From Lentisphaerae bacterium GWF2_49_21 (GTDB taxonomy: Bacteria > Verrucomicrobiota > Lentisphaeria > Victivallales > GWF2-50-93): 64,000 nucleotides of DNA. Below the pieces are notes generated by a model. That model saw only the letters and a program-made list of their open reading frames with translations. It was not told the DNA's origin and ran no database searches. The DNA is taken from contig MHBH01000043.1 of the NCBI GenBank assembly GCA_001804805.1, positions 1 to 64,000 of the forward strand. The letters run 5' to 3'. The translations under genes were made by a program, and so were the position numbers. Below are positions 1-64,000 of this stretch, piece after piece. Position 1 is the first letter of the stretch. Each line of letters begins with the position of its first letter.

Positions 1-33
1 AGATGCCTTCGCGATGTCGATAATGCCTGCCAT
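1..33 (-). CDS. Start of a divergent regulator, possibly LacI family (partial)
   Basis: Only eleven codons lie in the window, reading leftwards off the edge as MAGIIDIAKAS. This resembles the DIAK-AGVS opening of LacI-type helix-turn-helix proteins, but eleven residues cannot prove the family. The start is well supported by its upstream sequence: GGAGG at 39-43 lies five bases before the ATG, preceded by a perfect palindrome at 44-63 and a consensus promoter at 67-95. The gene is divergent from murD. Palindrome and promoter together suggest autoregulation, which is an inference. Confidence 0.45.
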   Translation of the reverse strand, partial: MAGIIDIAKAS

Positions 34-43
34 GCCTGCCTCC

Positions 44-63
44 AATGTTGAACGTTCAACATT
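44..63. promoter_or_regulatory. Perfect 20-bp palindrome, candidate LacI-type operator
   Basis: The two 10-base arms (AATGTTGAAC and its reverse complement) meet at a central CG, as in many LacI-family operators. The site covers the expected transcription start of the promoter at 67-95 and touches the ribosome site of the leftward gene, so a bound repressor would block its own gene. Confidence 0.5.
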
Positions 64-66
64 AAT

Positions 67-95
67 ATTATACGGCATCAGCTGCCCCGTGTCAA
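67..95 (-). promoter_or_regulatory. Consensus sigma-70 promoter for the leftward regulator
   Basis: On the minus strand TTGACA (95-90) is followed after exactly 17 bases by TATAAT (72-67). Both hexamers match the consensus perfectly. The predicted start, near 60, falls inside the palindrome at 44-63. Confidence 0.7.
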
Positions 96-140
96 GCAGC
101 ACGTGCGAAATTTTCAGGAATTAACGAATCCGGAGTAACG

Positions 141-161
141 CATCACTCAACATTCATCATT
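141..161. repeat. Three degenerate heptamers
   Basis: Units CATCACT, CAACATT and CATCATT follow without gaps. This is a short member of the 7-bp-period arrays found through the window and lies between the leftward regulator and murD. Nothing else recognisable was seen in 96-268. Confidence 0.5.
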
Positions 162-268
162 TTGAGCTCTTCGACTTGCCCAAGGGCAGTTCCAGTGGTA
201 CTCATAATCCGGGATTTCTCTTTTTGTTGTTTTGTTTTGCAAATTACTTTACGGACATCGCGAGGAAT

Positions 269-1648
269 ATGAAAAATCAGTCGTCATCATTCGAAAACAT
301 ACTGGTCCTCGGCCTTGGCATCAGCGGCCGCGCGGCGGTCTCGCTTGCGCTCAAGCTTGGTTCAAACGTGACCGCCATCGATGAAAAGAATTCACCTGAA
401 CTCGCAAAATATAAAAGATCCCTTTCGAAGAACAGGAGGCTCAAGATCATCCTCGGCTGGAAAGGCGGTCGGCTACCTGCCTCAGACCTGACAGTGATAG
501 TGATCAGTCCCGGGATATCGACTACCTCTCCGATGGGCAAATCCGCATCCGCAAGCGGCATCCCGGTGATCAGCGAACTTGAATTCGGTGCACGCCATTG
601 CAGGACTCCGATCATAGCGATCACTGGGACGAACGGAAAGACCACCACAACTGAGCTCACATGCCATCTTTTGAATTCCATAGGAGTCAAGGCGGAAACA
701 GCGGGCAATATCGGAGTTCCGCTGAGCAGAGCGATCCTTGCAAGGAAACAGCCGGACTTCTATGTCGTCGAGGCAAGCTCCTTCCAGCTTGACGCCTGTT
801 CGACATTCAAACCGCTGACCGCAGCAATACTGAACATAACATCCGATCATATGAACAGGTACAGGACTGAAGATGACTATGCAGCTTCGAAGTTCAGCGT
901 TTTCAGGAACATCGATTCTGCTGAAAAGAAGATAATCCGTTCAGACCTTCTGAAATATTGGAGGAAATTCAATACGGGCAGGCCAAGCAGGCCAGGGCCT
1001 GTTATCTTTTCCTCGGAAAAATCAGACTCCGACTATTATTTCGACGGAAAAGACATTTTCATCAAGGGCAGGAAATTCATGGATATTTCAGAAACCAGGC
1101 TTCTGGGTACCCATAACGCGGAAAACCTGCTCGCTTCACTTGCCCTCGTTTTAGCGGTAATACCGGACGCGTCAAGGGAACGTCTCAGGAAGGGGGCAAA
1201 GAATTTCAGGACAGGCCCACACAGGCTTGAAATCGTCCTCAGGAAAAACGGCATTACCTGCATAAATGATTCAAAGGCGACAAACCCAGACTCGACCGTA
1301 GTGGCATTGAAGGCGGTCGGAGGCAGGAAGAACGTCTGCCTCATAGCCGGCGGACTCGACAAAAACATGGATTTCACCCCTGTCTTAGCCGAGAAAAACA
1401 GGATAAAGGCGGCCTTTCTTGTAGGAGAATGCAAAAAAAAGTTGGCAAATTTGTGGAAAAATGATATAAGTTGCGTAATATTTAATAGTTTTGAAGATGC
1501 TGTGCTTGCCGCATGCGGCAAAGCAGGACGCGGAGACGTGGTTCTTCTGGCACCGGGTTGTGCAAGCATGGACATGTTCAAGGACTATAAGGACAGGGGT
1601 CAAAAATTTACTTTTATAATTAACAGGAGGTTTGAAAGTGAAAAATAG
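269..1648 (+). CDS. murD: UDP-N-acetylmuramoyl-L-alanine--D-glutamate ligase
   Basis: MurD adds D-glutamate to UDP-MurNAc-L-alanine in the cytoplasm during peptidoglycan synthesis. The 459-residue protein starts with a Rossmann-like segment (GLGISG, residues 15-20), carries the Mur-ligase ATP loop GTNGKTT (120-126), and later has the ligase motifs HNAENLLA and NDSKATNP. I chose the ATG at 269, just after GAGGAA; an open frame upstream to a TTG at 176 encodes a hydrophobic stretch unlike MurD. The stop overlaps the next gene by about ten bases, so the two are probably co-transcribed. The usual mur/fts neighbours are absent here. Confidence 0.95.
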   Translation: MKNQSSSFENILVLGLGISGRAAVSLALKLGSNVTAIDEKNSPELAKYKRSLSKNRRLKIILGWKGGRLPASDLTVIVISPGISTTSPMGKSASASGIPVISELEFGARHCRTPIIAITGTNGKTTTTELTCHLLNSIGVKAETAGNIGVPLSRAILARKQPDFYVVEASSFQLDACSTFKPLTAAILNITSDHMNRYRTEDDYAASKFSVFRNIDSAEKKIIRSDLLKYWRKFNTGRPSRPGPVIFSSEKSDSDYYFDGKDIFIKGRKFMDISETRLLGTHNAENLLASLALVLAVIPDASRERLRKGAKNFRTGPHRLEIVLRKNGITCINDSKATNPDSTVVALKAVGGRKNVCLIAGGLDKNMDFTPVLAEKNRIKAAFLVGECKKKLANLWKNDISCVIFNSFEDAVLAACGKAGRGDVVLLAPGCASMDMFKDYKDRGQKFTFIINRRFESEK

Positions 1649-2555
1649 GCGCATGAAGGTTTTACTCGGGGTCGCAGCTGTACATGTCATTGCCATTGGG
1701 ATGCTCAGCATGACCGGTTGCAAAAGTCAGGAAGTTCTCAAGGACAGGCCTTACATTCCAGCTCCGTCCGAATCTCCGGCTATAGATCTTTCGACGACAA
1801 ATATCATCCTCCCTCCTACGCCGGTAATTCCTGAAATAAAGACTGAACCTATCAAATATAAGGTCGTAAGCGGCGACTCCTTCTGGAAAATCTCAAGAAG
1901 CTACGGCGTAAGCAAGGAAGAGCTTGCCGCCTACAACAACATGTCCCTTCAGAAACCCCTGAAGATCGGCACGACTCTTATGATTCCGCCTGGTGGAGCT
2001 CCTGTCCCACCTGAGAAGCTTGCCGCCTACAAGTCAGGCAAGGAAGGCGCAAAAGGCGCACCTCGTCCATCAGACGGCTCCTATACTGTAGTAAACGGTG
2101 ATTCTCTCTGGAAGATCGCCAACAAGTACAATGTAAAGACGGACGCCCTGATCTCCGCCAACAACCTCGATCCGAAAAAAGCTCTCCAGGTTGGACAGAA
2201 GCTTACAATTCCAGAAGCTGGCGCCGCCGCTCCTGCTGGCGCTCCGCTCAAGAAACCCCTTGAATCCGTAACCATGCCCATTGAACCTGCGAAGCCCGCA
2301 GGCCCGAGCGAAGAGGAAAAACTTCTGAACGAACTCGAAGGTGGCGCTCCTTCTCCATCAGCGGCTCCCGCAATGGACATGCCCGCCGCGCCTGCTGGAA
2401 TCTTCTCCGACCATCCGGTGTCTGAAGGCGAAACGGTTGACGATGTCGCCCAAATGTACGGGCTCAGGACCGATGATATCAGGAATGCAAATCCAGGAAT
2501 ACCTGCAGACGGGAAGCTCAAGGCAGGCTCCACGATCAAGATTCCTGAGAAATAA
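1638..2555 (+). CDS. Lipoprotein with three LysM domains
   Basis: LysM domains bind N-acetylglucosamine-containing glycans such as peptidoglycan. The 305-residue protein has a signal peptide ending in a lipobox (LSMTGC, Cys28), so it is probably a lipoprotein. LysM modules lie near residues 74-118, 150-193 and 262-303, each beginning with a GDS- or GET-type turn (SGDSFWKIS, NGDSLWKIA, EGETVDDVA) and joined by Pro/Ala-rich linkers. The start is the GTG at 1638, seven bases after AGGAGG (1625-1630); an in-frame TTG at 1632 and ATG at 1653 are alternatives. The overlap with murD suggests coupled expression and a cell-wall role. A strong terminator follows. Confidence 0.88.
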   Translation: MKNRRMKVLLGVAAVHVIAIGMLSMTGCKSQEVLKDRPYIPAPSESPAIDLSTTNIILPPTPVIPEIKTEPIKYKVVSGDSFWKISRSYGVSKEELAAYNNMSLQKPLKIGTTLMIPPGGAPVPPEKLAAYKSGKEGAKGAPRPSDGSYTVVNGDSLWKIANKYNVKTDALISANNLDPKKALQVGQKLTIPEAGAAAPAGAPLKKPLESVTMPIEPAKPAGPSEEEKLLNELEGGAPSPSAAPAMDMPAAPAGIFSDHPVSEGETVDDVAQMYGLRTDDIRNANPGIPADGKLKAGSTIKIPEK

Positions 2556-2582
2556 GATCATATAAGAAATTTCACTTTCATG

Positions 2583-2615
2583 CAGAACTTCTCCTCGGAG
2601 AAGTTCTGTTTTTTT
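2583..2615 (+). terminator. Rho-independent terminator after the LysM gene
   Basis: A perfect stem (CAGAACTTCTCC pairing with GGAGAAGTTCTG) is followed by seven T. It closes the murD-LysM unit and lies just before the AMMECR1 gene. Confidence 0.9.
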
Positions 2616-2628
2616 AAACCCTTTGCGC

Positions 2629-3216
2629 ATGGGGATGCCAATGAAGGAAAATGAAGCCTATTCCTCTGACGAGAAGAAGATGATGCTTTCCCTCGCACGT
2701 TCTACAATAATGAACGCATTGAAGAAGGAGAAACTCCCGGATCCCGGAGCCCTTCCTGAAAAGCTGCACGAAATCCGCTCCTGCTTCGTCACACTGCACA
2801 GTTCCGACGGCGGCCTCCGCGGCTGCATCGGCAACATAGAGGCGTTTGAGCCCCTCTGCGAAAACATCATGCATAACGCACTGAATTCCGCATTCGGGGA
2901 TCCAAGATTCAAAAGGATGAAGTCACTTGACGAACTCTCCGTCGTCCATATTGAAATTTCCGTGCTCACGCTTCCGTCAAAGATCAAATCGCCCGATGAA
3001 TTCGTCATAGGGAAGCATGGCATAATCCTGCTGAAGGATTTCCACAGCTCGGTATTCCTCCCGCAGGTCGCCCCGGAACAGGGATGGGACCTTGAAACCA
3101 CAATGGTCCACCTATCCCTGAAGGCCGGACTTGAACCCTACGCATGGAAGGAGCCGGACGTGGAATTCAAGGTCTTCGAGGCGGTCGTCTTTTCTGAAAA
3201 GCAAAAGGATACATGA
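2629..3216 (+). CDS. AMMECR1-domain protein (AmmeMemoRadiSam protein A type)
   Basis: This protein of about 195 residues is a single AMMECR1 domain, a conserved family of unproven biochemical function often found with Memo and radical-SAM partners. The diagnostic LRGCIG motif is present (SDGGLRGCIGNIEAF), as are the NALNSAFGDPRF and FLPQVAPEQGWD segments. No Memo or radical-SAM gene is adjacent. Start is uncertain: ATG codons at 2629, 2635 and 2641 are in frame with no strong ribosome site, and the GGGGAT before 2641 slightly favours that one. The stop overlaps the next start in ATGA, indicating translational coupling. Confidence 0.87.
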   Translation: MGMPMKENEAYSSDEKKMMLSLARSTIMNALKKEKLPDPGALPEKLHEIRSCFVTLHSSDGGLRGCIGNIEAFEPLCENIMHNALNSAFGDPRFKRMKSLDELSVVHIEISVLTLPSKIKSPDEFVIGKHGIILLKDFHSSVFLPQVAPEQGWDLETTMVHLSLKAGLEPYAWKEPDVEFKVFEAVVFSEKQKDT

Positions 3217-4889
3217 ATGATAAAAGCAAATTAATGCTCTGGGGCTGCATGGCTCCTCTTGCGCTCCTTTTTGCCATTTCAATCTTAATCGCAGTCTGGA
3301 CATATCCCCGCTCCAAGCCTTCTGAACCTCCCACATTCATAAAGGATGCCGAACCAAAGGTCGAGGAAATAGAGAAGGACCTGAAACAGAAGCTCCCCTC
3401 TGAAAAGAAAGATTATGACATCGACCAGACCGTGATGGCCCTGTACAGTATTGAAAGGGCTCTTTCGGAAGCTAAAAACTTCAACGAACTCACACCATTC
3501 ATTCTGCAGCGGGAGTCAGATCTTGTCGCCCCCGACGCCGCCACTCTTAAATACCGTTTCTTCAATGTCTACAAGAAACTGCTCGAATCCAAGGACAAGA
3601 TAGACGAGATGGATTCCATCTACAAGATAACTTCCGGCGCGATCACCGATATCGCCGGAATCACAGGTTCCGATTTCATCACTGGAATGAAAATCGACAG
3701 GGAACAGGCGAAGAAGGTCTGGCAGAAGAGGCTTGAAGAGGCCGCAAAGTATGATAGGATAAAAAAACGTCTCGAGGAACAGCAGGACGAGATGATAGAT
3801 CTCCTTTTCGAATACTGTTCTGTCAGCGCCAAATACCTTGGTGAATGGAACAGGCTCTGCTCGGCAAGGGACCGGGCCTATCTCGCATTCTACGAGCGTG
3901 ACTGGAATGAAGTTGTGAACAGCGCACAGGCGGCCGCTTCAATCTCTCCGCACGAAAAAGAAGCCCACATCCTGCTTGCACTTGCATTGCTCGAACGAGG
4001 CAGGGAGACTGATGCCTCCTCGGCAAAACCCGTCATTGATGAAATACTCAAGGAGCATGGCGGGCAGTATGCTCCAGCACTGCTGTTGAAGGGCGTCCTT
4101 GAAATGAAATCCCGCAGCTATGACAAGGCCGTGATAGATTTCGACCAGTCAGCCGCCTATTATCCGAAGCAGATGGAGGAGCTTACGGACACATTGAACC
4201 TCTACAGGAAACGCCATTATCTCAACAGCTCAAAGGAAGGGCGTGTGATAATAAACACGTACCGAGGGATAATGACCGGCGCCGGCTATTTCAGCCCGGA
4301 TTTCCAGAAGGCACGGATATATTCCGAAAAAGGGCAGAATGATCTCGCGAGACAGAAGATATTCGACCACTTCTTCAGGCGCAGGCTGCAGGGACAATGG
4401 GACAAGATATTGTCGGATTTCCAGTTCTGCAAGAACTATCTGGACATGGAACTCCCGGGCCCAATCGATCTCTCAATCGAACCCGCCTGGCTCTCAAACA
4501 GCGTAATTGTCAATGTGAACAACAAGAGCAAGAAGGACATCCATAATGTGACGCTTCTCCTCTGTGTGCGGTTCACCGATATGTTCAAAGGCGACTATAT
4601 CTCATTTCCAGTGGGCGAATCCGTCGCCCTGCTTGGTGCGGAATCAAGCGTGACCGTTGGAAGACAGAACATAAATGAAATCACAAAGGACAATCTCGGC
4701 TCCGTGAAGAAATGGAAGGACATAATCGAATATGGCGCTGTTCTTATTTCAGACGAAGTCATAACCTGGGTTCCCCCTGCTCCCAAATCCGCTGAAGCTG
4801 AATCACAGGAAAAATCCCCCGGAAAACAGGATCCCGCCTCAAAAGCGAAGGAAATCATCAAGGACGTAATCGACTCAACAGTGAAATAA
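3213..4889 (+). CDS. Membrane-anchored protein with TPR-like helices
   Basis: I do not recognise a named family for this 558-residue protein. An N-terminal membrane segment (residues about 8-30) is followed by a charged, helix-rich body. The middle third contains tetratricopeptide-like pairs (around YERDWNEVVNSAQAA and SYDKAVIDFDQSAAYYP). The C-terminal part looks beta-rich (PIDLSIEPAWLSNSVIVNV) and ends in a Lys/Pro/Ser tail. It is coupled to the AMMECR1 gene by a 4-base overlap. A periplasm-facing scaffold role would fit but is inference. Confidence 0.75.
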   Translation: MNDKSKLMLWGCMAPLALLFAISILIAVWTYPRSKPSEPPTFIKDAEPKVEEIEKDLKQKLPSEKKDYDIDQTVMALYSIERALSEAKNFNELTPFILQRESDLVAPDAATLKYRFFNVYKKLLESKDKIDEMDSIYKITSGAITDIAGITGSDFITGMKIDREQAKKVWQKRLEEAAKYDRIKKRLEEQQDEMIDLLFEYCSVSAKYLGEWNRLCSARDRAYLAFYERDWNEVVNSAQAAASISPHEKEAHILLALALLERGRETDASSAKPVIDEILKEHGGQYAPALLLKGVLEMKSRSYDKAVIDFDQSAAYYPKQMEELTDTLNLYRKRHYLNSSKEGRVIINTYRGIMTGAGYFSPDFQKARIYSEKGQNDLARQKIFDHFFRRRLQGQWDKILSDFQFCKNYLDMELPGPIDLSIEPAWLSNSVIVNVNNKSKKDIHNVTLLLCVRFTDMFKGDYISFPVGESVALLGAESSVTVGRQNINEITKDNLGSVKKWKDIIEYGAVLISDEVITWVPPAPKSAEAESQEKSPGKQDPASKAKEIIKDVIDSTVK

Positions 4890-4952
4890 CTATCATCTTT
4901 GCATTTATTATATTCATGTGTTAACTTATCAAATAACCTATTAGGGGGATTT

Positions 4953-6125
4953 ATGATATATAAGCTTCTGTCAGCAATTTCCTGCAGTTTTCTTCTCATT
5001 TCAATATGCTGCCAGTCCGCCCCCATCCCGCCAGGGCCATATGATACCCAGAGGGCAAAGACCGGAACGATCGTCAAATGCAGCCCCGATGGAAAAGCCG
5101 AAGGTTCGCTCCTGCCCGGCGAAGCCATCAGGAACCTGAAGAAAGGTTCAATACTCCATCTGTGCCCCGGAAACTACAGTTCCTCCTTTGATATTGACAT
5201 GGACAATCTTATAATCGAAGGTGAAACGGGGAAATACTGCAGTGCAAGCATCCGGTTGAAGGGCAAGAAGAACATTATCAGGAACCTCTGGACGAGCAGT
5301 GTCGAATGCGAGACGGACATCACTGTCATTGATTCAGTCATAGGCCATTATTCCTGTGAGAACAATGACAAGAAAATGACTCAGGAATTCTACAACTCAT
5401 GTTTCAATACAATAGATGTCTATAGCTACAAGGACAACAAGCTCACGTTCCTGAAATGCAATATTGTAAGCGACAACAGCTATGCGTTCTGGATTTCCTG
5501 GGGTGACGGGAACTTATACTTCACAAACTGCATCTTATATGGGAAGAACAAGCTTTTCAACCTCCCCGAACGCGACAAGGGCAACGATCAGGGAATAAGG
5601 ATCTCCCTGGATAATACTCTTCTCTATGGTGAAATGGCTCTTGCGGACGGAATTAGCAAAGGAGGGGTCAACAGCAGCGGCAAGGAGGAGAAGGCCCTTG
5701 ACTTGAAAGGTCTTAAAAGACTGTCTAAACAGCTTACTACCAGGGGCGACATCATCAACGAAAGACCCATCTTCAAGAAAGAGCTCCAGACAAGATTTGC
5801 GGTCCCTGATGGAGTACGCGTCATTCACAGTTCATCTTCATCCTACTATACGGATCTGAATGTGTTCGTCCTCGATGACAAATCACCCGGAAAAGACAAG
5901 AATATCGGCGCAAATCTCAATGAAATGGGCTTCCCTGTACCTGAACAGCCAAAGGATCCGAAGAAGACTGCTGCCACGCCCCCGGCTCCAGCCCCTACCC
6001 CTGCTGCACCAGCTCCAGCAGTAAAACCGCCAGTCGGGGAAAAACCTGCCGTGAAGGAGAAGGCCGGCGAAACAAACCAGAAGAATCCGGAGCTGCCAGC
6101 TCCAGTCGGACCTAAACTTTTTTAG
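4953..6125 (+). CDS. Exported protein, possible beta-helix fold, Pro/Ala-rich tail
   Basis: The 390-residue product has a clear signal peptide (MIYKLLSAISCSFLLISICC). Its body contains repeated short strands of the form 'LTFLKCNIVSDNSYAFW', 'LYFTNCILYG' and 'ISLDNTLLYG', suggesting a right-handed beta-helix like pectate-lyase-type proteins, though no catalytic motif is evident. The last 60 residues are Pro/Ala/Lys-rich, a possible wall-spanning linker. I chose the ATG at 4953 because AGGGGGA precedes it; an upstream in-frame start would spoil the signal peptide. It converges with hemL and overlaps it by 14 bases. Confidence 0.75.
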   Translation: MIYKLLSAISCSFLLISICCQSAPIPPGPYDTQRAKTGTIVKCSPDGKAEGSLLPGEAIRNLKKGSILHLCPGNYSSSFDIDMDNLIIEGETGKYCSASIRLKGKKNIIRNLWTSSVECETDITVIDSVIGHYSCENNDKKMTQEFYNSCFNTIDVYSYKDNKLTFLKCNIVSDNSYAFWISWGDGNLYFTNCILYGKNKLFNLPERDKGNDQGIRISLDNTLLYGEMALADGISKGGVNSSGKEEKALDLKGLKRLSKQLTTRGDIINERPIFKKELQTRFAVPDGVRVIHSSSSSYYTDLNVFVLDDKSPGKDKNIGANLNEMGFPVPEQPKDPKKTAATPPAPAPTPAAPAPAVKPPVGEKPAVKEKAGETNQKNPELPAPVGPKLF

Positions 6126-7419
6126 TCAGGTATTCCTTGAGCAGTCCGGCAAGGTATCCGATATCTTTTTCCGAATGTGCCGCGGAAATGAAACCCACTT
6201 CGAACTGAGATGGCGACAGATAAATCCCCTTCTTCAGCATAGACCTGAAGAAATCTGCGAACTTCGCAGTGTCGCAGTCTCTTATCTCTTCAAGATTCCT
6301 GAGCGGCTTCCTGCCAGTAAAGAAAATTGTGAACATACCGCCTTCGCTCACACAATGGACGCCAAGCCTTTTTTCACTTGCCTTCTTATTCACAAGGCAC
6401 TCAATTTTCTTTGCGAACTTCGCAAGTCGTGGATAAGGATTTTCCTTTTTGAGTATCTTCAGCGTCTCGATGCCTGCTGCGAGCGCGACAGGATTTCCGC
6501 TGAGTGTGCCGGCCTGATAGACCGGACCAAGGGGCGCAAGCTTCTTCATTATCGCAGCCTTTCCACCAAGTGCACCAATCGGCATCCCTCCTCCAATGAT
6601 CTTACCGAGAGTCGTAAGATCAGGAGTTATCCCGCAGATTTTCCCGTATGTCGTCGGACCAAGACGGAATCCGGTTATGACTTCATCGAAAATCAAAAGT
6701 GATCCGCTCTTTTTTGTCAGCTTCCTCAATGATTCAAGGAATCCAAGTTCCGGCTTGACAAGACCCATGTTTCCGGCGACTGGCTCCACTATCACTGCCG
6801 CAATATCATTCCCGTGTTTAGAGAAAATCTTTTCCACTGCCGCAATGTCATTATACGCACAGACAAAGACATCATTCACAGCTCCGGCTGGGACTCCTGC
6901 GGAACTTGAAATCCCACCGGTAAGAAGCCCGCTTCCAGCGGCCACAAGCAGATAGTCGGCATGTCCATGATAGCATCCGTCGAACTTGAGGATCTTGTTC
7001 CTTCCGGTGAATCCTCTTGCAAGCCTGATAGCAGTCATCACCGCTTCAGTCCCAGAGGTCACCATCCTGACCATTTCCAGATAAGGAACCATGTCGGTCA
7101 ACAGTTCGGCCATCTCGACTTCCCGGGGAGTGCATGTGCCAAAGCTCATACCATCTGCTGCGGCTTTCTGTACCGCCTCGACAACTTCCCTTCTCGCATG
7201 ACCTAGGATAAGCGGCCCCCACGATCCGCAGAAGTCAATATATCTTTTCCTGTCTGTGTCAAAGACATAAGCCCCCTGCCCTTTTTTCATGTAGACAGGA
7301 TTCCCGCCAACGGACCTGAACGCCCTCACCGGGCTGTTCACTCCGCCGGGGATTAGTTTTTCAGCACGTTTGAACAAAACATTGCCAATTGTCGATTGCC
7401 GATTGCCGATTTTTTTCAT
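6112..7419 (-). CDS. hemL: Glutamate-1-semialdehyde 2,1-aminomutase
   Basis: HemL is a PLP enzyme converting glutamate-1-semialdehyde to 5-aminolevulinate, following HemA. The 435-residue protein has the family opening LIPGGVNSPVRAF, the aspartate motif LLIFDEVITGFR and the PLP-lysine region TTLGKIIGGGMPIGALGG. Start is the ATG at 7417-7419, six or seven bases after GAAGGA. The N-terminal IGNRQSTIGN segment is encoded by a 7-bp repeat array, so the terminus looks altered by repeat expansion. The gene continues the hemA-hemCD-hemB order but is separated from hemB by a tannase-like gene and hipBST. Confidence 0.95.
   Translation of the reverse strand: MKKIGNRQSTIGNVLFKRAEKLIPGGVNSPVRAFRSVGGNPVYMKKGQGAYVFDTDRKRYIDFCGSWGPLILGHARREVVEAVQKAAADGMSFGTCTPREVEMAELLTDMVPYLEMVRMVTSGTEAVMTAIRLARGFTGRNKILKFDGCYHGHADYLLVAAGSGLLTGGISSSAGVPAGAVNDVFVCAYNDIAAVEKIFSKHGNDIAAVIVEPVAGNMGLVKPELGFLESLRKLTKKSGSLLIFDEVITGFRLGPTTYGKICGITPDLTTLGKIIGGGMPIGALGGKAAIMKKLAPLGPVYQAGTLSGNPVALAAGIETLKILKKENPYPRLAKFAKKIECLVNKKASEKRLGVHCVSEGGMFTIFFTGRKPLRNLEEIRDCDTAKFADFFRSMLKKGIYLSPSQFEVGFISAAHSEKDIGYLAGLLKEYLTKKV
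7381..7415. repeat. Heptamer array inside the hemL start
   Basis: Five consecutive 7-base units: ATTGCCA, ATTGTCG, ATTGCCG, ATTGCCG, ATTTTTT. The array lies within the first codons of hemL and is translated as part of its N-terminus. Confidence 0.8.
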
Positions 7420-7441
7420 ATAAATCCTTCGCTGTAATTCT

Positions 7442-7576
7442 GCCAAGCAGACGCTTGGCGTTCCCGGCCCGGGAGCGCCGACCGTCTGGTCGGCTTAAAA
7501 TGAAAACAATCAAAAACGCGCAATAAATTGCGCTACTACCAACAAATTTGAGACAAACTAAAGTTTGAACTCCAAC
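7442..7576. repeat. Cluster of REP-like palindromes upstream of hemL
   Basis: Four palindromes sit side by side. GCCAAGC-AGAC-GCTTGGC occupies 7442-7459; a CCCGG-centred one follows; GCCGACC-GTCT-GGTCGGC occupies 7477-7494; a GTAGTAG-footed one (minus strand) occupies 7517-7539; a GGAG-footed one occupies about 7551-7576. No gene is visible in 7420-7670. Confidence 0.75.
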
Positions 7577-7670
7577 GGGCTTGTTTCCGCAACAAACGTT
7601 TTCTGGAGTTTTGAAATCAGCTCATCCATCTAATTTTATTTTTATATTCAAATCGGCAATTCTCACTGCC

Positions 7671-9197
7671 TCATTCCGCCGCAGGCGGCCTGAAGCGTTC
7701 TGCGATACGATCTACTCCTTTGCGCGGTCCATCGACAGGCTTGAATCCGCCTTCCTGCGTCCAGCTGGTTTTCGACGGATACGGATAAAGAGTTATGTCC
7801 ATCTCGGTCTTTCCATCCACGACGCGCTGTGTCTGGATTTTATCCGGAGCGACACCTTTTTCACGCCAGTTGATCACTAGGTCAAGCATGTTCGGCAGCT
7901 TGTTTATTCCGGGACCGGGGCCGTGGCTCATTCCTGGGATGATGTAAAGTAATATGAACGACTTGGCTTTATCAATGGATCCACATTGTTCGGCAACGCG
8001 TTCATAATAGTCAAGCGATGCGGTGTAAGGCACGCATGAATCGGCAGAACCGGATATCATGATCAGCTTGCCCCCGCGTTTTTCGAATTTGCTCAGGTCG
8101 GCGTTCTCAGCGTTGAGATACGGACCGAGTGCGGCGGTATATGTGTCGATGTCCTTCCCGAAATCTATTGTTGTGAGATCTTTGTCAGCCCCGAACACCC
8201 ATTTGAAGAGATAAAGGTGGCCGTGGGCGATATTGAATGAACTGCCAAACGGGATCCCACAGAATATACGTTCGCCTGTGATGGCATGTTTCGGACCGTC
8301 GAACAGTTTCCTGAGGGCTTCTGCATGCGCATCCGTCAGGGTCTGGTCCTTCTCCCTTGCAAGCTTTATGACCGCTTCGATGTCCTTCATGTCGCATCGC
8401 GGATCGGACACCATCTTGCCGGCGGTCTGCGGTATTTCGCGGGCAGCCATGTATTCGTTACCGGCAAGGATGATGTTCTTCTGCTGGGATTCGGTAAACG
8501 GACATTTGCGGAGTATCTGGTCGTTCCAAAGGAAATAGGCATGGAGCGGAGTGCGGCAATGCGCAGGAATATTTGCGATAATACCATCATAATCCTCGGG
8601 ATAGCGCTGCGCTTCCTGGAGGCCCTGCTGTCCACCGGTCGAGCCGCCGTTGAAATATGAAAACTCAGGATCCTTACCGTAATACGCCTTGATCAGCTGC
8701 TTTGCGGTAACTGTCATGAGATGCGTGGCGCGGAACCCGAAATCCTTCCAGACCTCCTTATTTCCGATTCCGGAGTCGGCGTTCGGTGCAGTTCCCATGT
8801 CTGTTGTGGCGACAGCATAACCGCCAATTAACGGCCAGGCAAATCCGCTGGAATTTATATTTCCTGCAGACCCACCGTTACCGAGTCCGATGAACTTGCC
8901 GTTCCATTTCTTCGCATCCGGCAGCCAAACCTCAACCTTGATATTAGAGCCTTTTGCAGGATTGAGGACAAGTTTCACTATGGCCCGCGGCGGAACGTTA
9001 TTTATCGGGTTTCCTTTGGAAGGTGTAATTGTCGTGGAATCATTGTATTCCACGAGCGTAATTTTCCCGTTCTCGATTTGCAGTTCCTTAAGAACCGCGA
9101 GTTTGTCCTTTTCCTCGGCCGCAAAAGCCGTTGTAGCCACCATTGCTCCCAAAAGAGCACAAACACATAAAAGCATACCATTGCCGATTTTCTTCAT
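7671..9197 (-). CDS. Secreted tannase/feruloyl-esterase family protein
   Basis: The family hydrolyses esters of hydroxycinnamic or gallic acids from plant material. The 508-residue product begins with a signal peptide (cleavage near AFAAEE). It has the nucleophile motif GGSTGGQQ, an acid-region segment SGSADSCVPY and the histidine motif PGMSHGPGPG. The cysteines that normally flank the serine and histidine (GCSTGG and GHC in the CS-D-HC pattern) are both glycine here. AAGGA precedes the ATG. It lies between hemL and hipBST, has its own promoter at 9251-9279, and is not a tetrapyrrole gene. Substrate is unknown. Confidence 0.85.
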   Translation of the reverse strand: MKKIGNGMLLCVCALLGAMVATTAFAAEEKDKLAVLKELQIENGKITLVEYNDSTTITPSKGNPINNVPPRAIVKLVLNPAKGSNIKVEVWLPDAKKWNGKFIGLGNGGSAGNINSSGFAWPLIGGYAVATTDMGTAPNADSGIGNKEVWKDFGFRATHLMTVTAKQLIKAYYGKDPEFSYFNGGSTGGQQGLQEAQRYPEDYDGIIANIPAHCRTPLHAYFLWNDQILRKCPFTESQQKNIILAGNEYMAAREIPQTAGKMVSDPRCDMKDIEAVIKLAREKDQTLTDAHAEALRKLFDGPKHAITGERIFCGIPFGSSFNIAHGHLYLFKWVFGADKDLTTIDFGKDIDTYTAALGPYLNAENADLSKFEKRGGKLIMISGSADSCVPYTASLDYYERVAEQCGSIDKAKSFILLYIIPGMSHGPGPGINKLPNMLDLVINWREKGVAPDKIQTQRVVDGKTEMDITLYPYPSKTSWTQEGGFKPVDGPRKGVDRIAERFRPPAAE

Positions 9198-9220
9198 TAC
9201 AATATTCCTTTACATATTGG

Positions 9221-9319
9221 TGACAGGAGTTTTGATTTCATAGTGAAAGTAAGATAGTCTGTAAGAGCTGGGTAATCAAGGCTTGCATGATGGCTCCAGT
9301 CCGTTTCCAGCTCCGGAGG
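9221..9319. repeat. Left copy of a direct repeat flanking hipBST
   Basis: About 99 bases match 11101-11200 at roughly 78 percent by hand alignment in the same orientation. The best-conserved parts are TGACAGGA, the block AAGATAGTCT and CCAGCTCCGGAGG. This copy carries the leftward promoter of the tannase-like gene. Confidence 0.8.
9251..9279 (-). promoter_or_regulatory. Promoter of the tannase-like gene
   Basis: On the minus strand TTGATT (9279-9274) and TATCTT (9256-9251) are separated by exactly 17 bases. The same pair with the same spacing occurs at 21153-21181 and 11131-11159. Confidence 0.6.
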
Positions 9320-9440
9320 GCACCTCCGGAATTGGAAATTCAAAATATGCATTTAAAATTTACCTCTTGCTTTAATACTCGTTATAATATCTATTATTCA
9401 CTTATTTTATTATAATTAGATATATTTATATCATTTGCCA

Positions 9441-9468
9441 TTGACTTATTCATAATATTAGCTATTTT
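9441..9468 (+). promoter_or_regulatory. hipB: Candidate hipBST promoter in an AT-rich region
   Basis: TTGACT (9441-9446) and TATTTT (9463-9468) are 16 bases apart. The region from about 9340 to 9480 is much richer in A and T than its surroundings and has several short TATA-type palindromes that could be HipB operators. The exact operator cannot be assigned by eye. Confidence 0.45.
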
Positions 9469-9498
9469 ATGATTATAATTAAGACTGGAGATATTTTT

Positions 9499-9789
9499 AT
9501 GACTATTATTGATGTTGAAAAAATTAAGAACCAATGTAAAGAGCTTCGGGATTCTTTAGCTGAAATTGAATTTAAATTGAATGGATCCGACTTCGTGCCA
9601 CTCGAAGACTATGGTAAAACTGTCAAGGAGAAAAGGAAATTGACCAAGATGACCCAGATGCAATTGGCGACCATAGCCGGTATAAGCACCGGTTGTCTGA
9701 AAAAGATTGAAAAGGGCTCGAAAAATGTTTCCCTTGAAAATGCTGAAAAGGTCTTAAACTCGATCGGGAAAAAACTCTACATAAGATGA
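9499..9789 (+). CDS. hipB: HipB-like antitoxin/autoregulator
   Basis: The 96-residue protein has an XRE/Cro-type helix-turn-helix in its second half (KRKLTKMTQMQLATIAGISTGCLKKIEKG), typical of HipB. It is the first gene of a three-gene unit whose next reading frames overlap or abut. In tripartite HipBST modules HipB binds DNA while HipS neutralises the kinase. The chosen ATG has GGAG about ten bases upstream; an in-frame ATG at 9469 is possible. The stop overlaps the hipS start in ATGA. Confidence 0.85.
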   Translation: MTIIDVEKIKNQCKELRDSLAEIEFKLNGSDFVPLEDYGKTVKEKRKLTKMTQMQLATIAGISTGCLKKIEKGSKNVSLENAEKVLNSIGKKLYIR

Positions 9790-10106
9790 AAACCGCAATA
9801 GTATATTATAACGGAATTCCTGCCGGCCGGCTGTCGAAGACAAAGTCCGGATGCGAATTCCAATATTTTGAAAAGTATCTTGAAGATCCCGGAGGACTGC
9901 CGGTAAGCGCAACCCTGCCCCTTAGGATTTCACCATATGTGTCCGAAAAACTTTTCCCGTTCTTTGAAGGATTGGTCTCCGAAGGATGGCTGCTTAAAAT
10001 CCAATCCATCACACAGAAAATAGATGAAAACGACACGTTCACACTCCTTATTGAAAACGGAAAGGATCTGATAGGAGCTGTAACCGTGGAAAAGGAGGAT
10101 GAATAA
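9786..10106 (+). CDS. hipS: HipS: separate HipA N-terminal subdomain, likely antitoxin
   Basis: The 106-residue protein corresponds to the N-terminal subdomain of HipA (YYNGIPAGRLSKTKSGCEFQY ... LPLRISPYVSEKLFPFFEGLVSEGWL), here encoded alone. In the enteropathogenic E. coli HipBST system this small protein, not HipB, inhibits the kinase. Length and position match that system. It overlaps hipB by four bases and ends one base before the preferred hipT start, implying coupled translation and matched dosage. Confidence 0.88.
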   Translation: MKTAIVYYNGIPAGRLSKTKSGCEFQYFEKYLEDPGGLPVSATLPLRISPYVSEKLFPFFEGLVSEGWLLKIQSITQKIDENDTFTLLIENGKDLIGAVTVEKEDE

Positions 10107-10107
10107 A

Positions 10108-11088
10108 ATGCGCTGCCATATATGTCTTGAGGATATTAAAATTTCAAAGTTCCCGGAATATCACGACCGATGCATCAAGAAACTTTTCGGGAGCATCAGG
10201 GTCTCGCCGCACCTTGACTTTGACAAAAAAGACTTCATGACAAGAATCGCCATGGAAAATTCCAAAAGGATGTCCATTTCTGGGGTCCAGCAGAAATTGT
10301 CCATGAGACTGGATGGCGACAGGCTGGTTCCAACAGATGTCAATGGCACATACATACTCAAGCCGACACCATATGAATTTCCTGAAGCATCAGAGAATGA
10401 ACATGCCTCCATGCTGATGGGCGCAATTGCCGGCATAGAAACTCCACCTCTGGGGTTGGTTCTCCTGAAAGACGGGGAAAAAGCCTACATAATAAGGAGG
10501 TTTGACAAAAATGAAAATGCAAGAGTCCACTGCGAGGACATGACACAACTGCTGGGATTGAACCGTGATGCCGGGGGCGAATACAAATATCTGCACAGCT
10601 ATGAGGAGGTCGGAAAAGCCATCCTGAAACACACGAATGGCAACAAGGGATGCGTCATGGATTTCATCAGAAGGCTCATCTTCAATTTCCTGATAAACAA
10701 CGGCGACTATCATCTGAAAAACATAAGCCTGCAGCTTGTTTCACCTTCACGGGAGCCGGTATTCGACAAGATGACTCCAAACTATGATGCCCTTGACACG
10801 AGGATTTATTTCCCGGACGAATATGTTTTCGCCCTGGATTTTCTTGCCGGCAATTCATTCACAAGTGAATATGAGGCATTGGGATTCTTCAGCAGGGTTG
10901 ACTTCCTGGAACTTGGGAAAAGGCTGGGTATCAACGACAAGGCGGTGGATGCGCTGATTTCGAATTTCATATCCAAGAAGGAAAAAATGATCTCCGTGCT
11001 GCAGAAATCATACATGTCGGATAAAATCAGCTCCAAGTATCATGCAAATCTGAGTTCGCGATTCAAAGCTTTGGAAGTTGTTGGCTGA
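10108..11088 (+). CDS. hipT: HipT-like serine/threonine kinase toxin
   Basis: HipT kinases halt translation by phosphorylating an aminoacyl-tRNA synthetase (TrpS in E. coli O127). The 326-residue protein lacks the HipA N-terminal subdomain, which is the separate upstream gene. It has an N-terminal CxxC and YHDRC segment, a Ser-Ile-Ser site at 56-58 in the Gly-rich loop (SISGVQQK) matching the autophosphorylated SIS of HipT, a catalytic loop NNGDYHLKN (Asp200) and a metal-binding YDAL (Asp227). I chose the ATG at 10108, nine bases after AAGGAGG; the ATG at 10099 touches that ribosome site. The target here is unknown. Confidence 0.9.
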   Translation: MRCHICLEDIKISKFPEYHDRCIKKLFGSIRVSPHLDFDKKDFMTRIAMENSKRMSISGVQQKLSMRLDGDRLVPTDVNGTYILKPTPYEFPEASENEHASMLMGAIAGIETPPLGLVLLKDGEKAYIIRRFDKNENARVHCEDMTQLLGLNRDAGGEYKYLHSYEEVGKAILKHTNGNKGCVMDFIRRLIFNFLINNGDYHLKNISLQLVSPSREPVFDKMTPNYDALDTRIYFPDEYVFALDFLAGNSFTSEYEALGFFSRVDFLELGKRLGINDKAVDALISNFISKKEKMISVLQKSYMSDKISSKYHANLSSRFKALEVVG

Positions 11089-11100
11089 TAGCTTGTTGGT

Positions 11101-11200
11101 TGACAGGAATTTTGATTTTATGATGGCAATAAGATAGTCTGGAAGCACGGGTGAATCAAGGCTTTTCGGATGGCTTCAAGCCTTTTTCCAGCTCCGGAGG
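11101..11200. repeat. Right copy of the direct repeat flanking hipBST
   Basis: It matches 9221-9319 at roughly 78 percent with one gap. It begins 12 bases after the hipT stop and contains a leftward promoter (11131-11159) with no gene to drive except the antisense strand of hipBST. Confidence 0.8.
11131..11159 (-). promoter_or_regulatory. Orphan leftward promoter facing hipBST
   Basis: TTGATT (11159-11154) and TATCTT (11136-11131) are 17 bases apart on the minus strand, the same arrangement as the tannase promoter. Transcripts would run antisense into hipT. Confidence 0.5.
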
Positions 11201-11264
11201 CGGCCGCCTCTACGATCCACACGAGGTTGCTATAAGATGCTTGATTCCGTAAGGAAGGCCTTAA

Positions 11265-11291
11265 GACACAACTGAAGTTGTGAACTCCTAC
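11265..11291 (-). repeat. REP-like palindrome downstream of hemB
   Basis: Read on the minus strand it begins GTAGGAG and forms a CACAACTTCAGTTGTG hairpin. It lies 15 bases beyond the hemB stop and could serve as its transcript end, although no T tract follows. Confidence 0.55.
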
Positions 11292-11305
11292 ATTTCTGAA
11301 ATCAT

Positions 11306-12292
11306 TCAAGTCTTGTCAAGAAAAATATTCTCGTATCGGTTCGCCCAATAAGATATGATCATATCCGCTCCTGCACGAGAGATCGCCATCAGCGATTCCT
11401 TCGCCATTCCGTTCAGGTCGCCCCAGCCACGTTCAGCACAAGCTATGATCATTGAATATTCACCGCTCACATTGTATGCGGCCACTGGAAGAAGCGTCTT
11501 CTCCTTCACCTTGCTGATGATGTCGAGATAGCAGAGCGCTGGCTTGACCATCAGGATGTCCGCACCTTCCTTCTCGTCCTCGACAGATTCCTTCAGCGCA
11601 ATTTTAAGGTTCCTGAATGAAGCCTGATATCCCTTTCGGTCGCCTTTGCCGGGCTTTGAAGCCGCAGCGTCACGGAACGGCCCATAGAAATTTGATGCGA
11701 ACTTTGTCGAATAGCTCATAAGGAGCGTATCATTGAATCCCGCCTTTGAAAGCGCATTGCGGATCGCAAGGATCTGTCCGTCCATCATCGCACTCGGAGC
11801 GACGGAATGGGCTCCGGCCTGAGCATGTGACACCGCCATCTTTGCTAGGGACACAAGTGTCCTATCATTTTCAACATCACCATTCTTGTCTAGGATCCCG
11901 CAGTGTCCATGTTTCGTGTATGCGCAGAGGCAGACGTCGGTGAAGATGACCAGTCCCGGATAATTCCTGCGGATCTCGCGGATCGCCTTCTGGACAACTC
12001 CGTCCTTCCTGTATGAATAGCTTCCATCAAGGCTCTTCTGGAAATTCTCGACGACCCCGAATATCATAATTCCACCGATTCCGGACTTCACGACAGGCTC
12101 AAGTCTTTTTATCAAGACATCGACCGTCATTCTGCTCTGTCCGGGCATCGCTGCGATAGGAATCTCCCTGTTCCTGCCTTCTATCACGAAGACCGGCCAG
12201 ACGAACTTCTCCGATCCAGGAAAAGGCTGTGAAAACATCTTCCTCAGTTCCTTGCTCTTCCTGTATCGTCTAAGTCTTGTGGATGGGAACAT
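11306..12292 (-). CDS. hemB: Porphobilinogen synthase
   Basis: HemB condenses two 5-aminolevulinate molecules to porphobilinogen. The 328-residue protein has the cysteine-rich zinc-site segment DVCLCAYTKHGHCGI, the two active-site lysine regions (MSYSTKFAS and LMVKPALCYLD) and the family end YWANRY. AAAGGTGA precedes the ATG. It is the third tetrapyrrole unit on this strand, 263 bases after hemC-cobA-hemD; the space holds repeats rather than a clear promoter. Confidence 0.96.
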   Translation of the reverse strand: MFPSTRLRRYRKSKELRKMFSQPFPGSEKFVWPVFVIEGRNREIPIAAMPGQSRMTVDVLIKRLEPVVKSGIGGIMIFGVVENFQKSLDGSYSYRKDGVVQKAIREIRRNYPGLVIFTDVCLCAYTKHGHCGILDKNGDVENDRTLVSLAKMAVSHAQAGAHSVAPSAMMDGQILAIRNALSKAGFNDTLLMSYSTKFASNFYGPFRDAAASKPGKGDRKGYQASFRNLKIALKESVEDEKEGADILMVKPALCYLDIISKVKEKTLLPVAAYNVSGEYSMIIACAERGWGDLNGMAKESLMAISRAGADMIISYWANRYENIFLDKT

Positions 12293-12364
12293 AAAATCAC
12301 CTTTAATTTGAATGCCACTAAGTTAAGTCATTAATTGACAAGACAACCCAACCTAAATTATTCA

Positions 12365-12538
12365 CCACGAAGGACACGAAGTTAACGAAGGCAATGCAAT
12401 AGAGAGGATTGCATGGATTTTTCATAGAACAATGCCTTCCTTCGTGTTCTTCGCGCGTTTCGTGGTAAAAATGATTTTTATGAATTAATCATCCTAAAGG
12501 CTGGACTCCAAACTTTGGAGTTCAAACTTTAGTTTGTT
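12365..12538. repeat. Inverted repeat with 9-bp period plus a REP, hemB-hemCD spacer
   Basis: Arms of about 30 bases at 12365-12395 (CACGAAGGA-type units) and about 12440-12476 (reverse complement) enclose about 45 bases; each arm is itself a degenerate tandem of roughly 9-base units built on ACGAAG. A GGAG-footed palindrome follows at about 12515-12538. No gene is visible in 12293-12555. Confidence 0.65.
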
Positions 12539-12555
12539 CTTTAGCCTAACGGCTT

Positions 12556-14709
12556 TCACCTCTGATTTAAGATCTTCTTTTCAATCAGTTTTTCAGCCAG
12601 CGATTCAATGCAGCCGTTGATCGTCGCTTCCTTCGCCAAAATAATACTGCCTTTATACTTGAACTTCTTCAATGTCCCAAGCGTCGGCCTGCCAATGACA
12701 ACTGTATCCTTGCCTTTCAGCTTTTCCAGACCGAAATTAGCGCGGAAGGATTCAACTGCGGACGAACTGGCAAATATTGCTGCATCAAATTCCGGGAGCT
12801 TATCATATTTCACCAGAACATTCCTGTAAAGTATTTCATCTGTGACGGTTGCCCCCAGCTTGCGAAGTTCGCAGGAGATTTCCTTGCTGGCCTTGTCGGA
12901 GCACAGACGCAGTACCTTGTCACCTTTCTTGACATGTAACGTTATCGCCTTCAGGAGCCCTTCGGCTCCGTAACTATCAGACGCCTCGATATCAGGGCTT
13001 ATCCCATTCCTGCGAAATTCATCTGCCGTACCTGGACCACAGACGATGATTTTCGGCAGACGCCGAAAATCATATCTTTCCTTTTTCAATGATTCAATAA
13101 AAATCTTCACCGCAGATGGGGAAGTCAGCATTATCCAGTCGTATGTCTTCAGGAGTGTAGAACAGGCGTCTCGCCTGTTTTCTTCTAATCTTATCATCGG
13201 CATCCTGACAGGTATTCCGCCAAGCTCACGAACTTTATTGACCGCCTTGTCCATGATGGAATCACTGCATGTCAAAAGAATTTTCTTCCCTTGCAAAGCT
13301 CCATTTTTCTTCAGCAGATATTTCGGATCTGCGTTCTCGCCAACGATAAAGATTCCTGGCGCTTCGCTTCCTGGAATCTTTATTACTGAGCGGGCAAAGC
13401 CGCTCAGAGAACCAATGATTACTTCTTGTTGAATCTCATTTCCTGCAGAAATAACAACCGCAGCAGGCGTATTCCTGCTTCTCCCATCCTTGATCAGGAA
13501 TTTTGCGATGTTCGCAGTTTCAGAAAGCCCCATGAAGAAAACAGATGGGAAACTAAGTCTCTCTTCCTTTGAAACATGCTGGAATTCAGATGAACCGGAT
13601 CTGCGGGGCGTCATTACGGAAAATCCCCTTGACAGTCCACGTCGCGTCAGCATAAGGCCAGTAGCTCCGACTGCATTCAAGCTGCTGACACCGGGAATCA
13701 CCCTGTATGGCAGTTCAAGCTTATCGAGCGTTTCGATTTCTTCTGCGAGCCTTCCGAATATCGTCGGATCCCCGCCCTTGAGACGGACGACGCTCTTCCC
13801 CTGTCTTGCGAACTTCGCAATCAGGGCATTAATCTCATCCTGCTTCATACTGTGGCAGCCGCTTCTTTTACCGACGAAGAGCATTCGTGCTGTCTCGGGA
13901 AGGTTCTTGAGCAGGTCGGATGAAATTAATGCATCATAGAGGCAGACATCGCATATTCTCAAGGCATCTACAGCGGCGAGAGTTGCGAGATCAGCATCTC
14001 CAGGCCCAGCTCCGGCGAACACCACCGATTTCACGAACAGCTTCCGGATCTCATTGAAGATTCCATCCTCTTTCCTGTAAGTCAGAGCAAGCCACCCCTG
14101 CCCTTCGGGGGGAGCAAGCTCCCTTTCATCTATGTATTCAGAGATCCTGTTTTCGAGTCCTAACCTCTTAAGGCCGGCGGCGGCCATGATGAGCATGTCG
14201 AATTTGCCGGCATCCAGCTGGGCTATCCTGTCATCGATGTTGCCTCTTATAGGCAGAAGTTCCGCCTTCGGGAATTTCTTCCTGCAATATTCCTCGCGGC
14301 GCGCACTACTGACACCGATGCGCATTTTCGATTTTCGATTGATGATTTTTAATTTTAAAATTCTTAACTTCGCCATTTCGGGCATTATAATTACATCCCT
14401 TGCATCTTCGCACCATGGCAACCAGAACCAGTCGATTCCTTCCGGCATCGGATCCGGGAGATCCTTGGCGCTGTGGATGGCGCAGTCGATCTTTCTGGAG
14501 CGTATGGCGTCATCAAGATCCTTTGTGAAAAAGTCAGCCGGGGAGACTTTCAGATCGGTCTTCCTGTCACGGTCGCCGGGGGTGGAAACAGTCTCAAGCT
14601 TGAATTCAATGCATGGAAGGATTGCCTTGAGCTTGTCCAGGGAATCCGAAGTCTGCGCGACTGAAAGCTTGCTGCCACGCGTCCCGACTTTTATCTTGAC
14701 TCTTTTCAT
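12556..14709 (-). CDS. hemC: HemC-CobA-HemD trifunctional fusion, HemC third domain missing
   Basis: One 717-residue chain carries three activities of the uroporphyrinogen/precorrin branch. Residues 1-225 match porphobilinogen deaminase domains 1 and 2 (Arg11, catalytic Asp83 in HSAKDLP, Arg137-Arg138, IRGNIDDR). Residues about 228-470 are uroporphyrinogen-III methyltransferase (GAGPGDADL, RLKGGDPTIFGR, IPGVSSLNA), giving precorrin-2. The remainder is uroporphyrinogen-III synthase. Domain 3 of HemC, with the cysteine that anchors the dipyrromethane cofactor, is absent: the chain passes from EGQGWLALTYRKED almost directly into CobA. A heptamer array adds residues near 114-128 and a REP is translated as RRDACS in HemD. 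No ribosome site precedes the ATG. Confidence 0.92.
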   Translation of the reverse strand: MKRVKIKVGTRGSKLSVAQTSDSLDKLKAILPCIEFKLETVSTPGDRDRKTDLKVSPADFFTKDLDDAIRSRKIDCAIHSAKDLPDPMPEGIDWFWLPWCEDARDVIIMPEMAKLRILKLKIINRKSKMRIGVSSARREEYCRKKFPKAELLPIRGNIDDRIAQLDAGKFDMLIMAAAGLKRLGLENRISEYIDERELAPPEGQGWLALTYRKEDGIFNEIRKLFVKSVVFAGAGPGDADLATLAAVDALRICDVCLYDALISSDLLKNLPETARMLFVGKRSGCHSMKQDEINALIAKFARQGKSVVRLKGGDPTIFGRLAEEIETLDKLELPYRVIPGVSSLNAVGATGLMLTRRGLSRGFSVMTPRRSGSSEFQHVSKEERLSFPSVFFMGLSETANIAKFLIKDGRSRNTPAAVVISAGNEIQQEVIIGSLSGFARSVIKIPGSEAPGIFIVGENADPKYLLKKNGALQGKKILLTCSDSIMDKAVNKVRELGGIPVRMPMIRLEENRRDACSTLLKTYDWIMLTSPSAVKIFIESLKKERYDFRRLPKIIVCGPGTADEFRRNGISPDIEASDSYGAEGLLKAITLHVKKGDKVLRLCSDKASKEISCELRKLGATVTDEILYRNVLVKYDKLPEFDAAIFASSSAVESFRANFGLEKLKGKDTVVIGRPTLGTLKKFKYKGSIILAKEATINGCIESLAEKLIEKKILNQR
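13157..13182. repeat. REP palindrome inside the hemD portion
   Basis: GTAGAACAGGCG-TCT-CGCCTGTTTTC lies wholly within coding sequence and is translated in frame on the minus strand (ENRRDACST). It is the same family as the REPs flanking the transposase at 33363 and 34075. Confidence 0.8.
14324..14365. repeat. Heptamer array inside hemC
   Basis: Six 7-base units (ATTTTCG, ATTTTCG, ATTGATG, ATTTTTA, ATTTTAA, AATTCTT). They encode the Lys/Ile-rich stretch between HemC domains 1 and 2. Compared with E. coli HemC from memory, this linker is about seven residues longer, which equals three heptamers. Confidence 0.75.
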
Positions 14710-14782
14710 TCAACGTTCGGTGTTCGATGTTGGACGTTCGATGTTCAAAACTATTCACAGGCAAGATGCCTGTGCTACATTC
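14709..14782. repeat. Heptamer array and REP between hemA and hemC
   Basis: Six heptamers (TTCAACG, TTCGGTG, TTCGATG, TTGGACG, TTCGATG, TTCAAAA) occupy 14709-14750, up to the hemC start codon. A GTAG-footed REP (minus strand, about 14756-14780) follows, ending at the hemA stop. The whole spacer between these two genes is repeat. Confidence 0.85.
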
Positions 14783-14783
14783 T

Positions 14784-16286
14784 TCAGGATCCTTTAATGC
14801 CGTTCATAAGCTTTTCAAACTGCGGACGGTGCTCTTCAACGGCTTGAGAGCTCTTATCAAAGACATGCGACATGTCGATGGCCTCGCGGCGGTGCCAGTG
14901 CTTCAGATCGTCGAGATCGGCGATTGTCATATTCGGCATCAGTTTCTTGAATTCAGGAGATACATTTCGCGGTATCCCGAGATCGATTATCAGCATTTTC
15001 CTGGTCTGGTCCATGAACGGAGCATGTCCGTTATGGATGAGATAGGCAGGAGTCGTTGCTACAGAAATTATGATCTCAGCAGAAGGAAGATGGTCTTTCA
15101 TCTCGTTAAGATTGCAAAGCCTGATCTTCTCTCCATGTTTGACTTCAGGGCGGTTCATATGGTAGCACCAGGTGAAGGAACATCCTTTGGCGATCAGTTT
15201 TTCCGCAATTGCCTGGCCTATTATGCCGGTTCCGATGAGCATCACGCCGTGCTTTGAAATATCCGGAAAAATGTCAGAAGCATACTTGAGAGACAGATCC
15301 TCAATTTCGAAAGCTGAGAACATGGGTTCGACGATCTGGCGGATATGCTTCGAGATATGGAGAGTGTTGTCAAACCATTCCTGCATCAGTTTTCCAGCCC
15401 AGCCTTTTGACTTCGAATAGTCGAGAGCGCTCTTGAGCTGCGCGGTTATGTGTTTCTCGCCGGGTGTCTGGGACATAAGTCCGGCGCAGACAAAAGACAT
15501 ATGCCTGAAGGCGTCATATCCGTATTTCATGTAGTATGAATCATCGCGGAGGATGTCAAATCCTAATATCTTCAGCAGGAGCTTCTCAAGAGGCTGTGAC
15601 GGAGATACAAATGCAACCACCTCGATCCTGTTGCAGGTGTTGACGAGCATGAACTCGTGGACTCCAAGGAGATTGGTGAGCATTTCGCCGGTACAGTCAA
15701 ATCTGTCGCCGACCAGATGCACAGACTCACGTTCGTTGAGGCTAAGGTAGTTCTGGTCAGTCCCGATGACAAGCATTTCAGTCTTCGAGATGAAATCCAT
15801 ATGCCGGGATATCTTCTCCTTTATCAAGCGGCTCCTCCTGCAGGAGGTTCCGCCGGTTGAGACTGACACCATGAGGCCGTCCTTCTCGATAGATGCCGGC
15901 GTGATGAAGGCGCCATCCTTCCAGTTCTCATCAACGGCACAGCAGAGTATCCCCTGCTTTTTGCAATGCTCAAGGACTTCCGAGTTTACAGTACCGCTGT
16001 TTGTAGCGGAAAACACAAGGGCCATGCCTTTCAGGTATGATGGCTCAAATTTACTTTTTACAATTGAAAGACTATCCGGTGATCCGAGCTCCGTTATTTC
16101 AGGATCGATCTCAGGAGCCAGTACAGTGACATGAGCATGTGCCTTGAGCAGAAGCTGGATCTTGTGGAGCGCGACGCTGCCTCCGCCGACGACAAGGCAT
16201 TTCCTCCCCTTGAGGAGGAGATTTACCGGGAATGTCTTGTGCTCAGTTTTAGTGTTTGTTTTCATGATTTTCGCACACTGTTTCAT
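14784..16286 (-). CDS. hemA: Fusion of precorrin-2 dehydrogenase and glutamyl-tRNA reductase
   Basis: The first 160 or so residues match the SirC/Met8 fold that oxidises precorrin-2 to sirohydrochlorin (VVGGGSVALHKIQLL, an Asp in CCAVDENWKDGAFITPA, VSTGGTSCRRSRLI). The rest is HemA, which reduces glutamyl-tRNA: catalytic Cys in LVNTCNRIE and NADPH-domain GTGIIGQAIAEKL. The usual GxNHKTAPV start of HemA reads GTDQNYLSLNERE, and the C-terminal dimerisation helix region is shortened by about 80 residues. HemA joined to a CysG-like domain is known in Clostridium hem operons. ATG at 16286 or GTG at 16295 are both possible. Confidence 0.92.
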   Translation of the reverse strand: MKQCAKIMKTNTKTEHKTFPVNLLLKGRKCLVVGGGSVALHKIQLLLKAHAHVTVLAPEIDPEITELGSPDSLSIVKSKFEPSYLKGMALVFSATNSGTVNSEVLEHCKKQGILCCAVDENWKDGAFITPASIEKDGLMVSVSTGGTSCRRSRLIKEKISRHMDFISKTEMLVIGTDQNYLSLNERESVHLVGDRFDCTGEMLTNLLGVHEFMLVNTCNRIEVVAFVSPSQPLEKLLLKILGFDILRDDSYYMKYGYDAFRHMSFVCAGLMSQTPGEKHITAQLKSALDYSKSKGWAGKLMQEWFDNTLHISKHIRQIVEPMFSAFEIEDLSLKYASDIFPDISKHGVMLIGTGIIGQAIAEKLIAKGCSFTWCYHMNRPEVKHGEKIRLCNLNEMKDHLPSAEIIISVATTPAYLIHNGHAPFMDQTRKMLIIDLGIPRNVSPEFKKLMPNMTIADLDDLKHWHRREAIDMSHVFDKSSQAVEEHRPQFEKLMNGIKGS

Positions 16287-16386
16287 GTTATGCACTTAAA
16301 ATGAAATCTATGCCGGTTTCGTCCTGTTTTCAATTCATAGTCCTGTGAAAATTATTTATACTCAAGTCTTAAAAGACAAAGACATG

Positions 16387-16480
16387 CACGCTAAAGCTGT
16401 GAACTCCAACGAATTGAAAATCATATATAAATCTGCTTCTTTGTTTATCTGCATCAGTTGGAGGTCACAGCTTTAGCGTG
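16387..16480. repeat. Paired inverted REPs (24-base arms, 46-base spacer)
   Basis: CACGCTAAAGCTGTGAACTC... at 16387-16410 is the near-perfect reverse complement of the GTTGGAG-starting arm at 16457-16480. A second pair of the same arms lies at 23883-23970, and single arms occur at 37442 and 43335. Each arm is itself palindromic with a GGAG foot. Confidence 0.88.
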
Positions 16481-16544
16481 TGTATTTCCTATGGTCCAAC
16501 GGAATTACATAGCAACATTAGACTTTGCCCCTCACGTAGCTGCA

Positions 16545-18207
16545 CTACTCCAAGGTAATGAAGATCGCCCTGTGCGGAGTTTTATCCAGCGTGCGGATGA
16601 TGTGCCCTCGCCCAGTGGTATCCTCGGCAAGGAGTACGTCTCCGGCATTGAATCTCCTTTTAACGCCTTTGCCAGTTTCGATCTCGACGCCTCCGTCGAG
16701 GAAAACAACATACTGCCTGTGCGGTGCCTTGTGGAAATCAAAATCGCCCTCCGTCTCCAGAAATTTTATTCCTGATGTCTTTTGAAGGGTTGAAAACTTC
16801 AGTCCGGGTTCAGTCTCAGAAAGAGGAAGCACCACATCTTCAAAGAGCGATTCCCCGTCGGCACCGGTATAAATCCGGGTGATTTTCATCTTTTTATCCA
16901 GAGGTCTGGACTCTTTGAAGACACCATCCAGCCAGTCGAACACGACCTGGGCCATCAGGCTCCGGTTCAAGTTTATGCAGTGTTCCGAAGCTCCTTCGCT
17001 GAGAGGCGTCACGACAAACTTCTTGTTGGCGTTGGAAAGTCCGTCCATGCATTCCTTCTGCTGCCTCTTCGTCTCCTCGTTGGCATACTCGCCCTCGCCG
17101 ATCAGGGAAAGGAACGGGCATGTCACCTTTGTCGGATCAAACTGGAACTTGGCGTTCTTCTCCACCTGTCCCTTGACATCGGAAGGCTCAAGCCCCCCAT
17201 CGCCAGACAATTACTGAAACGATGCTCTTTTTGAAAGGGGGCCAGTTGTCAATCTGTTCCTGTGTATCCGTACCAAAGGGCATCTGCTTGAACATCCTGT
17301 AGTTGTCAACCACTGCCGCACTGACGACCACTGCCTTGATGCGTTTGTCGAACATTGCGGTGCGTGGAACCATATATCCGCCGAAACTGATCCCGAAAAC
17401 TGCAAGCTTGTCCTGATCGACCTCCGGCCTGCTGCAAGCATAATCCAAAACGGCCTTCATTGGAACTTCAGGATCATATCGGAAGAAATGTTTTTCCACG
17501 GGAAGCTTGCCCTGCCCGGGAATATCCACGGTAAGGAAGTTGTAACCTCTTTTGACGGTCTGCTGCCCGATATAGAAATAATTGTCCTCGGCAAAGGTCT
17601 CACCGCCGCCGATCATGATCAGGGTCTTGCACTTCTTACCGCTATTGTCAGCTTTCATGAAATAGCCTGGCAGGACAGTGTTTTCAAAAGGTATCTCGAA
17701 GTATTCCATCGGCGGATCAGAAAGCTTCCCGGCAGCCTGCATGCTGGAACGGACTTTCGCCGCAAGCGTCTTGAATTTGGGATTGTCCGGCATCATTGAA
17801 ACAAGTGCAGCCCTGTAGCAGACACATGCCCTCTTGTAGGCATCACCTGCGCTGAGCTTGTGCCCAGCAGCCAGCGACTTCTCCGCCCTTACCTCGATCA
17901 AAATCCCCATCTTCTCCCATTCTTCCTGCCAGCTTTTCGGATCTCCATCCTTGATCTTGCCTGCAACCTGCAAGGCTTCGCCAATCTCACAGCCACCACC
18001 TGAAATATTCCCAAGCACCCAACCGAACCAGAAGTCCATCTCATTGTCGTTGAAATGAACTTTTACATAGGACCTGTGTGCGTCATAATTCTCCTTCTGC
18101 TCATTCAGCTTGTCTTTTAGCGCCTTGTCTCCATTGTCCGGATTCTGCGCATATAGATCCGCGACAGAAATTAAAACGCATATTAATGAGACATAGATTT
18201 TATTCAC
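16545..18207 (-). pseudogene. Exported alpha/beta hydrolase-cupin fusion, frameshifted
   Basis: The frames 18207-17188 and 17210-16545 join into one protein if one base of the C6 run at 17193-17198 is removed (reading WRWG then LEPSDVKGQ). The first part has a signal peptide, a hydrolase fold and the nucleophile motif FGISFGGYM. The second has the likely acid (FLSLIGEGE), the histidine (GASEHC) and then a cupin-like domain (residues near HKAPHRQYVVFLDGGVEI). Start is GTG at 18207 with AAGGGA upstream. It may be a real disruption, a slippage site, or a sequencing error. It follows the next gene upstream by 50 bases and probably shares its transcript. Confidence 0.8.
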
Positions 18208-18257
18208 TGCTATTCCCTTGTTTCTCGTTTTTCATTCTTTCATTTCCCTGCGGATTC

Positions 18258-21080
18258 TCACTGTTCCTTCATCTTCCAACTGGTCAGAACACGGAGGCCC
18301 GAATCCTCAAACTGGAGGTTAAGATTCAGCATGTCGAAACCGGCGAGAAATCCAAACTGGCGGTTTCCGGACTTATATTCCGGCTGAGTGGGATGAAGGA
18401 TGTCGCCGTAAACTGAACTGCGGATTTGCCCTTTCTCCCATATCCATTCCCCGTTCCCCGGATGTACCGGCGCAAAACCAAACATGGTACGGCTCAGTTC
18501 GGATGCCTCCTTGACGGAAGGAGCACCGCACGCCAGCAGCGGATAAAGATAGCGCTGGCCTTGGAACGAAGCCGCCCTCTCCTGTTCACAGGTGGCGGTA
18601 AAAAGTCCCGGCATCTGCAGGACGCCGGCCTCGGGATGGATTTCCAGTGCAATGGCGTTCAGATCCGCCACGCGGGATGGACCGACCGATGTCTTCTGCG
18701 ACCATGGCAGGTTGCTTAGGATCAGGAAATCCCCCTGGATTTCCATACCGAAACGGATGTTCACGATGTTCTCCATGGAGATCGAGCATATCCAGGCATC
18801 ACGTCCTTCCAGCTTATAGAAACTTGCAGAAGATCTTCCATTCCTTTCATTTGCCAATGCCGCAAGCGAGGATCCGAGCATCATGCGCTTGACGGCGGCT
18901 GAATCCTTGAGTTCAATGAAGATCTTGCAGGGTCTAGTAAGAACGGATGCTATCATCGGAAAAAACATCATCTGGTTCCTGCCTCCTCCTATCATCTGCG
19001 ATCCGAATATCCCCAGCGCGTCTCCGCCCCCAAAAGTTATGATCGGATCGGCGTCATATATCGCCAAGTGAACGCTAGGACCGATATTTTTCATGATCAT
19101 CGGGTTCAGCATGGCGTAGCCTGACAGCATGGAAAAAAAGTTTCCTGCGCTCTTGTCCCATGAATCCTCGGAAATGTTGGCCGAAAAAAGCAGGAGCGGC
19201 TTTGGCGTAAGGTCAGGCAGACGCAGCGGCTTGCCTTTCTCCTTGTGGCACAATCCCTCCTTGAGACCGTTGTAGAGGCTGTTGTCGATCAGCGGAAGAA
19301 TGAATGTGGTTAGCTGTAATTCACCGGCCGGACCGTCATCAAGTCGAAAGGCTATGGGATCGAAATACTGGCGCCAGAAACGGCTGTAGTTGTCCATGTA
19401 TTCCTTGTACACCGCCATCTCGGACTGGCTGACAGTTGTGACCGGATTATCAATGAGCGTCTTCATCCTGGCAGGCGAACCGTATTGCGGACATGAGGCG
19501 ACAAGGTTCTCGTCAAGCGTACAGTCCCTGGCGATGGCCGGTTCCTTGTCAAGATAGCCCTTGTCAAGCAGTGTCTTGATATCGGGCTTGCTCGATTGTC
19601 CGTCCAATTTATAGAGGAGAGCCGCTGCTGAAACGCTTTCCATTTCGGATTTGGCGACTAGGCGGCGGAGCTGGCCGATCTTGACTTCAGGGCCGACCAG
19701 GCGGCGGATGAAGGGATCCGAGAGGTAGCAGTAGAGGCGAGTTTCGGGACGCAGAGGCGTCTGGACAAGCATGTAGCGGAACTCCGCGCTCTGTCCGAGA
19801 CTGCCAACGCCCTTCGCCTTGCGCAGCGCCAGAATCTTCTCAGTTTCGCTCCTGGCCGTGCTGATGATGAGCATGTCCCCGTCCATCACCCAGAACGACT
19901 TCCCGGCCTTGCCGGTCTTCTCCTGCACCGTATCCTTGAGGCTGTCGATGCCTATCATGCTGAGCGCGGGCTTGAGCACCAGGGTGCTCGGGATGCGGGC
20001 CAGGACTGTGACTTCGGTCCCGTCAATGAACAGCAGGTCCGGAAATATCACCGCCATTTCAGTGACTGCGCCCGACTTGATCAGCAGGTCCCTCACCCAC
20101 TGTTCGCTGAGCGCAAGGCGATCGGCATAGCGTTCCTTGAGATTGTATGAAGCGGAATTCGCGGATGCCAGGGCTCCTCCCTGGAAGGCGAATTCGGCTC
20201 CGCCGTTCAGAAGTTCCAGGAGCGCTGTCGGCTTCGGGAAATAGACGAACGCATGGTCGGAAGGTACATTGTCAGCCATGGGCATTGCGACAGGCTGTGC
20301 GCCCTTGAGCATTTCCTCGAAAGGATGAGATTTGACATTCACGCCGGCAAGCGTTTCAACACCAACCATCTGTTCCTTGTTTGCCGTGGAGTTTTGCCTA
20401 AGCGGCTGCATCTGCAGTGTCTCCCGCACAGCCGCACGGCCGCCAAAAATGCTGAATGCATCGGTATTCTCGCCGCGTCCCCGTGGTTGGAAGTAACTAG
20501 CGTCGAAGTATTTCATACCGTACAATGTCTCGCATCGAGAGAGCCAGTAGAGAAGAACAGGCGCATCCCCGTTTATTGCCATTATCTCCCAGCCCATTGC
20601 CCGTCCCTCCGCCCATTCTGTCAGAACTCCACGGTCGCCTGCGGTCGCCGTTCCACATTGCCATGTGCATTCAATTTTCTCTCCTGTTTCATTGTTAGAC
20701 AGTTTAAGACGGACATTATCCAACTTTGCATCGGGCTTGACAATCGCGGAAACAATATAGCTTAGGGTTTCCGGCGCAGCTATCGCCTTTTTTGCATCAG
20801 CCCCTTCCCTCTTTTCTCCCTTGCCTCTGCCAGCGCGTTCACGATACATGCCTTCCATCGCCTTCTGTGACATCACAAGCTGTATTTTGGATAGGCCGGA
20901 ATCATTGCCTGTCTCCACAAGCGACCAGAATCCGCCGGCGGGGAGATCCAGTTTGCCGGAAAGGATGGTAATACCTAGTTTCGGATCCGTGTATTTCCGC
21001 GTATCGGAAAATGAGGTGTCTGCAGCAGAAGTAAAAGCGAGCAGCATGATCCAGATCAATGCAAAATATAGTTTTTTCAT
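18258..21080 (-). CDS. Large exported protein of unknown function
   Basis: The 940-residue product has a signal peptide (MKKLYFALIWIMLLAFTSAAD). I do not recognise a family. The body alternates beta-rich and helical stretches, with no membrane segment after the signal and no obvious catalytic motif; it is probably periplasmic or surface-located. Start is the ATG at 21078-21080, five bases after AGGGGGA; a longer frame to 21143 lacks such a site. Its promoter matches the tannase-like gene's in hexamers and spacing. The frameshifted hydrolase follows 50 bases downstream. Confidence 0.75.
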   Translation of the reverse strand: MKKLYFALIWIMLLAFTSAADTSFSDTRKYTDPKLGITILSGKLDLPAGGFWSLVETGNDSGLSKIQLVMSQKAMEGMYRERAGRGKGEKREGADAKKAIAAPETLSYIVSAIVKPDAKLDNVRLKLSNNETGEKIECTWQCGTATAGDRGVLTEWAEGRAMGWEIMAINGDAPVLLYWLSRCETLYGMKYFDASYFQPRGRGENTDAFSIFGGRAAVRETLQMQPLRQNSTANKEQMVGVETLAGVNVKSHPFEEMLKGAQPVAMPMADNVPSDHAFVYFPKPTALLELLNGGAEFAFQGGALASANSASYNLKERYADRLALSEQWVRDLLIKSGAVTEMAVIFPDLLFIDGTEVTVLARIPSTLVLKPALSMIGIDSLKDTVQEKTGKAGKSFWVMDGDMLIISTARSETEKILALRKAKGVGSLGQSAEFRYMLVQTPLRPETRLYCYLSDPFIRRLVGPEVKIGQLRRLVAKSEMESVSAAALLYKLDGQSSKPDIKTLLDKGYLDKEPAIARDCTLDENLVASCPQYGSPARMKTLIDNPVTTVSQSEMAVYKEYMDNYSRFWRQYFDPIAFRLDDGPAGELQLTTFILPLIDNSLYNGLKEGLCHKEKGKPLRLPDLTPKPLLLFSANISEDSWDKSAGNFFSMLSGYAMLNPMIMKNIGPSVHLAIYDADPIITFGGGDALGIFGSQMIGGGRNQMMFFPMIASVLTRPCKIFIELKDSAAVKRMMLGSSLAALANERNGRSSASFYKLEGRDAWICSISMENIVNIRFGMEIQGDFLILSNLPWSQKTSVGPSRVADLNAIALEIHPEAGVLQMPGLFTATCEQERAASFQGQRYLYPLLACGAPSVKEASELSRTMFGFAPVHPGNGEWIWEKGQIRSSVYGDILHPTQPEYKSGNRQFGFLAGFDMLNLNLQFEDSGLRVLTSWKMKEQ

Positions 21081-21152
21081 AGGTCCCCCTTGCGTTTGGT
21101 TGTAAATGAATGGCGCTGAAATGACAGGAAATCTAATTTTCATAATGTTGGA

Positions 21153-21181
21153 AAGATAGCCAGATATGGAGCATAAATCAA
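21153..21181 (-). promoter_or_regulatory. Promoter of the 940-residue exported protein
   Basis: TTGATT (21181-21176), a 17-base spacer and TATCTT (21158-21153) on the minus strand. Identical elements and spacing occur at 9251-9279 and 11131-11159. Confidence 0.6.
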
Positions 21182-21196
21182 GGGCTCCGCCTGTTT

Positions 21197-21274
21197 GCAG
21201 TAGCGCAATTTATTACGTCTTGTTGCATGAAAGGAATTCCCTAAAATGAAACGTTCAATAAATTGAACTACTAC
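21197..21274. repeat. Two REP-like palindromes
   Basis: CAGTAGCGCAATTTATTACG at about 21198-21217 and GTTCAATAAATTGAAC followed by TACTAC at about 21253-21274 are in opposite orientation. They belong to the GTAGTAG-footed group. Confidence 0.65.
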
Positions 21275-21329
21275 AAACGAACAAGCACCCTTAGCTTGGA
21301 GGCGGAAAGAACTGGAATAAAACGATCTC

Positions 21330-22463
21330 CTATCCCAGATCTCCGCAGTTTACCCGCAGGACCTCTACAGATTCTTTGCGCCGTGAAATGATCACGTTCA
21401 GATATCCTCCGTGTACCAGCGTGTGCGGATAACCATATTCTCCGCCCTTGTACATCCCTGCAAGGCGCTGTGTATACGGTTCGTTTCCTATGATGAAATG
21501 CCTGTCGAAAGTGTATCCGTCATCGGACAGCGACAGGACTAGGGGGAAACGTTCCCAGCGCGGAGTGGCGTCCGGACATCCGACATAATAGTGGCGACCG
21601 TCGGGCAGCCGTCCAAAATGGAACTTGGTGGCATTGTCGCTGAACTCCGTCTTCTGCGGCGCGCTCCAGCTCTCGCCGTTGTCGTGGCTCTCGCTTACGC
21701 AAAGACGTTCAGTGTTTGTGCGCAGAAGCATGTGAAGCACTCCGTCTCCAGTCTGCAGGAATGAGCCTTCACAGCATGGCAGAGCCCATTTGCGGTCCTT
21801 GTGCACCTTCCAAAATCCTTCTGAATCGTCCACTGTCTCCTTCAGCCGTTCAGGCGCATACAGCCCGGCGGGCTTCCACCCTTTGACACCTGAAGGATCG
21901 TCTGTCCACGGGAACATGATGTTTCCGGAGATGATCAGGCGTCCTGAGGCGATGCGCTGCGGGCCGTGGTTGGGGACTATCGGCAGTCCGAGCGACAGCG
22001 GCTTGTCCCAGCTATTGCCGTCGGAAGAACACATCACCCAGAGATCCGTACCCTCATGTCCGGAGTCAACCTTGGCCGGAAGCTTGTCAAGAGCTTCCCG
22101 CGAAAACTCATATTTCCCAATGTATGCATTCAGCACATTCTGGCAGACGTGGAACCCGCAGGCGGTCAGGACAAGTTCGGAATGCACACCCTGCCGGGTG
22201 TCAAGCAATGGACGCGGACTGCTCCATATCCTGCCATCCACCGAGTCACTCATCAGCACCCGTTGTCCGGGGGAATCTTCGTGCTCCCGCCCGTTGGACC
22301 AGATGGCGAAATATCTGTTGTTGAAAAACGCCAGATGCGGATGATGGGAATACATCCATTCATGCTCCGGCTGATATAGCCTGAAATGTTCCACCGGCAA
22401 GATCCTCGCGGACGCCGCCGAATAATTCGCATTTGTGATAATATCTGACTTTTCCATGTCCAT
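21330..22463 (-). CDS. Sialidase-like (BNR/Asp-box) protein
   Basis: The roughly 377-residue protein has Asp-box-like turns of a six-bladed propeller (SDSVDGRIWSSP, SSDGNSWDKP, SESHDNGESWSAP), as in exo-sialidases and related glycan-binding proteins. No signal peptide is evident, so it may act in the cytoplasm on imported sugars. Catalytic arginines and tyrosine cannot be assigned with confidence, so sialidase activity is not established. Start may be ATG at 22463 or 22457; neither has a strong ribosome site. A promoter lies at 22505-22532. Confidence 0.75.
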   Translation of the reverse strand: MDMEKSDIITNANYSAASARILPVEHFRLYQPEHEWMYSHHPHLAFFNNRYFAIWSNGREHEDSPGQRVLMSDSVDGRIWSSPRPLLDTRQGVHSELVLTACGFHVCQNVLNAYIGKYEFSREALDKLPAKVDSGHEGTDLWVMCSSDGNSWDKPLSLGLPIVPNHGPQRIASGRLIISGNIMFPWTDDPSGVKGWKPAGLYAPERLKETVDDSEGFWKVHKDRKWALPCCEGSFLQTGDGVLHMLLRTNTERLCVSESHDNGESWSAPQKTEFSDNATKFHFGRLPDGRHYYVGCPDATPRWERFPLVLSLSDDGYTFDRHFIIGNEPYTQRLAGMYKGGEYGYPHTLVHGGYLNVIISRRKESVEVLRVNCGDLG

Positions 22464-22504
22464 CCATAAATTCAAAATATCTTGAAATTATGACTTCAGT
22501 CGAA

Positions 22505-22532
22505 AACTTATCTGACCATGACAAAGAATCAA
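22505..22532 (-). promoter_or_regulatory. Candidate promoter of the sialidase-like gene
   Basis: TTGATT (22532-22527), a 16-base spacer and TAAGTT (22510-22505) on the minus strand. The GH-like gene at 24037 has the same -10 element and spacing. Confidence 0.5.
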
Positions 22533-22551
22533 GGCACCCAATAAAGAATAA

Positions 22552-22575
22552 GCTTTGTGGCTCCGAGGCTTTGTG
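22552..22575. repeat. Octamer array
   Basis: Units GCTTTGTG, GCTCCGAG and GCTTTGTG follow without gaps. Closely similar arrays occur at 29250-29273, 44033-44056 and 44285-44308. Confidence 0.7.
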
Positions 22576-22670
22576 CGGGAATAAGGAATTTAGGATTTCA
22601 AGCATTTGGCTATATCCGCCATGACGAAGTATAATATGCCGGAAAAACTTTTGCAAAGGACTGTGCCATC

Positions 22671-23876
22671 ATGGAATCTGACGAACAAAATGACAATGCC
22701 GTCAAACTGAGACAATTCTTCGAAATCCTGAACGGATGCTTCGGAGAGAGTTCCTTTGTCAAGCTCATCCTCGGCAAGTACCGGGGGGATGAAAAGGATC
22801 TGAGGACCATTAAAATCCTGCTGATCAAGATCCAGGAACAGGATACACTGTCATTTGTCCATCAATACAAGACCAAGGACATCACAAAGAACTTTCCCGT
22901 CAAAGATGGAATTGAGACCGTCCGCGGACTTCTTGGCAAGGATTTCAAAAGCGCACACCTGTTCTCATTGACCGGGGATGTTCAATTGGAATTCAGCAAA
23001 AGGGACAGGTGTATCTTGAACAGCAGCAGGGCAACATGCAGCGATGTCCCTGTCAAAATCCACAACCGCGAGAAGGAACGGATGATCGATCAGGACAGAG
23101 CTTTCCTTACAGCCCTTGGAATCACCGGTGAAGATCACAAGGTTCTCCATTCCATGAACAGGAAATGGAAGCAGATCAACGTTTTCCTCGAGATTTTCCA
23201 AAGGGCGCTTCTCTCGTCACAGCTTTCCAAGATGCAGAATATCAACGTTGTCGATTTTGGATCAGGAAAAGGTTATCTGACTTTTGCCGTTTATGATTTC
23301 CTGCGAAATTCGCAGAAGATGGATCCGCAGGTCACCGGTGTTGAACTCAGGGAGGAGCTTGTCCGGCTCTGCAATGATGTCGCCAGAGAACTTGAGATGG
23401 GCAAACTGCATTTCTGCCAGGGCGATCTTAAAAGCTACAATCCTGGAAAAACACATATCATGATTGCCCTGCATGCCTGCGATACCGCCACTGACCTGGC
23501 AATCCACATGGGCATCCGTTCAGGTGCGGAGATTATCATGTGCGCTCCATGCTGCCACAAGGAACTCAGACCGCAGATCGTTGTTCCTTCTGCTCTAAAA
23601 GCATCACTGCGTTTCGGAGTGCATCTCGGCCAGGAGGCTGAAATGGTGACGGACAGCCTGAGGGCGCTCCTGCTTGAGGCGTCCGGCTATGAAACACAGG
23701 TGTTCGAATTCATATCGCTTGAACACACAAGCAAGAACAAGATGATCCTTGCGGTAAAGCGCTGCGATGTCCCGGAGAAGAAGGAAGAAGCCCTCTCACA
23801 GATAAAGGCAATCAAGGATTTCTACGGGATCAGGGAAGTTGCGCTCGAAGAGTTGTTGAAGAACTCAATTCAGTAA
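22671..23876 (+). CDS. SAM-dependent methyltransferase (Methyltransf_32-like)
   Basis: The 401-residue protein has a Rossmann methyltransferase core in its second half: SAM-binding VVDFGSGKGYLTFAVYDFL, then ALHACDTATDLAI and the APCCHKEL segment. These features recall the family that includes METTL25 and GSTCD-like proteins, members of which act on RNA or protein; the substrate here is unknown. The N-terminal 150 residues are a separate helical region with no recognised motif. It stands alone on the plus strand among minus-strand hydrolase genes and is followed by a paired REP. Confidence 0.82.
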   Translation: MESDEQNDNAVKLRQFFEILNGCFGESSFVKLILGKYRGDEKDLRTIKILLIKIQEQDTLSFVHQYKTKDITKNFPVKDGIETVRGLLGKDFKSAHLFSLTGDVQLEFSKRDRCILNSSRATCSDVPVKIHNREKERMIDQDRAFLTALGITGEDHKVLHSMNRKWKQINVFLEIFQRALLSSQLSKMQNINVVDFGSGKGYLTFAVYDFLRNSQKMDPQVTGVELREELVRLCNDVARELEMGKLHFCQGDLKSYNPGKTHIMIALHACDTATDLAIHMGIRSGAEIIMCAPCCHKELRPQIVVPSALKASLRFGVHLGQEAEMVTDSLRALLLEASGYETQVFEFISLEHTSKNKMILAVKRCDVPEKKEEALSQIKAIKDFYGIREVALEELLKNSIQ

Positions 23877-23882
23877 AGACAT

Positions 23883-23970
23883 CACGCTGAAGCTGTGAAC
23901 TCCAACATTGATACAAAATAAAAATCCTGATTTACCGCTGCCTTTAGTTGGAGTTCACAGCTTTAGCGTG
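23883..23970. repeat. Paired inverted REPs (24-base arms, 40-base spacer)
   Basis: The arms 23883-23906 and 23947-23970 are nearly identical to those at 16387-16480 but the spacer differs in sequence. It begins seven bases after the methyltransferase stop and may act as its transcript end. Confidence 0.88.
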
Positions 23971-24036
23971 TGCATTTAGATCTTCTTCCAAAAGGGAAAA
24001 CTGGCGACCGACGACCTTCTCCTGCTTCAGCGCGTC

Positions 24037-25397
24037 CTATTTCTCAATCCAGATATACAACGGTGATTCTGTCAGCTGGATTCGGACTGTGTTTTTATCG
24101 TCTGGCGTCAGCGCCACGGCCGTCTTCTCGTCCTTCGTGGTCGGCATGCGTTCAGCCTTGATCAGCTTTCCGGGAATTTTCAGGTCCTTCTGCATTTCAA
24201 GCTCTCTGCCGGTAGGCGACCAAGCGACCCATACCAGCTTCGTCGGATACTGTCCGTTCACGAACTCGAACACGTAGGCGCCCTTTGTGTCCTTTTCGAT
24301 AACGGATTTCATGCGGTAATCACCAAGGCTCTTGTACAGATGCGCCATCGCCCAGTAGCTCATCTTGGGTTCCATATTGCGCGTAATTCCAGAGGAGGCA
24401 TGAAAACTGGGGGAATCGCCATCATTGAAGAAATAAAGATATGCACGCTCGATGTCGATGGCGCACAATGACAGGAAGCTGCGGACGATCCACTGGGCCT
24501 GCTGAAGGTCGGTGCAATCTTTCCAATCCTTGTTGTTGGGCGCCGGCTGTTTCGAGGAGGCGTCATATCCGAACTCGGTCAGCCATACCGGCTTGCCGGG
24601 GGCGTTCTGATCGCGCCAGGCAATGGCATCCTGAAGTATTCCAATGAAACGGAAGTTTGGATCCTCAGGGAAAGTGCGCTCGAAACTCGGCCAGCCCTTC
24701 AGCAATGCGTACTGATGCAGGTTGATGACGTCATACAGAGCGGATTCCCCCTTCAATACGTCGATCGGCTGGCAATAGCCGTCGGTCTTTCCGGCCTGCA
24801 CGGCACAGCTTACGATCTTCAGTTTCGGATCCCCTTCACGGAGGGCGCGCGCCATAATGCGGAAAACTTCCTTATATTGCTCCGGCGTATACTTCTTGTT
24901 CCCGGCCGGCTCATTGCCGATTTCGGCTGACGTGACCAAGTTCGCATGAGAAGGCCCGAAATATCCGGCGAATGCCTTGCCATACTCGGCCAGGTTCTTC
25001 TGACGGTCCGGCCAGTCCTTGTAGGCGACCGCCTCGATCTGGATCGTTGCGTCTATCTCAAGTCCCAGCTTCACCCATTCGCCGTAAAGCTCCTTCCAGT
25101 CAATCTTCCGGTTCCAACTGCGGAATTTTCCACTGTCGTCTTTCCAGTCAATGTGCTTCGCCATCTGAAAGGACGTGGGGTACCCGGCTTGTCGTCCACA
25201 TCCCACATATAGGGATGATAGTCCCTCAGCAACCGTACAACTGGCGTATACAGCTTCGGATCGACCTGCACTGTGTGGACATTGAGCCCTATGAAATCCC
25301 GCATCAATGGTTTCTGCGCCTTTGCCTTGCCCTGTGCCATCGCCGATGTCACCAGGAGAGTAGGAATAACGCCCATCAATAAAGTTACAAGTCTCAT
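24037..25397 (-). pseudogene. Exported clan GH-A-like glycoside hydrolase, frameshifted
   Basis: The frames 25397-25071 and 25206-24037 overlap and become one protein if one G is restored in the G3 run at 25183-25185 (KPG then YPTSFQMAKHIDW). The first part has a signal peptide (MRLVTLLMGVIPTLLVTSAMAQ). The second has a probable acid/base Glu in AEIGNEPAG and nucleophile Glu in WLTEFGYD, the pattern of clan GH-A barrels. Exact GH family and substrate are not assigned. It is the second accessory hydrolase here broken at a G/C run, so sequencing error is a real alternative to gene decay. Confidence 0.8.
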
Positions 25398-25451
25398 TTA
25401 ATCTCCTTAATGAGTTGTCAAAAACATCTCTTTGTTTTCATATCACACTTA

Positions 25452-25479
25452 AACTTAACCAGAGTGGAACATATATCAA
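25452..25479 (-). promoter_or_regulatory. Candidate promoter of the glycoside hydrolase
   Basis: TTGATA (25479-25474), a 16-base spacer and TAAGTT (25457-25452) on the minus strand, matching the sialidase-like gene's promoter in layout. Confidence 0.5.
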
Positions 25480-25539
25480 GGAAAGCACTTATTCTTTGAT
25501 TTCAACATCTGCAAGAATATTCACGCCGACATGTTGAAA

Positions 25540-25725
25540 ACTAAAGGTTCCAGCTTTCTATTGTTAGAGAGCAACTGCGCAAAGGGAATACGGTAGAAGC
25601 CGTAGCGGACGCGCCGCTGTAACCGGGGACGAAAGCCTGAATTTGCCACTGTCCATATAAAATGGATGGGAAGGACAGGCGAATAGGATGAGCCGGGAGC
25701 CAGAACACCTGCAGCTGCCAAGAAA
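25540..25725 (+). ncRNA. Cobalamin riboswitch
   Basis: The conserved order of the adenosylcobalamin aptamer is visible: AAGGTTCC near 25544, AAAGGGAAT near 25580, the paired CGGTAGAAGCCG, GCGCCGCTGTAACC, the GCCACTG element near 25645 and a B12-box-like GCCGGGAGCCAGAACACCTG near 25692. It lies upstream of cbiK and faces the cbi operon, so it should lower cbi expression when cobalamin is plentiful. A stem at about 25730-25749, a short open frame and a terminator follow, any of which could be the expression platform. Confidence 0.92.
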
Positions 25726-25763
25726 TCTGAACGCCTCCGCGGTAGAGGTGAACAGGAGGAATT

Positions 25764-25820
25764 ATGTTTTCAGCCCGTACCGCCAGGTTCGGGCTTTTTT
25801 TTATTTTGCATTCTAAGTAG
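25764..25820 (+). CDS. Possible 18-residue leader peptide below the riboswitch
   Basis: AGGAGGA (25754-25760) is followed by ATG and eighteen codons (MFSARTARFGLFFILHSK) before TAG. The frame runs straight through the terminator hairpin at 25772-25802. A ribosome on it would melt that hairpin, so riboswitch control of this ribosome site could control termination. Translation is not shown; the ribosome site alone is the evidence. Confidence 0.4.
   Translation: MFSARTARFGLFFILHSK
25772..25802 (+). terminator. Terminator of the cobalamin leader
   Basis: AGCCCG pairs with CGGGCT, continued by ACC/GGT after one mismatch, with a GCCA loop and eight T. It stands between the riboswitch and cbiK. 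Confidence 0.8.
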
Positions 25821-25901
25821 GGACGGCCTTTAGGCTGTCCCATGAATTCAGACTGGTACACCCTAAATGGCGTACCTACTTTATAGAACGGCATATAAAT
25901 C
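25815..25901. repeat. Composite REP before cbiK
   Basis: AAGTAGGGACGGCC-TTTA-GGCTGTCCC is followed by a second, diverged GTAC-type hairpin and an AACGGC...GAGC remnant. The same three-part order precedes cbiL (26807-26906) and cbiET (30475-30579). Confidence 0.75.
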
Positions 25902-25930
25902 GAGCTGATATGTTTCAAATAAGGATCTAC

Positions 25931-26800
25931 ATGAAAATATTTATGATATTTGCCTTAATTACAGTTCTTAGCTTCGGGCTCTTTGCCGAGGAACAATCAT
26001 CTACCCAGAAAGGAACAAAAAACATGGATGCAATACTTCTCGTGACGTTCGGCACCAGCGATCCGGAGGCTAAAAAAGCATTTGTCAACATTGAAAAACT
26101 TGCCAGAGCAAAATTCCCCGTCTATGAGATTAGATGGGCATACACCTCCGAAATGATAAGGAGGAATCTCGCAAAAAAGGGCGAAATCCTCCTTTCACCC
26201 GAGGAGGCTCTCCTAAAACTCAAGGAAGACGGCTTCAAGAACGTTTACGCACAGTCCCTCCACATCATCCCAGGCGAGGAATTCCACCAGGTCGTTGCAA
26301 CAGTCGTCAAGTTCAAGAAGGATTTCGACAAGCTCATCATCAGCCCGCCGCTTCTCAACTCCATGGCCGACGTAAAAAAAAGCGTCAAGTTGATGCTCTC
26401 CAAGGTTCCTACCGAGCGCAAGAAGGAGGATGCAGTCCTCTTCATGGGACATGGTTCAGGCAAGCATCCTTCCGACATGATCTATGTTGCCGCGGCATAT
26501 GAAATCGAAAAATCCGACGGCAATGCCTTCCTTGCGACCGTAGAAGGCAATCCGACATTGGACGATGTCCTTGCCGGATTGAAAGGAAAAAAAGTCAGGA
26601 AGGCATATCTGCTGCCTTTCATGTCGGTTGCCGGCGACCATGCGAAGAACGACATGGCGGGAAGCGAGCCGGATTCCTGGAAATCGATACTCGCAAAGAA
26701 CGGGATTGAATCGGCGCCTGTCATGAAAGGCATGGCGGAATATGACGAGATCGTGGAGATATGGCTGGAACATCTGGAGAAGACAATCAAAGGCTTGTAG
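25931..26800 (+). CDS. cbiK: Sirohydrochlorin cobaltochelatase, exported form
   Basis: CbiK inserts cobalt into sirohydrochlorin, the first committed step of anaerobic cobalamin synthesis. The 289-residue protein has the family opening AILLVTFGTSDPEAKKAF and the two histidine motifs MGHGSGKHPSD and SVAGDHAKND. A signal peptide (MKIFMIFALITVLSFGLFAEE) precedes the domain, as in the periplasmic CbiK of Desulfovibrio. In an operon with cytoplasmic corrin enzymes this is unexpected. I chose the ATG at 25931, after AAGGA; an in-frame ATG at 25910 has no ribosome site. It is the first gene below the riboswitch. Confidence 0.93.
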   Translation: MKIFMIFALITVLSFGLFAEEQSSTQKGTKNMDAILLVTFGTSDPEAKKAFVNIEKLARAKFPVYEIRWAYTSEMIRRNLAKKGEILLSPEEALLKLKEDGFKNVYAQSLHIIPGEEFHQVVATVVKFKKDFDKLIISPPLLNSMADVKKSVKLMLSKVPTERKKEDAVLFMGHGSGKHPSDMIYVAAAYEIEKSDGNAFLATVEGNPTLDDVLAGLKGKKVRKAYLLPFMSVAGDHAKNDMAGSEPDSWKSILAKNGIESAPVMKGMAEYDEIVEIWLEHLEKTIKGL

Positions 26801-26806
26801 TAGCGA

Positions 26807-26906
26807 AAGTAGGGACGGCCTTTAGGCTGTCCCACTCTTAAAAAGATGGTACATGCTAAAGCACGTACCTACCTAAAGAACGGCGTATAAATACGCCTAC
26901 TACAAA
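26807..26906. repeat. Composite REP before cbiL
   Basis: Three hairpins in a row: GGGACGGCC-TTTA-GGCTGTCCC, GTACATGC-TAAA-GCACGTAC and GGCGTATAAATACGCC with a reversed GTAGTAG foot. It starts six bases after the cbiK stop and reaches cbiL. Confidence 0.82.
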
Positions 26907-26909
26907 CAA

Positions 26910-27650
26910 ATGAACAAAGGGGAAATGAAAACAAAAAAACATACAGGCACCTTCTACGGCATCGGGGTCGGCCCCGGAGATCCGGACCTTGTCACAATTA
27001 AGGCCGTAAAGGCGCTCAAAAAGGTCAAATACGTATTCGAGGCGACATCAGGCCCGAAGAAGGACAGCATAGCCGGACGCATAGCAAAAAAATATTATTC
27101 AAAGCCGACGAAATTCATGTCGCTCGTCTTCCCGATGGTAAACGATTCAAAAACAAGGAACGATGCATGGAAGAAAAACGCAGGAATTGTCGCGGAAAAA
27201 CTCCTTTCCGGACATGACTGTGCGTTCGTTACTATCGGTGATCCGATGATATACAGCACATGCTCATATCTTCTGGCCGAGCTTAGGAAACTCATCCCTT
27301 CGCTGAAATCCGAGATCATCCCGGGAATCACCTCTTTCCAGACGGCTGCGGCAAAATCACAGGAACCTCTGGTGGAAGATCGGGAGACCCTTACGATAAT
27401 CCCTTCCTTCTCTTCCGGGATCGCCGCTGAACTCAAGAAATATCCTTCGGACTCGATTGTACTGATGAAGGCTTTCAGGACGAAAAAGGAGATTGCCGCA
27501 TATATCAGGAAAAACAGATGCACTGCGATATTCGCATCCAGGCTCTGCCTGAAAGGCGAACTGGTGACTTCGGATATTGGTGTCGCGGAAAAATACCCGG
27601 AAGAATACCTTTCATTATTCATAGTAAAGAAGAAATCCCGCAATGGCTGA
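26910..27650 (+). CDS. cbiL: Cobalt-factor II / precorrin-2 C20-methyltransferase
   Basis: CbiL methylates C20 of the cobalt-factor II ring with SAM. The 246-residue protein has the class III methyltransferase motifs GIGVGPGDPDLVTIKAVKAL, VTIGDPMIYSTCSYL and IIPGITSFQTAAAKSQEPL; the last is typical of the C20 enzyme. Two starts are possible (ATG 26910 and 26925); neither has a well-spaced ribosome site. The stop overlaps the next gene by eight bases. Confidence 0.93.
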   Translation: MNKGEMKTKKHTGTFYGIGVGPGDPDLVTIKAVKALKKVKYVFEATSGPKKDSIAGRIAKKYYSKPTKFMSLVFPMVNDSKTRNDAWKKNAGIVAEKLLSGHDCAFVTIGDPMIYSTCSYLLAELRKLIPSLKSEIIPGITSFQTAAAKSQEPLVEDRETLTIIPSFSSGIAAELKKYPSDSIVLMKAFRTKKEIAAYIRKNRCTAIFASRLCLKGELVTSDIGVAEKYPEEYLSLFIVKKKSRNG

Positions 27651-28590
27651 GCGTGAATTCACAACAATCGCCATACTCCAGGCTTCCTCCTGGATACTTT
27701 TCGCTGTCGCGATAGGCGCATTCATTGCGAACATCATAGAGAGCAGGAACTGGACAGGATTCATAGCCTTCATTGCAAAACCTCTTCTGAAGTTCAGCCG
27801 TCTTCCCGGAGTATGCGGAGTCTCCTTCGGCACAGCCTTCTTTTCGAACAACGCCGCAGGAAGCATGATTGCCTCAGCCTATTCCGAAGGGAAAATAACC
27901 AGGAAGGAAATGTTCATCGGGGCGATAACCAATTCATTCCCGGCCAAGTTCAAACACATGATGAGGCCGGCGGTCGTCATAGTCCCGCTGCTGGGTCTGA
28001 CCGCCATATTATATCTCGCAATCCAGCTGGTCCTCGAAGTCCTGCAGGTGCTTCTCGTCTTTTCATTCGGACGGAGGAAGACTCTTGAAAAGACCGAATG
28101 CGAAGTTCCTGAGGAGAAGGCGCCTCCGCCATGGAAGGAAAGCATCAGGAATTCCCTGAAGGCCACGGGAAAAATCCTCCTGCGCGTCTTACTGATAACA
28201 CTTCCGATATTCATCTTCGTCGCATATCTCGGGGACAAGGGCGTGTTCAAGAAGATGGAAAAGCGGATCCCAAAGGACCTGCAGACGGTCCTCTCTCCGG
28301 AGATCATCGCGATAATGGGCTCCAAGATGGGCGGCCTAGTAAGTTCGGCAACCGTTGCGGACAAGATGTTCAAGGAAGGCAGGGTGACAAGCCTGCAGAT
28401 ACTGATCGCATTGATGGCTGCAAACATGATAACGATTCCGTTCAGCGCATTACGCAGGAACCTCCCGACCGCGCTAGGCATATTCCCGAAACGCGACGGA
28501 GCATGGATCGTAGGAATAACCCAGAGCCTGCGCTTCGTTTTCAATCTGGCGGCACTCGCAATACTGATCATAATTCAATTAAACATCTAA
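27643..28590 (+). CDS. GATE-domain (nucleoside-recognition) membrane protein
   Basis: The 315-residue protein has about seven to eight hydrophobic segments in two similar halves, with FFSNNAAGSMIASAY in the first and GSKMGGLVSSATVADKMF in the second, typical of the nucleoside-recognition (Gate) domain family of membrane proteins. Its substrate is unknown. It overlaps cbiL and is followed ten bases later by cbiC, so it is firmly inside the corrin operon. Movement of cobalt or a corrin intermediate is a reasonable guess, not a demonstrated role. Confidence 0.82.
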   Translation: MAEREFTTIAILQASSWILFAVAIGAFIANIIESRNWTGFIAFIAKPLLKFSRLPGVCGVSFGTAFFSNNAAGSMIASAYSEGKITRKEMFIGAITNSFPAKFKHMMRPAVVIVPLLGLTAILYLAIQLVLEVLQVLLVFSFGRRKTLEKTECEVPEEKAPPPWKESIRNSLKATGKILLRVLLITLPIFIFVAYLGDKGVFKKMEKRIPKDLQTVLSPEIIAIMGSKMGGLVSSATVADKMFKEGRVTSLQILIALMAANMITIPFSALRRNLPTALGIFPKRDGAWIVGITQSLRFVFNLAALAILIIIQLNI

Positions 28591-28599
28591 GGTATGACA

Positions 28600-29277
28600 A
28601 TGAAAGCTTTATCTGACATAAAATGGGATATGAATGCGGCCGAGATCGAAGCGGAGAGCTTCCGCATCATTGAAAAGGAATTCCCGAATCATCCTTTCAA
28701 AGGGCCGGAATGGAATGTTGCAAGACGCCTCATCCACACCACTGCCGACTTCTCCATCTGCGGCAACCTCGTGTTCAAGGGCAACCCGATAGAAGCGGGA
28801 CTGAAGGCCGTTACTGGAGGTGCCATGATCTACTGCGACTCGAACATGATACGGAGCGGAATATCCGTCCCGAAGCTCAGGCTCTTAAACCCCGCTTATT
28901 CGAAGGAATCCATCCACTGCTATATCGCCGACAGCGACGTCGCCGAGATGGCCGAGAAGGATGGGACGACCCGCGCCCTTGCATCATTGAAGAAAGCCGA
29001 AAAGATATTGGACGGAGCCATAGTCCTCATTGGCAATGCACCACTCGCGCTTGCGGGAATCGCAAAGCTTTATCTCGAAAAGAAAATCAGGCCATCCCTG
29101 ATAATCGGAATGCCTGTCGGCTTCGTCAATGTCATCGAATCGAAAGTCCTGCTTTCAAAAACGGATATTCCATATATTATGATAGAAGGAAGAAGGGGCG
29201 GGAGCACGCTTGCAGTGGCGACACTGCATGGAATAATGGAGAATATCAACCACAAAGGCACAAAGGCACAAAGTTAA
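28600..29277 (+). CDS. cbiC: Cobalt-precorrin-8 methylmutase
   Basis: CbiC moves the C11 methyl group to C12, giving cobyrinate (or its cobalt form). The 225-residue protein has the catalytic histidine in RLIHTTADFS and the family segments GGAMIYCDSNMI and IGNAPLAL, with IIGMPVGFVNVIESK near the end. Start is ATG at 28600, seven bases after TAAGG. The last eight residues (HKGTKAQS) are encoded by an octamer array, so the C-terminus has been extended or replaced by repeat. Confidence 0.94.
   Translation: MKALSDIKWDMNAAEIEAESFRIIEKEFPNHPFKGPEWNVARRLIHTTADFSICGNLVFKGNPIEAGLKAVTGGAMIYCDSNMIRSGISVPKLRLLNPAYSKESIHCYIADSDVAEMAEKDGTTRALASLKKAEKILDGAIVLIGNAPLALAGIAKLYLEKKIRPSLIIGMPVGFVNVIESKVLLSKTDIPYIMIEGRRGGSTLAVATLHGIMENINHKGTKAQS
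29250..29273. repeat. Octamer array at the end of cbiC
   Basis: CCACAAAG, GCACAAAG and GCACAAAG follow without gaps and are translated as the CbiC C-terminus. Confidence 0.75.
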
Positions 29278-29282
29278 ATAGC

Positions 29283-30422
29283 ATGAATGAAAATAAGAAA
29301 ACGGAAACAAGGAAACTAAGGACGGGCTTCACCACCGGTGCATGTGCCACGGCGGCAGCAAAGGCCGCATGGATACTGTACAATGGTGAAAAAGTGAAGG
29401 ACGAAGTGAGTATCACGTTCCCCGATAGGAAACACAGGTCCATCAAGCTGGAATCGACCGAGTTCGACGAGGGGAACCGGATTGCCAGGGCATCTGTCAT
29501 AAAGGACGCAGGCGATGATCCTGACGTCACCGACAACGTCCTGATAACTGTTAAAATCACGCCTATACCTGCAAAGAAAATCTCCGGAAGCGATTTCACA
29601 GAGGACATACTGGATTGCTCTTTTGTGATCAGGGGCGGCAAAGGCGTCGGGCTTGTGACAAGACAGGGACTGCCAGTTCCAGAGGGTAAATGGGCAATCA
29701 ATCCTGTTCCAAGAAAAATGATTTCGGAGAACATTTCATCCTGTGACTTCAAGGCGGCCGGGCTTTTCCTTTTGGAAATCTCCGTCAGGAACGGAGAGAG
29801 GATCGCCAAGAAGACACTTAATCCCACTCTTGGCATCAAGGGCGGCATATCGATCCTCGGTACAAGCGGGATAGTGGTCCCCTACTCCAACAAGGCATAT
29901 CTCAAAACTGTCAAGATCCTCCTGAACGGCGCAAAGATGCAGCGTGTCAGGCACATAGCCCTATGTACCGGCGGAACAACCGCCAAGTCGATCAGGAAAA
30001 TGTATCCGGATATTCCTGAACAGGGGATAATCAGGATTGGAGATTTCATCAATCCTTCGATAAAACATGCGTCCTCACTCGGTTTCGAAAAGATAACTGT
30101 CGCATGCATGCCCGGAAAACTCCTTAAATATGCCGAAGGGCACAGGAATACGCATGCACATAACGTGAAACAGCAGATGGGCGGACTTGCGAAGTTCGCA
30201 GAAGACCTCGGATTCAGCGGGGAGACAATTTCAAGGATAAAAGGCTCCTCCACCGTCAGAGAGATCTTGAACTTCATAAAGCCGGATCCGGCACTTCAGA
30301 TGATGAATCAACTTGCCGGAAAAGCACTGGGCAACTTCTTCAGCTGGACAGGATCCTCGAATATCGAGCTGGTGGTTTTTGATACTGACGGGAAAACAGT
30401 AACTAAAAGAAGCAGCTTATAA
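29283..30422 (+). CDS. cbiD: Cobalt-precorrin-5B C1-methyltransferase
   Basis: CbiD methylates C1 during anaerobic ring contraction. The 379-residue protein has the family's LRTGFTTGACATAAAKAA start, then GGKGVGLVTRQGLPV and NPTLGIKGGISILGTSGIV. I chose ATG at 29283, five bases after the cbiC stop; a long frame extending back to 28710 is only the shadow of cbiC. No clear ribosome site precedes the ATG, so it may rely on coupling from cbiC. Confidence 0.94.
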   Translation: MNENKKTETRKLRTGFTTGACATAAAKAAWILYNGEKVKDEVSITFPDRKHRSIKLESTEFDEGNRIARASVIKDAGDDPDVTDNVLITVKITPIPAKKISGSDFTEDILDCSFVIRGGKGVGLVTRQGLPVPEGKWAINPVPRKMISENISSCDFKAAGLFLLEISVRNGERIAKKTLNPTLGIKGGISILGTSGIVVPYSNKAYLKTVKILLNGAKMQRVRHIALCTGGTTAKSIRKMYPDIPEQGIIRIGDFINPSIKHASSLGFEKITVACMPGKLLKYAEGHRNTHAHNVKQQMGGLAKFAEDLGFSGETISRIKGSSTVREILNFIKPDPALQMMNQLAGKALGNFFSWTGSSNIELVVFDTDGKTVTKRSSL

Positions 30423-30448
30423 CATTATAGGATTTAAAATTCCATGTT

Positions 30449-30579
30449 CGTAGTAGTGCAATTTATTGCACGTGAAGTAGGGACGGGCTTTAGCCTGTCC
30501 CATTCTTAAAGCTAAAGATGGTACATGCTGAAGCACGTACCTACCTTAAGAACGGCTAATAAATTCGCCTACTACAAAC
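30449..30579. repeat. REP plus composite REP before cbiET
   Basis: A GTAGTAG-footed hairpin (about 30450-30473) is followed by the same three-part composite as before cbiL: GACGGGC-TTTA-GCCTGTC, GTACATGC-TGAA-GCACGTAC and GGCTAATAAATTCGCC with a reversed foot. It fills the cbiD-cbiET gap. Confidence 0.82.
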
Positions 30580-30604
30580 AAGAAGCATTTTGAAAGTGGC
30601 TCAA

Positions 30605-31813
30605 ATGAATAAAAAAGTCAAAGTGGCCGTTGTCGGATGCGGAGTGTCTCCGGAATGCGTTTCGTCACATGCAAGAGAAGTTGTCCTGCATGCCGATGTA
30701 CTTGCCGGCGGAAAAAGACTGCTGGACTTCTTTCCGGAGTTCAAAGGGAGGAAGATCGCGATCAAGTCCGGAGTGCTTGAAGTCATTTCCGAGCTGAAGA
30801 GGCTTTCTGCGGACAAGCGCGTCGCCATCCTCGCCTCCGGCGATCCCCTATTCCACGGGATAGGCGCAAAACTCGGTACTCATTTCAAGGCGGCCGAATT
30901 CGAGATCATCCCGAACGTTTCAGCAATGCAGTATCTTTTCTCAAGATTGAAGATGTCATGGCATGATGCATCCCTTTTCACAGTCCATGGCGGCAAGAAA
31001 GCTCCGTACAGGAATATTCTCAATTCAAACAAGGCCGTAATCTACTGTGATGACAAGATTACAGCCTCCAAACTTTCTGCGAAGCTTCTTGAAAAGTTCC
31101 CGTCATGCAAAAACAGAAAGGCGGTGATCGCAGAGAATTTGGGCATGAAAGAAGAGAAGTTCTTCAAAGGGAATTTACGGAGCCTGTCACATAAGAAATG
31201 CGGTAGCCTTTCAATACTTCTCATTCTGCCTACGGAAGGTCTTGTCGACAGCTGCCTGGCTCTCGGCCTCGACGATTCCGAGTTCCTCCACGAGAACCGG
31301 ATGATCACCCATTCCGAAGTCAGGGCAGTCGTGATCTCAAAACTCAGGATAGGCCCCGGCACCATGTGGGATATTGGAGCCGCCAGCGGTTCCGTAGGAA
31401 TTGAGGCCGCATCACTCTGTCCGGATCTGAACGTAATTGCAGTTGAATCCGACGCGGAAAGATTTGCCCAGCTCCAAAAGAACATTGAAGGCTTCAGTCT
31501 TCCAAACGTCAAACCCGTACATGCTGGCGCATTGAAGTCAATTGCCGGCCTTCCTAAAGCCAGGGCAATATTTATCGGCGGCGGTGGCAAGGACGTCAGG
31601 CAGATCACTGAAAATGCGTTCAAGAAACTGCTCCCCGGCGGACGTCTGGTCGTCACGGCTGTCCTTCTCGAGACAAAGGCTGCACTGACGAAGTGCCTTA
31701 AAAGGAATTTTGTCGAAGCCGTAAGTATTTCAATAAGCAGATCATCGGCGCTGGGCTCCTCCAGATTGATGAAATCGGAAAATTCAGTGGATATATTTGT
31801 GTACCAGAAATAG
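30605..31813 (+). CDS. cbiET: CbiE-CbiT fusion, precorrin-6Y methylase/decarboxylase type
   Basis: This bifunctional enzyme methylates C5 and C15 and removes the C12 acetate carboxyl. In the 402-residue protein, residues 1-205 or so are the CbiE class III methyltransferase (VAILASGDPLFHGIG, EIIPNVSAMQYLFSRL, FTVHGG). The rest is a class I CbiT domain (MWDIGAASGSVGIEAA, FIGGGGKDVRQI). The fused form is the CobL arrangement of aerobic producers and also occurs in anaerobic ones. ATG at 30605 is chosen; a TTG at 30590 is in frame. Confidence 0.93.
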   Translation: MNKKVKVAVVGCGVSPECVSSHAREVVLHADVLAGGKRLLDFFPEFKGRKIAIKSGVLEVISELKRLSADKRVAILASGDPLFHGIGAKLGTHFKAAEFEIIPNVSAMQYLFSRLKMSWHDASLFTVHGGKKAPYRNILNSNKAVIYCDDKITASKLSAKLLEKFPSCKNRKAVIAENLGMKEEKFFKGNLRSLSHKKCGSLSILLILPTEGLVDSCLALGLDDSEFLHENRMITHSEVRAVVISKLRIGPGTMWDIGAASGSVGIEAASLCPDLNVIAVESDAERFAQLQKNIEGFSLPNVKPVHAGALKSIAGLPKARAIFIGGGGKDVRQITENAFKKLLPGGRLVVTAVLLETKAALTKCLKRNFVEAVSISISRSSALGSSRLMKSENSVDIFVYQK

Positions 31814-31840
31814 ACAGGATAACAGGATTTTCAGGATATC

Positions 31841-33361
31841 ATGGTAAAAATTAAAATCAACATATCATCAAATCACAAGATTATATTCGCCGGAGCCGGA
31901 CCTGGGGCTCCGGATCTTATCACGCTCAGATGCAAGAGGGCTATAGAGGAAGCAGATCTGATAATTTATGCCGGCTCCCTTGTCAATCCGGAAATACTTT
32001 CATACGCTGGCAAGGGCTGCAAAATTGTCGACAGTGCAATAATTTCGCTAGGCGAAATTATTGAAATAATGAGAAAAAGCTATGAATCAGGGGAAAAAGT
32101 ATTGAGGCTTCACACCGGTGATCCGGCGATCTACGGGGCGATCGCTGAACAGATGACTGAACTGGACAAATTGAAAATCCCCTACGAGGTGATTCCCGGA
32201 GTCAGTTCGATCTTCGCATCTGCAGCGGCGCTCAAGACAGAGCTCACGGCTCCAGGTGTTTCCCAAACAGTTATTCTGACTCGGCAGACAGGCCGGACCC
32301 CGGTTCCGCACGGGCAGGAAATTGCGAATCTCGCAAAACACGGCGCGACCATGGCGGTTTTCCTTTCATCAGGAGACGTCAAAAGCCTTACAGGCGAACT
32401 TATACGCGGTGGATATCCAGTATCAACTCCTGTAGCGGTTGTCTACAGGGCTTCCTGGAAAGAAGAAAAAATCACAAAGGGCACATTGGAAAACATTGAA
32501 GGCAGATTGAAGAAGTCCGGCTTTGCCGGCCGCCAGGCGATGATAATCGTGGGGGATGTTTTGGACAAGGCGAAATGCGGTAAATCCCTCCTCTACGACG
32601 CGGGATTTACGCACGGCTATCGCCGAGCCAGGAAAAATCGAATCGGCGTGTCGGAGATCCGGAGTAACGGCGATTACAAAGGGGATATGGCAGTTTATGC
32701 AATAACCGCAGAAGGAATTGGGACTGCTATAAAGCTGATGTCCAGGATGGAACATGGAACCCTTTTTGCTCCTGAAAGATTCAAGAGAAATTCAATCAAG
32801 AATTCAAAAATGAAATTCTTCAATGAAGGTGGGTTTGACGAGACACTTTCAGAGAACTGGAATAAATACAACGGGCACATATTCATAATGGCGACGGGCA
32901 TCGTTGTCAGGAAGATCTCAAAGCTCATCGGCAGCAAGACAAGCGATCCGGCAGTCGTCGTCTGCGACCAGAAGGGGAATTATGCGATAAGCCTGCTCAG
33001 CGGACATATCGGCGGCGCCAACAGGCTTGCGAAGTTCGCGGCCGAAGTGCTGGGCGGACAGGCGGTGGTGACTACAGCCACAGATGTCCAGGACCTGATG
33101 GCGTTCGATGAGATGGCAGCGATCGAAGGATGGAAGGTCGTTAATCCGAAAATGATCAAGGTTTTGAACTCGATGCTGCTGAAGGGCAAGAGAATTGGAT
33201 TGATGATCCCAAATGATATTTTTAACAAGTATTATTCTTCCAAAAAGAATCTGAGCTGCATTAAAAATTCTGACAAGGTTAGACCTGGCAGTTTGAATGG
33301 AATGGTCATATTTGGCAAACAATTTAAATCATGCAGGACTCCTGTCCTGCTTCTTAAATAA
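31841..33361 (+). CDS. cbiF: CbiF fused to the N-terminal and middle parts of CbiG
   Basis: Residues about 1-255 are cobalt-precorrin-4 C11-methyltransferase (FAGAGPGAPDLITLR, RLHTGDPAIYGAI, IPGVSSIFASAAAL). Residues about 265-500 match the N-terminal and central parts of CbiG, the lactone hydrolase that releases acetaldehyde from cobalt-precorrin-5A (IFIMATGIVVRKI, SLLSGHIGGANRLA, VVTTATDVQDL). The C-terminal CbiG domain is missing and is found at the start of the next cbi gene. The final residues (CRTPVLLLK) are encoded by a palindrome at 33333-33350. Whether both halves together act as CbiG is untested. Confidence 0.92.
   Translation: MVKIKINISSNHKIIFAGAGPGAPDLITLRCKRAIEEADLIIYAGSLVNPEILSYAGKGCKIVDSAIISLGEIIEIMRKSYESGEKVLRLHTGDPAIYGAIAEQMTELDKLKIPYEVIPGVSSIFASAAALKTELTAPGVSQTVILTRQTGRTPVPHGQEIANLAKHGATMAVFLSSGDVKSLTGELIRGGYPVSTPVAVVYRASWKEEKITKGTLENIEGRLKKSGFAGRQAMIIVGDVLDKAKCGKSLLYDAGFTHGYRRARKNRIGVSEIRSNGDYKGDMAVYAITAEGIGTAIKLMSRMEHGTLFAPERFKRNSIKNSKMKFFNEGGFDETLSENWNKYNGHIFIMATGIVVRKISKLIGSKTSDPAVVVCDQKGNYAISLLSGHIGGANRLAKFAAEVLGGQAVVTTATDVQDLMAFDEMAAIEGWKVVNPKMIKVLNSMLLKGKRIGLMIPNDIFNKYYSSKKNLSCIKNSDKVRPGSLNGMVIFGKQFKSCRTPVLLLK
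33333..33350. repeat. Palindrome encoding the end of CbiF-CbiG(N)
   Basis: GCAGGA-CTCCTG-TCCTGC lies within the last codons of the gene. It is adjacent to the left REP of the transposase. Confidence 0.7.
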
Positions 33362-33362
33362 T

Positions 33363-33386
33363 GTAACACAGGCATCTTGCCTGTGA
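33363..33386 (+). repeat. Left REP of the RAYT element
   Basis: GTAACACAGGCA-TCT-TGCCTGTG begins two bases after the cbiF-cbiG(N) stop. Its inverted counterpart lies at 34075-34100. The foot reads GTAA here rather than GTAG. Confidence 0.88.
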
Positions 33387-33398
33387 AAGCTTTTTATT

Positions 33399-34061
33399 AT
33401 GGACACTATCAACTCCCAAATCAAAGAAGATTCTGACGACTCCCCTTCCTTGCTTGTTCCATTTGATTATGCAAATAATCTTGGTATGACAGAAAGGAAC
33501 CTCCCCCATTGGCAACAGGAGCAGGTCACATACTTTATAACTTTCCGTTTGGCTGACTCACTGCCTCAGGAAAAACTAACTCAACTAATGACAGAACAAG
33601 AAAATTGGTTAAGGCACCATAAAACCCCTTATTCAAAGGAAGAAATAAAAGAATATACCGAACTTTTCAATGACAGAATCCAAGGATGGCTCGATGCAGG
33701 ACATGGATCATGTATTTTGAAGGATGAAGCGCTTTCAAAGACAATTGAAGATTCCTTGCTTTTTTTCAAAGGAACAAGATATCTCCTTCATGAATGGATT
33801 ATCATGCCGAACCATATTCATATTCTTTTGACACCAATAAACGGCTTCCCGCTTGACAAGATTATGCATTCTTTGAAATCCTACACCGCCAATGTAATCA
33901 ATAAGGCCACAGGGAGACATGGGAAGCTATGGAAAGATGAATCACATGATCATATTATAAGAAACCTGAAGCAGTTTAATGCCATCAATAAATATATAAT
34001 CATGAATCCGATTAAAGCTGGGCTGAAATCAGGATTCAGAAGCAGTTCAAAAGAAGAATAA
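33399..34061 (+). CDS. REP-associated tyrosine transposase (RAYT, Y1 family)
   Basis: These IS200-like HUH enzymes cut single-stranded REP hairpins. The 220-residue protein has the metal-binding His-Ile-His (residues 139-141 in MPNHIHILL) and a candidate nucleophile Tyr162 (LKSYTANVIN), plus the family end YIIMNPIKAGL. It is intact and framed by inverted REPs at 33363-33386 and 34075-34100. Base composition is richer in A and T than the flanking cbi genes. It sits exactly between the two parts of cbiG. Confidence 0.92.
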   Translation: MDTINSQIKEDSDDSPSLLVPFDYANNLGMTERNLPHWQQEQVTYFITFRLADSLPQEKLTQLMTEQENWLRHHKTPYSKEEIKEYTELFNDRIQGWLDAGHGSCILKDEALSKTIEDSLLFFKGTRYLLHEWIIMPNHIHILLTPINGFPLDKIMHSLKSYTANVINKATGRHGKLWKDESHDHIIRNLKQFNAINKYIIMNPIKAGLKSGFRSSSKEE

Positions 34062-34074
34062 AAGAAAATACAAA

Positions 34075-34100
34075 GACACAGGCAAGATGCCTGTGCTACA
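34075..34100 (-). repeat. Right REP of the RAYT element
   Basis: Read on the minus strand: TGTAGCACAGGCA-TCT-TGCCTGTG. It carries the GTAG foot, is inverted relative to 33363-33386 and lies eight bases before the start of cbiG(C)-cbiH. Confidence 0.88.
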
Positions 34101-34108
34101 TTATAAAA

Positions 34109-35218
34109 ATGAAAACAAAAACATACATAGTCGGTTTAGGATGCAGGCGGGGAACGACCTGCGGGGAAATCTCAAAGGCGCTAACTGAAGCCATGGGAAA
34201 GAAAAAAGTCGCTGTTATCGCAACCTGCACTCTCAAGTCGGATGAAAAAGGACTGTTGGAATACGCCGAGGCAAAAGGCGTGAAACTGGTCTTCTTTACG
34301 CCGGAGGAACTTTCCAGGATAGAAGTCCCCTCGCCTTCCGAAAAGGTCAGAAAGCACATTGATTCTTCCAGTGTCTGCGAGGCCGCAGCCATTCTTACCG
34401 GCGGTAGACTCGTCTCTCCGAAAACTATTTTCGGCGGAAAAATCACTATCGCTGTCGCGGAACCTCTGAAACCCAAAGGGATTCTCAGCGCCGTGGGGAT
34501 CGGCTCAGGGGCGATTGATCAGATAACAGAAAATGCGAAGTTCGCAATCCTCAGTTCCGACACTGTCGCAGGCTACGGCAAATACCTTGACCAGATACCA
34601 TCATTGCTGAAGGGGAAAAAGAAGATCGCCACAGGAATGACTCATGAGGTCGAGAGATGCCGTCTTGCACTCGATGCGGCTGCTTCGGGGAAGAATGTGT
34701 CAGTGGTTTGTTCCGGAGATGCAGGGATATACGGCATGACAGGACTTCTTCTCGAACTTGCGGAACAGGAAAAATACAAAGGCGTGAAAATCACGAACGT
34801 CCCAGGGATAACCGCCGCAATTTCCGCGGCATCTGCGCTTGGCGCTCCTCTGATGAACGATTTTGCAATGATCAGCCTCTCCGACCTTTTGACTCCCAAA
34901 CAGACAATCATCAAGAGAATACGACTGCTTGCAGCATCCGACATGGTCTGCGCGATCTACAATCCAAGAAGCCACAGCAGAAAATATTTGATGGCACACA
35001 CCATCAAATATTTTAAAAAAGTCCGTGGAAAGGATACAAAATTCGGCATAGTGAAGAATGCTGGCAGGACAAATGAATTGACAATCTGCGGTACACTCGA
35101 CCATTTCCCCGAGGACTTCGTCGACATGTCGACACTGGTGATCATCGGAAATTCAAAGACAATCCTGCGAAACGGAAAGCTGTATACTCTCAGGGGATAT
35201 AAAATTTATGGAACATAA
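34109..35218 (+). CDS. cbiH: CbiG C-terminal domain fused to CbiH
   Basis: Residues 1-125 or so match the CbiG C-terminal domain (IVGLGCRRGTTCGEI, AVIATCTLKSDEKGLLEYA). The remainder is cobalt-factor III C17-methyltransferase, the ring-contracting enzyme (VGIGSGAIDQIT, VCSGDAGIYGM, VPGITAAISAASALGAPL, CAIYNPRSHSR). The order F-G / G-H suggests that a CbiF-CbiG-CbiH fusion or contiguous cbiFGH genes were split at the CbiG linker. No ribosome site is visible before the ATG. The stop overlaps cbiA by eleven bases. Confidence 0.92.
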   Translation: MKTKTYIVGLGCRRGTTCGEISKALTEAMGKKKVAVIATCTLKSDEKGLLEYAEAKGVKLVFFTPEELSRIEVPSPSEKVRKHIDSSSVCEAAAILTGGRLVSPKTIFGGKITIAVAEPLKPKGILSAVGIGSGAIDQITENAKFAILSSDTVAGYGKYLDQIPSLLKGKKKIATGMTHEVERCRLALDAAASGKNVSVVCSGDAGIYGMTGLLLELAEQEKYKGVKITNVPGITAAISAASALGAPLMNDFAMISLSDLLTPKQTIIKRIRLLAASDMVCAIYNPRSHSRKYLMAHTIKYFKKVRGKDTKFGIVKNAGRTNELTICGTLDHFPEDFVDMSTLVIIGNSKTILRNGKLYTLRGYKIYGT

Positions 35219-36647
35219 ATTTTATGCGTTCTGCATAGCCGGGACCAATTCCGGAGTTGGCAAGACGACCATCACGCTCGGGCTTCTGAGGGCATTGAAG
35301 AAACGTGGTCTGAAAGTTGCGCCTTTTAAATGCGGCCCCGACTACATCGACACCGCCTTCCACAAGGCCGCATGCGGCTCTCCATCGAGAAATCTTGACA
35401 CCTGGATGACACCCCGAGGGGTGCTTTCCTATATTTTCAAGAAGGGATGCGCCAATTCCGATTGTGCAGTGATAGAAGGCGTCATGGGGATGTTCGACGG
35501 CGCAAAGGCTGGAAAACTCAAAGGCAGTACTGCGGATGTCGCAATGAAGCTGGATGTTCCTGTCCTGCTCGCTGTAAACGCCCGTGGAATGGCCGGGAGC
35601 ATAGCTCCGATTGTCAAAGGCTATACTGAGTTCAACAAAAAGATAAAGATAATCGGCGTAATTGCTAACAACGTATCATCTGGACGTCACGCCCAGATCC
35701 TGAAAGATTCCTTGAAGGTGTCAAATCTCCCTCCCCTCATCGGCTGGATTCCGCGCGATGAGACTCTTAAGCTCCCGGAACGGCATCTCGGATTAGTTCC
35801 GGCCTTCGAAAATATAAAGACTCAGAAATGGTTCGACAGGCTGGCGAGGATTTGCGAGGAGAATGTTGATATCGACAGGATTTTAAAGGTGACAGGTGTC
35901 AGGCCTGCCCCGCGTAGCTCGCAGAGCGAAGTGGGGTGTCAGGCCTGCCCCGCGAAGCCTTGGCGTAGGAGGGGCGTCAGTCGTCAGTCGTCAGTTGCAA
36001 GAAGGCAATTGAAAAATCACCCGATCACCAAATCTTCAAATCTTCCAATCAGGATTGCCATCGCCCACGACGACGCTTTCAACTTCTACTACGAGGACAA
36101 CTTCGATGTCCTGCGCGACACCGGACACGAACTTGTCTTCTTCTCCCCGCTGAAGGACAAACGTCTACCGGATGGCGTTTCAGCCCTTTACATAGGAGGC
36201 GGATTCCCGGAAGTGTTCGCAAAGAAGCTATCAGCAAACAAGACGATGCTGAAGTCGGTTGCGGATTTCGCAGATGCCGGCGGGAATATTCTTGCCGAAT
36301 GCGGTGGATTCATGTATTTATCCAGAAGTATTTTTTGCGGACGCAAAAAATATAACATGGCAAGAGTTATTCCATACTCGATAAGAATGGAAGAAAAACT
36401 TCACTCCCTTGGTTACAGGGAAATAAAGCTCCTGCACGACTCTTTCCTTGGCAGGAAAGGCATGATATTGCGCGGCCATGAATTCCATTGGTCATCTGCT
36501 AAAGCACTTTCGAGGAACATTGAGCCTGCATTCATGGCAAGAGGGACTAGAGATAAGAACTGGAGTCCGGCGGGGATAAGGACAAAGAGTGTAATAGCGA
36601 GTTATATGCATCTTTATTTTCCATCGAACCAACAGGCATTCAGATGA
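35208..36647 (+). CDS. cbiA: Cobyrinate a,c-diamide synthase with repeat insertion
   Basis: CbiA amidates the a and c side chains of cobyrinate with glutamine and ATP. The 479-residue protein has the ATP loop GTNSGVGKTT, the metal/substrate motif KCGPDYIDTAFH and a class I glutaminase domain with the nucleophile Cys in LAECGGFMYL. Between the two domains about 50 extra residues (from TGVRPAPRS to TKSSNL) are encoded by two copies of a 20-base repeat, three CGTCAGT heptamers and an octamer array. The reading frame stays open through it. It is the last cbi gene of the block. Confidence 0.94.
   Translation: MEHKFYAFCIAGTNSGVGKTTITLGLLRALKKRGLKVAPFKCGPDYIDTAFHKAACGSPSRNLDTWMTPRGVLSYIFKKGCANSDCAVIEGVMGMFDGAKAGKLKGSTADVAMKLDVPVLLAVNARGMAGSIAPIVKGYTEFNKKIKIIGVIANNVSSGRHAQILKDSLKVSNLPPLIGWIPRDETLKLPERHLGLVPAFENIKTQKWFDRLARICEENVDIDRILKVTGVRPAPRSSQSEVGCQACPAKPWRRRGVSRQSSVARRQLKNHPITKSSNLPIRIAIAHDDAFNFYYEDNFDVLRDTGHELVFFSPLKDKRLPDGVSALYIGGGFPEVFAKKLSANKTMLKSVADFADAGGNILAECGGFMYLSRSIFCGRKKYNMARVIPYSIRMEEKLHSLGYREIKLLHDSFLGRKGMILRGHEFHWSSAKALSRNIEPAFMARGTRDKNWSPAGIRTKSVIASYMHLYFPSNQQAFR
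35895..36053. repeat. In-frame repeat insertion in cbiA
   Basis: GGTGTCAGGCCTGCCCCGCG occurs at 35895-35914 and 35935-35954. CGTCAGT is repeated three times at 35975-35995. Octamers AAATCACC, CGATCACC, AAATCTTC, AAATCTTC, CAATCAGG occupy 36014-36053. All lie in the linker between the two CbiA domains. Confidence 0.82.
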
Positions 36648-36666
36648 ACAGGCTGGAAAGCCTGTC

Positions 36667-36906
36667 CTACTTTTTGGAATCCTTTTCATCCACGACCTCG
36701 CAATCGATATCGTAGATGTCATCTGACGGCCTGACTTCCTGCTGATTCCGTGGAGGAGGATTGCGCGGGGCCGTTCTTCTTCTCCTGGATGCAAACATCC
36801 GCAGGAAAAGCAGGAAGAGGAGGAAAAGTGGAATGACAATGAAGATAATCAGGACGATTATCGGTATGAATATCAATCCCAGGATAAAGTAAACAAGTTT
36901 TCTCAT
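36667..36906 (-). CDS. Small membrane protein of unknown function
   Basis: The 79-residue protein has one very long hydrophobic stretch (residues 4-36, possibly two segments) followed by SRRRR and an acidic tail. AGGA precedes the ATG by five bases. The positive-inside rule puts the tail in the cytoplasm. It converges with cbiA and no family is recognised. A GTAGTAG-footed REP lies upstream at 36918-36940. Confidence 0.65.
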   Translation of the reverse strand: MRKLVYFILGLIFIPIIVLIIFIVIPLFLLFLLFLRMFASRRRRTAPRNPPPRNQQEVRPSDDIYDIDCEVVDEKDSKK

Positions 36907-36917
36907 AAATTCCTAAA

Positions 36918-36940
36918 CGCGCAATAAATTGCGCTACTAC
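36918..36940 (-). repeat. REP palindrome
   Basis: Read on the minus strand: GTAGTAGCGCAAT-TTATTGCGCG. It is nearly identical to the one at 7517-7539. Confidence 0.8.
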
Positions 36941-36947
36941 AAACAGT

Positions 36948-37430
36948 TTAATTGCTTATCAACGGTCTGAGTCCATTTGCCTTGCGTCCGGCATTCACCT
37001 TCTGCCACAGTTCAGGATCCCTTTCGAGCAGGCGCACAAGCTGGCCGGTGCTCAATCCGAGCGACTTTGCGGATTCCGCAAGCCTGAAGGCGTATCTGTG
37101 GAGCTCATCAAGAAGCAGAGCGGCAAAAAGCGGATACCGGGGATTAGACATGCCTATCTCAAAATTGTCAATACCAGTTATATCATCGGATCTGATTTCA
37201 AGCGCGATCTTCATCCTGAGCTTCTTGAGCGCATGGTGCCTGTTCTCGTGCTGGGAGCGGGTTTCCGATGAAATCGTTTCAAGCTTTGTCGGTTCATGGA
37301 TGAGCCTGACCGCGGAAGATGTCTTATTTACCTTCTGTCCGCCGTGTCCGGAAGCCTTGAAGGCCTGCATGCTGCAAGACCTGAAGAGTTCTTCGTCGGT
37401 CAAGGTGAGCCATGTGTTTCTTTGATTCAT
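36948..37430 (-). CDS. Release-factor-like GGQ-domain protein
   Basis: The 160-residue protein holds the peptidyl-hydrolase motif GGQ in KASGHGGQKVNKTSSAVRLIH but no codon-recognition domain, as in rescue-type release factors such as ArfB or the RF-H group. It probably frees stalled peptides from ribosomes; which rescue pathway is unclear. The C-terminal half is helical (LDELHRYAFRLAESAKSLGLSTGQLVRLL) and unlike the basic tail of ArfB. A REP at 37442 precedes it. Confidence 0.82.
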   Translation of the reverse strand: MNQRNTWLTLTDEELFRSCSMQAFKASGHGGQKVNKTSSAVRLIHEPTKLETISSETRSQHENRHHALKKLRMKIALEIRSDDITGIDNFEIGMSNPRYPLFAALLLDELHRYAFRLAESAKSLGLSTGQLVRLLERDPELWQKVNAGRKANGLRPLISN

Positions 37431-37441
37431 AGAATTTAAGA

Positions 37442-37465
37442 CACGCTAAAGCTGTGAACTCCAAC
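37442..37465. repeat. Single REP arm, GGAG group
   Basis: The same 24-base sequence as the left arms at 16387 and 23883. A matching right arm lies at 43335-43358, so the kds-lpt-hpf-hprK block is framed by one arm at each side. Confidence 0.85.
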
Positions 37466-37484
37466 AAAAGGATAGTGGTGATTT

Positions 37485-38429
37485 TCAGTGCGGGGTGATA
37501 CGTTTGATTATCGCCTCGTTGAGCACTTTGCCGGCATGGAGGCCGAGAGAACGCATGCGGAACTCCTGGGCGGCAATTTCAACTAGGTTTGCAGTTTCGC
37601 GTCCGGGCGCGACCGGAAGGGTAATATGCGGGATGTCAAAACCAAGGAGGCGGTATGTCTCGCTTTCAAGGCCGGTCCTTTCGATCTTCAATTCCTGATC
37701 CCAGCTCTTTAGTGTGATGACAAGGTCAATCTCCTTCCTTTCGCGAAATGCCGAAACTCCGAAAAGCTGTATGACATTTATCAGTCCGAGCCCCCTGATC
37801 TCTATGAATCCGAACATCTCCTCCATGGCGGCAGAGCCGATGAGGGAAGGGCCTCCTGGATGGCTGATCTTCACGACGTCGTCGGCAATAAGTGCACAGC
37901 CGCGCCTTATCAGGGCAAGCGCACACTCGCTCTTGCCGACGCCGCTGGCGCCCCTGATGAGCACGCCCGTGCCCTGGACCTCGACAAGATTACCGACAAC
38001 GGTAATGCTCGGGGACAGTTCCCTCTCAAGATAAATTATTATGCCGTTGATCACATGGTACGTGACCATTGATGAAATGAAGACCGGGAGCCCGATGTCG
38101 TTGCTCAATTCAATGAAGAGCGGATCCGGGGAGAGGCCTCTGGCGAATACTATGCACGGCATATATTCCTCGAGGTATTTGCTTATTGCATTTGCGCGTT
38201 CCTGTTCCGGAAGCGAGTTAAGATAGGCGTATTCGGCCATTCCAATTATATGGACCCTCTTATCAGCGAAATAGTCGAAAAAACCGGCAAGTGCAAGCCC
38301 CGGACGCTGGATTGAGCCTTCAGTGATCTCCCGGTCTCCGCCATTTCTTCCGGAGACCCATTGGAGCTTCAGGCTCTTCTCGTTGTCCTTGAAAAAGCGT
38401 GCGACGCTTACAGATTTCGACTTGGTCAT
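37485..38429 (-). CDS. hprK: HPr kinase/phosphorylase
   Basis: HprK phosphorylates a serine of HPr-type proteins. The 314-residue protein has the Walker A motif GASGVGKSECALAL, the downstream DDVVKI element and the HprK signature EIRGLGLINV. In Gram-negatives with few phosphotransferase proteins it is often tied to regulation rather than sugar uptake. GGAG precedes the ATG. It ends an eight-gene unit starting at kdsB. Confidence 0.94.
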   Translation of the reverse strand: MTKSKSVSVARFFKDNEKSLKLQWVSGRNGGDREITEGSIQRPGLALAGFFDYFADKRVHIIGMAEYAYLNSLPEQERANAISKYLEEYMPCIVFARGLSPDPLFIELSNDIGLPVFISSMVTYHVINGIIIYLERELSPSITVVGNLVEVQGTGVLIRGASGVGKSECALALIRRGCALIADDVVKISHPGGPSLIGSAAMEEMFGFIEIRGLGLINVIQLFGVSAFRERKEIDLVITLKSWDQELKIERTGLESETYRLLGFDIPHITLPVAPGRETANLVEIAAQEFRMRSLGLHAGKVLNEAIIKRITPH

Positions 38430-38479
38430 TTTCTACTCTCCGGCATTTGCGGATTCCGGACTGAAGGAATTTGAAATCA

Positions 38480-38818
38480 TTACTCCTCAACTTCCTTTTT
38501 CCTGACCTTTTCACTTTCCTTCGCGTGCTTGTGATGGTCCTGGATCTTGTCAAAATACTTGGTGAGCTGGTGGTCTATCTTGGCGACAGCAGCGTCGATC
38601 GACTCGTTCATATTGTAGGATTCGGAATCAGCTTCCATGTCCAGATTCTTCCCATGTACGATGATTTCGGCCTTGCAGCGTGATTTCTGTACATCGAGCA
38701 CGACCCTGACACTGCTTATCTTGTGATAGCTGCTCAGGATGGCCTCTAGCTTGTCTTCCGCATAGGTTTTGACTGACTCAGTTACGGAGATGTGGCGGCC
38801 GCTGACTATGATTTCCAT
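38480..38818 (-). CDS. hpf: Ribosome hibernation promoting factor (short form)
   Basis: This 112-residue HPF/YfiA protein binds the 30S decoding region and inactivates ribosomes in slow growth. It opens with MEIIVSGRHISVTESVKTYAEDKL and has the usual central segment CKAEIIVHGKNLDMEAD. A strong AGGAGG lies nine bases upstream. The lptB-hpf-hprK order recalls lptB-rpoN-hpf-pts clusters, but rpoN is absent here. Confidence 0.93.
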   Translation of the reverse strand: MEIIVSGRHISVTESVKTYAEDKLEAILSSYHKISSVRVVLDVQKSRCKAEIIVHGKNLDMEADSESYNMNESIDAAVAKIDHQLTKYFDKIQDHHKHAKESEKVRKKEVEE

Positions 38819-38900
38819 CGTTTTTTCCTCCTAAATTTCCTTTAAAATTGATATTGCAAATATTTAATACAGGCAGTAGAACTACCTGTGTCCTGCCTTC

Positions 38901-39863
38901 CTACATGGTGAATTTCGGACCGAGATAGAGTTCCCTGGCCTTTTCATCGTTCACCAGATAATCGCTGTTCCCTTCGCAAAGTATCTTCCCCTCGCACATC
39001 AGGTAGGCCCTGTCGACGCAGGAAAGAGTCTCCCTCACATTATGATCTGTTATGAGGATACCAAGTCCCTTGTCCCTGAGCTTGGCGATTATCTTCTGGA
39101 CATCATATACCGCGATCGGATCGACACCGCTGAAAGGCTCATCAAGCATTATGAACGATGGATTTGTGACGAGAGCACGTGTTATCTCCAGCCTTCTCCT
39201 CTCGCCACCGCTGAGGGTCATCGCCTTCTGGCCCGACAGATGTGCAAGCTCCAGCTCATTGAGGAGCTCTTCAAGCCTTCTCATCCTTTCAAGACGGGTA
39301 ATGTCGAGAGTCTCAAGGATCGCGAGGATATTCTCCCTTACTGTCAGCTTCCTGAAAATTGAAGGCTCCTGTGCAAGATATCCCATCCCCATCCTCGCCC
39401 GTTTGAACATCGGGACAGATGAGACATTCTCGCCCTGGAAGAAAATTTTTCCACCATCCGGCTTTATCAGCCCCATCATCATATAGAAGCTGGTAGTCTT
39501 TCCTGCCCCATTCGGACCAAGAAGCCCCACGACCTCCCTGGAACGGACTGACATCGACACATCATTTACGACTCTTCTCCCATGATATGCCTTGAAAAGG
39601 TTTTTTGCCTCAAGAAGCATGCTCCTCGTATCATCAACAACAGGTTTTGGATCAGCCGTCTTAACTTCCACGTGCTTCACTTCCAACGGCTTGACTTCGA
39701 CCCGATCAACCTCCACCGGTTTGACTTCACCGGATTTCGCATCAACTGATTCCGGCTCGGAGTAATCAACATCTGCGTTTTTCGCAGCAAATGATCCCGG
39801 TCCGGACGTTCTTGTACGTGCAGCTCTAGCAACAGTCGATCTTGTTCTTGTTTTTCTAACCAT
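38901..39863 (-). CDS. lptB: LPS export ATPase LptB with N-terminal extension
   Basis: LptB powers lipopolysaccharide extraction from the inner membrane. From residue 82 it is typical: Walker A GPNGAGKTT, Q-loop YLAQEPSIFRKLTV, signature LSGGERRR, Walker B FIMLDEP and the switch histidine ITDHNVRE. Residues 1-80 are extra: basic, then five-residue repeats of the KPVEV, DRVEV, KPLEV, KHVEV kind. Normal LptB is about 240 residues. ATG at 39863, shortly after the lptA stop, is chosen; an internal ATG giving MLLEAKNLF would remove the extension, and GAGGAG lies one base before it. Confidence 0.93.
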   Translation of the reverse strand: MVRKTRTRSTVARAARTRTSGPGSFAAKNADVDYSEPESVDAKSGEVKPVEVDRVEVKPLEVKHVEVKTADPKPVVDDTRSMLLEAKNLFKAYHGRRVVNDVSMSVRSREVVGLLGPNGAGKTTSFYMMMGLIKPDGGKIFFQGENVSSVPMFKRARMGMGYLAQEPSIFRKLTVRENILAILETLDITRLERMRRLEELLNELELAHLSGQKAMTLSGGERRRLEITRALVTNPSFIMLDEPFSGVDPIAVYDVQKIIAKLRDKGLGILITDHNVRETLSCVDRAYLMCEGKILCEGNSDYLVNDEKARELYLGPKFTM

Positions 39864-39876
39864 TTGATTTATACCA

Positions 39877-40572
39877 TTACCTGGGTTGCTGTGTCTTATC
39901 TTCCGTCTTCTCCGGCGCTGGAGCCCTGACAGGCTCTTCCGCAGGCTTATTTTCAACGGTCTCGTCACTGAGCCTGATCTCGCCGCCCCGATGGACTTCT
40001 ATCTTCTCGCTGTCCCTGAAGATGATTATGACCTCACCCTTCAGCACATCTTCCTTCCTCTTGAGGACAGGATTTTTCGTAAGGACGATTCTCCCTGTCT
40101 TGACATCATAGTCGGCATGGCCCGCTTCGGCCCGTTGTTCTCCATCGGCCTTTTCCTTTTCATCGTCCGACTTCCTGATTATCACTACATCCCCTTCGCA
40201 GATGATCCTGGAGATCTGCTTGCTTTCCTCTGGTGAGACTTCTGTATCGGCAGGTTCAGCCTTTTTTACGGCCGGAGGAGCCTGCGGTTCCTTCTTGTCC
40301 TCGATAAAAATGGTCATCTTCTTGCAGGTGATTCCCATCTCCTCGTCGTCGACCTTCACATTTCCGCTGAATACCGCAAGGTTCTTTGAAATGTCAATGT
40401 CCATCGTGTCCGAGTTGATGACAGTGGGGACCTTCCCTGATCTTTTCTTGTCGGAGTCCTTTGCCGGCTGGAAAAACGAAAGTCCTTGCGCATAGGCCGC
40501 CGCGCCGGCAAATGCAAAAAACACGGCCGCGCACAAGGCCGTCCTGAAACTTCGAGCAAATGAGATTTTCAT
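39877..40572 (-). CDS. lptA: LptA-like periplasmic LPS transport protein
   Basis: LptA forms the periplasmic bridge for lipopolysaccharide. The 231-residue protein has a signal peptide (cleavage near AAAYAQG) and OstA-type strands (TVINSDTMDIDISKNLAVFSGNVKV, ADYDVKTGRIVLTKNPVLKR). A charged insertion (residues about 92-140) and a Pro/Glu-rich tail are atypical. Neighbouring lptC and lptB support the assignment. Confidence 0.86.
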   Translation of the reverse strand: MKISFARSFRTALCAAVFFAFAGAAAYAQGLSFFQPAKDSDKKRSGKVPTVINSDTMDIDISKNLAVFSGNVKVDDEEMGITCKKMTIFIEDKKEPQAPPAVKKAEPADTEVSPEESKQISRIICEGDVVIIRKSDDEKEKADGEQRAEAGHADYDVKTGRIVLTKNPVLKRKEDVLKGEVIIIFRDSEKIEVHRGGEIRLSDETVENKPAEEPVRAPAPEKTEDKTQQPR

Positions 40573-40594
40573 AGTTCTATATATCTTCTTTCCT

Positions 40595-41095
40595 TTATTT
40601 ACTATCCTTGATCTTGTCTTTCGCCGTCTGTTTCTTGAGGCCTTCCTTCTCTCCGTCCGTCATAAGGTTGCCACGCAGTACGACCTTCACCTTGCTTCTT
40701 ATGTGGATGGTCTGCTTCTTCTGGTCTGCATCAAAGCCGACTCCGTCGACATCCATTGAATCAGACCTGAAATGGACTTCATCCTCACCTTTTATTATCT
40801 TGGTCGAACGATCATAGACGCCCTTGGGCGTAGTAACCGTCCCCTTGATATCATTTACATTCTTCCCAATCCAGTCGACCTTCAACTTCTTAAGATTGAT
40901 GATGACTCCGACGTTCTGGGCTTCATCACCGTAAATTATATATTCAAGGTCGTCCGTCTCCTTGTTGTATTCAGGAAGCTTGAACTCCCTTAGTACAATG
41001 GATGTATCATCTTCCGCCATGGCACTGTGGAAAAACAGGGAAATGCCGCAGAGGAGGAGCATCAAGCAAGATATTTTGCCATCAAATCGTCCCAT
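40595..41095 (-). CDS. lptC: LptC-like LPS transport protein
   Basis: The 166-residue protein has an N-terminal hydrophobic segment (ISCLMLLLCGISLFFHSAMA) and beta-strand repeats like LptC/OstA (TTPKGVYDRSTKIIKGEDEVHFRSDSM). LptC is an inner-membrane component passing lipopolysaccharide to LptA. Sequence similarity is weak by eye; the position between kdsC and lptA is the main support. It overlaps kdsC by 34 bases. Confidence 0.75.
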   Translation of the reverse strand: MGRFDGKISCLMLLLCGISLFFHSAMAEDDTSIVLREFKLPEYNKETDDLEYIIYGDEAQNVGVIINLKKLKVDWIGKNVNDIKGTVTTPKGVYDRSTKIIKGEDEVHFRSDSMDVDGVGFDADQKKQTIHIRSKVKVVLRGNLMTDGEKEGLKKQTAKDKIKDSK

Positions 41096-41586
41096 TGCCC
41101 TTTTTCCTTTAATATTATTTCTATGACTTCCCTTACAGCCCCTTCTCCGCCTTTCAGTTTCGTCCGGAAATCGCAGTATCCGTCCATGTATCCCGGGGCA
41201 TCAGCGACAGTCACCGACATCCCGGCCTGTTTCAGAATTGGAATGTCAACGACATCATCCCCGATATAAAGGCACTCCGACGCCTTTAGATTCTGTTCCT
41301 TCAGCAGGACTTCAAACGCGGCCTTCTTGTCCTTCTTCCCCTGGTAGAAAAAATCGAATTCAAGTTCAGTTGCGCGTTTCTTGTTCGCTTCCGCAGTCCT
41401 TCCGGACAGCGCCCCGACCTTGAGGCCCGCGCGTTTCGCAAGCTTGATCCCATGGCCGTCACGCACGTGGAAGAACTTGATCTCATGGTCCGAAAAGCCG
41501 GAATAACCGATCAGTCCGTTCGTAAGCACGCCGTCTATGTCGAGAACGACAGCTTTTATCCTAGAGGCTTTTTCTTTTAAATTCAT
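41062..41586 (-). CDS. kdsC: 3-deoxy-D-manno-octulosonate-8-phosphate phosphatase
   Basis: KdsC removes phosphate from KDO-8-phosphate. The 174-residue HAD-type protein has the nucleophile Asp in VVLDIDGVLTNG, the LSGRTAEA loop and the acidic YIGDDVVDIPIL motif. It overlaps kdsA by 26 bases and lptC by 34, showing tight coupling. Confidence 0.94.
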   Translation of the reverse strand: MNLKEKASRIKAVVLDIDGVLTNGLIGYSGFSDHEIKFFHVRDGHGIKLAKRAGLKVGALSGRTAEANKKRATELEFDFFYQGKKDKKAAFEVLLKEQNLKASECLYIGDDVVDIPILKQAGMSVTVADAPGYMDGYCDFRTKLKGGEGAVREVIEIILKEKGQWDDLMAKYLA

Positions 41587-42382
41587 GCAGCTTCTTTATT
41601 TTTTTTACAACCTGTTCCGCGGCCCTGAAGTCGAGGGAGTTCGGCCCGTCCGAAAGAGCTTTTTCAGGACGCGGATGAATTTCAAGGAAAAGCACGTCTA
41701 TTCCGATCGCAGCGGCAGCGCATGCAAGGGGGAAGACATACTGGCGCTGTCCGCCTGAAGCATGCCCCAGCCCCCCGGGGAGCTGTACGGAATGAGTGGC
41801 GTCGAATACGACAGGCACTCCCATATCACGCATTATCACAAGCGAACGCATATCGACTACGAGATTATTATATCCGAAAGTTGTACCACGCTCAGTCAGC
41901 ATGATCTTCTCATTTCCTGTCTTCCTGACTTTTTCAACTGCAGCCCTCATGTTTTCAGGAGCCATGAACTGCCCCTTCTTTATATTCACAACCTTGCCGG
42001 TCTTCCCCGCAGCGGTGAGCAGACTCGTCTGCCTGCACAGGAACGCCGGTATCTGGAGGATGTCGACAACCTTGGCGGCCCTTTCAACTTCGCATGTCTC
42101 ATGAACGTCTGTGATCACCGGCATGCCGAACTCGTGCCTTATGTCCCCGAGTATCTGTAGCCCCTCGTCGATCCCGGGTCCGCGGTATGTCGCGGCAGAG
42201 GATCTGTTCGCCTTGTCATAAGATGCCTTGAAAATGACCGGAATCCTCAGCCTCGATCCGAGTTTATTTAAAAATCCCGCGGCTTCAAAGCAGATCTCAC
42301 GGCTCTCGATGACGCATGGTCCTGCGATCAGGACGAGCTTCGAACCTATTTCAACATTGTATGGCAGTTTGATTTTCTTCAT
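41561..42382 (-). CDS. kdsA: 3-deoxy-8-phosphooctulonate synthase
   Basis: KdsA joins arabinose-5-phosphate and phosphoenolpyruvate to form KDO-8-phosphate. The 273-residue protein has LIAGPCVIESRE, FKASYDKANRSS, the RGPGIDEGL segment and DATHSVQLPGG. The order kdsB-kdsA-kdsC is a complete KDO supply set apart from the isomerase kdsD. Confidence 0.96.
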   Translation of the reverse strand: MKKIKLPYNVEIGSKLVLIAGPCVIESREICFEAAGFLNKLGSRLRIPVIFKASYDKANRSSAATYRGPGIDEGLQILGDIRHEFGMPVITDVHETCEVERAAKVVDILQIPAFLCRQTSLLTAAGKTGKVVNIKKGQFMAPENMRAAVEKVRKTGNEKIMLTERGTTFGYNNLVVDMRSLVIMRDMGVPVVFDATHSVQLPGGLGHASGGQRQYVFPLACAAAAIGIDVLFLEIHPRPEKALSDGPNSLDFRAAEQVVKKIKKLHEFKRKSL

Positions 42383-42404
42383 ATCTGTAAAAATAGCCCT
42401 GATT

Positions 42405-43145
42405 TCAGATTTTACCTTTTAATTTCAGAAACTTTTTCACTGTTTCAAGATCTTCTGGAGTGTCGACTCCTATGCTTTCACAGTCCGCGACCACCACGAA
42501 AATCCTTATTCCGTTCTCCAGCGCCCGGAGCTGCTCGAGCTTCTCGCACTTCTCGAGATCCGATTCCGGAAGCGACACGAACTTTTCAAGCGTTTTCCGC
42601 CTGTAGGCATATATTCCCCAATGCCTGTAAAGCGGCATGTCGGAGCCCCCTTCCCTCAGGAATGGCACGGGCGCCCTGCTGAAATACAGGGCGAAACCGT
42701 CCTTGTCGACAACTGCCTTCACGATATTGGGATTTGATGCAATTTCCTTCCTTGAAGACGGAACCGCCACGGTCGCCATTTCAAGAGAGGGGTCGCTTTT
42801 CATCTTTGTAATGAGCGAATCAATGACAGATGTCGGAAGCAGCGGCTCATCGCCCTGTACATTTATTATTATATCCGCATCCGGACATTTCTTTGTGACG
42901 GCCTCGCGGATCCTGTCGGTACCTGACGGATGATCTTTCGAAGTCATGACGGCCTTCCCTCCGAAGGATTCCACCGCCTTGAATACCTTCTCGTCGTCGG
43001 TGGCGACAAACACATAATCAGCCGACGAAGCCTTAGCCTTCTCATAGACCCATCTGATTATAGGTTTGCCGTCCAGATCGGCAAGAACCTTTCCAGGAAA
43101 CCTGGTACTTCCATATCTTGCGGGAATTATCGCTGCAGATTTCAT
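42405..43145 (-). CDS. kdsB: 3-deoxy-manno-octulosonate cytidylyltransferase
   Basis: KdsB activates KDO as CMP-KDO for lipid A core assembly. The 246-residue protein has AAIIPARYGSTRFPGK, HPSGTDRI and VQGDEPLLP. GGAG precedes the ATG by about seven bases. It is the first gene of the envelope operon; GGTCC/GGACC arms at about 43163-43184 form a small upstream hairpin. Confidence 0.95.
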   Translation of the reverse strand: MKSAAIIPARYGSTRFPGKVLADLDGKPIIRWVYEKAKASSADYVFVATDDEKVFKAVESFGGKAVMTSKDHPSGTDRIREAVTKKCPDADIIINVQGDEPLLPTSVIDSLITKMKSDPSLEMATVAVPSSRKEIASNPNIVKAVVDKDGFALYFSRAPVPFLREGGSDMPLYRHWGIYAYRRKTLEKFVSLPESDLEKCEKLEQLRALENGIRIFVVVADCESIGVDTPEDLETVKKFLKLKGKI

Positions 43146-43334
43146 ATTTTCTCCAGATATTAATGGTCCCTTGAATATTTGGACCTTTTAAAGATAACAC
43201 ATCCCAGCTCATGTTTCAACACGCCACCTGCCCGAGGATACCGTGTCCAAAAATGCCAACGCCACTGATCAGTTGACAGTTTACTGAGCTGATTTCAAAA
43301 ATACGAAAAAAGGTTGTTGTGGAAAAAAACGTTT

Positions 43335-43358
43335 GTTGGAGTTCACAGCTTCAGCGTG
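43335..43358. repeat. Single REP arm, GGAG group
   Basis: GTTGGAGTTCACAGCTTCAG... is the counterpart of 37442-37465 and of the right arms at 16457 and 23947. Confidence 0.85.
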
Positions 43359-43489
43359 TCTTGGTGTTTCCCGGCACCCGTTGGGGCCGCAACCTTGACT
43401 TCAGGGCCTCTTGTGGTCTATTTTAAACTGCATACGCTGTTTCATTAAGCGTTATATACATTAGGATGACAGGCTTGAGGCTAAATCTG

Positions 43490-43526
43490 CGGCGGGGGTT
43501 ACAAAATTGTAATTTCGCCCCCCTGC
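43490..43526. other. GC-rich hairpin before a small lipoprotein gene
   Basis: GCGGGGG and CGCCCCC enclose an inner pair ACAA/TTGT. It lies 40 bases upstream of the gene at 43566 and has no T tract, so it is more likely a 5' leader structure than a terminator. Confidence 0.45.
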
Positions 43527-43565
43527 TTGTGGAGAACCGCATAATAAGAAATTAGTGAAGGAACC

Positions 43566-43964
43566 ATGAAAAACATTTTATGTTTATTTTTATGCTTACT
43601 TATGACTTGCTCTTGTAGGGGGAAAGAATCCGAGCCGTTGTCTTCTCCTTCCGGAGAATGTACTATCAAGACTGCGATATCTGGAGAAGAAGCAGGAGAA
43701 ACCAGGCGTTTTTGTGTAAAACTAATTTTTATAGAAACTAAATCAAAGAAGGAATTATCCTGCCAAACCGGGGCTTCGGATTATCAAAAGTGGGCTGTCG
43801 GGTGGTCTCCTAAAAATGTGCTAATTCTTTATTCGTCTGACATTGGAACATTTGCATATGAAATTGTTGACGGGAAAATAAATGAACGCATGGCAACTAA
43901 TGAAGAAAAAGAGCTGGGAAAAGATTTCTATAAGAATAAATATGGAAGAAGACCAAGTCACTAA
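43566..43964 (+). CDS. Small putative lipoprotein of unknown function
   Basis: The 132-residue protein has a signal peptide with a possible lipobox cysteine (LLMTCSC). No family is recognised. Four more cysteines after the signal could form disulphides. AAGGA precedes the ATG. Codon use is richer in A and T than neighbours, so it may be a later arrival. It stands alone between two minus-strand operons. Confidence 0.65.
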   Translation: MKNILCLFLCLLMTCSCRGKESEPLSSPSGECTIKTAISGEEAGETRRFCVKLIFIETKSKKELSCQTGASDYQKWAVGWSPKNVLILYSSDIGTFAYEIVDGKINERMATNEEKELGKDFYKNKYGRRPSH

Positions 43965-44450
43965 CTATTGCATTCATAGAACGGCGTGTACGCCGTCATG
44001 ATGCTTGAGCGTAAAAATGAAAAGATATTCTCGCACAAAGGCACAGAGACACAAAGCAAATAAATGAAGCAAAAGTTTTAGGAAAAGAGTCTTCAGTCTT
44101 CGCCTGGGAGGCTACGCCCGACAAGGAGAAAGAACCCGTCCCGAGATCTTTCAGACCCGGGATCTTCGATTTTCAAAAGGGTTTGTCTCAGTCCGAGCAG
44201 GAATGCGAAGAAAAAAATAAACTTGATGACTTTCTTCGTGGCCTTCACCTTGGCGAAGACGGATCTTCTTCGTGTTGAATGCTTGCTTTGTGGCTCCGTG
44301 GCTTTGTGCGAGGAGACGAATTTAGAATTTTAACCACGGATAAGGATTCGCCTAACGGCGGAAAGCCGTAGGAGATCTTTAAGCGTTTTAGTACAAGAAC
44401 GGCCCCCTGCACTATCAAGTGAAATTAGCCGCAATATGCAAGGCCCTGGA
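43965..44450. repeat. Repeat-filled gap, no gene seen
   Basis: It holds an ACGGCG-TGTA-CGCCGT hairpin at about 43981-43996, an octamer array at 44033-44056 (GCACAAAG, GCACAGAG, ACACAAAG), several short hairpins at 44090-44260, and an inverted octamer array at 44285-44308 (GCTTTGTG, GCTCCGTG, GCTTTGTG). I see no coding region. Confidence 0.65.
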
Positions 44451-45011
44451 TCACTGCTGGGATTCCATCTTGTCAAATGTTCCATCGACAGTAAGGATTA
44501 TTTCAGCGGCATCGCCGACGCTGCCTACGGAAAGCGTGTTATCCTTTGAGAGGCTCCCCTTCTCTGCTCCAATGAGGAAATTCAGCTTGCATCCGGCGGA
44601 GATCCCTGCGTGGACGTCGCTCCTGCTGTTACCTATCATGAATGAGACAGAGACATCTATGTCGAGTTCGCGTGCCGCCTTGAAAATAAGGCCAGGAAGC
44701 GGTTTACGGCATGTGCACCTGTCCTCGTCCCTGTGCGGGCACACATAGATCTTGTCGAATAAGACCCCATGTTCCTTGAAAAGTTCGCACATCCTTGAAT
44801 TGACCTTCTCAAGCTCATCCATGTTGAAGTATCCGCGCGCGATGCCAGACTGGTTGGTCACGACCACAAGAAGGTATCCGGCCTCCTTCAGCGCCTTGAG
44901 CGCTTCTACGGTCTCATCGAAAATATCGACCTTCTCCGGATCGGAAACATAGCCCGAATCGAACATTATCGTCCCGTCGCGGTCAAGAAAAACAGCCTTG
45001 TTCAAAGTCAT
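44451..45011 (-). CDS. gmhB: D-glycero-D-manno-heptose 1,7-bisphosphate 7-phosphatase
   Basis: GmhB removes the 7-phosphate in ADP-heptose synthesis for the LPS core. The 186-residue HAD enzyme has the nucleophile motif FLDRDGTI, VVTNQSGIARGYF and a zinc loop CPHRDEDRCTCRKP, with MIGNSRSDVHAG near the end. Its start overlaps the upstream kinase stop in ATGA. Confidence 0.94.
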   Translation of the reverse strand: MTLNKAVFLDRDGTIMFDSGYVSDPEKVDIFDETVEALKALKEAGYLLVVVTNQSGIARGYFNMDELEKVNSRMCELFKEHGVLFDKIYVCPHRDEDRCTCRKPLPGLIFKAARELDIDVSVSFMIGNSRSDVHAGISAGCKLNFLIGAEKGSLSKDNTLSVGSVGDAAEIILTVDGTFDKMESQQ

Positions 45012-46021
45012 TCCCTCTCAAAAAAACTCTGGAAAAGTTCATCGACGGTGATAGCCGCAGTACCGATCTTGCCGACAACGACTCCAGCGGCGTGGTTTGA
45101 TATTTCGGCGGCTTCCGCAGGGGAGGCTCCGCCGAGAAGTGCAAGCACAAATGAAGCGATCACGGTATCACCCGCTCCGGAGACGTCGAAAACCTCGCGG
45201 GCCTTGGTAGGCACGGCAAGACAACGGCCGTTCCTGCCAAAAAGGGCCATTCCGTCGCCACCCAGGGTAATAAGAAGATGTTCAGGAGCCCACCTCTTCA
45301 TGATCTTCCCTGCAACATCCACAAGAGCCTTGTCCTTTTCCACGGGCCTCTGAGTTTCCTTATAGTAAGTTCCGGAAAGTGCAAATGCCTCGGACCTGTT
45401 AGGAGTCATCAGGGTCAGGCCCTTGACTTCAAGCGGCTGGCTCGGATGAGGGTCAAGCGCGGTGATTATGCCTTTCCTGAGCGCCTCCTTGTTCACGGCC
45501 TCGGCAAGTTCCCTGTTGATCACGCCTTTGGCATAATCCTCAAAGATGACGGCATCGACTTTGCCCTTCCCTATTGCCGAAAGCAGGCCTTCGGTGAGAT
45601 TCGCACGTATTGAACTGGAAACCGGCTCGATTTTCTCATAGTCTATTCTCAGGAGCTGCTGGGTGCCGGCAATGATCCTCTGCTTCTGGGTCGATACCCG
45701 TGAGGCGTCCGACAGTACAAATTCATCGTCGATGCCCTGTTCGGAAATGATCGAGCGGATAATTTTCCCGGCATCATCCTTGCCGACGACGCCGAAGGCC
45801 TTGGCCCTGGCTCCGAGGGAGACGATGTTCCGCATGACGTTTGCCGCGCCTCCAATAGTCTGCGTCCTGTTCCTGACCTGCACCACCGGGACCGGAGCCT
45901 CCTGCGAGATCCTGCTCGCCTTCCCCCAGACATAGACATCGAGCATGAGATCACCGACGACGGCAATCCTCGCTTTTGCCGCCTTATTCATTATATGGGA
46001 AAGCCTGCGTCTGTCCATCAT
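45008..46021 (-). CDS. rfaE1: Heptose-7-phosphate kinase (HldE N-domain type)
   Basis: This 337-residue PfkB-family kinase phosphorylates D-glycero-D-manno-heptose 7-phosphate at C1. It has GDLMLDVYVWG, GGAANVMRNIVSLG and the catalytic Asp in DVSGAGDTVIASF. The adenylyltransferase half of E. coli HldE is absent and is not in the window. ATG at 46021 follows GAGG; a GTG at 46027 is also in frame. It abuts the upstream membrane gene. Confidence 0.92.
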   Translation of the reverse strand: MMDRRRLSHIMNKAAKARIAVVGDLMLDVYVWGKASRISQEAPVPVVQVRNRTQTIGGAANVMRNIVSLGARAKAFGVVGKDDAGKIIRSIISEQGIDDEFVLSDASRVSTQKQRIIAGTQQLLRIDYEKIEPVSSSIRANLTEGLLSAIGKGKVDAVIFEDYAKGVINRELAEAVNKEALRKGIITALDPHPSQPLEVKGLTLMTPNRSEAFALSGTYYKETQRPVEKDKALVDVAGKIMKRWAPEHLLITLGGDGMALFGRNGRCLAVPTKAREVFDVSGAGDTVIASFVLALLGGASPAEAAEISNHAAGVVVGKIGTAAITVDELFQSFFERE

Positions 46022-46023
46022 CT

Positions 46024-46536
46024 TCACCTCGCCGATGTAGTTTCTGTTTCAGCTGAAGCCCTTCCCGGAGAGGAGGTACTTCTAAGTTTTTCAATGAATG
46101 AGGAGGAATTCATACTTTCAATCCTTACAAAGCTGATTCCCTGCCTTATCTTGTTCTGATAAATGCCCTCGAAATATCTCAGTCGGGCGGATATTTCGTC
46201 TATATGGTCCCTGGAGAGGTCATCCTTGTGCTCCCTGAGATAGCCTGCAATCTCATTAAGGCAGGACTGCACGAGTTCGATCTCTCCGCTTATGTTCCTA
46301 AAACGGGGCTTGATATCGATCATATACGCCCTGAGAAGGTCCTCGAGCTCGATCATCTCCTCGCAAACGACCTGGTCCTGCCATAATATGCTCGAATGAA
46401 GCCTTCTGGGCAGCCAGGTCACAAGCAGGACCTCGAAGACAATCACAAAGACAAACAGCCCAACGGCCACATAGGTTATGTAGTCCTTCCTGCGCAACGT
46501 CACGGCTGGATATTTCAAGTTCAAGCGATACTCCAC
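46024..46536 (-). CDS. Single-pass membrane protein with helical domain
   Basis: The 170-residue protein has one membrane segment (residues about 21-46, YVAVGLFVFVIVFEVLLVTWL) followed by an acidic helical region likely to form a coiled coil. No family is recognised. Its stop lies within the start region of the heptose kinase, so it belongs to the same unit, possibly in envelope assembly. Confidence 0.7.
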   Translation of the reverse strand: MEYRLNLKYPAVTLRRKDYITYVAVGLFVFVIVFEVLLVTWLPRRLHSSILWQDQVVCEEMIELEDLLRAYMIDIKPRFRNISGEIELVQSCLNEIAGYLREHKDDLSRDHIDEISARLRYFEGIYQNKIRQGISFVRIESMNSSSFIEKLRSTSSPGRASAETETTSAR

Positions 46537-46587
46537 TTATATTGCCCACAGTCCGAATTAAAAGCCATAATATAAGCCCGTTCATTT

Positions 46588-46616
46588 ATTTTTCGCATTT
46601 GCAAAGCAAAAATAAT
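46588..46616. terminator. AT-rich hairpin between divergent genes
   Basis: TTATTTTT-GC and GC-AAAAATAA arms enclose ATTTGCAAA. It could act in both directions, but the genes on either side diverge, so a terminator role is uncertain. The rest of 46537-46789 holds only the promoter below. Confidence 0.35.
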
Positions 46617-46694
46617 CCAAAGAAGGTCGTCCGCCCGTTTTTTCCCATGTAATACGGCCTTTGATATTTTTGAAAAAATACTGTTTGATTATGT

Positions 46695-46723
46695 TTGACA
46701 ACACAATATATCCATATTATGTT
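46695..46723 (+). promoter_or_regulatory. Promoter with overlapping imperfect palindrome
   Basis: TTGACA (46695-46700), 17 bases, then TATGTT (46718-46723). ACAACA...TGTTGT arms across about 46698-46727 overlap both hexamers, suggesting an operator. It faces the coiled-coil gene at 46790. Confidence 0.6.
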
Positions 46724-46789
46724 GTTGAAGTTGTTTTGTACATTAAATATAAATTATCAATCAAGAGTTAACTCAGGAGAACTGTTATC

Positions 46790-48130
46790 ATGGGAATGCT
46801 CAATAGAATTGTCAACATCACGGTGCTGGTGCTTGCTATCGTCTCAGTCGTCTTCGGATGCCTCCTCTTCCAGAAAAGGGAAGCTCTCAGGGGCCGCGGC
46901 GACAACATGGCCGACTTCATCGTGGAATTGGTCAAGATCATGGATGTCAACAGTGCTGCCGACGGATCCAAGAACATCACGGCCGGCAAGCTTGAACTCG
47001 ATGCAAAGAAAGCTCCCAACGACTACGAAAAGAATGCCAAGAAAACCCTTTACCACAATAATTACGGGCAGGAAGGCGCCAACCTCAAGGTCGTACTGGC
47101 ACCTGTCAGGCTCCAGACCGAAAACATATTGAAGCAGAGGGATTTCCTCGGCACCGCACTCACCGAAGTCGGTACCACCCTCGAGCTCAAGGAACAGTTC
47201 CCGCAGGCTGGATTCCAAGGGCTCCCCACCTACCAGGCCAAGAAGACCCAGCTGATGACCAATGTCCAGAAAGTCAACGCGAGGGACAATAAGATAATTG
47301 AACAGATAGCGGCATCCGCCACCGTAATGGGATTCACAGTCGACCCCAACCAGCTCAAGGATCTTGACGGTTTCAACACCCCTCTCAGCGATTTCGCATC
47401 CAAGGTTGAAAAGCTCAAGAAGCGCTCCGACGCCTACGGCGAACATATCGCCAGCGTCTGCAAGATCTTTGGCGTATCGACACCTTCTCTCGGCGGCGAG
47501 GACTACGGCGCAGAACTTACAAACGCCTCAAAGGCCCTCCAGAATGAAAAGAACGCCTACGAGGAGACAAAGAAACAGCTTGCCATGACCAAGGAGAAAC
47601 TTGCAGCAGCCGAAGAAAACCTTAACCTAGCGAACCAGAAGATCGAAGGCCTCAACAAGGACATAGAAAAGATGAAGCAGGAAGTCGCCAGCATGAAGAA
47701 GAAGATGCTGGAGCTTCTTGAAGGTGTTCCAGACGCCGATATCATCTATACCAAGCTCGAAGGCAAGATCCTCCAGGTCAACAATAAATGGGATTATGTC
47801 ATAATCGACCTCGGCAAGCTTACAAAGATGACCGTTGGCGAAGGCAAGAAGAAAAAGGAAATCATAGTCCCTCTTCCTGAAGGCAAGACCATGATGGTCA
47901 CAAATGGAGAAAGCTATGTCGCAAAAGTAAAAGTAACGAAAGTCAATGACAACACCGCCATCTGCGACATCCTGCCGGATCTCAGGAACGGGACAGTTTC
48001 AGTCGGCGACAAGGTTTTCTTCGCTCCGATGCCACCAGCCGCCCCAGTAGCCGATGCAGCCGCTCCGGGAAAGGCTGGAAAAGCCGCAGGCCCTGCCGCA
48101 GCCGTTCCAGCAGCTGATGCAGTGAATTAA
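46790..48130 (+). CDS. Membrane-anchored coiled-coil protein of unknown function
   Basis: The 446-residue protein has an N-terminal membrane segment (residues about 8-27), a long helical body with a clear heptad-type coiled coil near residues 245-315 (KKQLAMTKEKLAAAEENLNLANQKIEGLNKDI), then a compact beta-rich domain (ILQVNNKWDYVIIDLGKLTKMTVGEGKKKK) and an Ala/Pro tail. AGGAG lies about ten bases before the ATG. It is followed by two tiny membrane/lipoprotein genes. The C-terminal domain resembles a small barrel that might bind a partner; function is unknown. Confidence 0.78.
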   Translation: MGMLNRIVNITVLVLAIVSVVFGCLLFQKREALRGRGDNMADFIVELVKIMDVNSAADGSKNITAGKLELDAKKAPNDYEKNAKKTLYHNNYGQEGANLKVVLAPVRLQTENILKQRDFLGTALTEVGTTLELKEQFPQAGFQGLPTYQAKKTQLMTNVQKVNARDNKIIEQIAASATVMGFTVDPNQLKDLDGFNTPLSDFASKVEKLKKRSDAYGEHIASVCKIFGVSTPSLGGEDYGAELTNASKALQNEKNAYEETKKQLAMTKEKLAAAEENLNLANQKIEGLNKDIEKMKQEVASMKKKMLELLEGVPDADIIYTKLEGKILQVNNKWDYVIIDLGKLTKMTVGEGKKKKEIIVPLPEGKTMMVTNGESYVAKVKVTKVNDNTAICDILPDLRNGTVSVGDKVFFAPMPPAAPVADAAAPGKAGKAAGPAAAVPAADAVN

Positions 48131-48165
48131 AGGAAAGCTAACACTCATAGAGGAGCAACAATAAC

Positions 48166-48279
48166 ATGTTTTCATCAACAGCTTTTACAATCACATCAAT
48201 ACTGTCATTGCTATTATTGATTACGACTGTGGTCTTCCAGATTATGGAGATGAAGGTATATGAATTGCTTTTCTTCTGA
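48166..48279 (+). CDS. 37-residue single-pass membrane microprotein
   Basis: ATG at 48166 opens a 37-codon frame (MFSSTAFTITSILSLL ... ELLFF) ending TGA at 48277-48279. AGGAG (48151-48155) lies ten bases upstream. Residues about 5-26 form one hydrophobic segment. It starts 35 bases after the coiled-coil gene and overlaps the next frame by 20 bases. No family is recognised. Confidence 0.55.
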   Translation: MFSSTAFTITSILSLLLLITTVVFQIMEMKVYELLFF

Positions 48280-48475
48280 AAAGCGTTTCATTGGATATAA
48301 AAGAAAGCTGCCAACCGGCAGCTTTTTTTATTTACTCGCTGTAATTGCATTCGCCTGCATTCTCACCTCAGGCTGCTCATCCTCCCCGAATAACAAGAAT
48401 AATATACGGCAATATCCGATAAACCGCCCTTCAGACTGGGAAAGGAACAACAATATGCCGGGCGTGTCCTTCTGA
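48260..48475 (+). CDS. Small lipoprotein with an internal terminator hairpin
   Basis: The 71-residue product has a late signal peptide with a good lipobox (ILTSGCS, Cys about 39) and a short polar Asn-rich mature part. AAGG lies just before the ATG, and the start overlaps the microprotein, suggesting coupling. A perfect terminator hairpin lies inside the coding region and is read as KLPTGSFF. Only transcripts that pass it can make the lipoprotein. Confidence 0.55.
   Translation: MNCFSSEKRFIGYKRKLPTGSFFYLLAVIAFACILTSGCSSSPNNKNNIRQYPINRPSDWERNNNMPGVSF
48304..48329 (+). terminator. Terminator inside the small lipoprotein frame
   Basis: AAAGCTGCC pairs with GGCAGCTTT around an AACC loop, followed directly by T residues to 48329. 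It would end most transcripts of the coiled-coil gene just after the microprotein. Confidence 0.82.
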
Positions 48476-48991
48476 GCTACGTTCCCGATGCCCTGGAAGA
48501 CATGTATATATCAATTAGGCGTCGTCGTCAACGGACTTGAAATCCCAAGCTCCAACTTCCAAAATCCAAACAAATTCCAATTTACAAACAAAGCTAAAAA
48601 CAAGAACAGCCCTTGCGGGCTTAATCCTCCTACGCCAAGAGGGCTTCCCTCTTCGTCCGCTGTAGCGGAACTACGAGGGACAGGACGGAGGACAGGCTAC
48701 GAACGGATACAAATAAATTCTTGAAGATTGAATATGTTTGTAGTTAACGTCGCAAGACGTGTTCTTGATTGATTTGCTTGTAGTAGCGCATGTTTGCGCG
48801 TTAAGTAGGTACGTGCTTCAGCATGTACCATCTTAAAGTCTAAGAATGGGACAGGCTAAAGCCCGTCCCTACTTTAAGAACGCTCGAACACGAGCTATCC
48901 GCCTTCGCCAAGATGCTACGGCGAGACAAGCTACGAACAAATATCCTAAGTCCGGCAGGCTCCGTGGCGGATTGGAACTTGGAGCTTGCAA
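48476..48991. repeat. Repeat-filled gap with heptamers and several REPs
   Basis: A heptamer array at 48545-48586 (CCAAGCT, CCAACTT, CCAAAAT, CCAAACA, AATTCCA, ATTTACA) is followed by CTACG-type hairpins, an AACGTCGCAAGACGTG hairpin near 48737, a GTAGTAG hairpin at 48779-48800, the reversed composite REP at 48804-48880, and heptamers GGAACTT, GGAGCTT at 48974-48987. No gene was seen. Confidence 0.7.
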
Positions 48992-49867
48992 TTATTTCCT
49001 CCCAGCAAAACCTTCCTTGACTATATTCCATACCCCGTCCGCCATTCTCTCGTGCCCGTAATTTGAAAGATGAAGTCCGTCCGCACTTCTGGCGTCACCA
49101 GTGATAAATCCGGAGAAAACCCGCCGTGGAACAAGATATACTCCGTATTTTTTGCACAGCTCACGCTGTACTGAACAGAAAGCACTGCTGAATGGCGGCA
49201 AGGGAACTTCAAACATGACAACGGTCCGTCCTGGCAGACACACCTTCTTGAGAAGCTTCTCCATGTCCTCCCTGAACTGTCTCAGCGGGAACCTGCGGAG
49301 TATGTCGTTGCCACCTATTTCAAGCAGTACAAATGCCTTTTCATCCTTGATGCCGTCGGCACTGGACAAGGCCGTTGAGAATACTGCTCCACCTACGGCA
49401 AGATTCACAGTTTTTATCCCGTATTTCTGCTGAATGACATCCGTCCATCTCTTCTCACCCTGGAATCCGATCCCTGCGCTGATCGAATCGCCGACCACGT
49501 AAAGCTTGTCGAAATTCCCTGCGGGGATTCGGGGAACGATCCAATGCGTGCCTTCGACAAGGGCCGCGGTCACACAAAGCATAGCCAGAACAACTTTCAG
49601 CAATATGACAGCTTTTTTAACAGTATCATTTTCCAGATGCACAAGTACAAGCAGGAAGAATATCGCCACAAGGATTATAGAAGGCAGGAAGGGAAGAGGG
49701 ATTGAAGCCGTAAAAATTCCGATCAGTCCAACGAGCAGCCCCACCCTGAAAATGATCTTGACAAGCAGGTTCTTGTCAAAAAAAGAAAGCAGTACTGAAA
49801 ACAGGATCAATCCAATCCCGCTGTAGAACGACCACCCCGATCCAAAATGCATTACCAGAGGATTCAT
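48992..49867 (-). CDS. Membrane-anchored SGNH/GDSL hydrolase
   Basis: The 291-residue protein has three or four membrane segments in its first 110 residues, then an SGNH-type esterase domain: nucleophile block VVGDSISAG, GGNDIL and the catalytic DGLHLS. Such enzymes remove acyl groups from glycans or lipids; the substrate is unknown. I chose ATG at 49867 (MNPLVMHFGSG); the longer frame begins inside rnr. A 10-base A/T hairpin sits directly upstream, between rnr and this gene. Confidence 0.83.
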   Translation of the reverse strand: MNPLVMHFGSGWSFYSGIGLILFSVLLSFFDKNLLVKIIFRVGLLVGLIGIFTASIPLPFLPSIILVAIFFLLVLVHLENDTVKKAVILLKVVLAMLCVTAALVEGTHWIVPRIPAGNFDKLYVVGDSISAGIGFQGEKRWTDVIQQKYGIKTVNLAVGGAVFSTALSSADGIKDEKAFVLLEIGGNDILRRFPLRQFREDMEKLLKKVCLPGRTVVMFEVPLPPFSSAFCSVQRELCKKYGVYLVPRRVFSGFITGDARSADGLHLSNYGHERMADGVWNIVKEGFAGRK

Positions 49868-49893
49868 AAAAAATTTTCTCTGAAAATTTTTTA
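49868..49893. other. A/T-rich hairpin between rnr and the SGNH gene
   Basis: AAAAATTTTC and GAAAATTTTT enclose TCT. It could end the rnr transcript or fold the leader of the next gene. Confidence 0.5.
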
Positions 49894-51888
49894 ATACGCG
49901 ACCGGCCTGAAGAGTGCGCTGCCTTTGATGAGGTCGATGTGCTCCGGCATCACGTAGATGAAATCGCCGCATTTGTACTTCGAATGGGTTCCGCTCGTTA
50001 TGAACTTGCTCTTGCGCTTCTTGTAGGCGAACCCAAGATATTCAACCGGAATGAATGACAATATCCCCAGATCAGGAATGAAAACTCCGAGCCCTGCGGC
50101 TGAAATCTTCCGTATCACACCCTCAAAACAGTCTATGTCCGCCTCAAGCAGTTTCTCTTTGAGATAATGCAGCTTGAGGCGGTCGTTTGCCGCATAATAC
50201 GCCTCGTCATTGTTCTGCTCCTTCTCCGAACATTCCAACGCGATCCTCGCAACTTCATCCTTGCCTCTCATCTTGCCGGCAAAATCCACGGCCCAGAGCT
50301 GCTGGTGGACAAGCAGGTCGGGATACCGACGGATAGGACTCGTGAAATGGCAGTATGTCCCTTTGCCCAATCCGTAATGCAGCTGGTTCTTCTCATGGTA
50401 GGTGGCCCGCTGAAGTGAACGCAGGAACGCATCCATGATCACCTGCTTCCGATGATCGTCCGGAAGCTTTGAGAGAAAATGGTTGCACGCCTTACGGCTT
50501 CCCAGATCACCTGTATGAAGCCCGAAAGTTTCCTCGACAAATCCCGAAAACTCCTGCTGCTTCTCATCGGTAGGTTCGGGATGGATCCTGAAAATACCTG
50601 GAATGTTCCGCCTGACAAGCTCCTTCGCGACCTCGACATTTGCCGCAAGCATGCACTCCTCGACGAGCATGTCCGATTCGGTCTGGACTTCACGCCGCAG
50701 CCCTTTGATTTTTTTCGTGACATCGTCACAAAGCACTCTGATCTCAGTGGTGGAAAGCTGCAGGAATTGCTCCATCTCCCTGCGGTAATGCCTCATTTTC
50801 CTCGTCAACTCGACAAGCATTTTCATATGATGCGCAATTTCCGGCTCCCAGCTGCACGGTTTGCCGTCGATAAAATCCTGGACCTCGTCGAATGTAAGCC
50901 TCTTCGCGATCCTCAGACGGCTGTGCACCCTTCTGGAACGGATAATCATTCCAGTATGCGCGTCAACTGTAAAAATCACGCTGTGACAGTATGACTTCTT
51001 GCCGGGGATAAGACTTATCGTCTGGGTGATGTCCTTCGGCAGCATAGGAAGCGTGTTGCCGGGGATATATGATGTAAAGGATCTTTTTTTCGCCTTGATG
51101 TCCCATTCTGAATCGTGCCATATCCATGCTGCGACATCCGCAATATGGATACCAAGATCCATTTCATTTTTTTCTTTTCCTGGCCTGATAGAAATCGAGT
51201 CGTCGAAGTCCTTAGCGTCCGGAGGATCAATTGTCATGCAGACAAGATCCGACATGTCCTCCCTGTCGACCTGGATTGGTTCTATCTGGGCTGCCTTCTC
51301 CCAGTCCTCAGCGGAATATGGCGGACAAAGCCCGTATTCTTTAATTACTGCGGCGATGTCGGATTCTACTGTGCCCGCCTGTCCGATCGTAGATTTAAGC
51401 GTGCCCCGATGTTCCCTATCCTGAAACCTGCCTCCAGACATCTGCCCCCTGGCACCTGCCTCCTGCCCCCCGACACCTGACACCTTTCCCGTTTCTTCCA
51501 GCTCTATCTCGACCCAGTCGCCTTTTCTGGCGTTCTTGATGCTTCCGTTAATCGTGATGTCGCCCTGGAGTTTTTTGGAAAGCGGTCTGACTTTTCTTCC
51601 GGCGATCAGTTCACCGACAACAGTCTTCCTGGAACGTTCTATGATTTCGGCAATTCTTCCGGCAGGCCCTTTCATGTTCGGCCTCTGCTCCCGGAGAAAA
51701 CTTACTTTGACAATGTCACCGTCAATGGCGTTGTCCAGAAATCGCGGAGGAATGAAAATATCCTGGGTTCCATCTTTCGGTGTGACAAATCCGAGACCGC
51801 CAGCGGAAACGCTCAGTTTCCCCTCGACAAAAGTCTCCTTCTGCTCTTCTCTTCTATGCTTTTCCAGCTTATGCCGCCATTTTGCCAT
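49891..51888 (-). CDS. rnr: Ribonuclease R (RNB family) with 21-residue repeat insertion
   Basis: RNase R degrades structured RNA from the 3' end. The 665-residue protein has an N-terminal cold-shock region (GLGFVTPKDGTQDIFIPP), the catalytic acidic motif TIDPPDAKDFDD, HFTSPIRRYPDLLVHQ and a C-terminal S1 segment. Between the second cold-shock domain and the RNB domain lies a Gly/Arg/Gln-rich stretch encoded by nine heptamers (51426-51488). ATG at 51888 follows AAGGG by nine bases; a TTG at 51897 is an alternative. Confidence 0.94.
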   Translation of the reverse strand: MAKWRHKLEKHRREEQKETFVEGKLSVSAGGLGFVTPKDGTQDIFIPPRFLDNAIDGDIVKVSFLREQRPNMKGPAGRIAEIIERSRKTVVGELIAGRKVRPLSKKLQGDITINGSIKNARKGDWVEIELEETGKVSGVGGQEAGARGQMSGGRFQDREHRGTLKSTIGQAGTVESDIAAVIKEYGLCPPYSAEDWEKAAQIEPIQVDREDMSDLVCMTIDPPDAKDFDDSISIRPGKEKNEMDLGIHIADVAAWIWHDSEWDIKAKKRSFTSYIPGNTLPMLPKDITQTISLIPGKKSYCHSVIFTVDAHTGMIIRSRRVHSRLRIAKRLTFDEVQDFIDGKPCSWEPEIAHHMKMLVELTRKMRHYRREMEQFLQLSTTEIRVLCDDVTKKIKGLRREVQTESDMLVEECMLAANVEVAKELVRRNIPGIFRIHPEPTDEKQQEFSGFVEETFGLHTGDLGSRKACNHFLSKLPDDHRKQVIMDAFLRSLQRATYHEKNQLHYGLGKGTYCHFTSPIRRYPDLLVHQQLWAVDFAGKMRGKDEVARIALECSEKEQNNDEAYYAANDRLKLHYLKEKLLEADIDCFEGVIRKISAAGLGVFIPDLGILSFIPVEYLGFAYKKRKSKFITSGTHSKYKCGDFIYVMPEHIDLIKGSALFRPVAY
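51426..51488. repeat. Nine-unit heptamer array inside rnr
   Basis: ACCTGCC, TCCAGAC, ATCTGCC, CCCTGGC, ACCTGCC, TCCTGCC, CCCCGAC, ACCTGAC, ACCTTTC: nine uninterrupted 7-base units, 63 bases or exactly 21 codons, so the frame is kept. Confidence 0.92.
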
Positions 51889-51938
51889 GTTCAACAACCC
51901 TTAATGTCCTTTCATATTCATCGCAATATACTAATTTG

Positions 51939-52160
51939 TCTAAAGTATGTCGGGTTTTAACCCGACGATTAATTGGCGGTTTAAAAACCGCCTTACTTTA
52001 AGATCGTAATTTGGAATAAGAACATGCCTTACGGCATTAACTACAAACAAATTAATCAAGAACACGTCTTGCGACGTTAACTACAAACGAATTCACAAGA
52101 ATCTAATTGCATAAGTTCGTAGTTAAGCTCGCAAGAGCTGTTCTCCTGTTTCTGTATCGG
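51939..52160. repeat. REP cluster between rnr and panB
   Basis: GTCGGGTTTTAACCCGAC and GGCGGTTTAAAAACCGCC hairpins within 51945-51995, then a 71-base double element at 52018-52088 (ATGCC-TTAC-GGCAT and ACGTC-TTGC-GACGT, each followed by CTACAAAC), then GTAGTTAAGCTCGCAAGAGC near 52118-52141. The panB promoter is not obvious. Confidence 0.75.
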
Positions 52161-52293
52161 CCAGGATTTATTCGCCAATGGCGATATGACCGAGTTACTT
52201 CTTTGCATTTTTCCCGTTTCACCCTTATTTTATATCTTTAATCCTTTATTTACATTTATTTGCGTATTATTTTCACAAAATCAATTGGTAATT

Positions 52294-53100
52294 ATGGACA
52301 TCCAGAAGAAAATCACGACCCGGTATTTCCGGCAGAAAAAGGAAAAAGGCGAGAAGATACTGTCACTGACCGCCTATGACGCCCCGACTGCGAAGTTCGC
52401 GGAGGAGTGCGGCATAGAACTCCTCCTTGTCGGAGATTCACTCGGTATGGCACTGCTCGGCTACAAGAGCACCATACCCGTCACCATCGAACAGTCCCTC
52501 CACCACTGCGCCGCCGTCGCACGCGGTGCGAAATTCGCATTCATCGTCGGCGACATGCCGTTCATGACCTACCATCCGAGCGTCAAGACGGCGATGACCA
52601 ATGCCGCCAGATACATACAGGAGGCAGGAGTAGACGGAGTGAAGCTTGAAGGCGGCAAGGTCATATCCAAAACCATAACCCGACTTGTCGGGGCCGGTGT
52701 ACCGGTAATGGGCCATATCGGACTTCTCCCCCAGAGCGTCCTCACCCAGGGCGGTTACCGCATAGCCGGCAAGACCAAGGATGAAGAACAGCGTCTCATC
52801 GAAGACGCGAAAGCCGTCGAGGATGCAGGAGCTTTCTGCATCGTCCTCGAATGCATCCCCGCAGAATTGAGCGCACGCATAACCGCATCATTGAAAATTC
52901 CGACGATCGGAATCGGTGCAGGCCCGAAGTGCGACGGCCAGATCCAGGTGGTCAACGACATACTCGGAATGTTCACCGACTTCATTCCGAAACATGCGAA
53001 ACGCTATGCCAACCTCAGCGAAGAGATGAAAAAGGCCTTCACGGCATATGCCAGCGAAGTAAGCTCCGGCAAGTTCCCGGGGAAGGAAAATTCGTTCTGA
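52294..53100 (+). CDS. panB: 3-methyl-2-oxobutanoate hydroxymethyltransferase
   Basis: PanB makes ketopantoate for coenzyme A synthesis. The 268-residue protein has LTAYDAPTAKFAE, LLVGDSLGMALLG, VGDMPFMTY, VKLEGG and the end GIGAGPKCDGQIQVVNDILG. ATG at 52294 is chosen because the longer frame adds a hydrophobic leader unlike PanB. Direct 71-base repeats lie on both sides (52018-52088, 53176-53246). No panC or panD is adjacent. Confidence 0.95.
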   Translation: MDIQKKITTRYFRQKKEKGEKILSLTAYDAPTAKFAEECGIELLLVGDSLGMALLGYKSTIPVTIEQSLHHCAAVARGAKFAFIVGDMPFMTYHPSVKTAMTNAARYIQEAGVDGVKLEGGKVISKTITRLVGAGVPVMGHIGLLPQSVLTQGGYRIAGKTKDEEQRLIEDAKAVEDAGAFCIVLECIPAELSARITASLKIPTIGIGAGPKCDGQIQVVNDILGMFTDFIPKHAKRYANLSEEMKKAFTAYASEVSSGKFPGKENSF

Positions 53101-53103
53101 CCG

Positions 53104-53440
53104 GAGCGCTGGCGTCCCGCCGGCATTACTATTCTTCGAACCGCTTAATAAATTCCGAAATTCAGAAAAGAATCCAAGAACATGCCTTACGGCATTGACT
53201 ACAAACAAATCAATCAAGAACACGTCTTGCGACGTTGACTACAAACATATTCAATCTTCAAGAAATTAATTGTATCCGTTCGTAGCGGCCTACTGCGGTG
53301 GCTGCAGTTTTATCAATAAGAAACTTTTACCGGTAAAGTAGGGCGGTCATTCCTGGCCGCCATCTTGTCGGGCTGGAAGGCCCGACATACTTGTTGTGAA
53401 GTTACTATATCGATGAAAGCTAAACGGTATAAGCTCGCAA
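53104..53440. repeat. REP cluster between panB and ispD
   Basis: GGAGCGCTGGCG-TCC-CGCCGGC at 53103-53126, the second copy of the 71-base double element at 53176-53246, a 71-base element at 53304-53374 shared with 61513-61583, GTCGGGC/GCCCGAC at about 53367-53385, and AAGCTCGCAAGAGCTG near 53421. No gene was seen. Confidence 0.75.
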
Positions 53441-53470
53441 GAGCTGTTCTTATCCTGTCTTATTTCAGAA

Positions 53471-54169
53471 TTATCTGTCCAGATAGGTTTCCGCTATCTT
53501 CAGATCCTCCGGATAGGTGATCTTTAAATTCGGCAGCTTGTATTCGAAAAGATAAGGTTTTTGGCCGGCCATCTCCATGACGGCGGAATCGTCTGTCAGC
53601 TCAAGTTCCTTTGCAAATGCCCGCACATAGGCGGCCATCAGGCTTTCAAGCGGGAATATCTGAGGAGTCTCGACCTGCCAGATGCAGCTGCGGTCAAGAG
53701 TCCTGATGACGATGCACTTCCTGTTCGACTGTTTAACGGTATCTGTCATTCTCTTTGCAACAACCGCCCCGCCATGCCGCCTTGCAGCCCTGTATGCGGG
53801 AATCAGAAGCTCCGACCTGGCGAGAGGACGCGCCGCATCGTGGACCGCCACAAACTTCGCCGTCAGGGGAAGTATTGAAAGACCGCTCATCACAGAATGC
53901 ATCCTGGTCTTTCCGCCATACGCGATCCTCACATCGACCCCGGGGAGATATTTCCGGATGGCGTCCGCGAACTCCGCAGTTTCAGATTTTTTAACGACAA
54001 GGACGAGGTTTCCCGGCGGACATAGCCCATGGAAGTTCTTCAATGAATGTATGAAGACCGGGACACCTGCGAGTTTCGCAAGGAGCTTGTTCCCCCTACC
54101 AAATCTTGAACCGCTCCCGCCGGCCACGACCACAATTCCAAGTTCCGGATTTACTTTGTAGTTAATCAT
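53471..54169 (-). CDS. ispD: 2-C-methyl-D-erythritol 4-phosphate cytidylyltransferase
   Basis: IspD makes CDP-methylerythritol in the non-mevalonate isoprenoid pathway. The 232-residue protein has VVVAGGSGSRFG with a following NKLL, GGKTRMHSVMSGL, VHDAARPL and the C-terminal KITYPEDLKIAE. ispF is not adjacent. It follows the lipoprotein gene by 50 bases filled with a heptamer array. Confidence 0.94.
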   Translation of the reverse strand: MINYKVNPELGIVVVAGGSGSRFGRGNKLLAKLAGVPVFIHSLKNFHGLCPPGNLVLVVKKSETAEFADAIRKYLPGVDVRIAYGGKTRMHSVMSGLSILPLTAKFVAVHDAARPLARSELLIPAYRAARRHGGAVVAKRMTDTVKQSNRKCIVIRTLDRSCIWQVETPQIFPLESLMAAYVRAFAKELELTDDSAVMEMAGQKPYLFEYKLPNLKITYPEDLKIAETYLDR

Positions 54170-54184
54170 ATTATCTCAAACTTC

Positions 54185-54219
54185 TGATTACTGATCACTG
54201 TTTACTGATTACTGTATTT
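54185..54219. repeat. Heptamer array
   Basis: TGATTAC, TGATCAC, TGTTTAC, TGATTAC, TGTATTT: five uninterrupted 7-base units between the lipoprotein stop and ispD. Confidence 0.88.
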
Positions 54220-54845
54220 TACTTCGTCGGCGTCACATCCGGCCTTAGGTCATGTACTAAGTCCATAGCGCAACGGTAATACAATCCCATGGTAATCCTA
54301 GACCAGTTGATGTGATCGATGAGCGATGATATGGGCGAAAGGAATGAAATACCCCAGTCCGAATCAAGCGACCAGGTATTTCCGGAATACAGGAGCCTAC
54401 CATCCCTGGTATCATAGATGTTGATCTTAAGCATCACATATGAATACGCCGCAAAAATGAACCAGAAATGATCCTGGGTGATGACTTCGCCGACAATCAC
54501 GGCGTCGCTGTTCTGCTGGCGGGCGACCTTCAGTGCGTCTGAAGAGCAGAAAGGCCTTGCAACCAGCTTGTCCGTCTCATCAGGATTCGTGCATGGGCCT
54601 ATGAGGGAGAATCCCTGGAACATGGCCAGTCGCGCCCTCTCGGAGGCCTCCTGATACCATGTAGTGTTCTTGAAAGGATAGATCGTGAATGATTTCGGGT
54701 AGTTTTTGGTGAAACCGTAGTTGTTGGCGTCGACTGTCCTGTAGGTGTTGTGGCCGTCATACGTCATCGCATGGAACGTCCCGCATCCGGAACAGAATAT
54801 GGCACAGAATGCCAATAGGATGAGTGACAGATATATTCTCTTCAT
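54219..54845 (-). CDS. Lipoprotein, possibly GNA1162-like
   Basis: The 208-residue protein has a signal peptide and lipobox (IFCSGCG, Cys21). The mature part (SFTIYPFKNTTWYQEASERARLAMFQGFSLIGPCTN ... SDAVIVGEVITQDHF) resembles outer-membrane lipoproteins that work with ABC-type export or CsgG-like assemblies. That likeness is weak and should be treated as a hint. It lies upstream of ispD on the same strand. Confidence 0.7.
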   Translation of the reverse strand: MKRIYLSLILLAFCAIFCSGCGTFHAMTYDGHNTYRTVDANNYGFTKNYPKSFTIYPFKNTTWYQEASERARLAMFQGFSLIGPCTNPDETDKLVARPFCSSDALKVARQQNSDAVIVGEVITQDHFWFIFAAYSYVMLKINIYDTRDGRLLYSGNTWSLDSDWGISFLSPISSLIDHINWSRITMGLYYRCAMDLVHDLRPDVTPTK

Positions 54846-54928
54846 AATTCTCCCTGCTGTTACATTAATCCGGTTATTATAATACAGGATCCAAGTTTAT
54901 AAAGTTTGCTTAAGAAGAATTTATATTG

Positions 54929-54952
54929 AAAAAATCCCGAAAAGGATTTTTT
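54929..54952. terminator. Hairpin between divergent lipoprotein genes
   Basis: AAAAAATCC pairs with GGATTTTTT around CGAAAA. It overlaps the first two bases of the -35 box of the promoter at 54951. Confidence 0.5.
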
Positions 54953-54979
54953 GACATTAAGGGGAGGAGGCCATATAAT
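54951..54979 (+). promoter_or_regulatory. Consensus sigma-70 promoter
   Basis: TTGACA (54951-54956), exactly 17 bases, TATAAT (54974-54979). Both hexamers are perfect. The expected start near 54986 gives a very short leader before the ATG at 55000. Confidence 0.88.
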
Positions 54980-54999
54980 ATAAAAAAAAAGGAATTCCA

Positions 55000-55539
55000 A
55001 TGAAAAGAATACTGATTATCTTGATGGCATTACTGTTTGCTGCCGGATGCGGAGAGAAGAAGACCTCCAGCTTGAAAAACAACGTCCTCAGCGCAAGGAC
55101 CAGCTTCGCACAAGGTGATTTCAACCTTAGCACCCCCAAAGGATGGACATATCAGGATAAAGAATCGACCAAGGATGCATTCACCTACAAATCACCCGAC
55201 GGCAAGTCCCAGCTCGTAATTACTGTGGCGCAACTTGACAAGTCGATGCCGAAGGAGGAAAAAGCGAAGTTCTTCAAGGCTTTTGTCGAAAACAGACGGA
55301 AAATGGAGACGGACGCAAAACCGTCGCCTGTCCTTTCCGACACCGTAGTCGGCACAGGTGAAGGCTTCATATACGCCAAATATGCCGGAATTGAAAAGAC
55401 ACAGGACCGCTGTTACGCCACGCTGATCACAGCCGAAAAGGGCAAGCTCTTCACCCTTTGCGTGCAACGGACCGGCGTCGACAAAGAGGCCCTGACAGCC
55501 CTCTCCAATGACATCTTCTCGAACTTCAACGTAAAATAA
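55000..55539 (+). CDS. Small putative lipoprotein
   Basis: The 179-residue protein has a signal peptide with lipobox (LFAAGCG, Cys17). The mature domain (FNLSTPKGWTYQDKESTKDAFTYKSPDGKSQLVITVAQL) has the look of a PsbP/DcrB-like fold, but I cannot assign it. AAAGGA precedes the ATG. Its perfect promoter predicts strong expression. proS follows 52 bases later and may be co-transcribed. Confidence 0.78.
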   Translation: MKRILIILMALLFAAGCGEKKTSSLKNNVLSARTSFAQGDFNLSTPKGWTYQDKESTKDAFTYKSPDGKSQLVITVAQLDKSMPKEEKAKFFKAFVENRRKMETDAKPSPVLSDTVVGTGEGFIYAKYAGIEKTQDRCYATLITAEKGKLFTLCVQRTGVDKEALTALSNDIFSNFNVK

Positions 55540-55591
55540 TTTTTATTCATGGCTTCGCCAGGAATAAAAATTATAACTTAAGGATTAAACC

Positions 55592-57316
55592 ATGAAAATG
55601 TCGAAGCTTGTCGGCCGCCGTATTAAGGAGGCGCCAAAGGACGCGAAAACCGTCAGCCATAAGTTCATCATACGCGGTGGCTATGCCCGTCCCGTTTCTG
55701 CTGGAATCTATTCCCTGCTCCCTATCGGATTCCGCATCACCCAGAAGATCGAGAAGATCATCCGCGAGGAAATGGATGCGATCGAAGGACAGGAAGTCAA
55801 GATGCCTGTCGTCCTCCCCGCCGAACTCTGGGAGGAGTCAGGAAGATACAAGACCGTCGGCCCGGAACTGCTGCGGTTCAAGGACAGGAACGACAAGAGC
55901 ATGCTCCTGGGAATGACCCATGAGGAGGCCGTCGTGCATCTCACCCGTGGCGAAATAAACAGCTATAAGCAGCTGCCGGTCATGCTATACCAGATCCAGA
56001 CGAAATACCGCGACGAGGCCAGACCGCGCGCCGGACTCATCAGGGTCCGCGAATTCACCATGAAGGATGCGTATTCGTTCCACACATCGCAGGAATGCCT
56101 CGACAAGTATTATGAACGGGCGCACAAGGCATACGAAAACATTTTCCGCCGGGTCGGGCTCAAGGACTGCATTTCGATCAAGTCAAATCCTGGAATGATG
56201 GGAGGAAACGTCTCGCATGAGTTCATGGCCATAGCCGAATGCGGAGAAGACACCATCTTCATTTCACCGGACGGTTCATACAAGGCAAACCGCGAAGTCG
56301 CGACAGCCGCCTGGAAATATGAGAAGGCCCCTTCCCTTCCCCTGGAAAAAGTCCACACTCCCGGCAAGAAGACCATTGAAGAGGTCGCCTCCTTCCTCGG
56401 CATGAAACCTGAGAACGCTGGAAAAGCCGTATTCTATGTCGACAACGATGACAATCTTATCTTCGCAATGATCCGCGGAGACTTCGAGGTCAACGAGAGC
56501 AAGCTCCAGAATTTCCTAAAGACCGGAGAACTCAATTTCGCTAACGATGAAAGGATCAGGAAGGCCGGAGCCGTTCCTGGATTCGCCTCGCCGCTCTCGC
56601 TTGATCCGGCAAAGGTCAGGATAGTCGTCGACAATTCCATCGCAGGCTCATCGAACCTCATCGTCGGGGCAAACGAGGCCGACTACCACAACAAGAATTT
56701 CAATTTTGACAGGGATCTTCCTAACGCTGAAGTTACAGACATTGCGACAGTCCGCGAAGGCGATCCGTGCCCTGTCACCGGACAACCGCTCCTCCTCAAG
56801 CGCGGAATCGAAGTCGGGAACATCTTCAAGCTCGGCACTAAATATTCTGCCGCGATGAACTGCTCCTACATTGACCAGAACGGAAAGAGCAATCCGATGA
56901 TCATGGGATGCTACGGAATCGGAGTCGGACGGACAATGGCTTCGGTGATTGAGCAGTCGTCGGACAATTACGGCCCTATCTGGCCGATCTCGATCGCTCC
57001 CTACCAGGTGCAGATCTGCGCATTGAGCCCGGACGACCAGAATGTCGGTGTCACTTCTGAGAAGATCTGCAATGAGCTTACCGCACGTGGAATCGAAGTG
57101 CTCTACGACGACCGCGGCGAGAAGGCCGGATTCATGTTCAATGACGCCGACCTCATTGGAATTCCATTCCGTCTGATACTCTCGCCGAAGAACCTCCCGA
57201 ACGGGATGGTGGAATTCAAGGTCAGGGGCCAGAAGGAAAGCACGTTGATTCCCCTGGACAAAATCGTGGATTTCATCGCCGACAAGGTGAAGACCGAGTT
57301 CGAGAAGTATAAGTAA
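55592..57316 (+). CDS. proS: Prolyl-tRNA synthetase, bacterial type with editing domain
   Basis: ProS charges tRNA-Pro. The 574-residue class II enzyme has motif 2 (YRDEARPRAGLIRVREFTMKD), motif 3 (GIGVGRTMASVIEQ) and an inserted YbaK-type editing domain at about residues 225-380 that clears Ala-tRNA-Pro. AAGGA lies seven bases before the ATG. Confidence 0.96.
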   Translation: MKMSKLVGRRIKEAPKDAKTVSHKFIIRGGYARPVSAGIYSLLPIGFRITQKIEKIIREEMDAIEGQEVKMPVVLPAELWEESGRYKTVGPELLRFKDRNDKSMLLGMTHEEAVVHLTRGEINSYKQLPVMLYQIQTKYRDEARPRAGLIRVREFTMKDAYSFHTSQECLDKYYERAHKAYENIFRRVGLKDCISIKSNPGMMGGNVSHEFMAIAECGEDTIFISPDGSYKANREVATAAWKYEKAPSLPLEKVHTPGKKTIEEVASFLGMKPENAGKAVFYVDNDDNLIFAMIRGDFEVNESKLQNFLKTGELNFANDERIRKAGAVPGFASPLSLDPAKVRIVVDNSIAGSSNLIVGANEADYHNKNFNFDRDLPNAEVTDIATVREGDPCPVTGQPLLLKRGIEVGNIFKLGTKYSAAMNCSYIDQNGKSNPMIMGCYGIGVGRTMASVIEQSSDNYGPIWPISIAPYQVQICALSPDDQNVGVTSEKICNELTARGIEVLYDDRGEKAGFMFNDADLIGIPFRLILSPKNLPNGMVEFKVRGQKESTLIPLDKIVDFIADKVKTEFEKYK

Positions 57317-57325
57317 TGATTGTGG

Positions 57326-57660
57326 AGCGCTGGCAATTGTCTTGGCGTAGCATCTTAGCGAAGCCAGATCTGGTCGGCAATTCTTTAATAATGTGGTACA
57401 GGCGTCTCGCCTGTAATTTTGCTTTGAACATCGAACATTCAACTTTGAACTTCCAACTTCGAACGGAAGATGAATTCAAACTACCGGAGCGCCGGCATCT
57501 TGCCGGCAACGTAACACAGGCGTCTCGCTTGTGATTTCTTAAGACTTTGTTTGTAGTTAACGCGTTCTTGCGTGTTCTTCTCAGGGCATGAAAGACAGCC
57601 AATAATGGCTTGACTACGAACAAACGCGAAAACATTATTCCCGTAAGCTCGGTTACTGGT
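57326..57660. repeat. Dense repeat block after proS
   Basis: GGAGCGCTGGC... and a CTTGGCGTAGCATCTTAGCG-type hairpin come first. A REP follows at 57392-57416, then six heptamers at 57426-57467 (GAACATC, GAACATT, CAACTTT, GAACTTC, CAACTTC, GAACGGA). A GGAGCGCCGGCATCTTGCCG hairpin starts at 57486, a REP lies at 57511-57534 and a GTAGTTAACGCG-type one near 57552. No gene was seen in 57317-57667. Confidence 0.82.
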
Positions 57661-57667
57661 CTTATCA

Positions 57668-58387
57668 TCACTTGAACAGCGGGGCCGGCTGGCCGGGTTT
57701 CTGCTCGGGCTTTTTCTCTTCGGGTTTGCCGGTCTTCTGTTCAACAAGCTTTTTCTGGCCGGCCTTGAAGGCATCGATGAGAGACTTGAGGGTTGCAACC
57801 CTCTTTTTCGCCTGTTCCGGAATTCCCCTCTTTTTTTCCAAGTCCTTCTCGAATTTCTTCAAATCCCGCTTCGTATCGGAAATGACATTCTTTCTTTTCC
57901 CGATATCCAAGGCCATCTGCTGTAAATTCGGAGTCTTGATAGTATTGTTCTTGAGAGTCTCATATCGAATTTCCATGGCCTGCAGTTCTGACTCAAGGGA
58001 TTTGATGTTCTCCCTTGTGTCATCACATTTTTCCTTGGCGTTCTTGAGATCCCCGGCCGCAGTTTCATAAAGCTTCTCCACGTCTGCAATTGCCTTGTCG
58101 GAATCGACAAGCTCCGTGGTAGCCTTGTTGCAGAAAGAGTTGTTCACCTTCATGATTCCATCCAGCACCGGGACTATCGAATAAGGCTGGGCATATTCGA
58201 AACCGCCATCAATCTTTGTGAAAGTGGTCTTTTTGTCACCGGTCAGGAAAGGCTTGGCTTCAGTGTCAAAACGCAGAGCCAGGGCCTTCATGTCCACGGC
58301 AGCGGCCTTGTTCGCCTCATCGGCGGAAAAAGACAGCATCTGGAAAAGGCAGAGGCAGACCAGCACGATTAGAATCTTCCTCTTCAT
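57668..58387 (-). CDS. Exported coiled-coil protein, paralogue 1
   Basis: The 239-residue protein has a signal peptide (MKRKILIVLVCLCLFQMLSFSADE). An N-terminal domain shared with the next gene (EAKPFLTGDKKTTF ... VPVLDGIMKVNNSF ... TTELVDSDKAI) is followed by a long coiled coil (residues about 95-205) and a Lys/Pro tail. No family is recognised. It is the downstream member of a tandem pair. Confidence 0.78.
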   Translation of the reverse strand: MKRKILIVLVCLCLFQMLSFSADEANKAAAVDMKALALRFDTEAKPFLTGDKKTTFTKIDGGFEYAQPYSIVPVLDGIMKVNNSFCNKATTELVDSDKAIADVEKLYETAAGDLKNAKEKCDDTRENIKSLESELQAMEIRYETLKNNTIKTPNLQQMALDIGKRKNVISDTKRDLKKFEKDLEKKRGIPEQAKKRVATLKSLIDAFKAGQKKLVEQKTGKPEEKKPEQKPGQPAPLFK

Positions 58388-58401
58388 ATGAACAACTCCT
58401 T

Positions 58402-58442
58402 GTAAATATTTACTGAACGAACATAGTTCAGTGAATATTTAC
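58402..58442. other. 17-bp hairpin between the two paralogues
   Basis: GTAAATATTTACTGAAC pairs with GTTCAGTGAATATTTAC with one mismatch, loop GAACATA. There is no T tract. It fills nearly the whole gap and could set differential expression or RNA processing of the pair. Confidence 0.78.
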
Positions 58443-58444
58443 CT

Positions 58445-59161
58445 TCACTGTTTCGGCGCAAACGGATCGAAATTACCTTCCTTCTTCACTCCGGGAGCAG
58501 GATCCGCCGCGCCCTTCTTCGAGCCTCCGCCCAGCTTCTTCTGGTTCGCATTATAGGCATCGAGAACCGCCTTGAGCGCATTTGCCTTCTTCAGGGCATC
58601 GGCCGCAGCCAGCTTCTTCTTGTCAACATCCTTCTCCAGCTTCTTCATTTCCTTTTTCAGTTCGGAAGCATCTTTCTTGGACTGGAAAATAACGGTATTG
58701 TATTTTCCCTTTTCTTCCTTGTCCGTCTCCTTCATCATCTTCGCCTGGCTGTCGGCCATATCCTTTTCAAGCTCCGCGATTTTGGCTTTCGAATCAGCAA
58801 TCGTCTTGATGCTGTTGTTGACCTCCTCTTCAGCGGCCTTGGCCTTTTTAAACACTTCCTCGATCATCGCATCGCCCTCGACGAGTTCCGGATTGGCGCT
58901 CTTGAACACCTCGCCCTTGAAGATAATGATCCCCTCGAGCACCGGAACCAGGGTCAATGGTGAAACTGACACGGCTCCTCCGCCGGCCTTCATGAGCGCA
59001 GTGTTCTTCTCACCGGCAGAAAAATATGGCGCCGCCTCCTTGTCTGCACGGGCCTTGATGGCGTTCAGGTCCTGCTCCCCTGCCGGTTTCTTCTCTTCGT
59101 CAGCAGCAAATGAAGAGATCAGAACCGCGAATAAGACAACTCCGATAATCTTAGCTTTCAT
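58445..59161 (-). CDS. Exported coiled-coil protein, paralogue 2
   Basis: The 238-residue protein has a signal peptide (ending near SSFAADE), the shared N-terminal domain (EAAPYFSAGEKNTAL ... VPVLEGIIIFKGEVF ... NPELVEGDAMI) and a Lys/Glu-rich coiled coil. The two proteins are clearly related but diverged, consistent with an old tandem duplication. A periplasmic structural or chaperone-like role is possible but unproven. Confidence 0.78.
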   Translation of the reverse strand: MKAKIIGVVLFAVLISSFAADEEKKPAGEQDLNAIKARADKEAAPYFSAGEKNTALMKAGGGAVSVSPLTLVPVLEGIIIFKGEVFKSANPELVEGDAMIEEVFKKAKAAEEEVNNSIKTIADSKAKIAELEKDMADSQAKMMKETDKEEKGKYNTVIFQSKKDASELKKEMKKLEKDVDKKKLAAADALKKANALKAVLDAYNANQKKLGGGSKKGAADPAPGVKKEGNFDPFAPKQ

Positions 59162-59348
59162 GGATTCCCCTCTTTTATGTAGTTATAGGATGTGGATAAT
59201 ATAGACCGCAAACCGGATTTTGTAAATATAAATATCCAGTTAAAGCTTCCATGAAAACTCCATGGCTATTTGAACTGCCCCTGCCAAAGATGTATAATTC
59301 ACATCGCCCAGAATCTCTTTGCCTGGGATTTTTCCGCTAAGGCGGTTT

Positions 59349-59362
59349 GGAACTTGGAACTT
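59349..59362. repeat. Two heptamers before nifU
   Basis: GGAACTT occurs twice in a row, the shortest of the 7-bp arrays, just upstream of the nifU ribosome site. Confidence 0.45.
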
Positions 59363-59379
59363 AACACCAGAGGTGGCTT

Positions 59380-60231
59380 ATGTGGGACTATAACAAAAAG
59401 GTGATGGATCATTTCCTCCATCCCCAGAATGTAGGAGAGATAAAGGACGCCGACGCCATCGGCGAGGTCGGAAACATACGATGCGGAGACGCGCTCAAGC
59501 TCTTCCTGAAGCTCGATCCCAGGACAAAGAAGATCGTGGATGTCAAGTTCAAGACCTTCGGATGCGCAAGCGCAATAGCCTCATCGTCCGCCCTCACCGA
59601 ACTTGTCAAAGGCATGACCCTTGAAGAGGCCGCAAAGGTCACGAACAAGGACATCGTCAAGATACTCGGTGAACTTCCGGAGGAGAAGCTCCATTGCTCG
59701 GTGATGGGGATGGAGGCGCTCCAGGCCGCCATCGCAAACTACAAGGGCGAAAAAGGCGAGGCTCCGGAAGATGCCGACCATGATGGCGTCGTCATATGCA
59801 AATGCTTCGGAGTGACAGACACCAAGATCCGCGCCGTGGCCAAGGAGAACAACCTCCACAAGGCCGAGGAGATCACGAACTACACGAAGGCCGGCGGCGG
59901 CTGCGGATGCTGTCTTGACGACATCCAGCAGATCCTCGACGAGCTCTGGAGGAAGGAAGCCAGCAAGCCGGCAAAACACCTCCCTCAGAAACTTACGACT
60001 GTCCAGAAGGTCATGAAGGTCCAGGAGGTGATGGACAAGGAGATAAAGCCCATGCTCGAAAAGGACGGCGGCAGCATCGAGCTGGTCGACATACAGGGCG
60101 ACAAGGTGATTGTCCGCCTCTGCGGTCGCTGTGCGTCATGTCCGGCCTCCGGCGTGACTTTGAAGAACACCGTCCAGGACAAGCTCCGTGAATTCGTAGC
60201 TCCTGAACTCATAGTGGAAGAGGCGAAATAA
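59380..60231 (+). CDS. nifU: NifU-type Fe-S cluster scaffold
   Basis: NifU holds nascent Fe-S clusters. The 283-residue protein has all three parts: an IscU-like domain (GNIRCGDALKLFL, FGCASAIASSSALTELV, LHCSVMGMEAL), a BFD-like [2Fe-2S] domain with four Cys (ICKCFGV ... GGGCGCCLDDI) and a C-terminal NifU domain (CGRCASCPASGVTLK). AGAGG lies six bases before ATG. Paired with nifS and no isc genes, it is probably the cell's general Fe-S system; no nitrogenase gene is nearby. Confidence 0.95.
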   Translation: MWDYNKKVMDHFLHPQNVGEIKDADAIGEVGNIRCGDALKLFLKLDPRTKKIVDVKFKTFGCASAIASSSALTELVKGMTLEEAAKVTNKDIVKILGELPEEKLHCSVMGMEALQAAIANYKGEKGEAPEDADHDGVVICKCFGVTDTKIRAVAKENNLHKAEEITNYTKAGGGCGCCLDDIQQILDELWRKEASKPAKHLPQKLTTVQKVMKVQEVMDKEIKPMLEKDGGSIELVDIQGDKVIVRLCGRCASCPASGVTLKNTVQDKLREFVAPELIVEEAK

Positions 60232-60232
60232 T

Positions 60233-61390
60233 ATGAGCAAAATAGTATATGCCGACAATAACGCCACTACGCAGACGGATCCGGAGGTCCTCGAGGCGAT
60301 GGAGCCTTTCTTCTGCGAGCTTTATGGAAATCCTTCGAGCATACACACCTTTGGCGGACAGGTTGCAGGGCACATCAGGAAGGCACGGGAATCCCTGGCT
60401 TCTCTCCTTGGATGCGAACCAACGGAAATCATCTTCACCAGCTGTGGAACTGAAAGCGACAATTCCGGGATCATGAGCGCTCTCTACCTCAATCCTGAAA
60501 GAAGGAAGATAGTCATCAGCAAGGTCGAGCATCCAGCCGTCAAGAACCTGGGCTCCGAACTTGTCAGGCGCGGCTACAAGGTCGAGGAGATACCAGTCGA
60601 CGGCAAAGGCCGGCTCGACATGGACAAGCTCAAGCAGGAAGTGAATGCAGAAACGGCCGTCGTATCCGTCATGTGGGCCAACAATGAGACTGGCAACATA
60701 TATCCGGTAAGGGAAGTCGCCCAAATCGCCCACCAGCATGGCGCTCTTTTCCACACCGACGCGGTGCAGGCAGTCGGAAAGATCCCGATGAACCTTGCAA
60801 AGGAAAGCATCGACATGTTAAGCCTTTCCGGACACAAGCTCCATGCCCCGAAAGGCATTGGAGCGCTCTACGTCAAGCGCGGCGTCAGGTTCCGTCCATA
60901 CATAATTGGCGGGCATCAGGAACGCAGCCGCAGGGGCGGAACTGAAAATGTCACCGGCATAGTCGCTCTCGGCAAGGCTGCGGAACTCGCAGAAAAGAAC
61001 ATGAAGCTTGAGAACACAAAGGTGAAGGCGCTCCGTGACAGGCTCGAGAAGGAGCTTGTTTCGGCGGTTCCAAAGACAAGAGTGAACGGAGACACCGAGA
61101 GCCGTCTGCCAAATACTTCGAACATAAGCTTCGAGTTCATCGAAGGTGAAGCGATACTCCTGCTGATGAACCAGCTCGGGATCTGCGCGTCCAGCGGAAG
61201 CGCATGCACGACCGGCAGCCTCGAGCCTTCACATGTCCTGAGGGCGATGGGCGTCCCCTATACTGCCGCGCACGGCTCCATCCGCTTCAGCCTGTCAAGA
61301 TTCAACACCGAGGATGAGATCGACTATATAATAAAGAGCCTGCCGCCGATAATCGAGAGGCTCAGGCAGATTTCGCCGTACTGGAAGTAA
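60233..61390 (+). CDS. nifS: Cysteine desulfurase
   Basis: NifS supplies sulphur from cysteine to NifU. The 385-residue PLP enzyme has YADNNATTQTDPEVLEAM, the PLP lysine in LSLSGHKLHAPKG and the active Cys in ASSGSACTTGSLEPSHVL. It begins one base after the nifU stop. A REP followed by T residues at 61448-61478 may end the transcript. Confidence 0.95.
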   Translation: MSKIVYADNNATTQTDPEVLEAMEPFFCELYGNPSSIHTFGGQVAGHIRKARESLASLLGCEPTEIIFTSCGTESDNSGIMSALYLNPERRKIVISKVEHPAVKNLGSELVRRGYKVEEIPVDGKGRLDMDKLKQEVNAETAVVSVMWANNETGNIYPVREVAQIAHQHGALFHTDAVQAVGKIPMNLAKESIDMLSLSGHKLHAPKGIGALYVKRGVRFRPYIIGGHQERSRRGGTENVTGIVALGKAAELAEKNMKLENTKVKALRDRLEKELVSAVPKTRVNGDTESRLPNTSNISFEFIEGEAILLLMNQLGICASSGSACTTGSLEPSHVLRAMGVPYTAAHGSIRFSLSRFNTEDEIDYIIKSLPPIIERLRQISPYWK

Positions 61391-61399
61391 ATCCGGATG

Positions 61400-61640
61400 A
61401 AGAGCCAGGCAGACGCCTGGCGTTCCCGGGGAAGTTGTCTTAGCAATGTAACACAGGCATCCTGCCTGTGATTTTTTTAGGACCTTGTTTGTGGCGGCCG
61501 ACTGTGGAGGGCGCAGTTTTATCAATAGGAAACTTTTACCGGTTAAGTAGGGCGGTCATTCCTGGCCGCCATCTTGTCGGGCTTCCGCCTTCGCTAAGAT
61601 GCGACGGCGGCTCAAGCTCGCAAGAGCTGTTCTCCGAAAT
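61400..61640. repeat. Repeat block between nifS and the GntR regulator
   Basis: GCCAGGC-AGAC-GCCTGGC at about 61404-61421, a REP at 61448-61471, the 71-base element 61513-61583 (two differences from 53304-53374), a CTTCGCTAAGATGCGACGGCG hairpin and AAGCTCGCAAGAGCTG near 61614. No gene was seen before 61769. Confidence 0.75.
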
Positions 61641-61681
61641 CGCCTCGTGCAATAAAACATTAAAATAATCTCACGGGCCCC

Positions 61682-61741
61682 TTGACATGCCGTCGCAGCA
61701 TGATATTATAGCATTATTGATATATAGCCTTATTGATATAT
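61682..61741 (+). promoter_or_regulatory. Promoter and direct-repeat operator of the GntR/LacI gene
   Basis: TTGACA (61682-61687), a 16-base spacer and TATTAT (61704-61709). Just downstream TTATTGATATAT occurs twice (61714-61725 and 61730-61741), 16 bases from start to start. The repeats cover the expected transcription start, suggesting autoregulation. Confidence 0.7.
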
Positions 61742-61768
61742 GCATGCGGAGGAAAGCGGAAGCCGGCG

Positions 61769-62818
61769 ATGAACAGCATAAAATACAAGACAGTCGTCGA
61801 ACTTGTCAGGCGCCGGGTGCTGAACGGCGACTACATGTTCATGGGCAATCCTTCGGAACGGGGCCTTGCACAGGAGACCGGCGTCAGCTACATGACCGCC
61901 AGAAGGGCCGTCCAGGAACTTATCAAGGAAAAGATCCTTGTCAGGATGAAAAACGGGAGGCTGCAGCCAAACAGCAGATATAGCAACGGACATTCCTGCA
62001 GGCAGGTCGCACTGGTGACTCCCGCATGGTACAGCCCCAACTTCTATCAGTGGCATACTTCCCTGAAAAACACCGTTGAAAAACATGGCGGAATCCTCAG
62101 ATCTGTCACATATGACAACCATGATGATCCTGTCATTTATGATGCTCTGGACGGCAAGTTCGATCTTGTCATCCTCAATGGCGTCAATCCTTCCCCTACC
62201 CTGAAGCTCCGTCTCGGCAGGAGCCAGAAAAAAGTGGTTTCCCTGTTCAGGGACATGTCGGAACTGGGTATTTTATCGATAGATGGAGTCTCCCCCGACC
62301 TGCTTGACGGCATGATCGGACGCCTGACGGATCTTGGGCACCGCAGGATCGCATATTTCAACACACAGCAGGTTTCTACCGTCATGTCGCTGAGGCTTTC
62401 GGCATGGAAGCTGGCGATGCAGAAAAGAGCCCTCCCCGAAATCATCCTGAATGAGCCGGTCCTGCCCTTCCAGGATTCAAGCTATAAATCCCATGAGGTG
62501 CTCTCCAGACTCCTGAAACGGAAGGAGCTTCCCTTCACAGCTGTCTTTTCAACAACTGTATATACCGCACGTGGAATACTGAGGGCTCTCCATGAGGCGG
62601 ACAAGAGCTGTCCGGAAGATCTTTCCATCTTCTCCCTCGGTGATGTCTTTGAGGCCCGTCTCTGCATTCCTTCTATCGCAACCATCGACACCAGGAACCT
62701 TGAGTCGTTCGTTGAAGATATTTATCTCCGGGTCCTCAAGGGGAATATAAATCTAAAGCAAATGCACTACTGTCCGGAACATGAATACTTCAAGGGTGAA
62801 TCCATAGGCCCGGCTTGA
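61769..62818 (+). CDS. GntR-type DNA-binding domain with LacI-type sensor
   Basis: The 349-residue protein has an N-terminal winged helix ([40 protein letters not shown]) and a C-terminal periplasmic-binding-like domain as in LacI regulators ([54 protein letters not shown]). This combination is typical of sugar-responsive regulators. ATG at 61769 is chosen; GGAGGA is somewhat far upstream. It precedes a pseudopilin and a secreted protein, which it may regulate. Confidence 0.86.
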
Positions 62819-62876
62819 ACCAGATGACCAGGACGGAAAATATTGCACAATATATATTATATGCGGAGGTGGCAGG

Positions 62877-63692
62877 ATGAAGACAGTTTTTCTGGCGGCA
62901 ACGGTCTTGACAACGGCATTTCCCTCAAACATTCCAATGGAAAATAACAAAATGGAAATTCGTATTCGATCAAAGTTTACTCTGATCGAATTGCTGGTCG
63001 TGATTGCGATCATCGCAATTCTCGCAGCGATGCTCCTGCCCGCCTTGAAGAACTCGAAGGACATGGCCAAGAAGATCAACTGCATAAGCAACCTGTCCCA
63101 GGTCATGAAGGCGCATATGCTATATGCAGGAGACAACAACGACTTCATCTGGTATACCGGCTACGAGCTTCCCGACTACGACCAATGGACAATGGCCATC
63201 ACAGGCGGAAGGTTCTTCCCACAGGAAAAATACCTCTCCAGGAACTGTCTTGTCTGCCCGTCGACCAGCCCCGGCGTCTACAGCGCCAGTTCCTGGACAT
63301 ATGGCATGTATGCAGCCTGGTTGAACGGTGGAACCGACTACAACAACAAAGTTGCCACACAAGGGAATTTCATGATCTGGGATCCGGCATCAAGCGGCTG
63401 CAACGTCTTCTACAAGCTCTACATGTTCAAGCAGCCTTCGAACTTCGTACTTGTCGCCGATACCTTGACTGCCAGCACAGGTGCGCTAGCCTCCAGGAAC
63501 GAGCTGCCGCTCTGGTATTTCTCGTCCTTCAGGAAATGCGAGGATGCCGCAGTCGCACTGCTCCACAACGGCTTTGCAAACGGCTCATACGTGGACGGAC
63601 ACGTCGAAGGCCTCAACGCCGACGGTCTCAGGGACTGCGGTACGAACATCACAACCTATGTCACCATGAAAAGAATCATTGTCAATCCATAA
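62877..63692 (+). CDS. Type IV pilin-like (pseudopilin) secreted protein
   Basis: The 271-residue protein has the prepilin segment [24 protein letters not shown] and a C-terminal domain with [10 protein letters not shown], as in the large pseudopilin families of Lentisphaerota and Planctomycetota. GGAGG supports ATG at 62877, giving a long 33-residue leader; ATG at 62952 would leave a more usual short one (MEIRIRSK). It lies between the regulator and a secreted protein, an arrangement common in these phyla. Confidence 0.88.
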
Positions 63693-63708
63693 GGAGAGAA
63701 GAACCATC

Positions 63709-64000
63709 ATGTGGAAAGTATATGATGTCCTAAAAAAAACTATCCTGGTACTTTTTCTCACGACGACTGTCATCAATGAGACGGCATGGGCAGCTGAAGG
63801 AAACAAGTCTACTATAATGCCACTCCCTTCAGACTTCGACTGGACGCCGCTGCTCAAGGTCATCCGTACCGGGCCAGGAAAGTATGCCGTCGACAAGACG
63901 GCGGATGATCTTCGAAAAATGATGTATGAAGGAAAGACAGTGACCCGTTACTACGTTGATCCGGTCAACGGCAAGGATTCAAACAGCGGACTGGCTCAAG
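63709..64000 (+). CDS. Secreted protein, start only (beta-helix type likely)
   Basis: ATG at 63709 opens a frame that runs off the window after 97 codons. A signal peptide (MWKVYDVLKKTILVLFLTTTV, cleavage near TAWAAE) is followed by a mature region containing YYVDPVNGKDSNSG, the usual opening of parallel beta-helix carbohydrate-active proteins. AAGGAG lies 12 bases upstream. The gene is 16 bases downstream of the pseudopilin. Confidence 0.75.
   Translation, partial: MWKVYDVLKKTILVLFLTTTVINETAWAAEGNKSTIMPLPSDFDWTPLLKVIRTGPGKYAVDKTADDLRKMMYEGKTVTRYYVDPVNGKDSNSGLAQ

What the first reader, a model, noticed from the sequence alone, without database searches (positions are those of the whole stretch)
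14709..14750. Arrays with a fixed 7-bp period but a different unit at each locus
Six perfect-phase heptamers sit here (TTCAACG, TTCGGTG, TTCGATG, TTGGACG, TTCGATG, TTCAAAA). Other loci use unrelated units with the same period: ATTGCCG (7381), ATTTTCG (14324), CGTCAGT (35975), CCAACTT (48545), ACCTGCC (51426), TGATTAC (54185), GAACATC (57426), GGAACTT (59349). Within an array the units differ at preferred positions but the phase does not slip. Heptanucleotide repeats (STRRs) are known in filamentous cyanobacteria; here many unrelated units coexist. That implies a process that sets unit length, not unit sequence, such as one-turn-related slippage or a templated copying enzyme.
Basis: seen in the sequence. 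Interest (0 to 1): 0.75.

Follow-up and report, generated by a model that had tools for sequence, protein, structure and literature searches.

The report
Seven-base repeats hugging gene ends
This bacterium's intergenic DNA is dotted with short, imperfect repeats that mostly step by seven bases, often begin right after a gene's stop codon and point away from it; the seven-base rule was known, but the gene-end placement across many different repeat words is a useful extension.

Summary
In 1.45 Mb of the window's genome, degenerate tandem arrays with period 7 far outnumber periods 5, 6, 9, 10 and 11; only period 8 is a real second. The excess is mostly noncoding. "Many unrelated units" does not hold: loci share units about 30 times more often than chance, and the same unit families occur in other phyla while their mirror images mostly do not. 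Period-7 dominance and a length-setting slippage idea are already published (Mrázek 2007, via PMC4679880). New here: the arrays sit at ORF ends (31 within 20 bp of a stop codon against 15 expected, controlling for gap length), and each unit family keeps one orientation relative to that stop, as reported for G-rich GGGNATC repeats (PMC4692102) but here with units lacking G-runs. Between congeneric species, arrays recur at the same stop codons, sometimes with a different unit. Most likely these are slippage-maintained simple repeats, tolerated or favoured at ORF ends. Reverse-transcriptase copying finds no support: a congener with more than 100 array matches has no detectable reverse transcriptase. 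Why units are shared across phyla and why orientation is fixed remain unexplained. Verdict: real, a new variant of a known kind.

The parts
14709..14750 (-). Reported heptad array (gene sense GAACATCGAACGTCCAACATCGAACACCGAACGTTGA), between the hemA stop (14784, minus) and the hemC/hemD-fusion ATG (14709, minus)
   Evidence: G001 and G003 have a glutaredoxin-like ORF here instead
7379..7415 (-). Heptad array, AAATCGG/CAATTGG family, in or just before the 5' end of a class-III aminotransferase gene
14323..14356 (-). In-frame heptad array (ATTTTCG) inside the hemC/hemD fusion; G001 has ATTTTTG heptads plus TTTGTGCC octads in the same loop, G007 has GGCGCAAA-type octads plus AAATCCG heptads
35968..36004 (+). 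Three exact CGTCAGT copies in a CobB/CobQ-like gene
48543..48592 (+). Degenerate CCAACTT/CCAAATT array in an intergenic region
51419..51485 (-). In-frame heptad array in the RNase R gene (gene sense GGTGTCAGGTGTCGG...); absent from G001 and G003, which are about 57 nt shorter here
54180..54217 (-). Heptad array filling the operon gap: 1 bp after the stop of ORF 54219-54845 and 10 bp before the ispD ATG (gene sense CAGTAATCAGTAAACAGTGATCAG); absent from G001
57422..57466 (+). Heptad array GAACATCGAACATTCAACTTTGAAC downstream of the proS-like gene, sense orientation
59347..59362 (+). 2.3 copies of TTGGAAC, too short for the lag-7 scan
29245..29282 (+). Period-8 array (CACAAAGG)
44031..44308 (.). 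Inverted pair of period-8 arrays (CACAAAGG at 44031-44063, reverse complement at 44275-44308)
12556..14709 (-). hemC + methylase + hemD fusion gene, host of one in-frame array and downstream neighbour of the reported one
14784..16295 (-). Glutamyl-tRNA reductase (hemA) fused to a sirohaem-synthase-like domain, upstream neighbour

Best explanation
These are degenerate heptad (and fewer octad) simple sequence repeats, the kind known as long SSRs, STRRs or heptamer repeats. The most likely mechanism has three steps. (1) Short tracts gain and lose whole 7-nt (or 8-nt) units by strand slippage between neighbouring units, while point mutation diversifies them, so phase is kept and sequence drifts (inferred from the periodicity and the neighbour-similarity gradient). 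(2) Arrays survive mainly outside coding DNA or as in-frame inserts in tolerant protein loops, and sit preferentially at ORF ends, most often starting within 20 bp of a stop codon (shown statistically; cause inferred). (3) At that edge each unit family has a preferred strand relative to the gene, so array birth or persistence is strand-aware (shown for stop codons; mechanism not shown). A limited set of unit families recurs across loci and phyla, which pure slippage does not predict and which needs either biased birth or dispersal of seeds.
For: Period spectrum, also in congener G001 and in 558 kb of contigs from other phyla with the index array masked (90 at period 7 against 23 at 8, 20 at 9, 4 at 10). 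Noncoding bias: 77 noncoding and 15 coding while about 77% of the sequence is coding. Stop codons: 34 of 77 within 20 bp against 7.4 for random noncoding windows; 31 against 15.0 (p<5e-5) when each array is re-placed within its own gap, starts not enriched (13 against 13.5). GC-rich hairpins in the same genome are much less stop-adjacent (about 11%). Orientation at stops: 100 family-sharing pairs concordant, 4 discordant (pairs not independent); per array 28 to 5 heptads, 10 to 0 octads, and 18 to 1 within 60 bp in Desulfobacterales genome G045. Neighbour similarity: arrays detected by lag 14 have higher lag-7 than lag-21 identity, own 0.761 and 0.711, other phyla 0.805 and 0.735. Turnover: array present in one species and absent in its congener in RNase R, at the ispD gap and elsewhere.
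Against: Slippage alone does not predict unit families shared across loci or phyla, nor one fixed orientation at stop codons. Period 8 is also in excess, and octads often form inverted pairs, which looks more like a mobile fold-back element. One genome per species cannot show slippage events directly. Neighbour similarity is weak in G045 (0.787 and 0.777), and the lag test may be affected by array edges.
Confidence: 0.55

Rival explanations
1. ORF-end-targeted deposition: an unknown process adds arrays at gene ends, reading outward from the ORF, so newer arrays are inserted next to the stop codon and push older repeats away.
For: Stop adjacency and fixed orientation. Array co-occurrence at orthologous stop codons: 4 both, 14 own only, 3 G001 only, 108 neither, odds ratio 10, p=0.007, in part with different units. 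In one gap the own species carries a GATACTTG array between the stop and a GGTGTCA tract that lies directly at the stop in G003. At gene C43_57 a conserved hairpin follows different arrays in own and G001. Same geometry published for GGGNATC.
Against: The push-away case is single. Co-occurrence may reflect which gaps tolerate inserts. Heptads at start codons do not clearly follow the outward rule (7 to 4). No enzyme identified.
Confidence: 0.2
2. Templated copying by a reverse transcriptase of the telomerase-like DRT10 kind, which makes tandem-repeat DNA from an RNA template.
For: DRT10 makes short tandem-repeat cDNA, with 9-nt periodicity in the example analysed most closely (PMC12632851). 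The own genome has several reverse transcriptases.
Against: Congener G002, with 127 matches to a heptad pattern, has no RVT_1 match at about 90% completeness. The own reverse transcriptases best match retron-type models (the library predates DRT10). Units are graded by neighbour distance, not exchangeable. The passages read say nothing of genomic integration of DRT10 cDNA.
Confidence: 0.04
3. Remnants of mobile fold-back or MITE-like elements whose terminal inverted arms are heptad or octad arrays.
For: Octads occur as inverted pairs under 400 bp apart: own 7 inverted and 0 same, G001 11 and 2. Some octad arms are near-identical between copies in G001 (C1:18164 and C1:65287).
Against: Heptads show no clear excess of inverted pairs (9 inverted, 8 same, five of the latter in one cluster). 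Flanks of about 20 TCCAG-family arrays are largely unrelated.
Confidence: 0.12
4. Functional RNA or DNA sites bound in the 3' UTR, selected for spacing rather than sequence.
For: Fixed orientation and position after stop codons.
Against: Units differ between some orthologous sites and most orthologous stops of array-bearing genes lack an array in the congener.
Confidence: 0.09

Closest known systems
Long simple sequence repeats of 5-11 nt (Mrazek et al. 2007, as described in PMC4679880 and PMC4692102)
   Same: Heptanucleotide units are the commonest class of long-unit repeats in most bacterial genomes; a polymerase-contact slippage length of about 7 nt was proposed.
   Different: As described, that survey counted repeat series longer than statistically expected; the arrays here are degenerate, and position, orientation and unit sharing are tested.
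GGGNATC / GGGGA(C/T)T heptamers of Xanthomonas and Nostoc (Rehm et al. 2015, PMC4692102)
   Same: Intergenic heptads within 50 bp of stop codons on the coding strand, or upstream of ORFs on the non-coding strand; [quoted passage not shown]
   Different: There one G-rich family able to form quadruplexes; here several families without G-runs show the stop-codon geometry, so quadruplex formation cannot be its general cause.
TAACTGA direct repeats of Beggiatoaceae (MacGregor 2015, PMC4679880)
   Same: Intergenic heptads, patchy across distant phyla.
   Different: There a single unit mostly next to start codons; here many units, stop codons favoured.
Cyanobacterial tandem heptanucleotides (Calothrix; cited in PMC4692102; STRR name from memory)
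   Same: Several heptanucleotide families coexist in one genome.
   Different: Different phylum and units; the original paper was not read here.

Membership tests
Heptanucleotide simple sequence repeats (LSSR / STRR class) | Head-to-tail short units of fixed length | tested here: met
Heptanucleotide simple sequence repeats (LSSR / STRR class) | Excess over chance, period 7 most abundant among long units | tested here: met
Heptanucleotide simple sequence repeats (LSSR / STRR class) | Perfect or near-perfect units | tested here: not met
   Mean lag-7 identity within detected arrays is about 0.75; so these are not strict LSSRs, and the name is used here only in the wider, degenerate sense
Heptanucleotide simple sequence repeats (LSSR / STRR class) | Copy-number change by slippage between strains | not testable with these tools
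   Only one genome per species is held; one search is indirect support
GGGNATC quadruplex repeats (Rehm) | G-runs able to form a quadruplex | tested here: not met
   Main families ACTTGAT, GAACATC, GGTGTCA, AAATTGG lack GGG runs
GGGNATC quadruplex repeats (Rehm) | Close to stop codons, one orientation relative to the ORF | tested here: met
   compared
DRT10-type tandem-repeat synthesis | A DRT10-type reverse transcriptase in the genome | tested here: inconclusive
   Own reverse transcriptases best match retron-type models, but PADLOC 2.0 of 2023 predates DRT10; congener G002 has none detected
MITE or fold-back elements | Paired inverted arms with conserved ends at many loci | tested here: inconclusive
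   Seen for octads, not clearly for heptads

The most novel reading that the evidence does not exclude
A widespread bacterial process deposits arrays at ORF ends in a fixed orientation reading away from the gene, with a 7- (or 8-) nt step and a limited unit vocabulary shared by distant phyla, so that orthologous gene ends keep an array slot while its unit sequence is exchanged.
Probability: 0.18. Interest if true: 0.8.

Novelty: new variant of a known kind. Interest (0 to 1): 0.5.

Why it matters
Heptamer repeats have been noted for decades with no agreed cause. If position at ORF ends, fixed orientation and a cross-phylum unit vocabulary are general, then quadruplex formation, single-motif regulators and sequence-blind slippage each fail as complete explanations, and the cause becomes testable in any heptad-rich culturable bacterium. 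In practice, such arrays may also explain some in-frame protein insertions, as in RNase R and HemC here.

Tried and rejected
The first multi-species alignments mixed strands for the own locus and were redone. A mismatch-strict array finder missed most degenerate arrays and was replaced. The idea that orientation is explained by in-frame stop codons supplied by the array was considered: it fits ACTTGAT and TGGATTG but not GGTGTCA or CAGTTGT, which read open at stop codons. A general preference of all intergenic repeats for stop codons was rejected, since hairpins show only a modest one. Hairpins regularly following stop-adjacent arrays were not supported (4 of 34 against 45 of 475 controls). 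Reverse-transcriptase templating was tested and weakened. A transcription-sense rule and an outward rule could not be separated for heptads at start codons. The cross-phylum GAAC orientation test was weak: 19 to 6, of which seven of the 19 have the stop codon inside the array itself, so about 12 to 5.

Full report
What was checked. The reported array at 14709-14750 exists and keeps phase. It lies between hemA and a hemC/hemD fusion gene on the minus strand. Counting it, nine loci were named; eight are recovered by a lag-7 scan and 59349 is too short.

Is it more than chance. I fetched 1.445 Mb of the window's 5.9-Mb assembly (one search places the window). Arrays at least 76% identical at a fixed lag over 21 comparisons number 92 at period 7, 31 at 8, 26 at 9, and 1-4 at 4, 5, 6, 10, 11 and 13; in noncoding DNA 77, 27, 13 and 0-4. 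Period 9 is split equally between coding and noncoding DNA and is probably partly codon structure. A third-order Markov control on a 647-kb subset gave 0-2 arrays per period at the stricter settings. Congener G001 has the same two periods, with 8 slightly ahead.

The units are not unrelated. Thirty-six pairs of loci share at least three unit classes against 1.1 when positions within the unit are permuted. Recurrent families are GAACATC/GAACTTC, ACTTGAT/ACTGGAT, AAATTGG/AAATCGG, AACTTGA, GGTGTCA and the octads TGGATTGA and CACAAAGG. With those arrays masked, the same contigs still show 90 period-7 arrays against 23 at 8, and the own genome shares units with them above permuted and mirrored controls (29 against 4.1 and 3; the contigs were chosen for one family, which may inflate this). 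The ACTTGAT family gives 62 matches in the own genome and 241 in a Desulfobacterales genome, against 0 and 7 for the mirrored pattern; G002, in the same genus, instead has 127 matches to the mirrored pattern and none to the forward one. GGTGTCA gives matches in 6 of 79 genomes of the phylum, the mirrored control in none. Distribution is patchy: the same-order relatives sampled there have none.

Where they sit. Of 77 noncoding heptad arrays, 34 lie within 20 bp of a stop codon; random noncoding windows predict 7.4. Re-placing each array at random inside its own gap, a stricter control, predicts 15.0 against 31 observed, with no enrichment at start codons (13 against 13.5). Octads: 10 against 4.8. 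GC-rich hairpins are far less stop-adjacent. In other phyla the excess is about twofold with a crude gene caller (37 of 120 against 18.8). Gene calls were made with a simple codon-usage script, not a standard tool.

Orientation. At stop codons each family reads in one direction: GATACTTGATACTGG, GAACATCGAAC and GGTGTCAGG in gene sense. By pairs, 100 concordant to 4 (not independent); by array, 28 to 5 heptads and 10 to 0 octads, and in the Desulfobacterales genome 10 to 1 within 20 bp and 8 to 0 at 20-60 bp. This is the geometry published for GGGNATC repeats. Because the families here lack G-runs, quadruplexes cannot be its general cause.

Between species. In RNase R the own species has about 57 nt of in-frame array that G001 and G003 lack; the ispD gap array is absent from G001. 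In the hemC loop the own species has ATTTTCG heptads, G001 ATTTTTG heptads plus octads, G007 octads plus AAATCCG heptads. At 129 orthologous stop codons arrays co-occur in own and G001 four times against about one expected (odds ratio 10, p=0.007), twice in the same or a similar family (C32_28, C32_18) and twice with a clearly different unit (C32_125, C32_102). In one gap the own array lies between the stop codon and a GGTGTCA tract that in G003 adjoins the stop. These comparisons are few, and heterogeneity in which gaps tolerate inserts could produce the co-occurrence.

Mechanism. Shown: preferred step, noncoding bias, stop adjacency, orientation, shared vocabulary, turnover. Inferred: slippage as the maintaining process, supported by neighbours being more alike than units three apart when arrays are detected by lag 14. 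A templated reverse transcriptase is unlikely: G002 has none detected, and the own ones best match retron-type models. Unexplained: why few unit families recur across phyla, and why strand is fixed at stop codons.

Known work. Period-7 predominance and the polymerase-contact idea belong to Mrazek et al. 2007, as cited in PMC4679880 and PMC4692102; I did not read that paper itself. Heptamers next to start codons (PMC4679880) and next to stop codons (PMC4692102) are published for single motifs. The taxon was not established; the best hits among named contigs are mostly Lentisphaerae.

Noticed in passing
window 48770-48897: Interspersed repeat of about 125 bp with dozens of copies in congener G001, many matching on both strands: a MITE-like element.
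   Followed up: no
window 62964-63095, 44010-44336, 51942-51998, 53257-53395: Further interspersed repeat families shared with G001 and G003 at many places.
   Followed up: no
window 14750-14785 and 57375-57405: Small palindromes of the type ACAGGC(N)GCCTGT next to heptad arrays; 59 in noncoding DNA of 1.445 Mb.
   Followed up: partly
L012 2322-2391 and 3222-3260; L241, L247, L252: Heptad arrays in the leader region just before a prepilin-like [16 protein letters not shown] motif in several paralogous genes.
   Followed up: partly
window 14709-14784: G001 and G003 carry a glutaredoxin-like ORF between hemA and hemC that the window lacks; the array lies in its place.
   Followed up: partly
window 52018-52101 and 53175-53256: Two tandem pairs of a 40-bp unit AAGAACACGCCTTACGACATTAACTACAAACA flanking ORF 52186-53100; a similar motif occurs in G001 downstream of other genes.
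   Followed up: no
G002: Congener with 127 matches to CTATGACCTATGAACTATGACCT, the mirror of the own TCCAGTATC family.
   Followed up: no

Follow-up and report, generated by a model that had tools for sequence, protein, structure and literature searches.

A HemC-CobA-HemD fusion of a Lentisphaerae bacterium carries a hydroxymethylbilane synthase of a distinct two-domain subfamily spread over several phyla

Introduction

To our knowledge, all hemes, chlorophylls, siroheme and B12 are considered to arise by one route only, through hydroxymethylbilane synthase (HMBS, HemC; also named porphobilinogen deaminase, PBGD), which makes its own dipyrromethane and binds it to a cysteine. In the canonical enzyme two porphobilinogens are assembled into the dipyrromethane on Cys242, four more are added and the resulting bilane is hydrolysed off (PMC7242693). 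The motion of the anchoring cysteine pulls the chain during elongation (PMC8561815), and in human HMBS the anchoring residue, Cys261, is intolerant to mutation (PMC10577081).

Here we describe a hemC-cobA-hemD fusion gene located in a 64,000-nucleotide stretch of Lentisphaerae bacterium GWF2_49_21 (assembly GCA_001804805.1, contig MHBH01000043.1, positions 1 to 64,000), hereafter called the window. A sequence-only reading of this gene had proposed that its HemC part lacks the cofactor-binding domain 3, and had left three options: an anchor supplied by CobA or HemD, a primer held non-covalently, or a domain 3 supplied by another gene. We found no report in the open-access literature on domain-3-less, short or truncated HMBS/HemC, or on such fusions.

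Results

The fusion gene (12556..14709, minus strand) encodes a protein of 717 aa without an HMBS domain 3. Its residues 1-223 (14041..14709, minus strand) correspond to domains 1 and 2 of HMBS and were recognised by PF01379 (E 7.4e-52, 176.3 bits) and by the hemC model TIGR00212 (177.9 bits, cut-off 164), the latter over model positions 1-212 of 293 only. They are followed by CobA, the uroporphyrinogen-III C-methyltransferase (residues 228-462; 13324..14028, minus strand; TIGR01469, 206.8 bits, cut-off 185), and by HemD, the uroporphyrinogen-III synthase (residues 475-707; 12589..13287, minus strand; PF02602 E 1.2e-37, 129.8 bits, cut-off 27.5). Pfam placed PF01379 at 6-216, TP_methylase at 229-436 and HEM4 at 489-702, and profiles trained on relatives extended these limits to 1-219 for HMBS, 228-462 for CobA and 475-705 for HemD, leaving no spare sequence at the ends or between the modules.

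The expected start of domain 3 coincides, in the alignments and in the AlphaFold2 model, with the junction between the end of domain 1 and CobA (residues 219-224; 14038..14055, minus strand). PF03900, the Pfam profile of HMBS domain 3, gave no match in the protein even at E<=10, and the alignment lacks the Cys242 loop, so that neither an equivalent of the GGCxxPxG motif nor the dipyrromethane-binding cysteine is present, as the sequence-only reading had stated. Since the HMBS part begins at residue 1 and CobA starts 5-10 residues after its end, no domain 3 can be hidden in the chain. The structure prediction that had been proposed as a check agreed with this: in the AlphaFold2 model of the 717-aa protein (pLDDT 88.1, pTM 0.88) the domain-1 helix 216-222 runs directly into the CobA strand at 229. 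When the HMBS part was compared by Foldseek with E. coli PBGD (1PDA), 212 columns of the 296-residue target were matched (rmsd 2.9, TM by target 0.61), a span equal to the extent of domains 1 and 2. A domain 3 concealed within the fusion chain was thus ruled out by Pfam, by chain arithmetic and by the model, and the absence claimed from the sequence was confirmed.

The genome that contains the window (5.9 Mb, 95% complete) holds a single match to PF01379, which is the fusion gene itself, and none to PF03900 at E<=10; in the control genomes PF01379 matched in 11 of 14, and domain 3 was likewise detected in 11 of 14. These whole-genome profile searches ruled out both a second, complete hemC, the search for which had been suggested earlier, and a separately encoded domain 3. 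Comparison of the HemC part with its nearest relative gave dN 0.104 and dS 0.86 (dN/dS about 0.12), indicating purifying selection.

The neighbouring genes belong to the same pathway. HemB (porphobilinogen synthase; 11306..12292, minus strand; PF00490 E 3.8e-128; NF006762 426 bits, cut-off 297), the supplier of the substrate, lies downstream, HemL (glutamate-1-semialdehyde aminomutase) is encoded at 6112..7446 (minus strand; TIGR00713 573 bits, cut-off 527.3), and the gene upstream (14784..16295, minus strand) encodes a SirC/CysG N-terminal domain fused to HemA (glutamyl-tRNA reductase). This HemA part aligns with TIGR01035 over model positions 2-336 of 416 only (137 bits, cut-off 209.55), no dimerisation domain was detected by Pfam, and, judging from these profiles, it seems also to be without its C-terminal domain. 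Between a tannase-like gene and hemB lies a HipA-type toxin-antitoxin-like module (9469-11088, plus strand) that consists of an HTH protein, a short HipA-N-like protein and a HipA_C kinase.

On the side of the product, an anaerobic cobalamin operon (25910..36647, plus strand) runs in the order CbiK, CbiL, membrane protein, CbiC, CbiD, CbiE, CbiF-CbiG_N, IS200-like ORF, CbiG_C-CbiH and CbiA. CbiG is split here (31841-35218, plus strand), its N-terminal part being carried on CbiF and its C-terminal part on CbiH, with the IS200-like (Y1_Tnp) ORF at 33399-34061 between the two halves. Two genes with NIR_SIR (siroheme-binding) domains were found elsewhere in the genome, and no HemE scored above its cut-off there, so that the products in this organism are probably cobamides and siroheme. 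Several contigs of the same genome together contain 37 URO-D family matches, none of them a true HemE by cut-off; this expansion points to numerous corrinoid-dependent methyltransferases and to a high demand for B12.

We then compared 110 domain-3-less with 109 domain-3 HMBS sequences in E. coli numbering. In the window protein the catalytic aspartate, Asp83 (E. coli Asp84), lies in the motif HSAKDLP (14461..14463, minus strand) and is an aspartate in all 110 domain-3-less sequences; together with K82, R11, R137, R138, R155, R161 and R182 (window numbering) it bears out the earlier claim that the catalytic Asp and arginines are kept in domains 1 and 2. Unchanged in 110/110 were R11, S13, Q19, D46, F62, S81, K83, D84, R132, R149, R155, A170, R176, Q198 and G199. 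In E. coli simulations the dipyrromethane is contacted by S81, K83, D84, T127, S128, S129, R132, R155, L169, A170, Q198 and G199 (PMC3945110), and nearly all of these non-covalent contacts are unchanged or conservatively replaced in the domain-3-less set.

The active-site lid, on the other hand, has been rebuilt (GDRD...DFF, residues 45-62; 14524..14577, minus strand). Three substitutions that are absent or rare in domain-3 enzymes, I48 to D, G60 to D and L61 to F, occur in 109, 106 and 106 of the 110 domain-3-less sequences, respectively, and correspond to D48, D59 and F60 of the window protein. Lys59 of the lid has been lost and Lys55 is not kept, in addition to the disappearance of Arg232 and Cys242 with domain 3. 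Lys55 touches domain 3 (Q243, E305, V306) in the E. coli simulations (PMC3945110), so that changes in the lid and in domain 3 appear to have gone together. In one group of domain-3-less sequences (clade B, L072-L085) we also observed a frequent loss of Arg131, which is normally required for cofactor binding in HMBS.

In the sample of the host phylum, PF01379 matched in 188 of 289 genomes and PF03900 in 96 of 289. The domain-3-less fusion was found in about 75 of the 278 genomes covered by the fusion search, and none of these is one of the 96 in which PF03900 matched. Domain-3-less HMBS occurs in Lentisphaerota (including L104, a MAG labelled Victivallis vadensis), Kiritimatiellota, Omnitrophota, WOR-1 and WS1, and its architecture varies. 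HemC-HemD proteins without CobA are present in the Pontiella sequences L122 and L124 (Kiritimatiellota) and in L163 (Omnitrophota), and free-standing forms in L177 (WOR-1, 212 aa), L130 (WS1), L147 and L218-L237. The Omnitrophota include the free-standing (L147), HemC-HemD (L163) and HemC-CobA-HemD (L172) forms. HMBS was detected in 81 of 145 Omnitrophota genomes: about 20 have ORFs of just 209-250 aa, in most cases with CobA or CobA-HemD as the next gene; in others HMBS is joined to HemD or to CobA-HemD and lacks domain 3, and the remainder keep domain 3. The gene after a free-standing domain-3-less HMBS is usually CobA or CobA-HemD, and in most domain-3-less members HemD is fused to or adjoins HemC. 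The recurrence of the form in about 75 genomes and in the free-standing ORFs of 209-250 aa ruled out a frameshift or an assembly artefact. PF03900 was absent (E<=0.1) from all of eight other whole genomes with a domain-3-less HMBS; three of these eight have a HemE above cut-off, implying that the same type of HMBS feeds heme there.

Some sequences needed individual assignment. L158 (Bacteroidota), a candidate short HMBS, turned out to be a normal gene interrupted by a frameshift ahead of domain 3; since the domain continues intact in the following frame, the sequence was placed in the domain-3 group. Four sequences of Gastranaerophilales/Clostridia (L134, L139, L170, L148), which the domain-3 profile had not flagged, were rejected as domain-3-less and counted as domain-3-bearing because a divergent domain 3 with the Cys is visible in their alignment. 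Two Omnitrophota genomes (G362, G392) hold two HMBS genes each: beside one of normal length (334 and 346 aa) there is a second that lacks domain 3, once as a free-standing protein of 230 aa and once as a fusion of 700 aa. Domain 3 is kept in the HemC-CobA-HemD fusions L089, from the host's phylum, and L179 (Merdimonas); these fusions, together with the free-standing domain-3-less forms, indicate that the loss is not tied to any one kind of fusion.

A tree of 155 HMBS sequences built on domains 1 and 2 was split by one branch (SH-aLRT 98) into 76 domain-3-less and 79 domain-3 sequences, and the presence of domain 3 required a single change on it, versus about 52 in shuffles; the trees are unrooted and do not distinguish between loss and primary absence of the domain. 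The rebuilt lid does not drive this result, since the split persisted in a careful search of 73 rows without the lid columns, with 97 bootstrap, a value not fully settled, and 93 SH-aLRT. The window HMBS stands on the domain-3-less side of the branch, carries the lid motif D48...D60-F61-F62 and has no domain 3; it is a member of a distinct subfamily of two-domain HMBS that spans several phyla.

Discussion

In the two-domain enzyme the polymerising cleft has been kept and the tether is gone. From the pathway context we infer that the window HMBS makes hydroxymethylbilane from porphobilinogen, and the reading that we favour, and hold to be probably right, is that the fusion is a working HMBS/UroS/SUMT enzyme whose HMBS is of the two-domain subfamily and holds primer and chain non-covalently. 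The chain would act in three steps, as HMBS, then UroS, then SUMT, and would convert porphobilinogen to precorrin-2 for cobalamin and siroheme. The primer, either a free dipyrromethane or a starter porphobilinogen, would be gripped together with the growing chain only by the conserved arginines, Lys83, Ser81, Ser129, Gln198 and the rebuilt lid, whose two added aspartates may help in this, and the bilane would be passed to the fused or co-encoded HemD. Among the three options left by the sequence-only reading, a non-covalent primer is the best supported, and, judging from the genomic evidence, it is the most likely one for domain-3-less HMBS; three free-standing members are entirely free of cysteine. 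The intolerance of human Cys261 and the cysteine-driven elongation of the canonical enzyme count against a tether-free enzyme, since the counting of four units is then unaccounted for.

A resident free dipyrromethane and a starter porphobilinogen clamped by the lid aspartates fit our data equally. If the latter were correct, four porphobilinogens would be joined without any primer, the first acting as starter with its ammonium held by the lid aspartates, and an aminomethylbilane or an azafulvene would be delivered to HemD. Asp48 and Asp60 were added in exactly the domain-3-less group, HemD lies in or beside HemC in most members, and the literature has an enzymic conversion of aminomethylbilane to uroporphyrinogen, to judge from the title of Battersby et al. 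1982 as cited in PMC8698207. The added aspartates may, however, merely shape the lid, and a non-covalent dipyrromethane would leave an identical genomic picture; we regard primer-free synthesis as rather doubtful; it is a special case of the favoured reading, with which its probability overlaps. It may also be, though less likely than not, that a two-domain HMBS that starts from porphobilinogen, has no covalent dipyrromethane and releases aminomethylbilane or azafulvene to HemD is a second natural way to the first linear tetrapyrrole.

The dipyrromethane could still be covalent if it were attached to a relocated, lineage-specific cysteine, either C142 or a Cys of CobA or HemD in the window's clade (clade A), or position 172 in clade B. 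Within clade A, 28 of 33 sequences have C142, 32/33 have CobA C256 and 27/33 HemD C557. All 14 sequences of clade B have a Cys at E. coli position 172, a residue of the chain-binding cleft that was in contact with the tetra- to hexapyrrole chain when the E. coli enzyme was simulated (PMC3945110). Over the subfamily, though, the commonest HemC Cys column is filled in only 38 of 110 domain-3-less sequences and the commonest over full chains in 19 of 29. Eight members have no Cys in domains 1 and 2, and three free-standing ones, L177 (212 aa), L223 (221 aa) and L232 (209 aa), all from uncultured draft genomes, have none in the whole ORF, which makes a thioether-anchored dipyrromethane impossible within those chains. 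An anchor on CobA or HemD, the first option of the sequence-only reading, is also disfavoured by the members that lack CobA (L122, L124, L163) or are free-standing. A relocated anchor thus appears unlikely, as does, on present alignments, a thioether-anchored dipyrromethane in the family as a whole; Cys172 is a possible anchor for clade B only.

Supply of domain 3 or of the anchoring cysteine in trans by a separate protein is conceivable, domain 3 being a separate fold in canonical HMBS, and a very divergent domain 3 would evade a profile. Against this, PF03900 found nothing in the window's genome (E<=10) or in the eight others (E<=0.1), while it matched in 11 of 14 controls, free-standing forms are usually followed by a CobA or CobA-HemD gene, and the partner residues Lys59 and Arg232 are gone too, so that this third option of the earlier reading is very improbable. 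A HemC module that survives as a relic, or serves as a scaffold without catalysis, with bilane made elsewhere, is hardly credible even though a domain thought essential is missing, given that it is the sole hemC of its genome, that the catalytic set is complete in 110/110 and dN/dS low, that the form recurs across the host phylum and that cobalamin and siroheme genes lie downstream in the pathway.

The supposedly universal covalent cofactor may therefore be dispensable: an HMBS found in several phyla with a full catalytic set and no cofactor domain, and with three Cys-free members, suggests that HMBS chemistry can probably do without a covalent primer. In the window's bacterium the backbone of B12 and siroheme would be made by an enzyme without the known primer-holding part. 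The small natural enzymes of 209-221 aa allow the long-debated priming and chain counting to be studied free of the cofactor. The subfamily also bears on the origin of the dipyrromethane cofactor: because all domain-3-less enzymes fall on one side of the unrooted tree, the two-domain form could be the older one, to which the covalent cofactor domain was added later.

Compared with canonical HMBS (E. coli 1PDA, human HMBS), the domain-3-less enzymes share the fold of domains 1 and 2, Asp84, Lys83, Arg11/132/149/155/176, Ser81/129 and Gln198, and the models of the window protein and of L177 (pLDDT 94) match solved PBGD structures over domains 1 and 2 only, with 27-43% identity there. They differ in having no domain 3, GGCxxPxG loop, Arg232 or Cys242, in the Lys55 and Lys59 positions, in the I48D, G60D and L61F lid and in their separate part of the tree. 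Also related is NF002202 (PRK01066.1) of NCBIfam, a 241-position hydroxymethylbilane synthase model which we take to be that of chlamydial HemC and which is likewise too short for domain 3; short HMBS sequences are thus not unprecedented. The HMBS part of every one of the 16 sequences in alignment A1 is matched by this model; the window protein scores 147 bits, below the curated cut-off of 251, and is not a member; moreover, the HMBS of NF002202 is unfused and that of the window fused. The L089 and L179 fusions have the same enzyme order in one chain as the window protein, but they retain domain 3 with a GADC or GGSC loop and branch with canonical HMBS, pointing to an independent fusion. Finally, the CobA-HemD fusions common in bacteria have the same CobA-HemD arrangement as the window protein with HMBS encoded separately, and in the domain-3-less loci of WOR-1, WS1 and Omnitrophota such a fusion is the adjacent gene.
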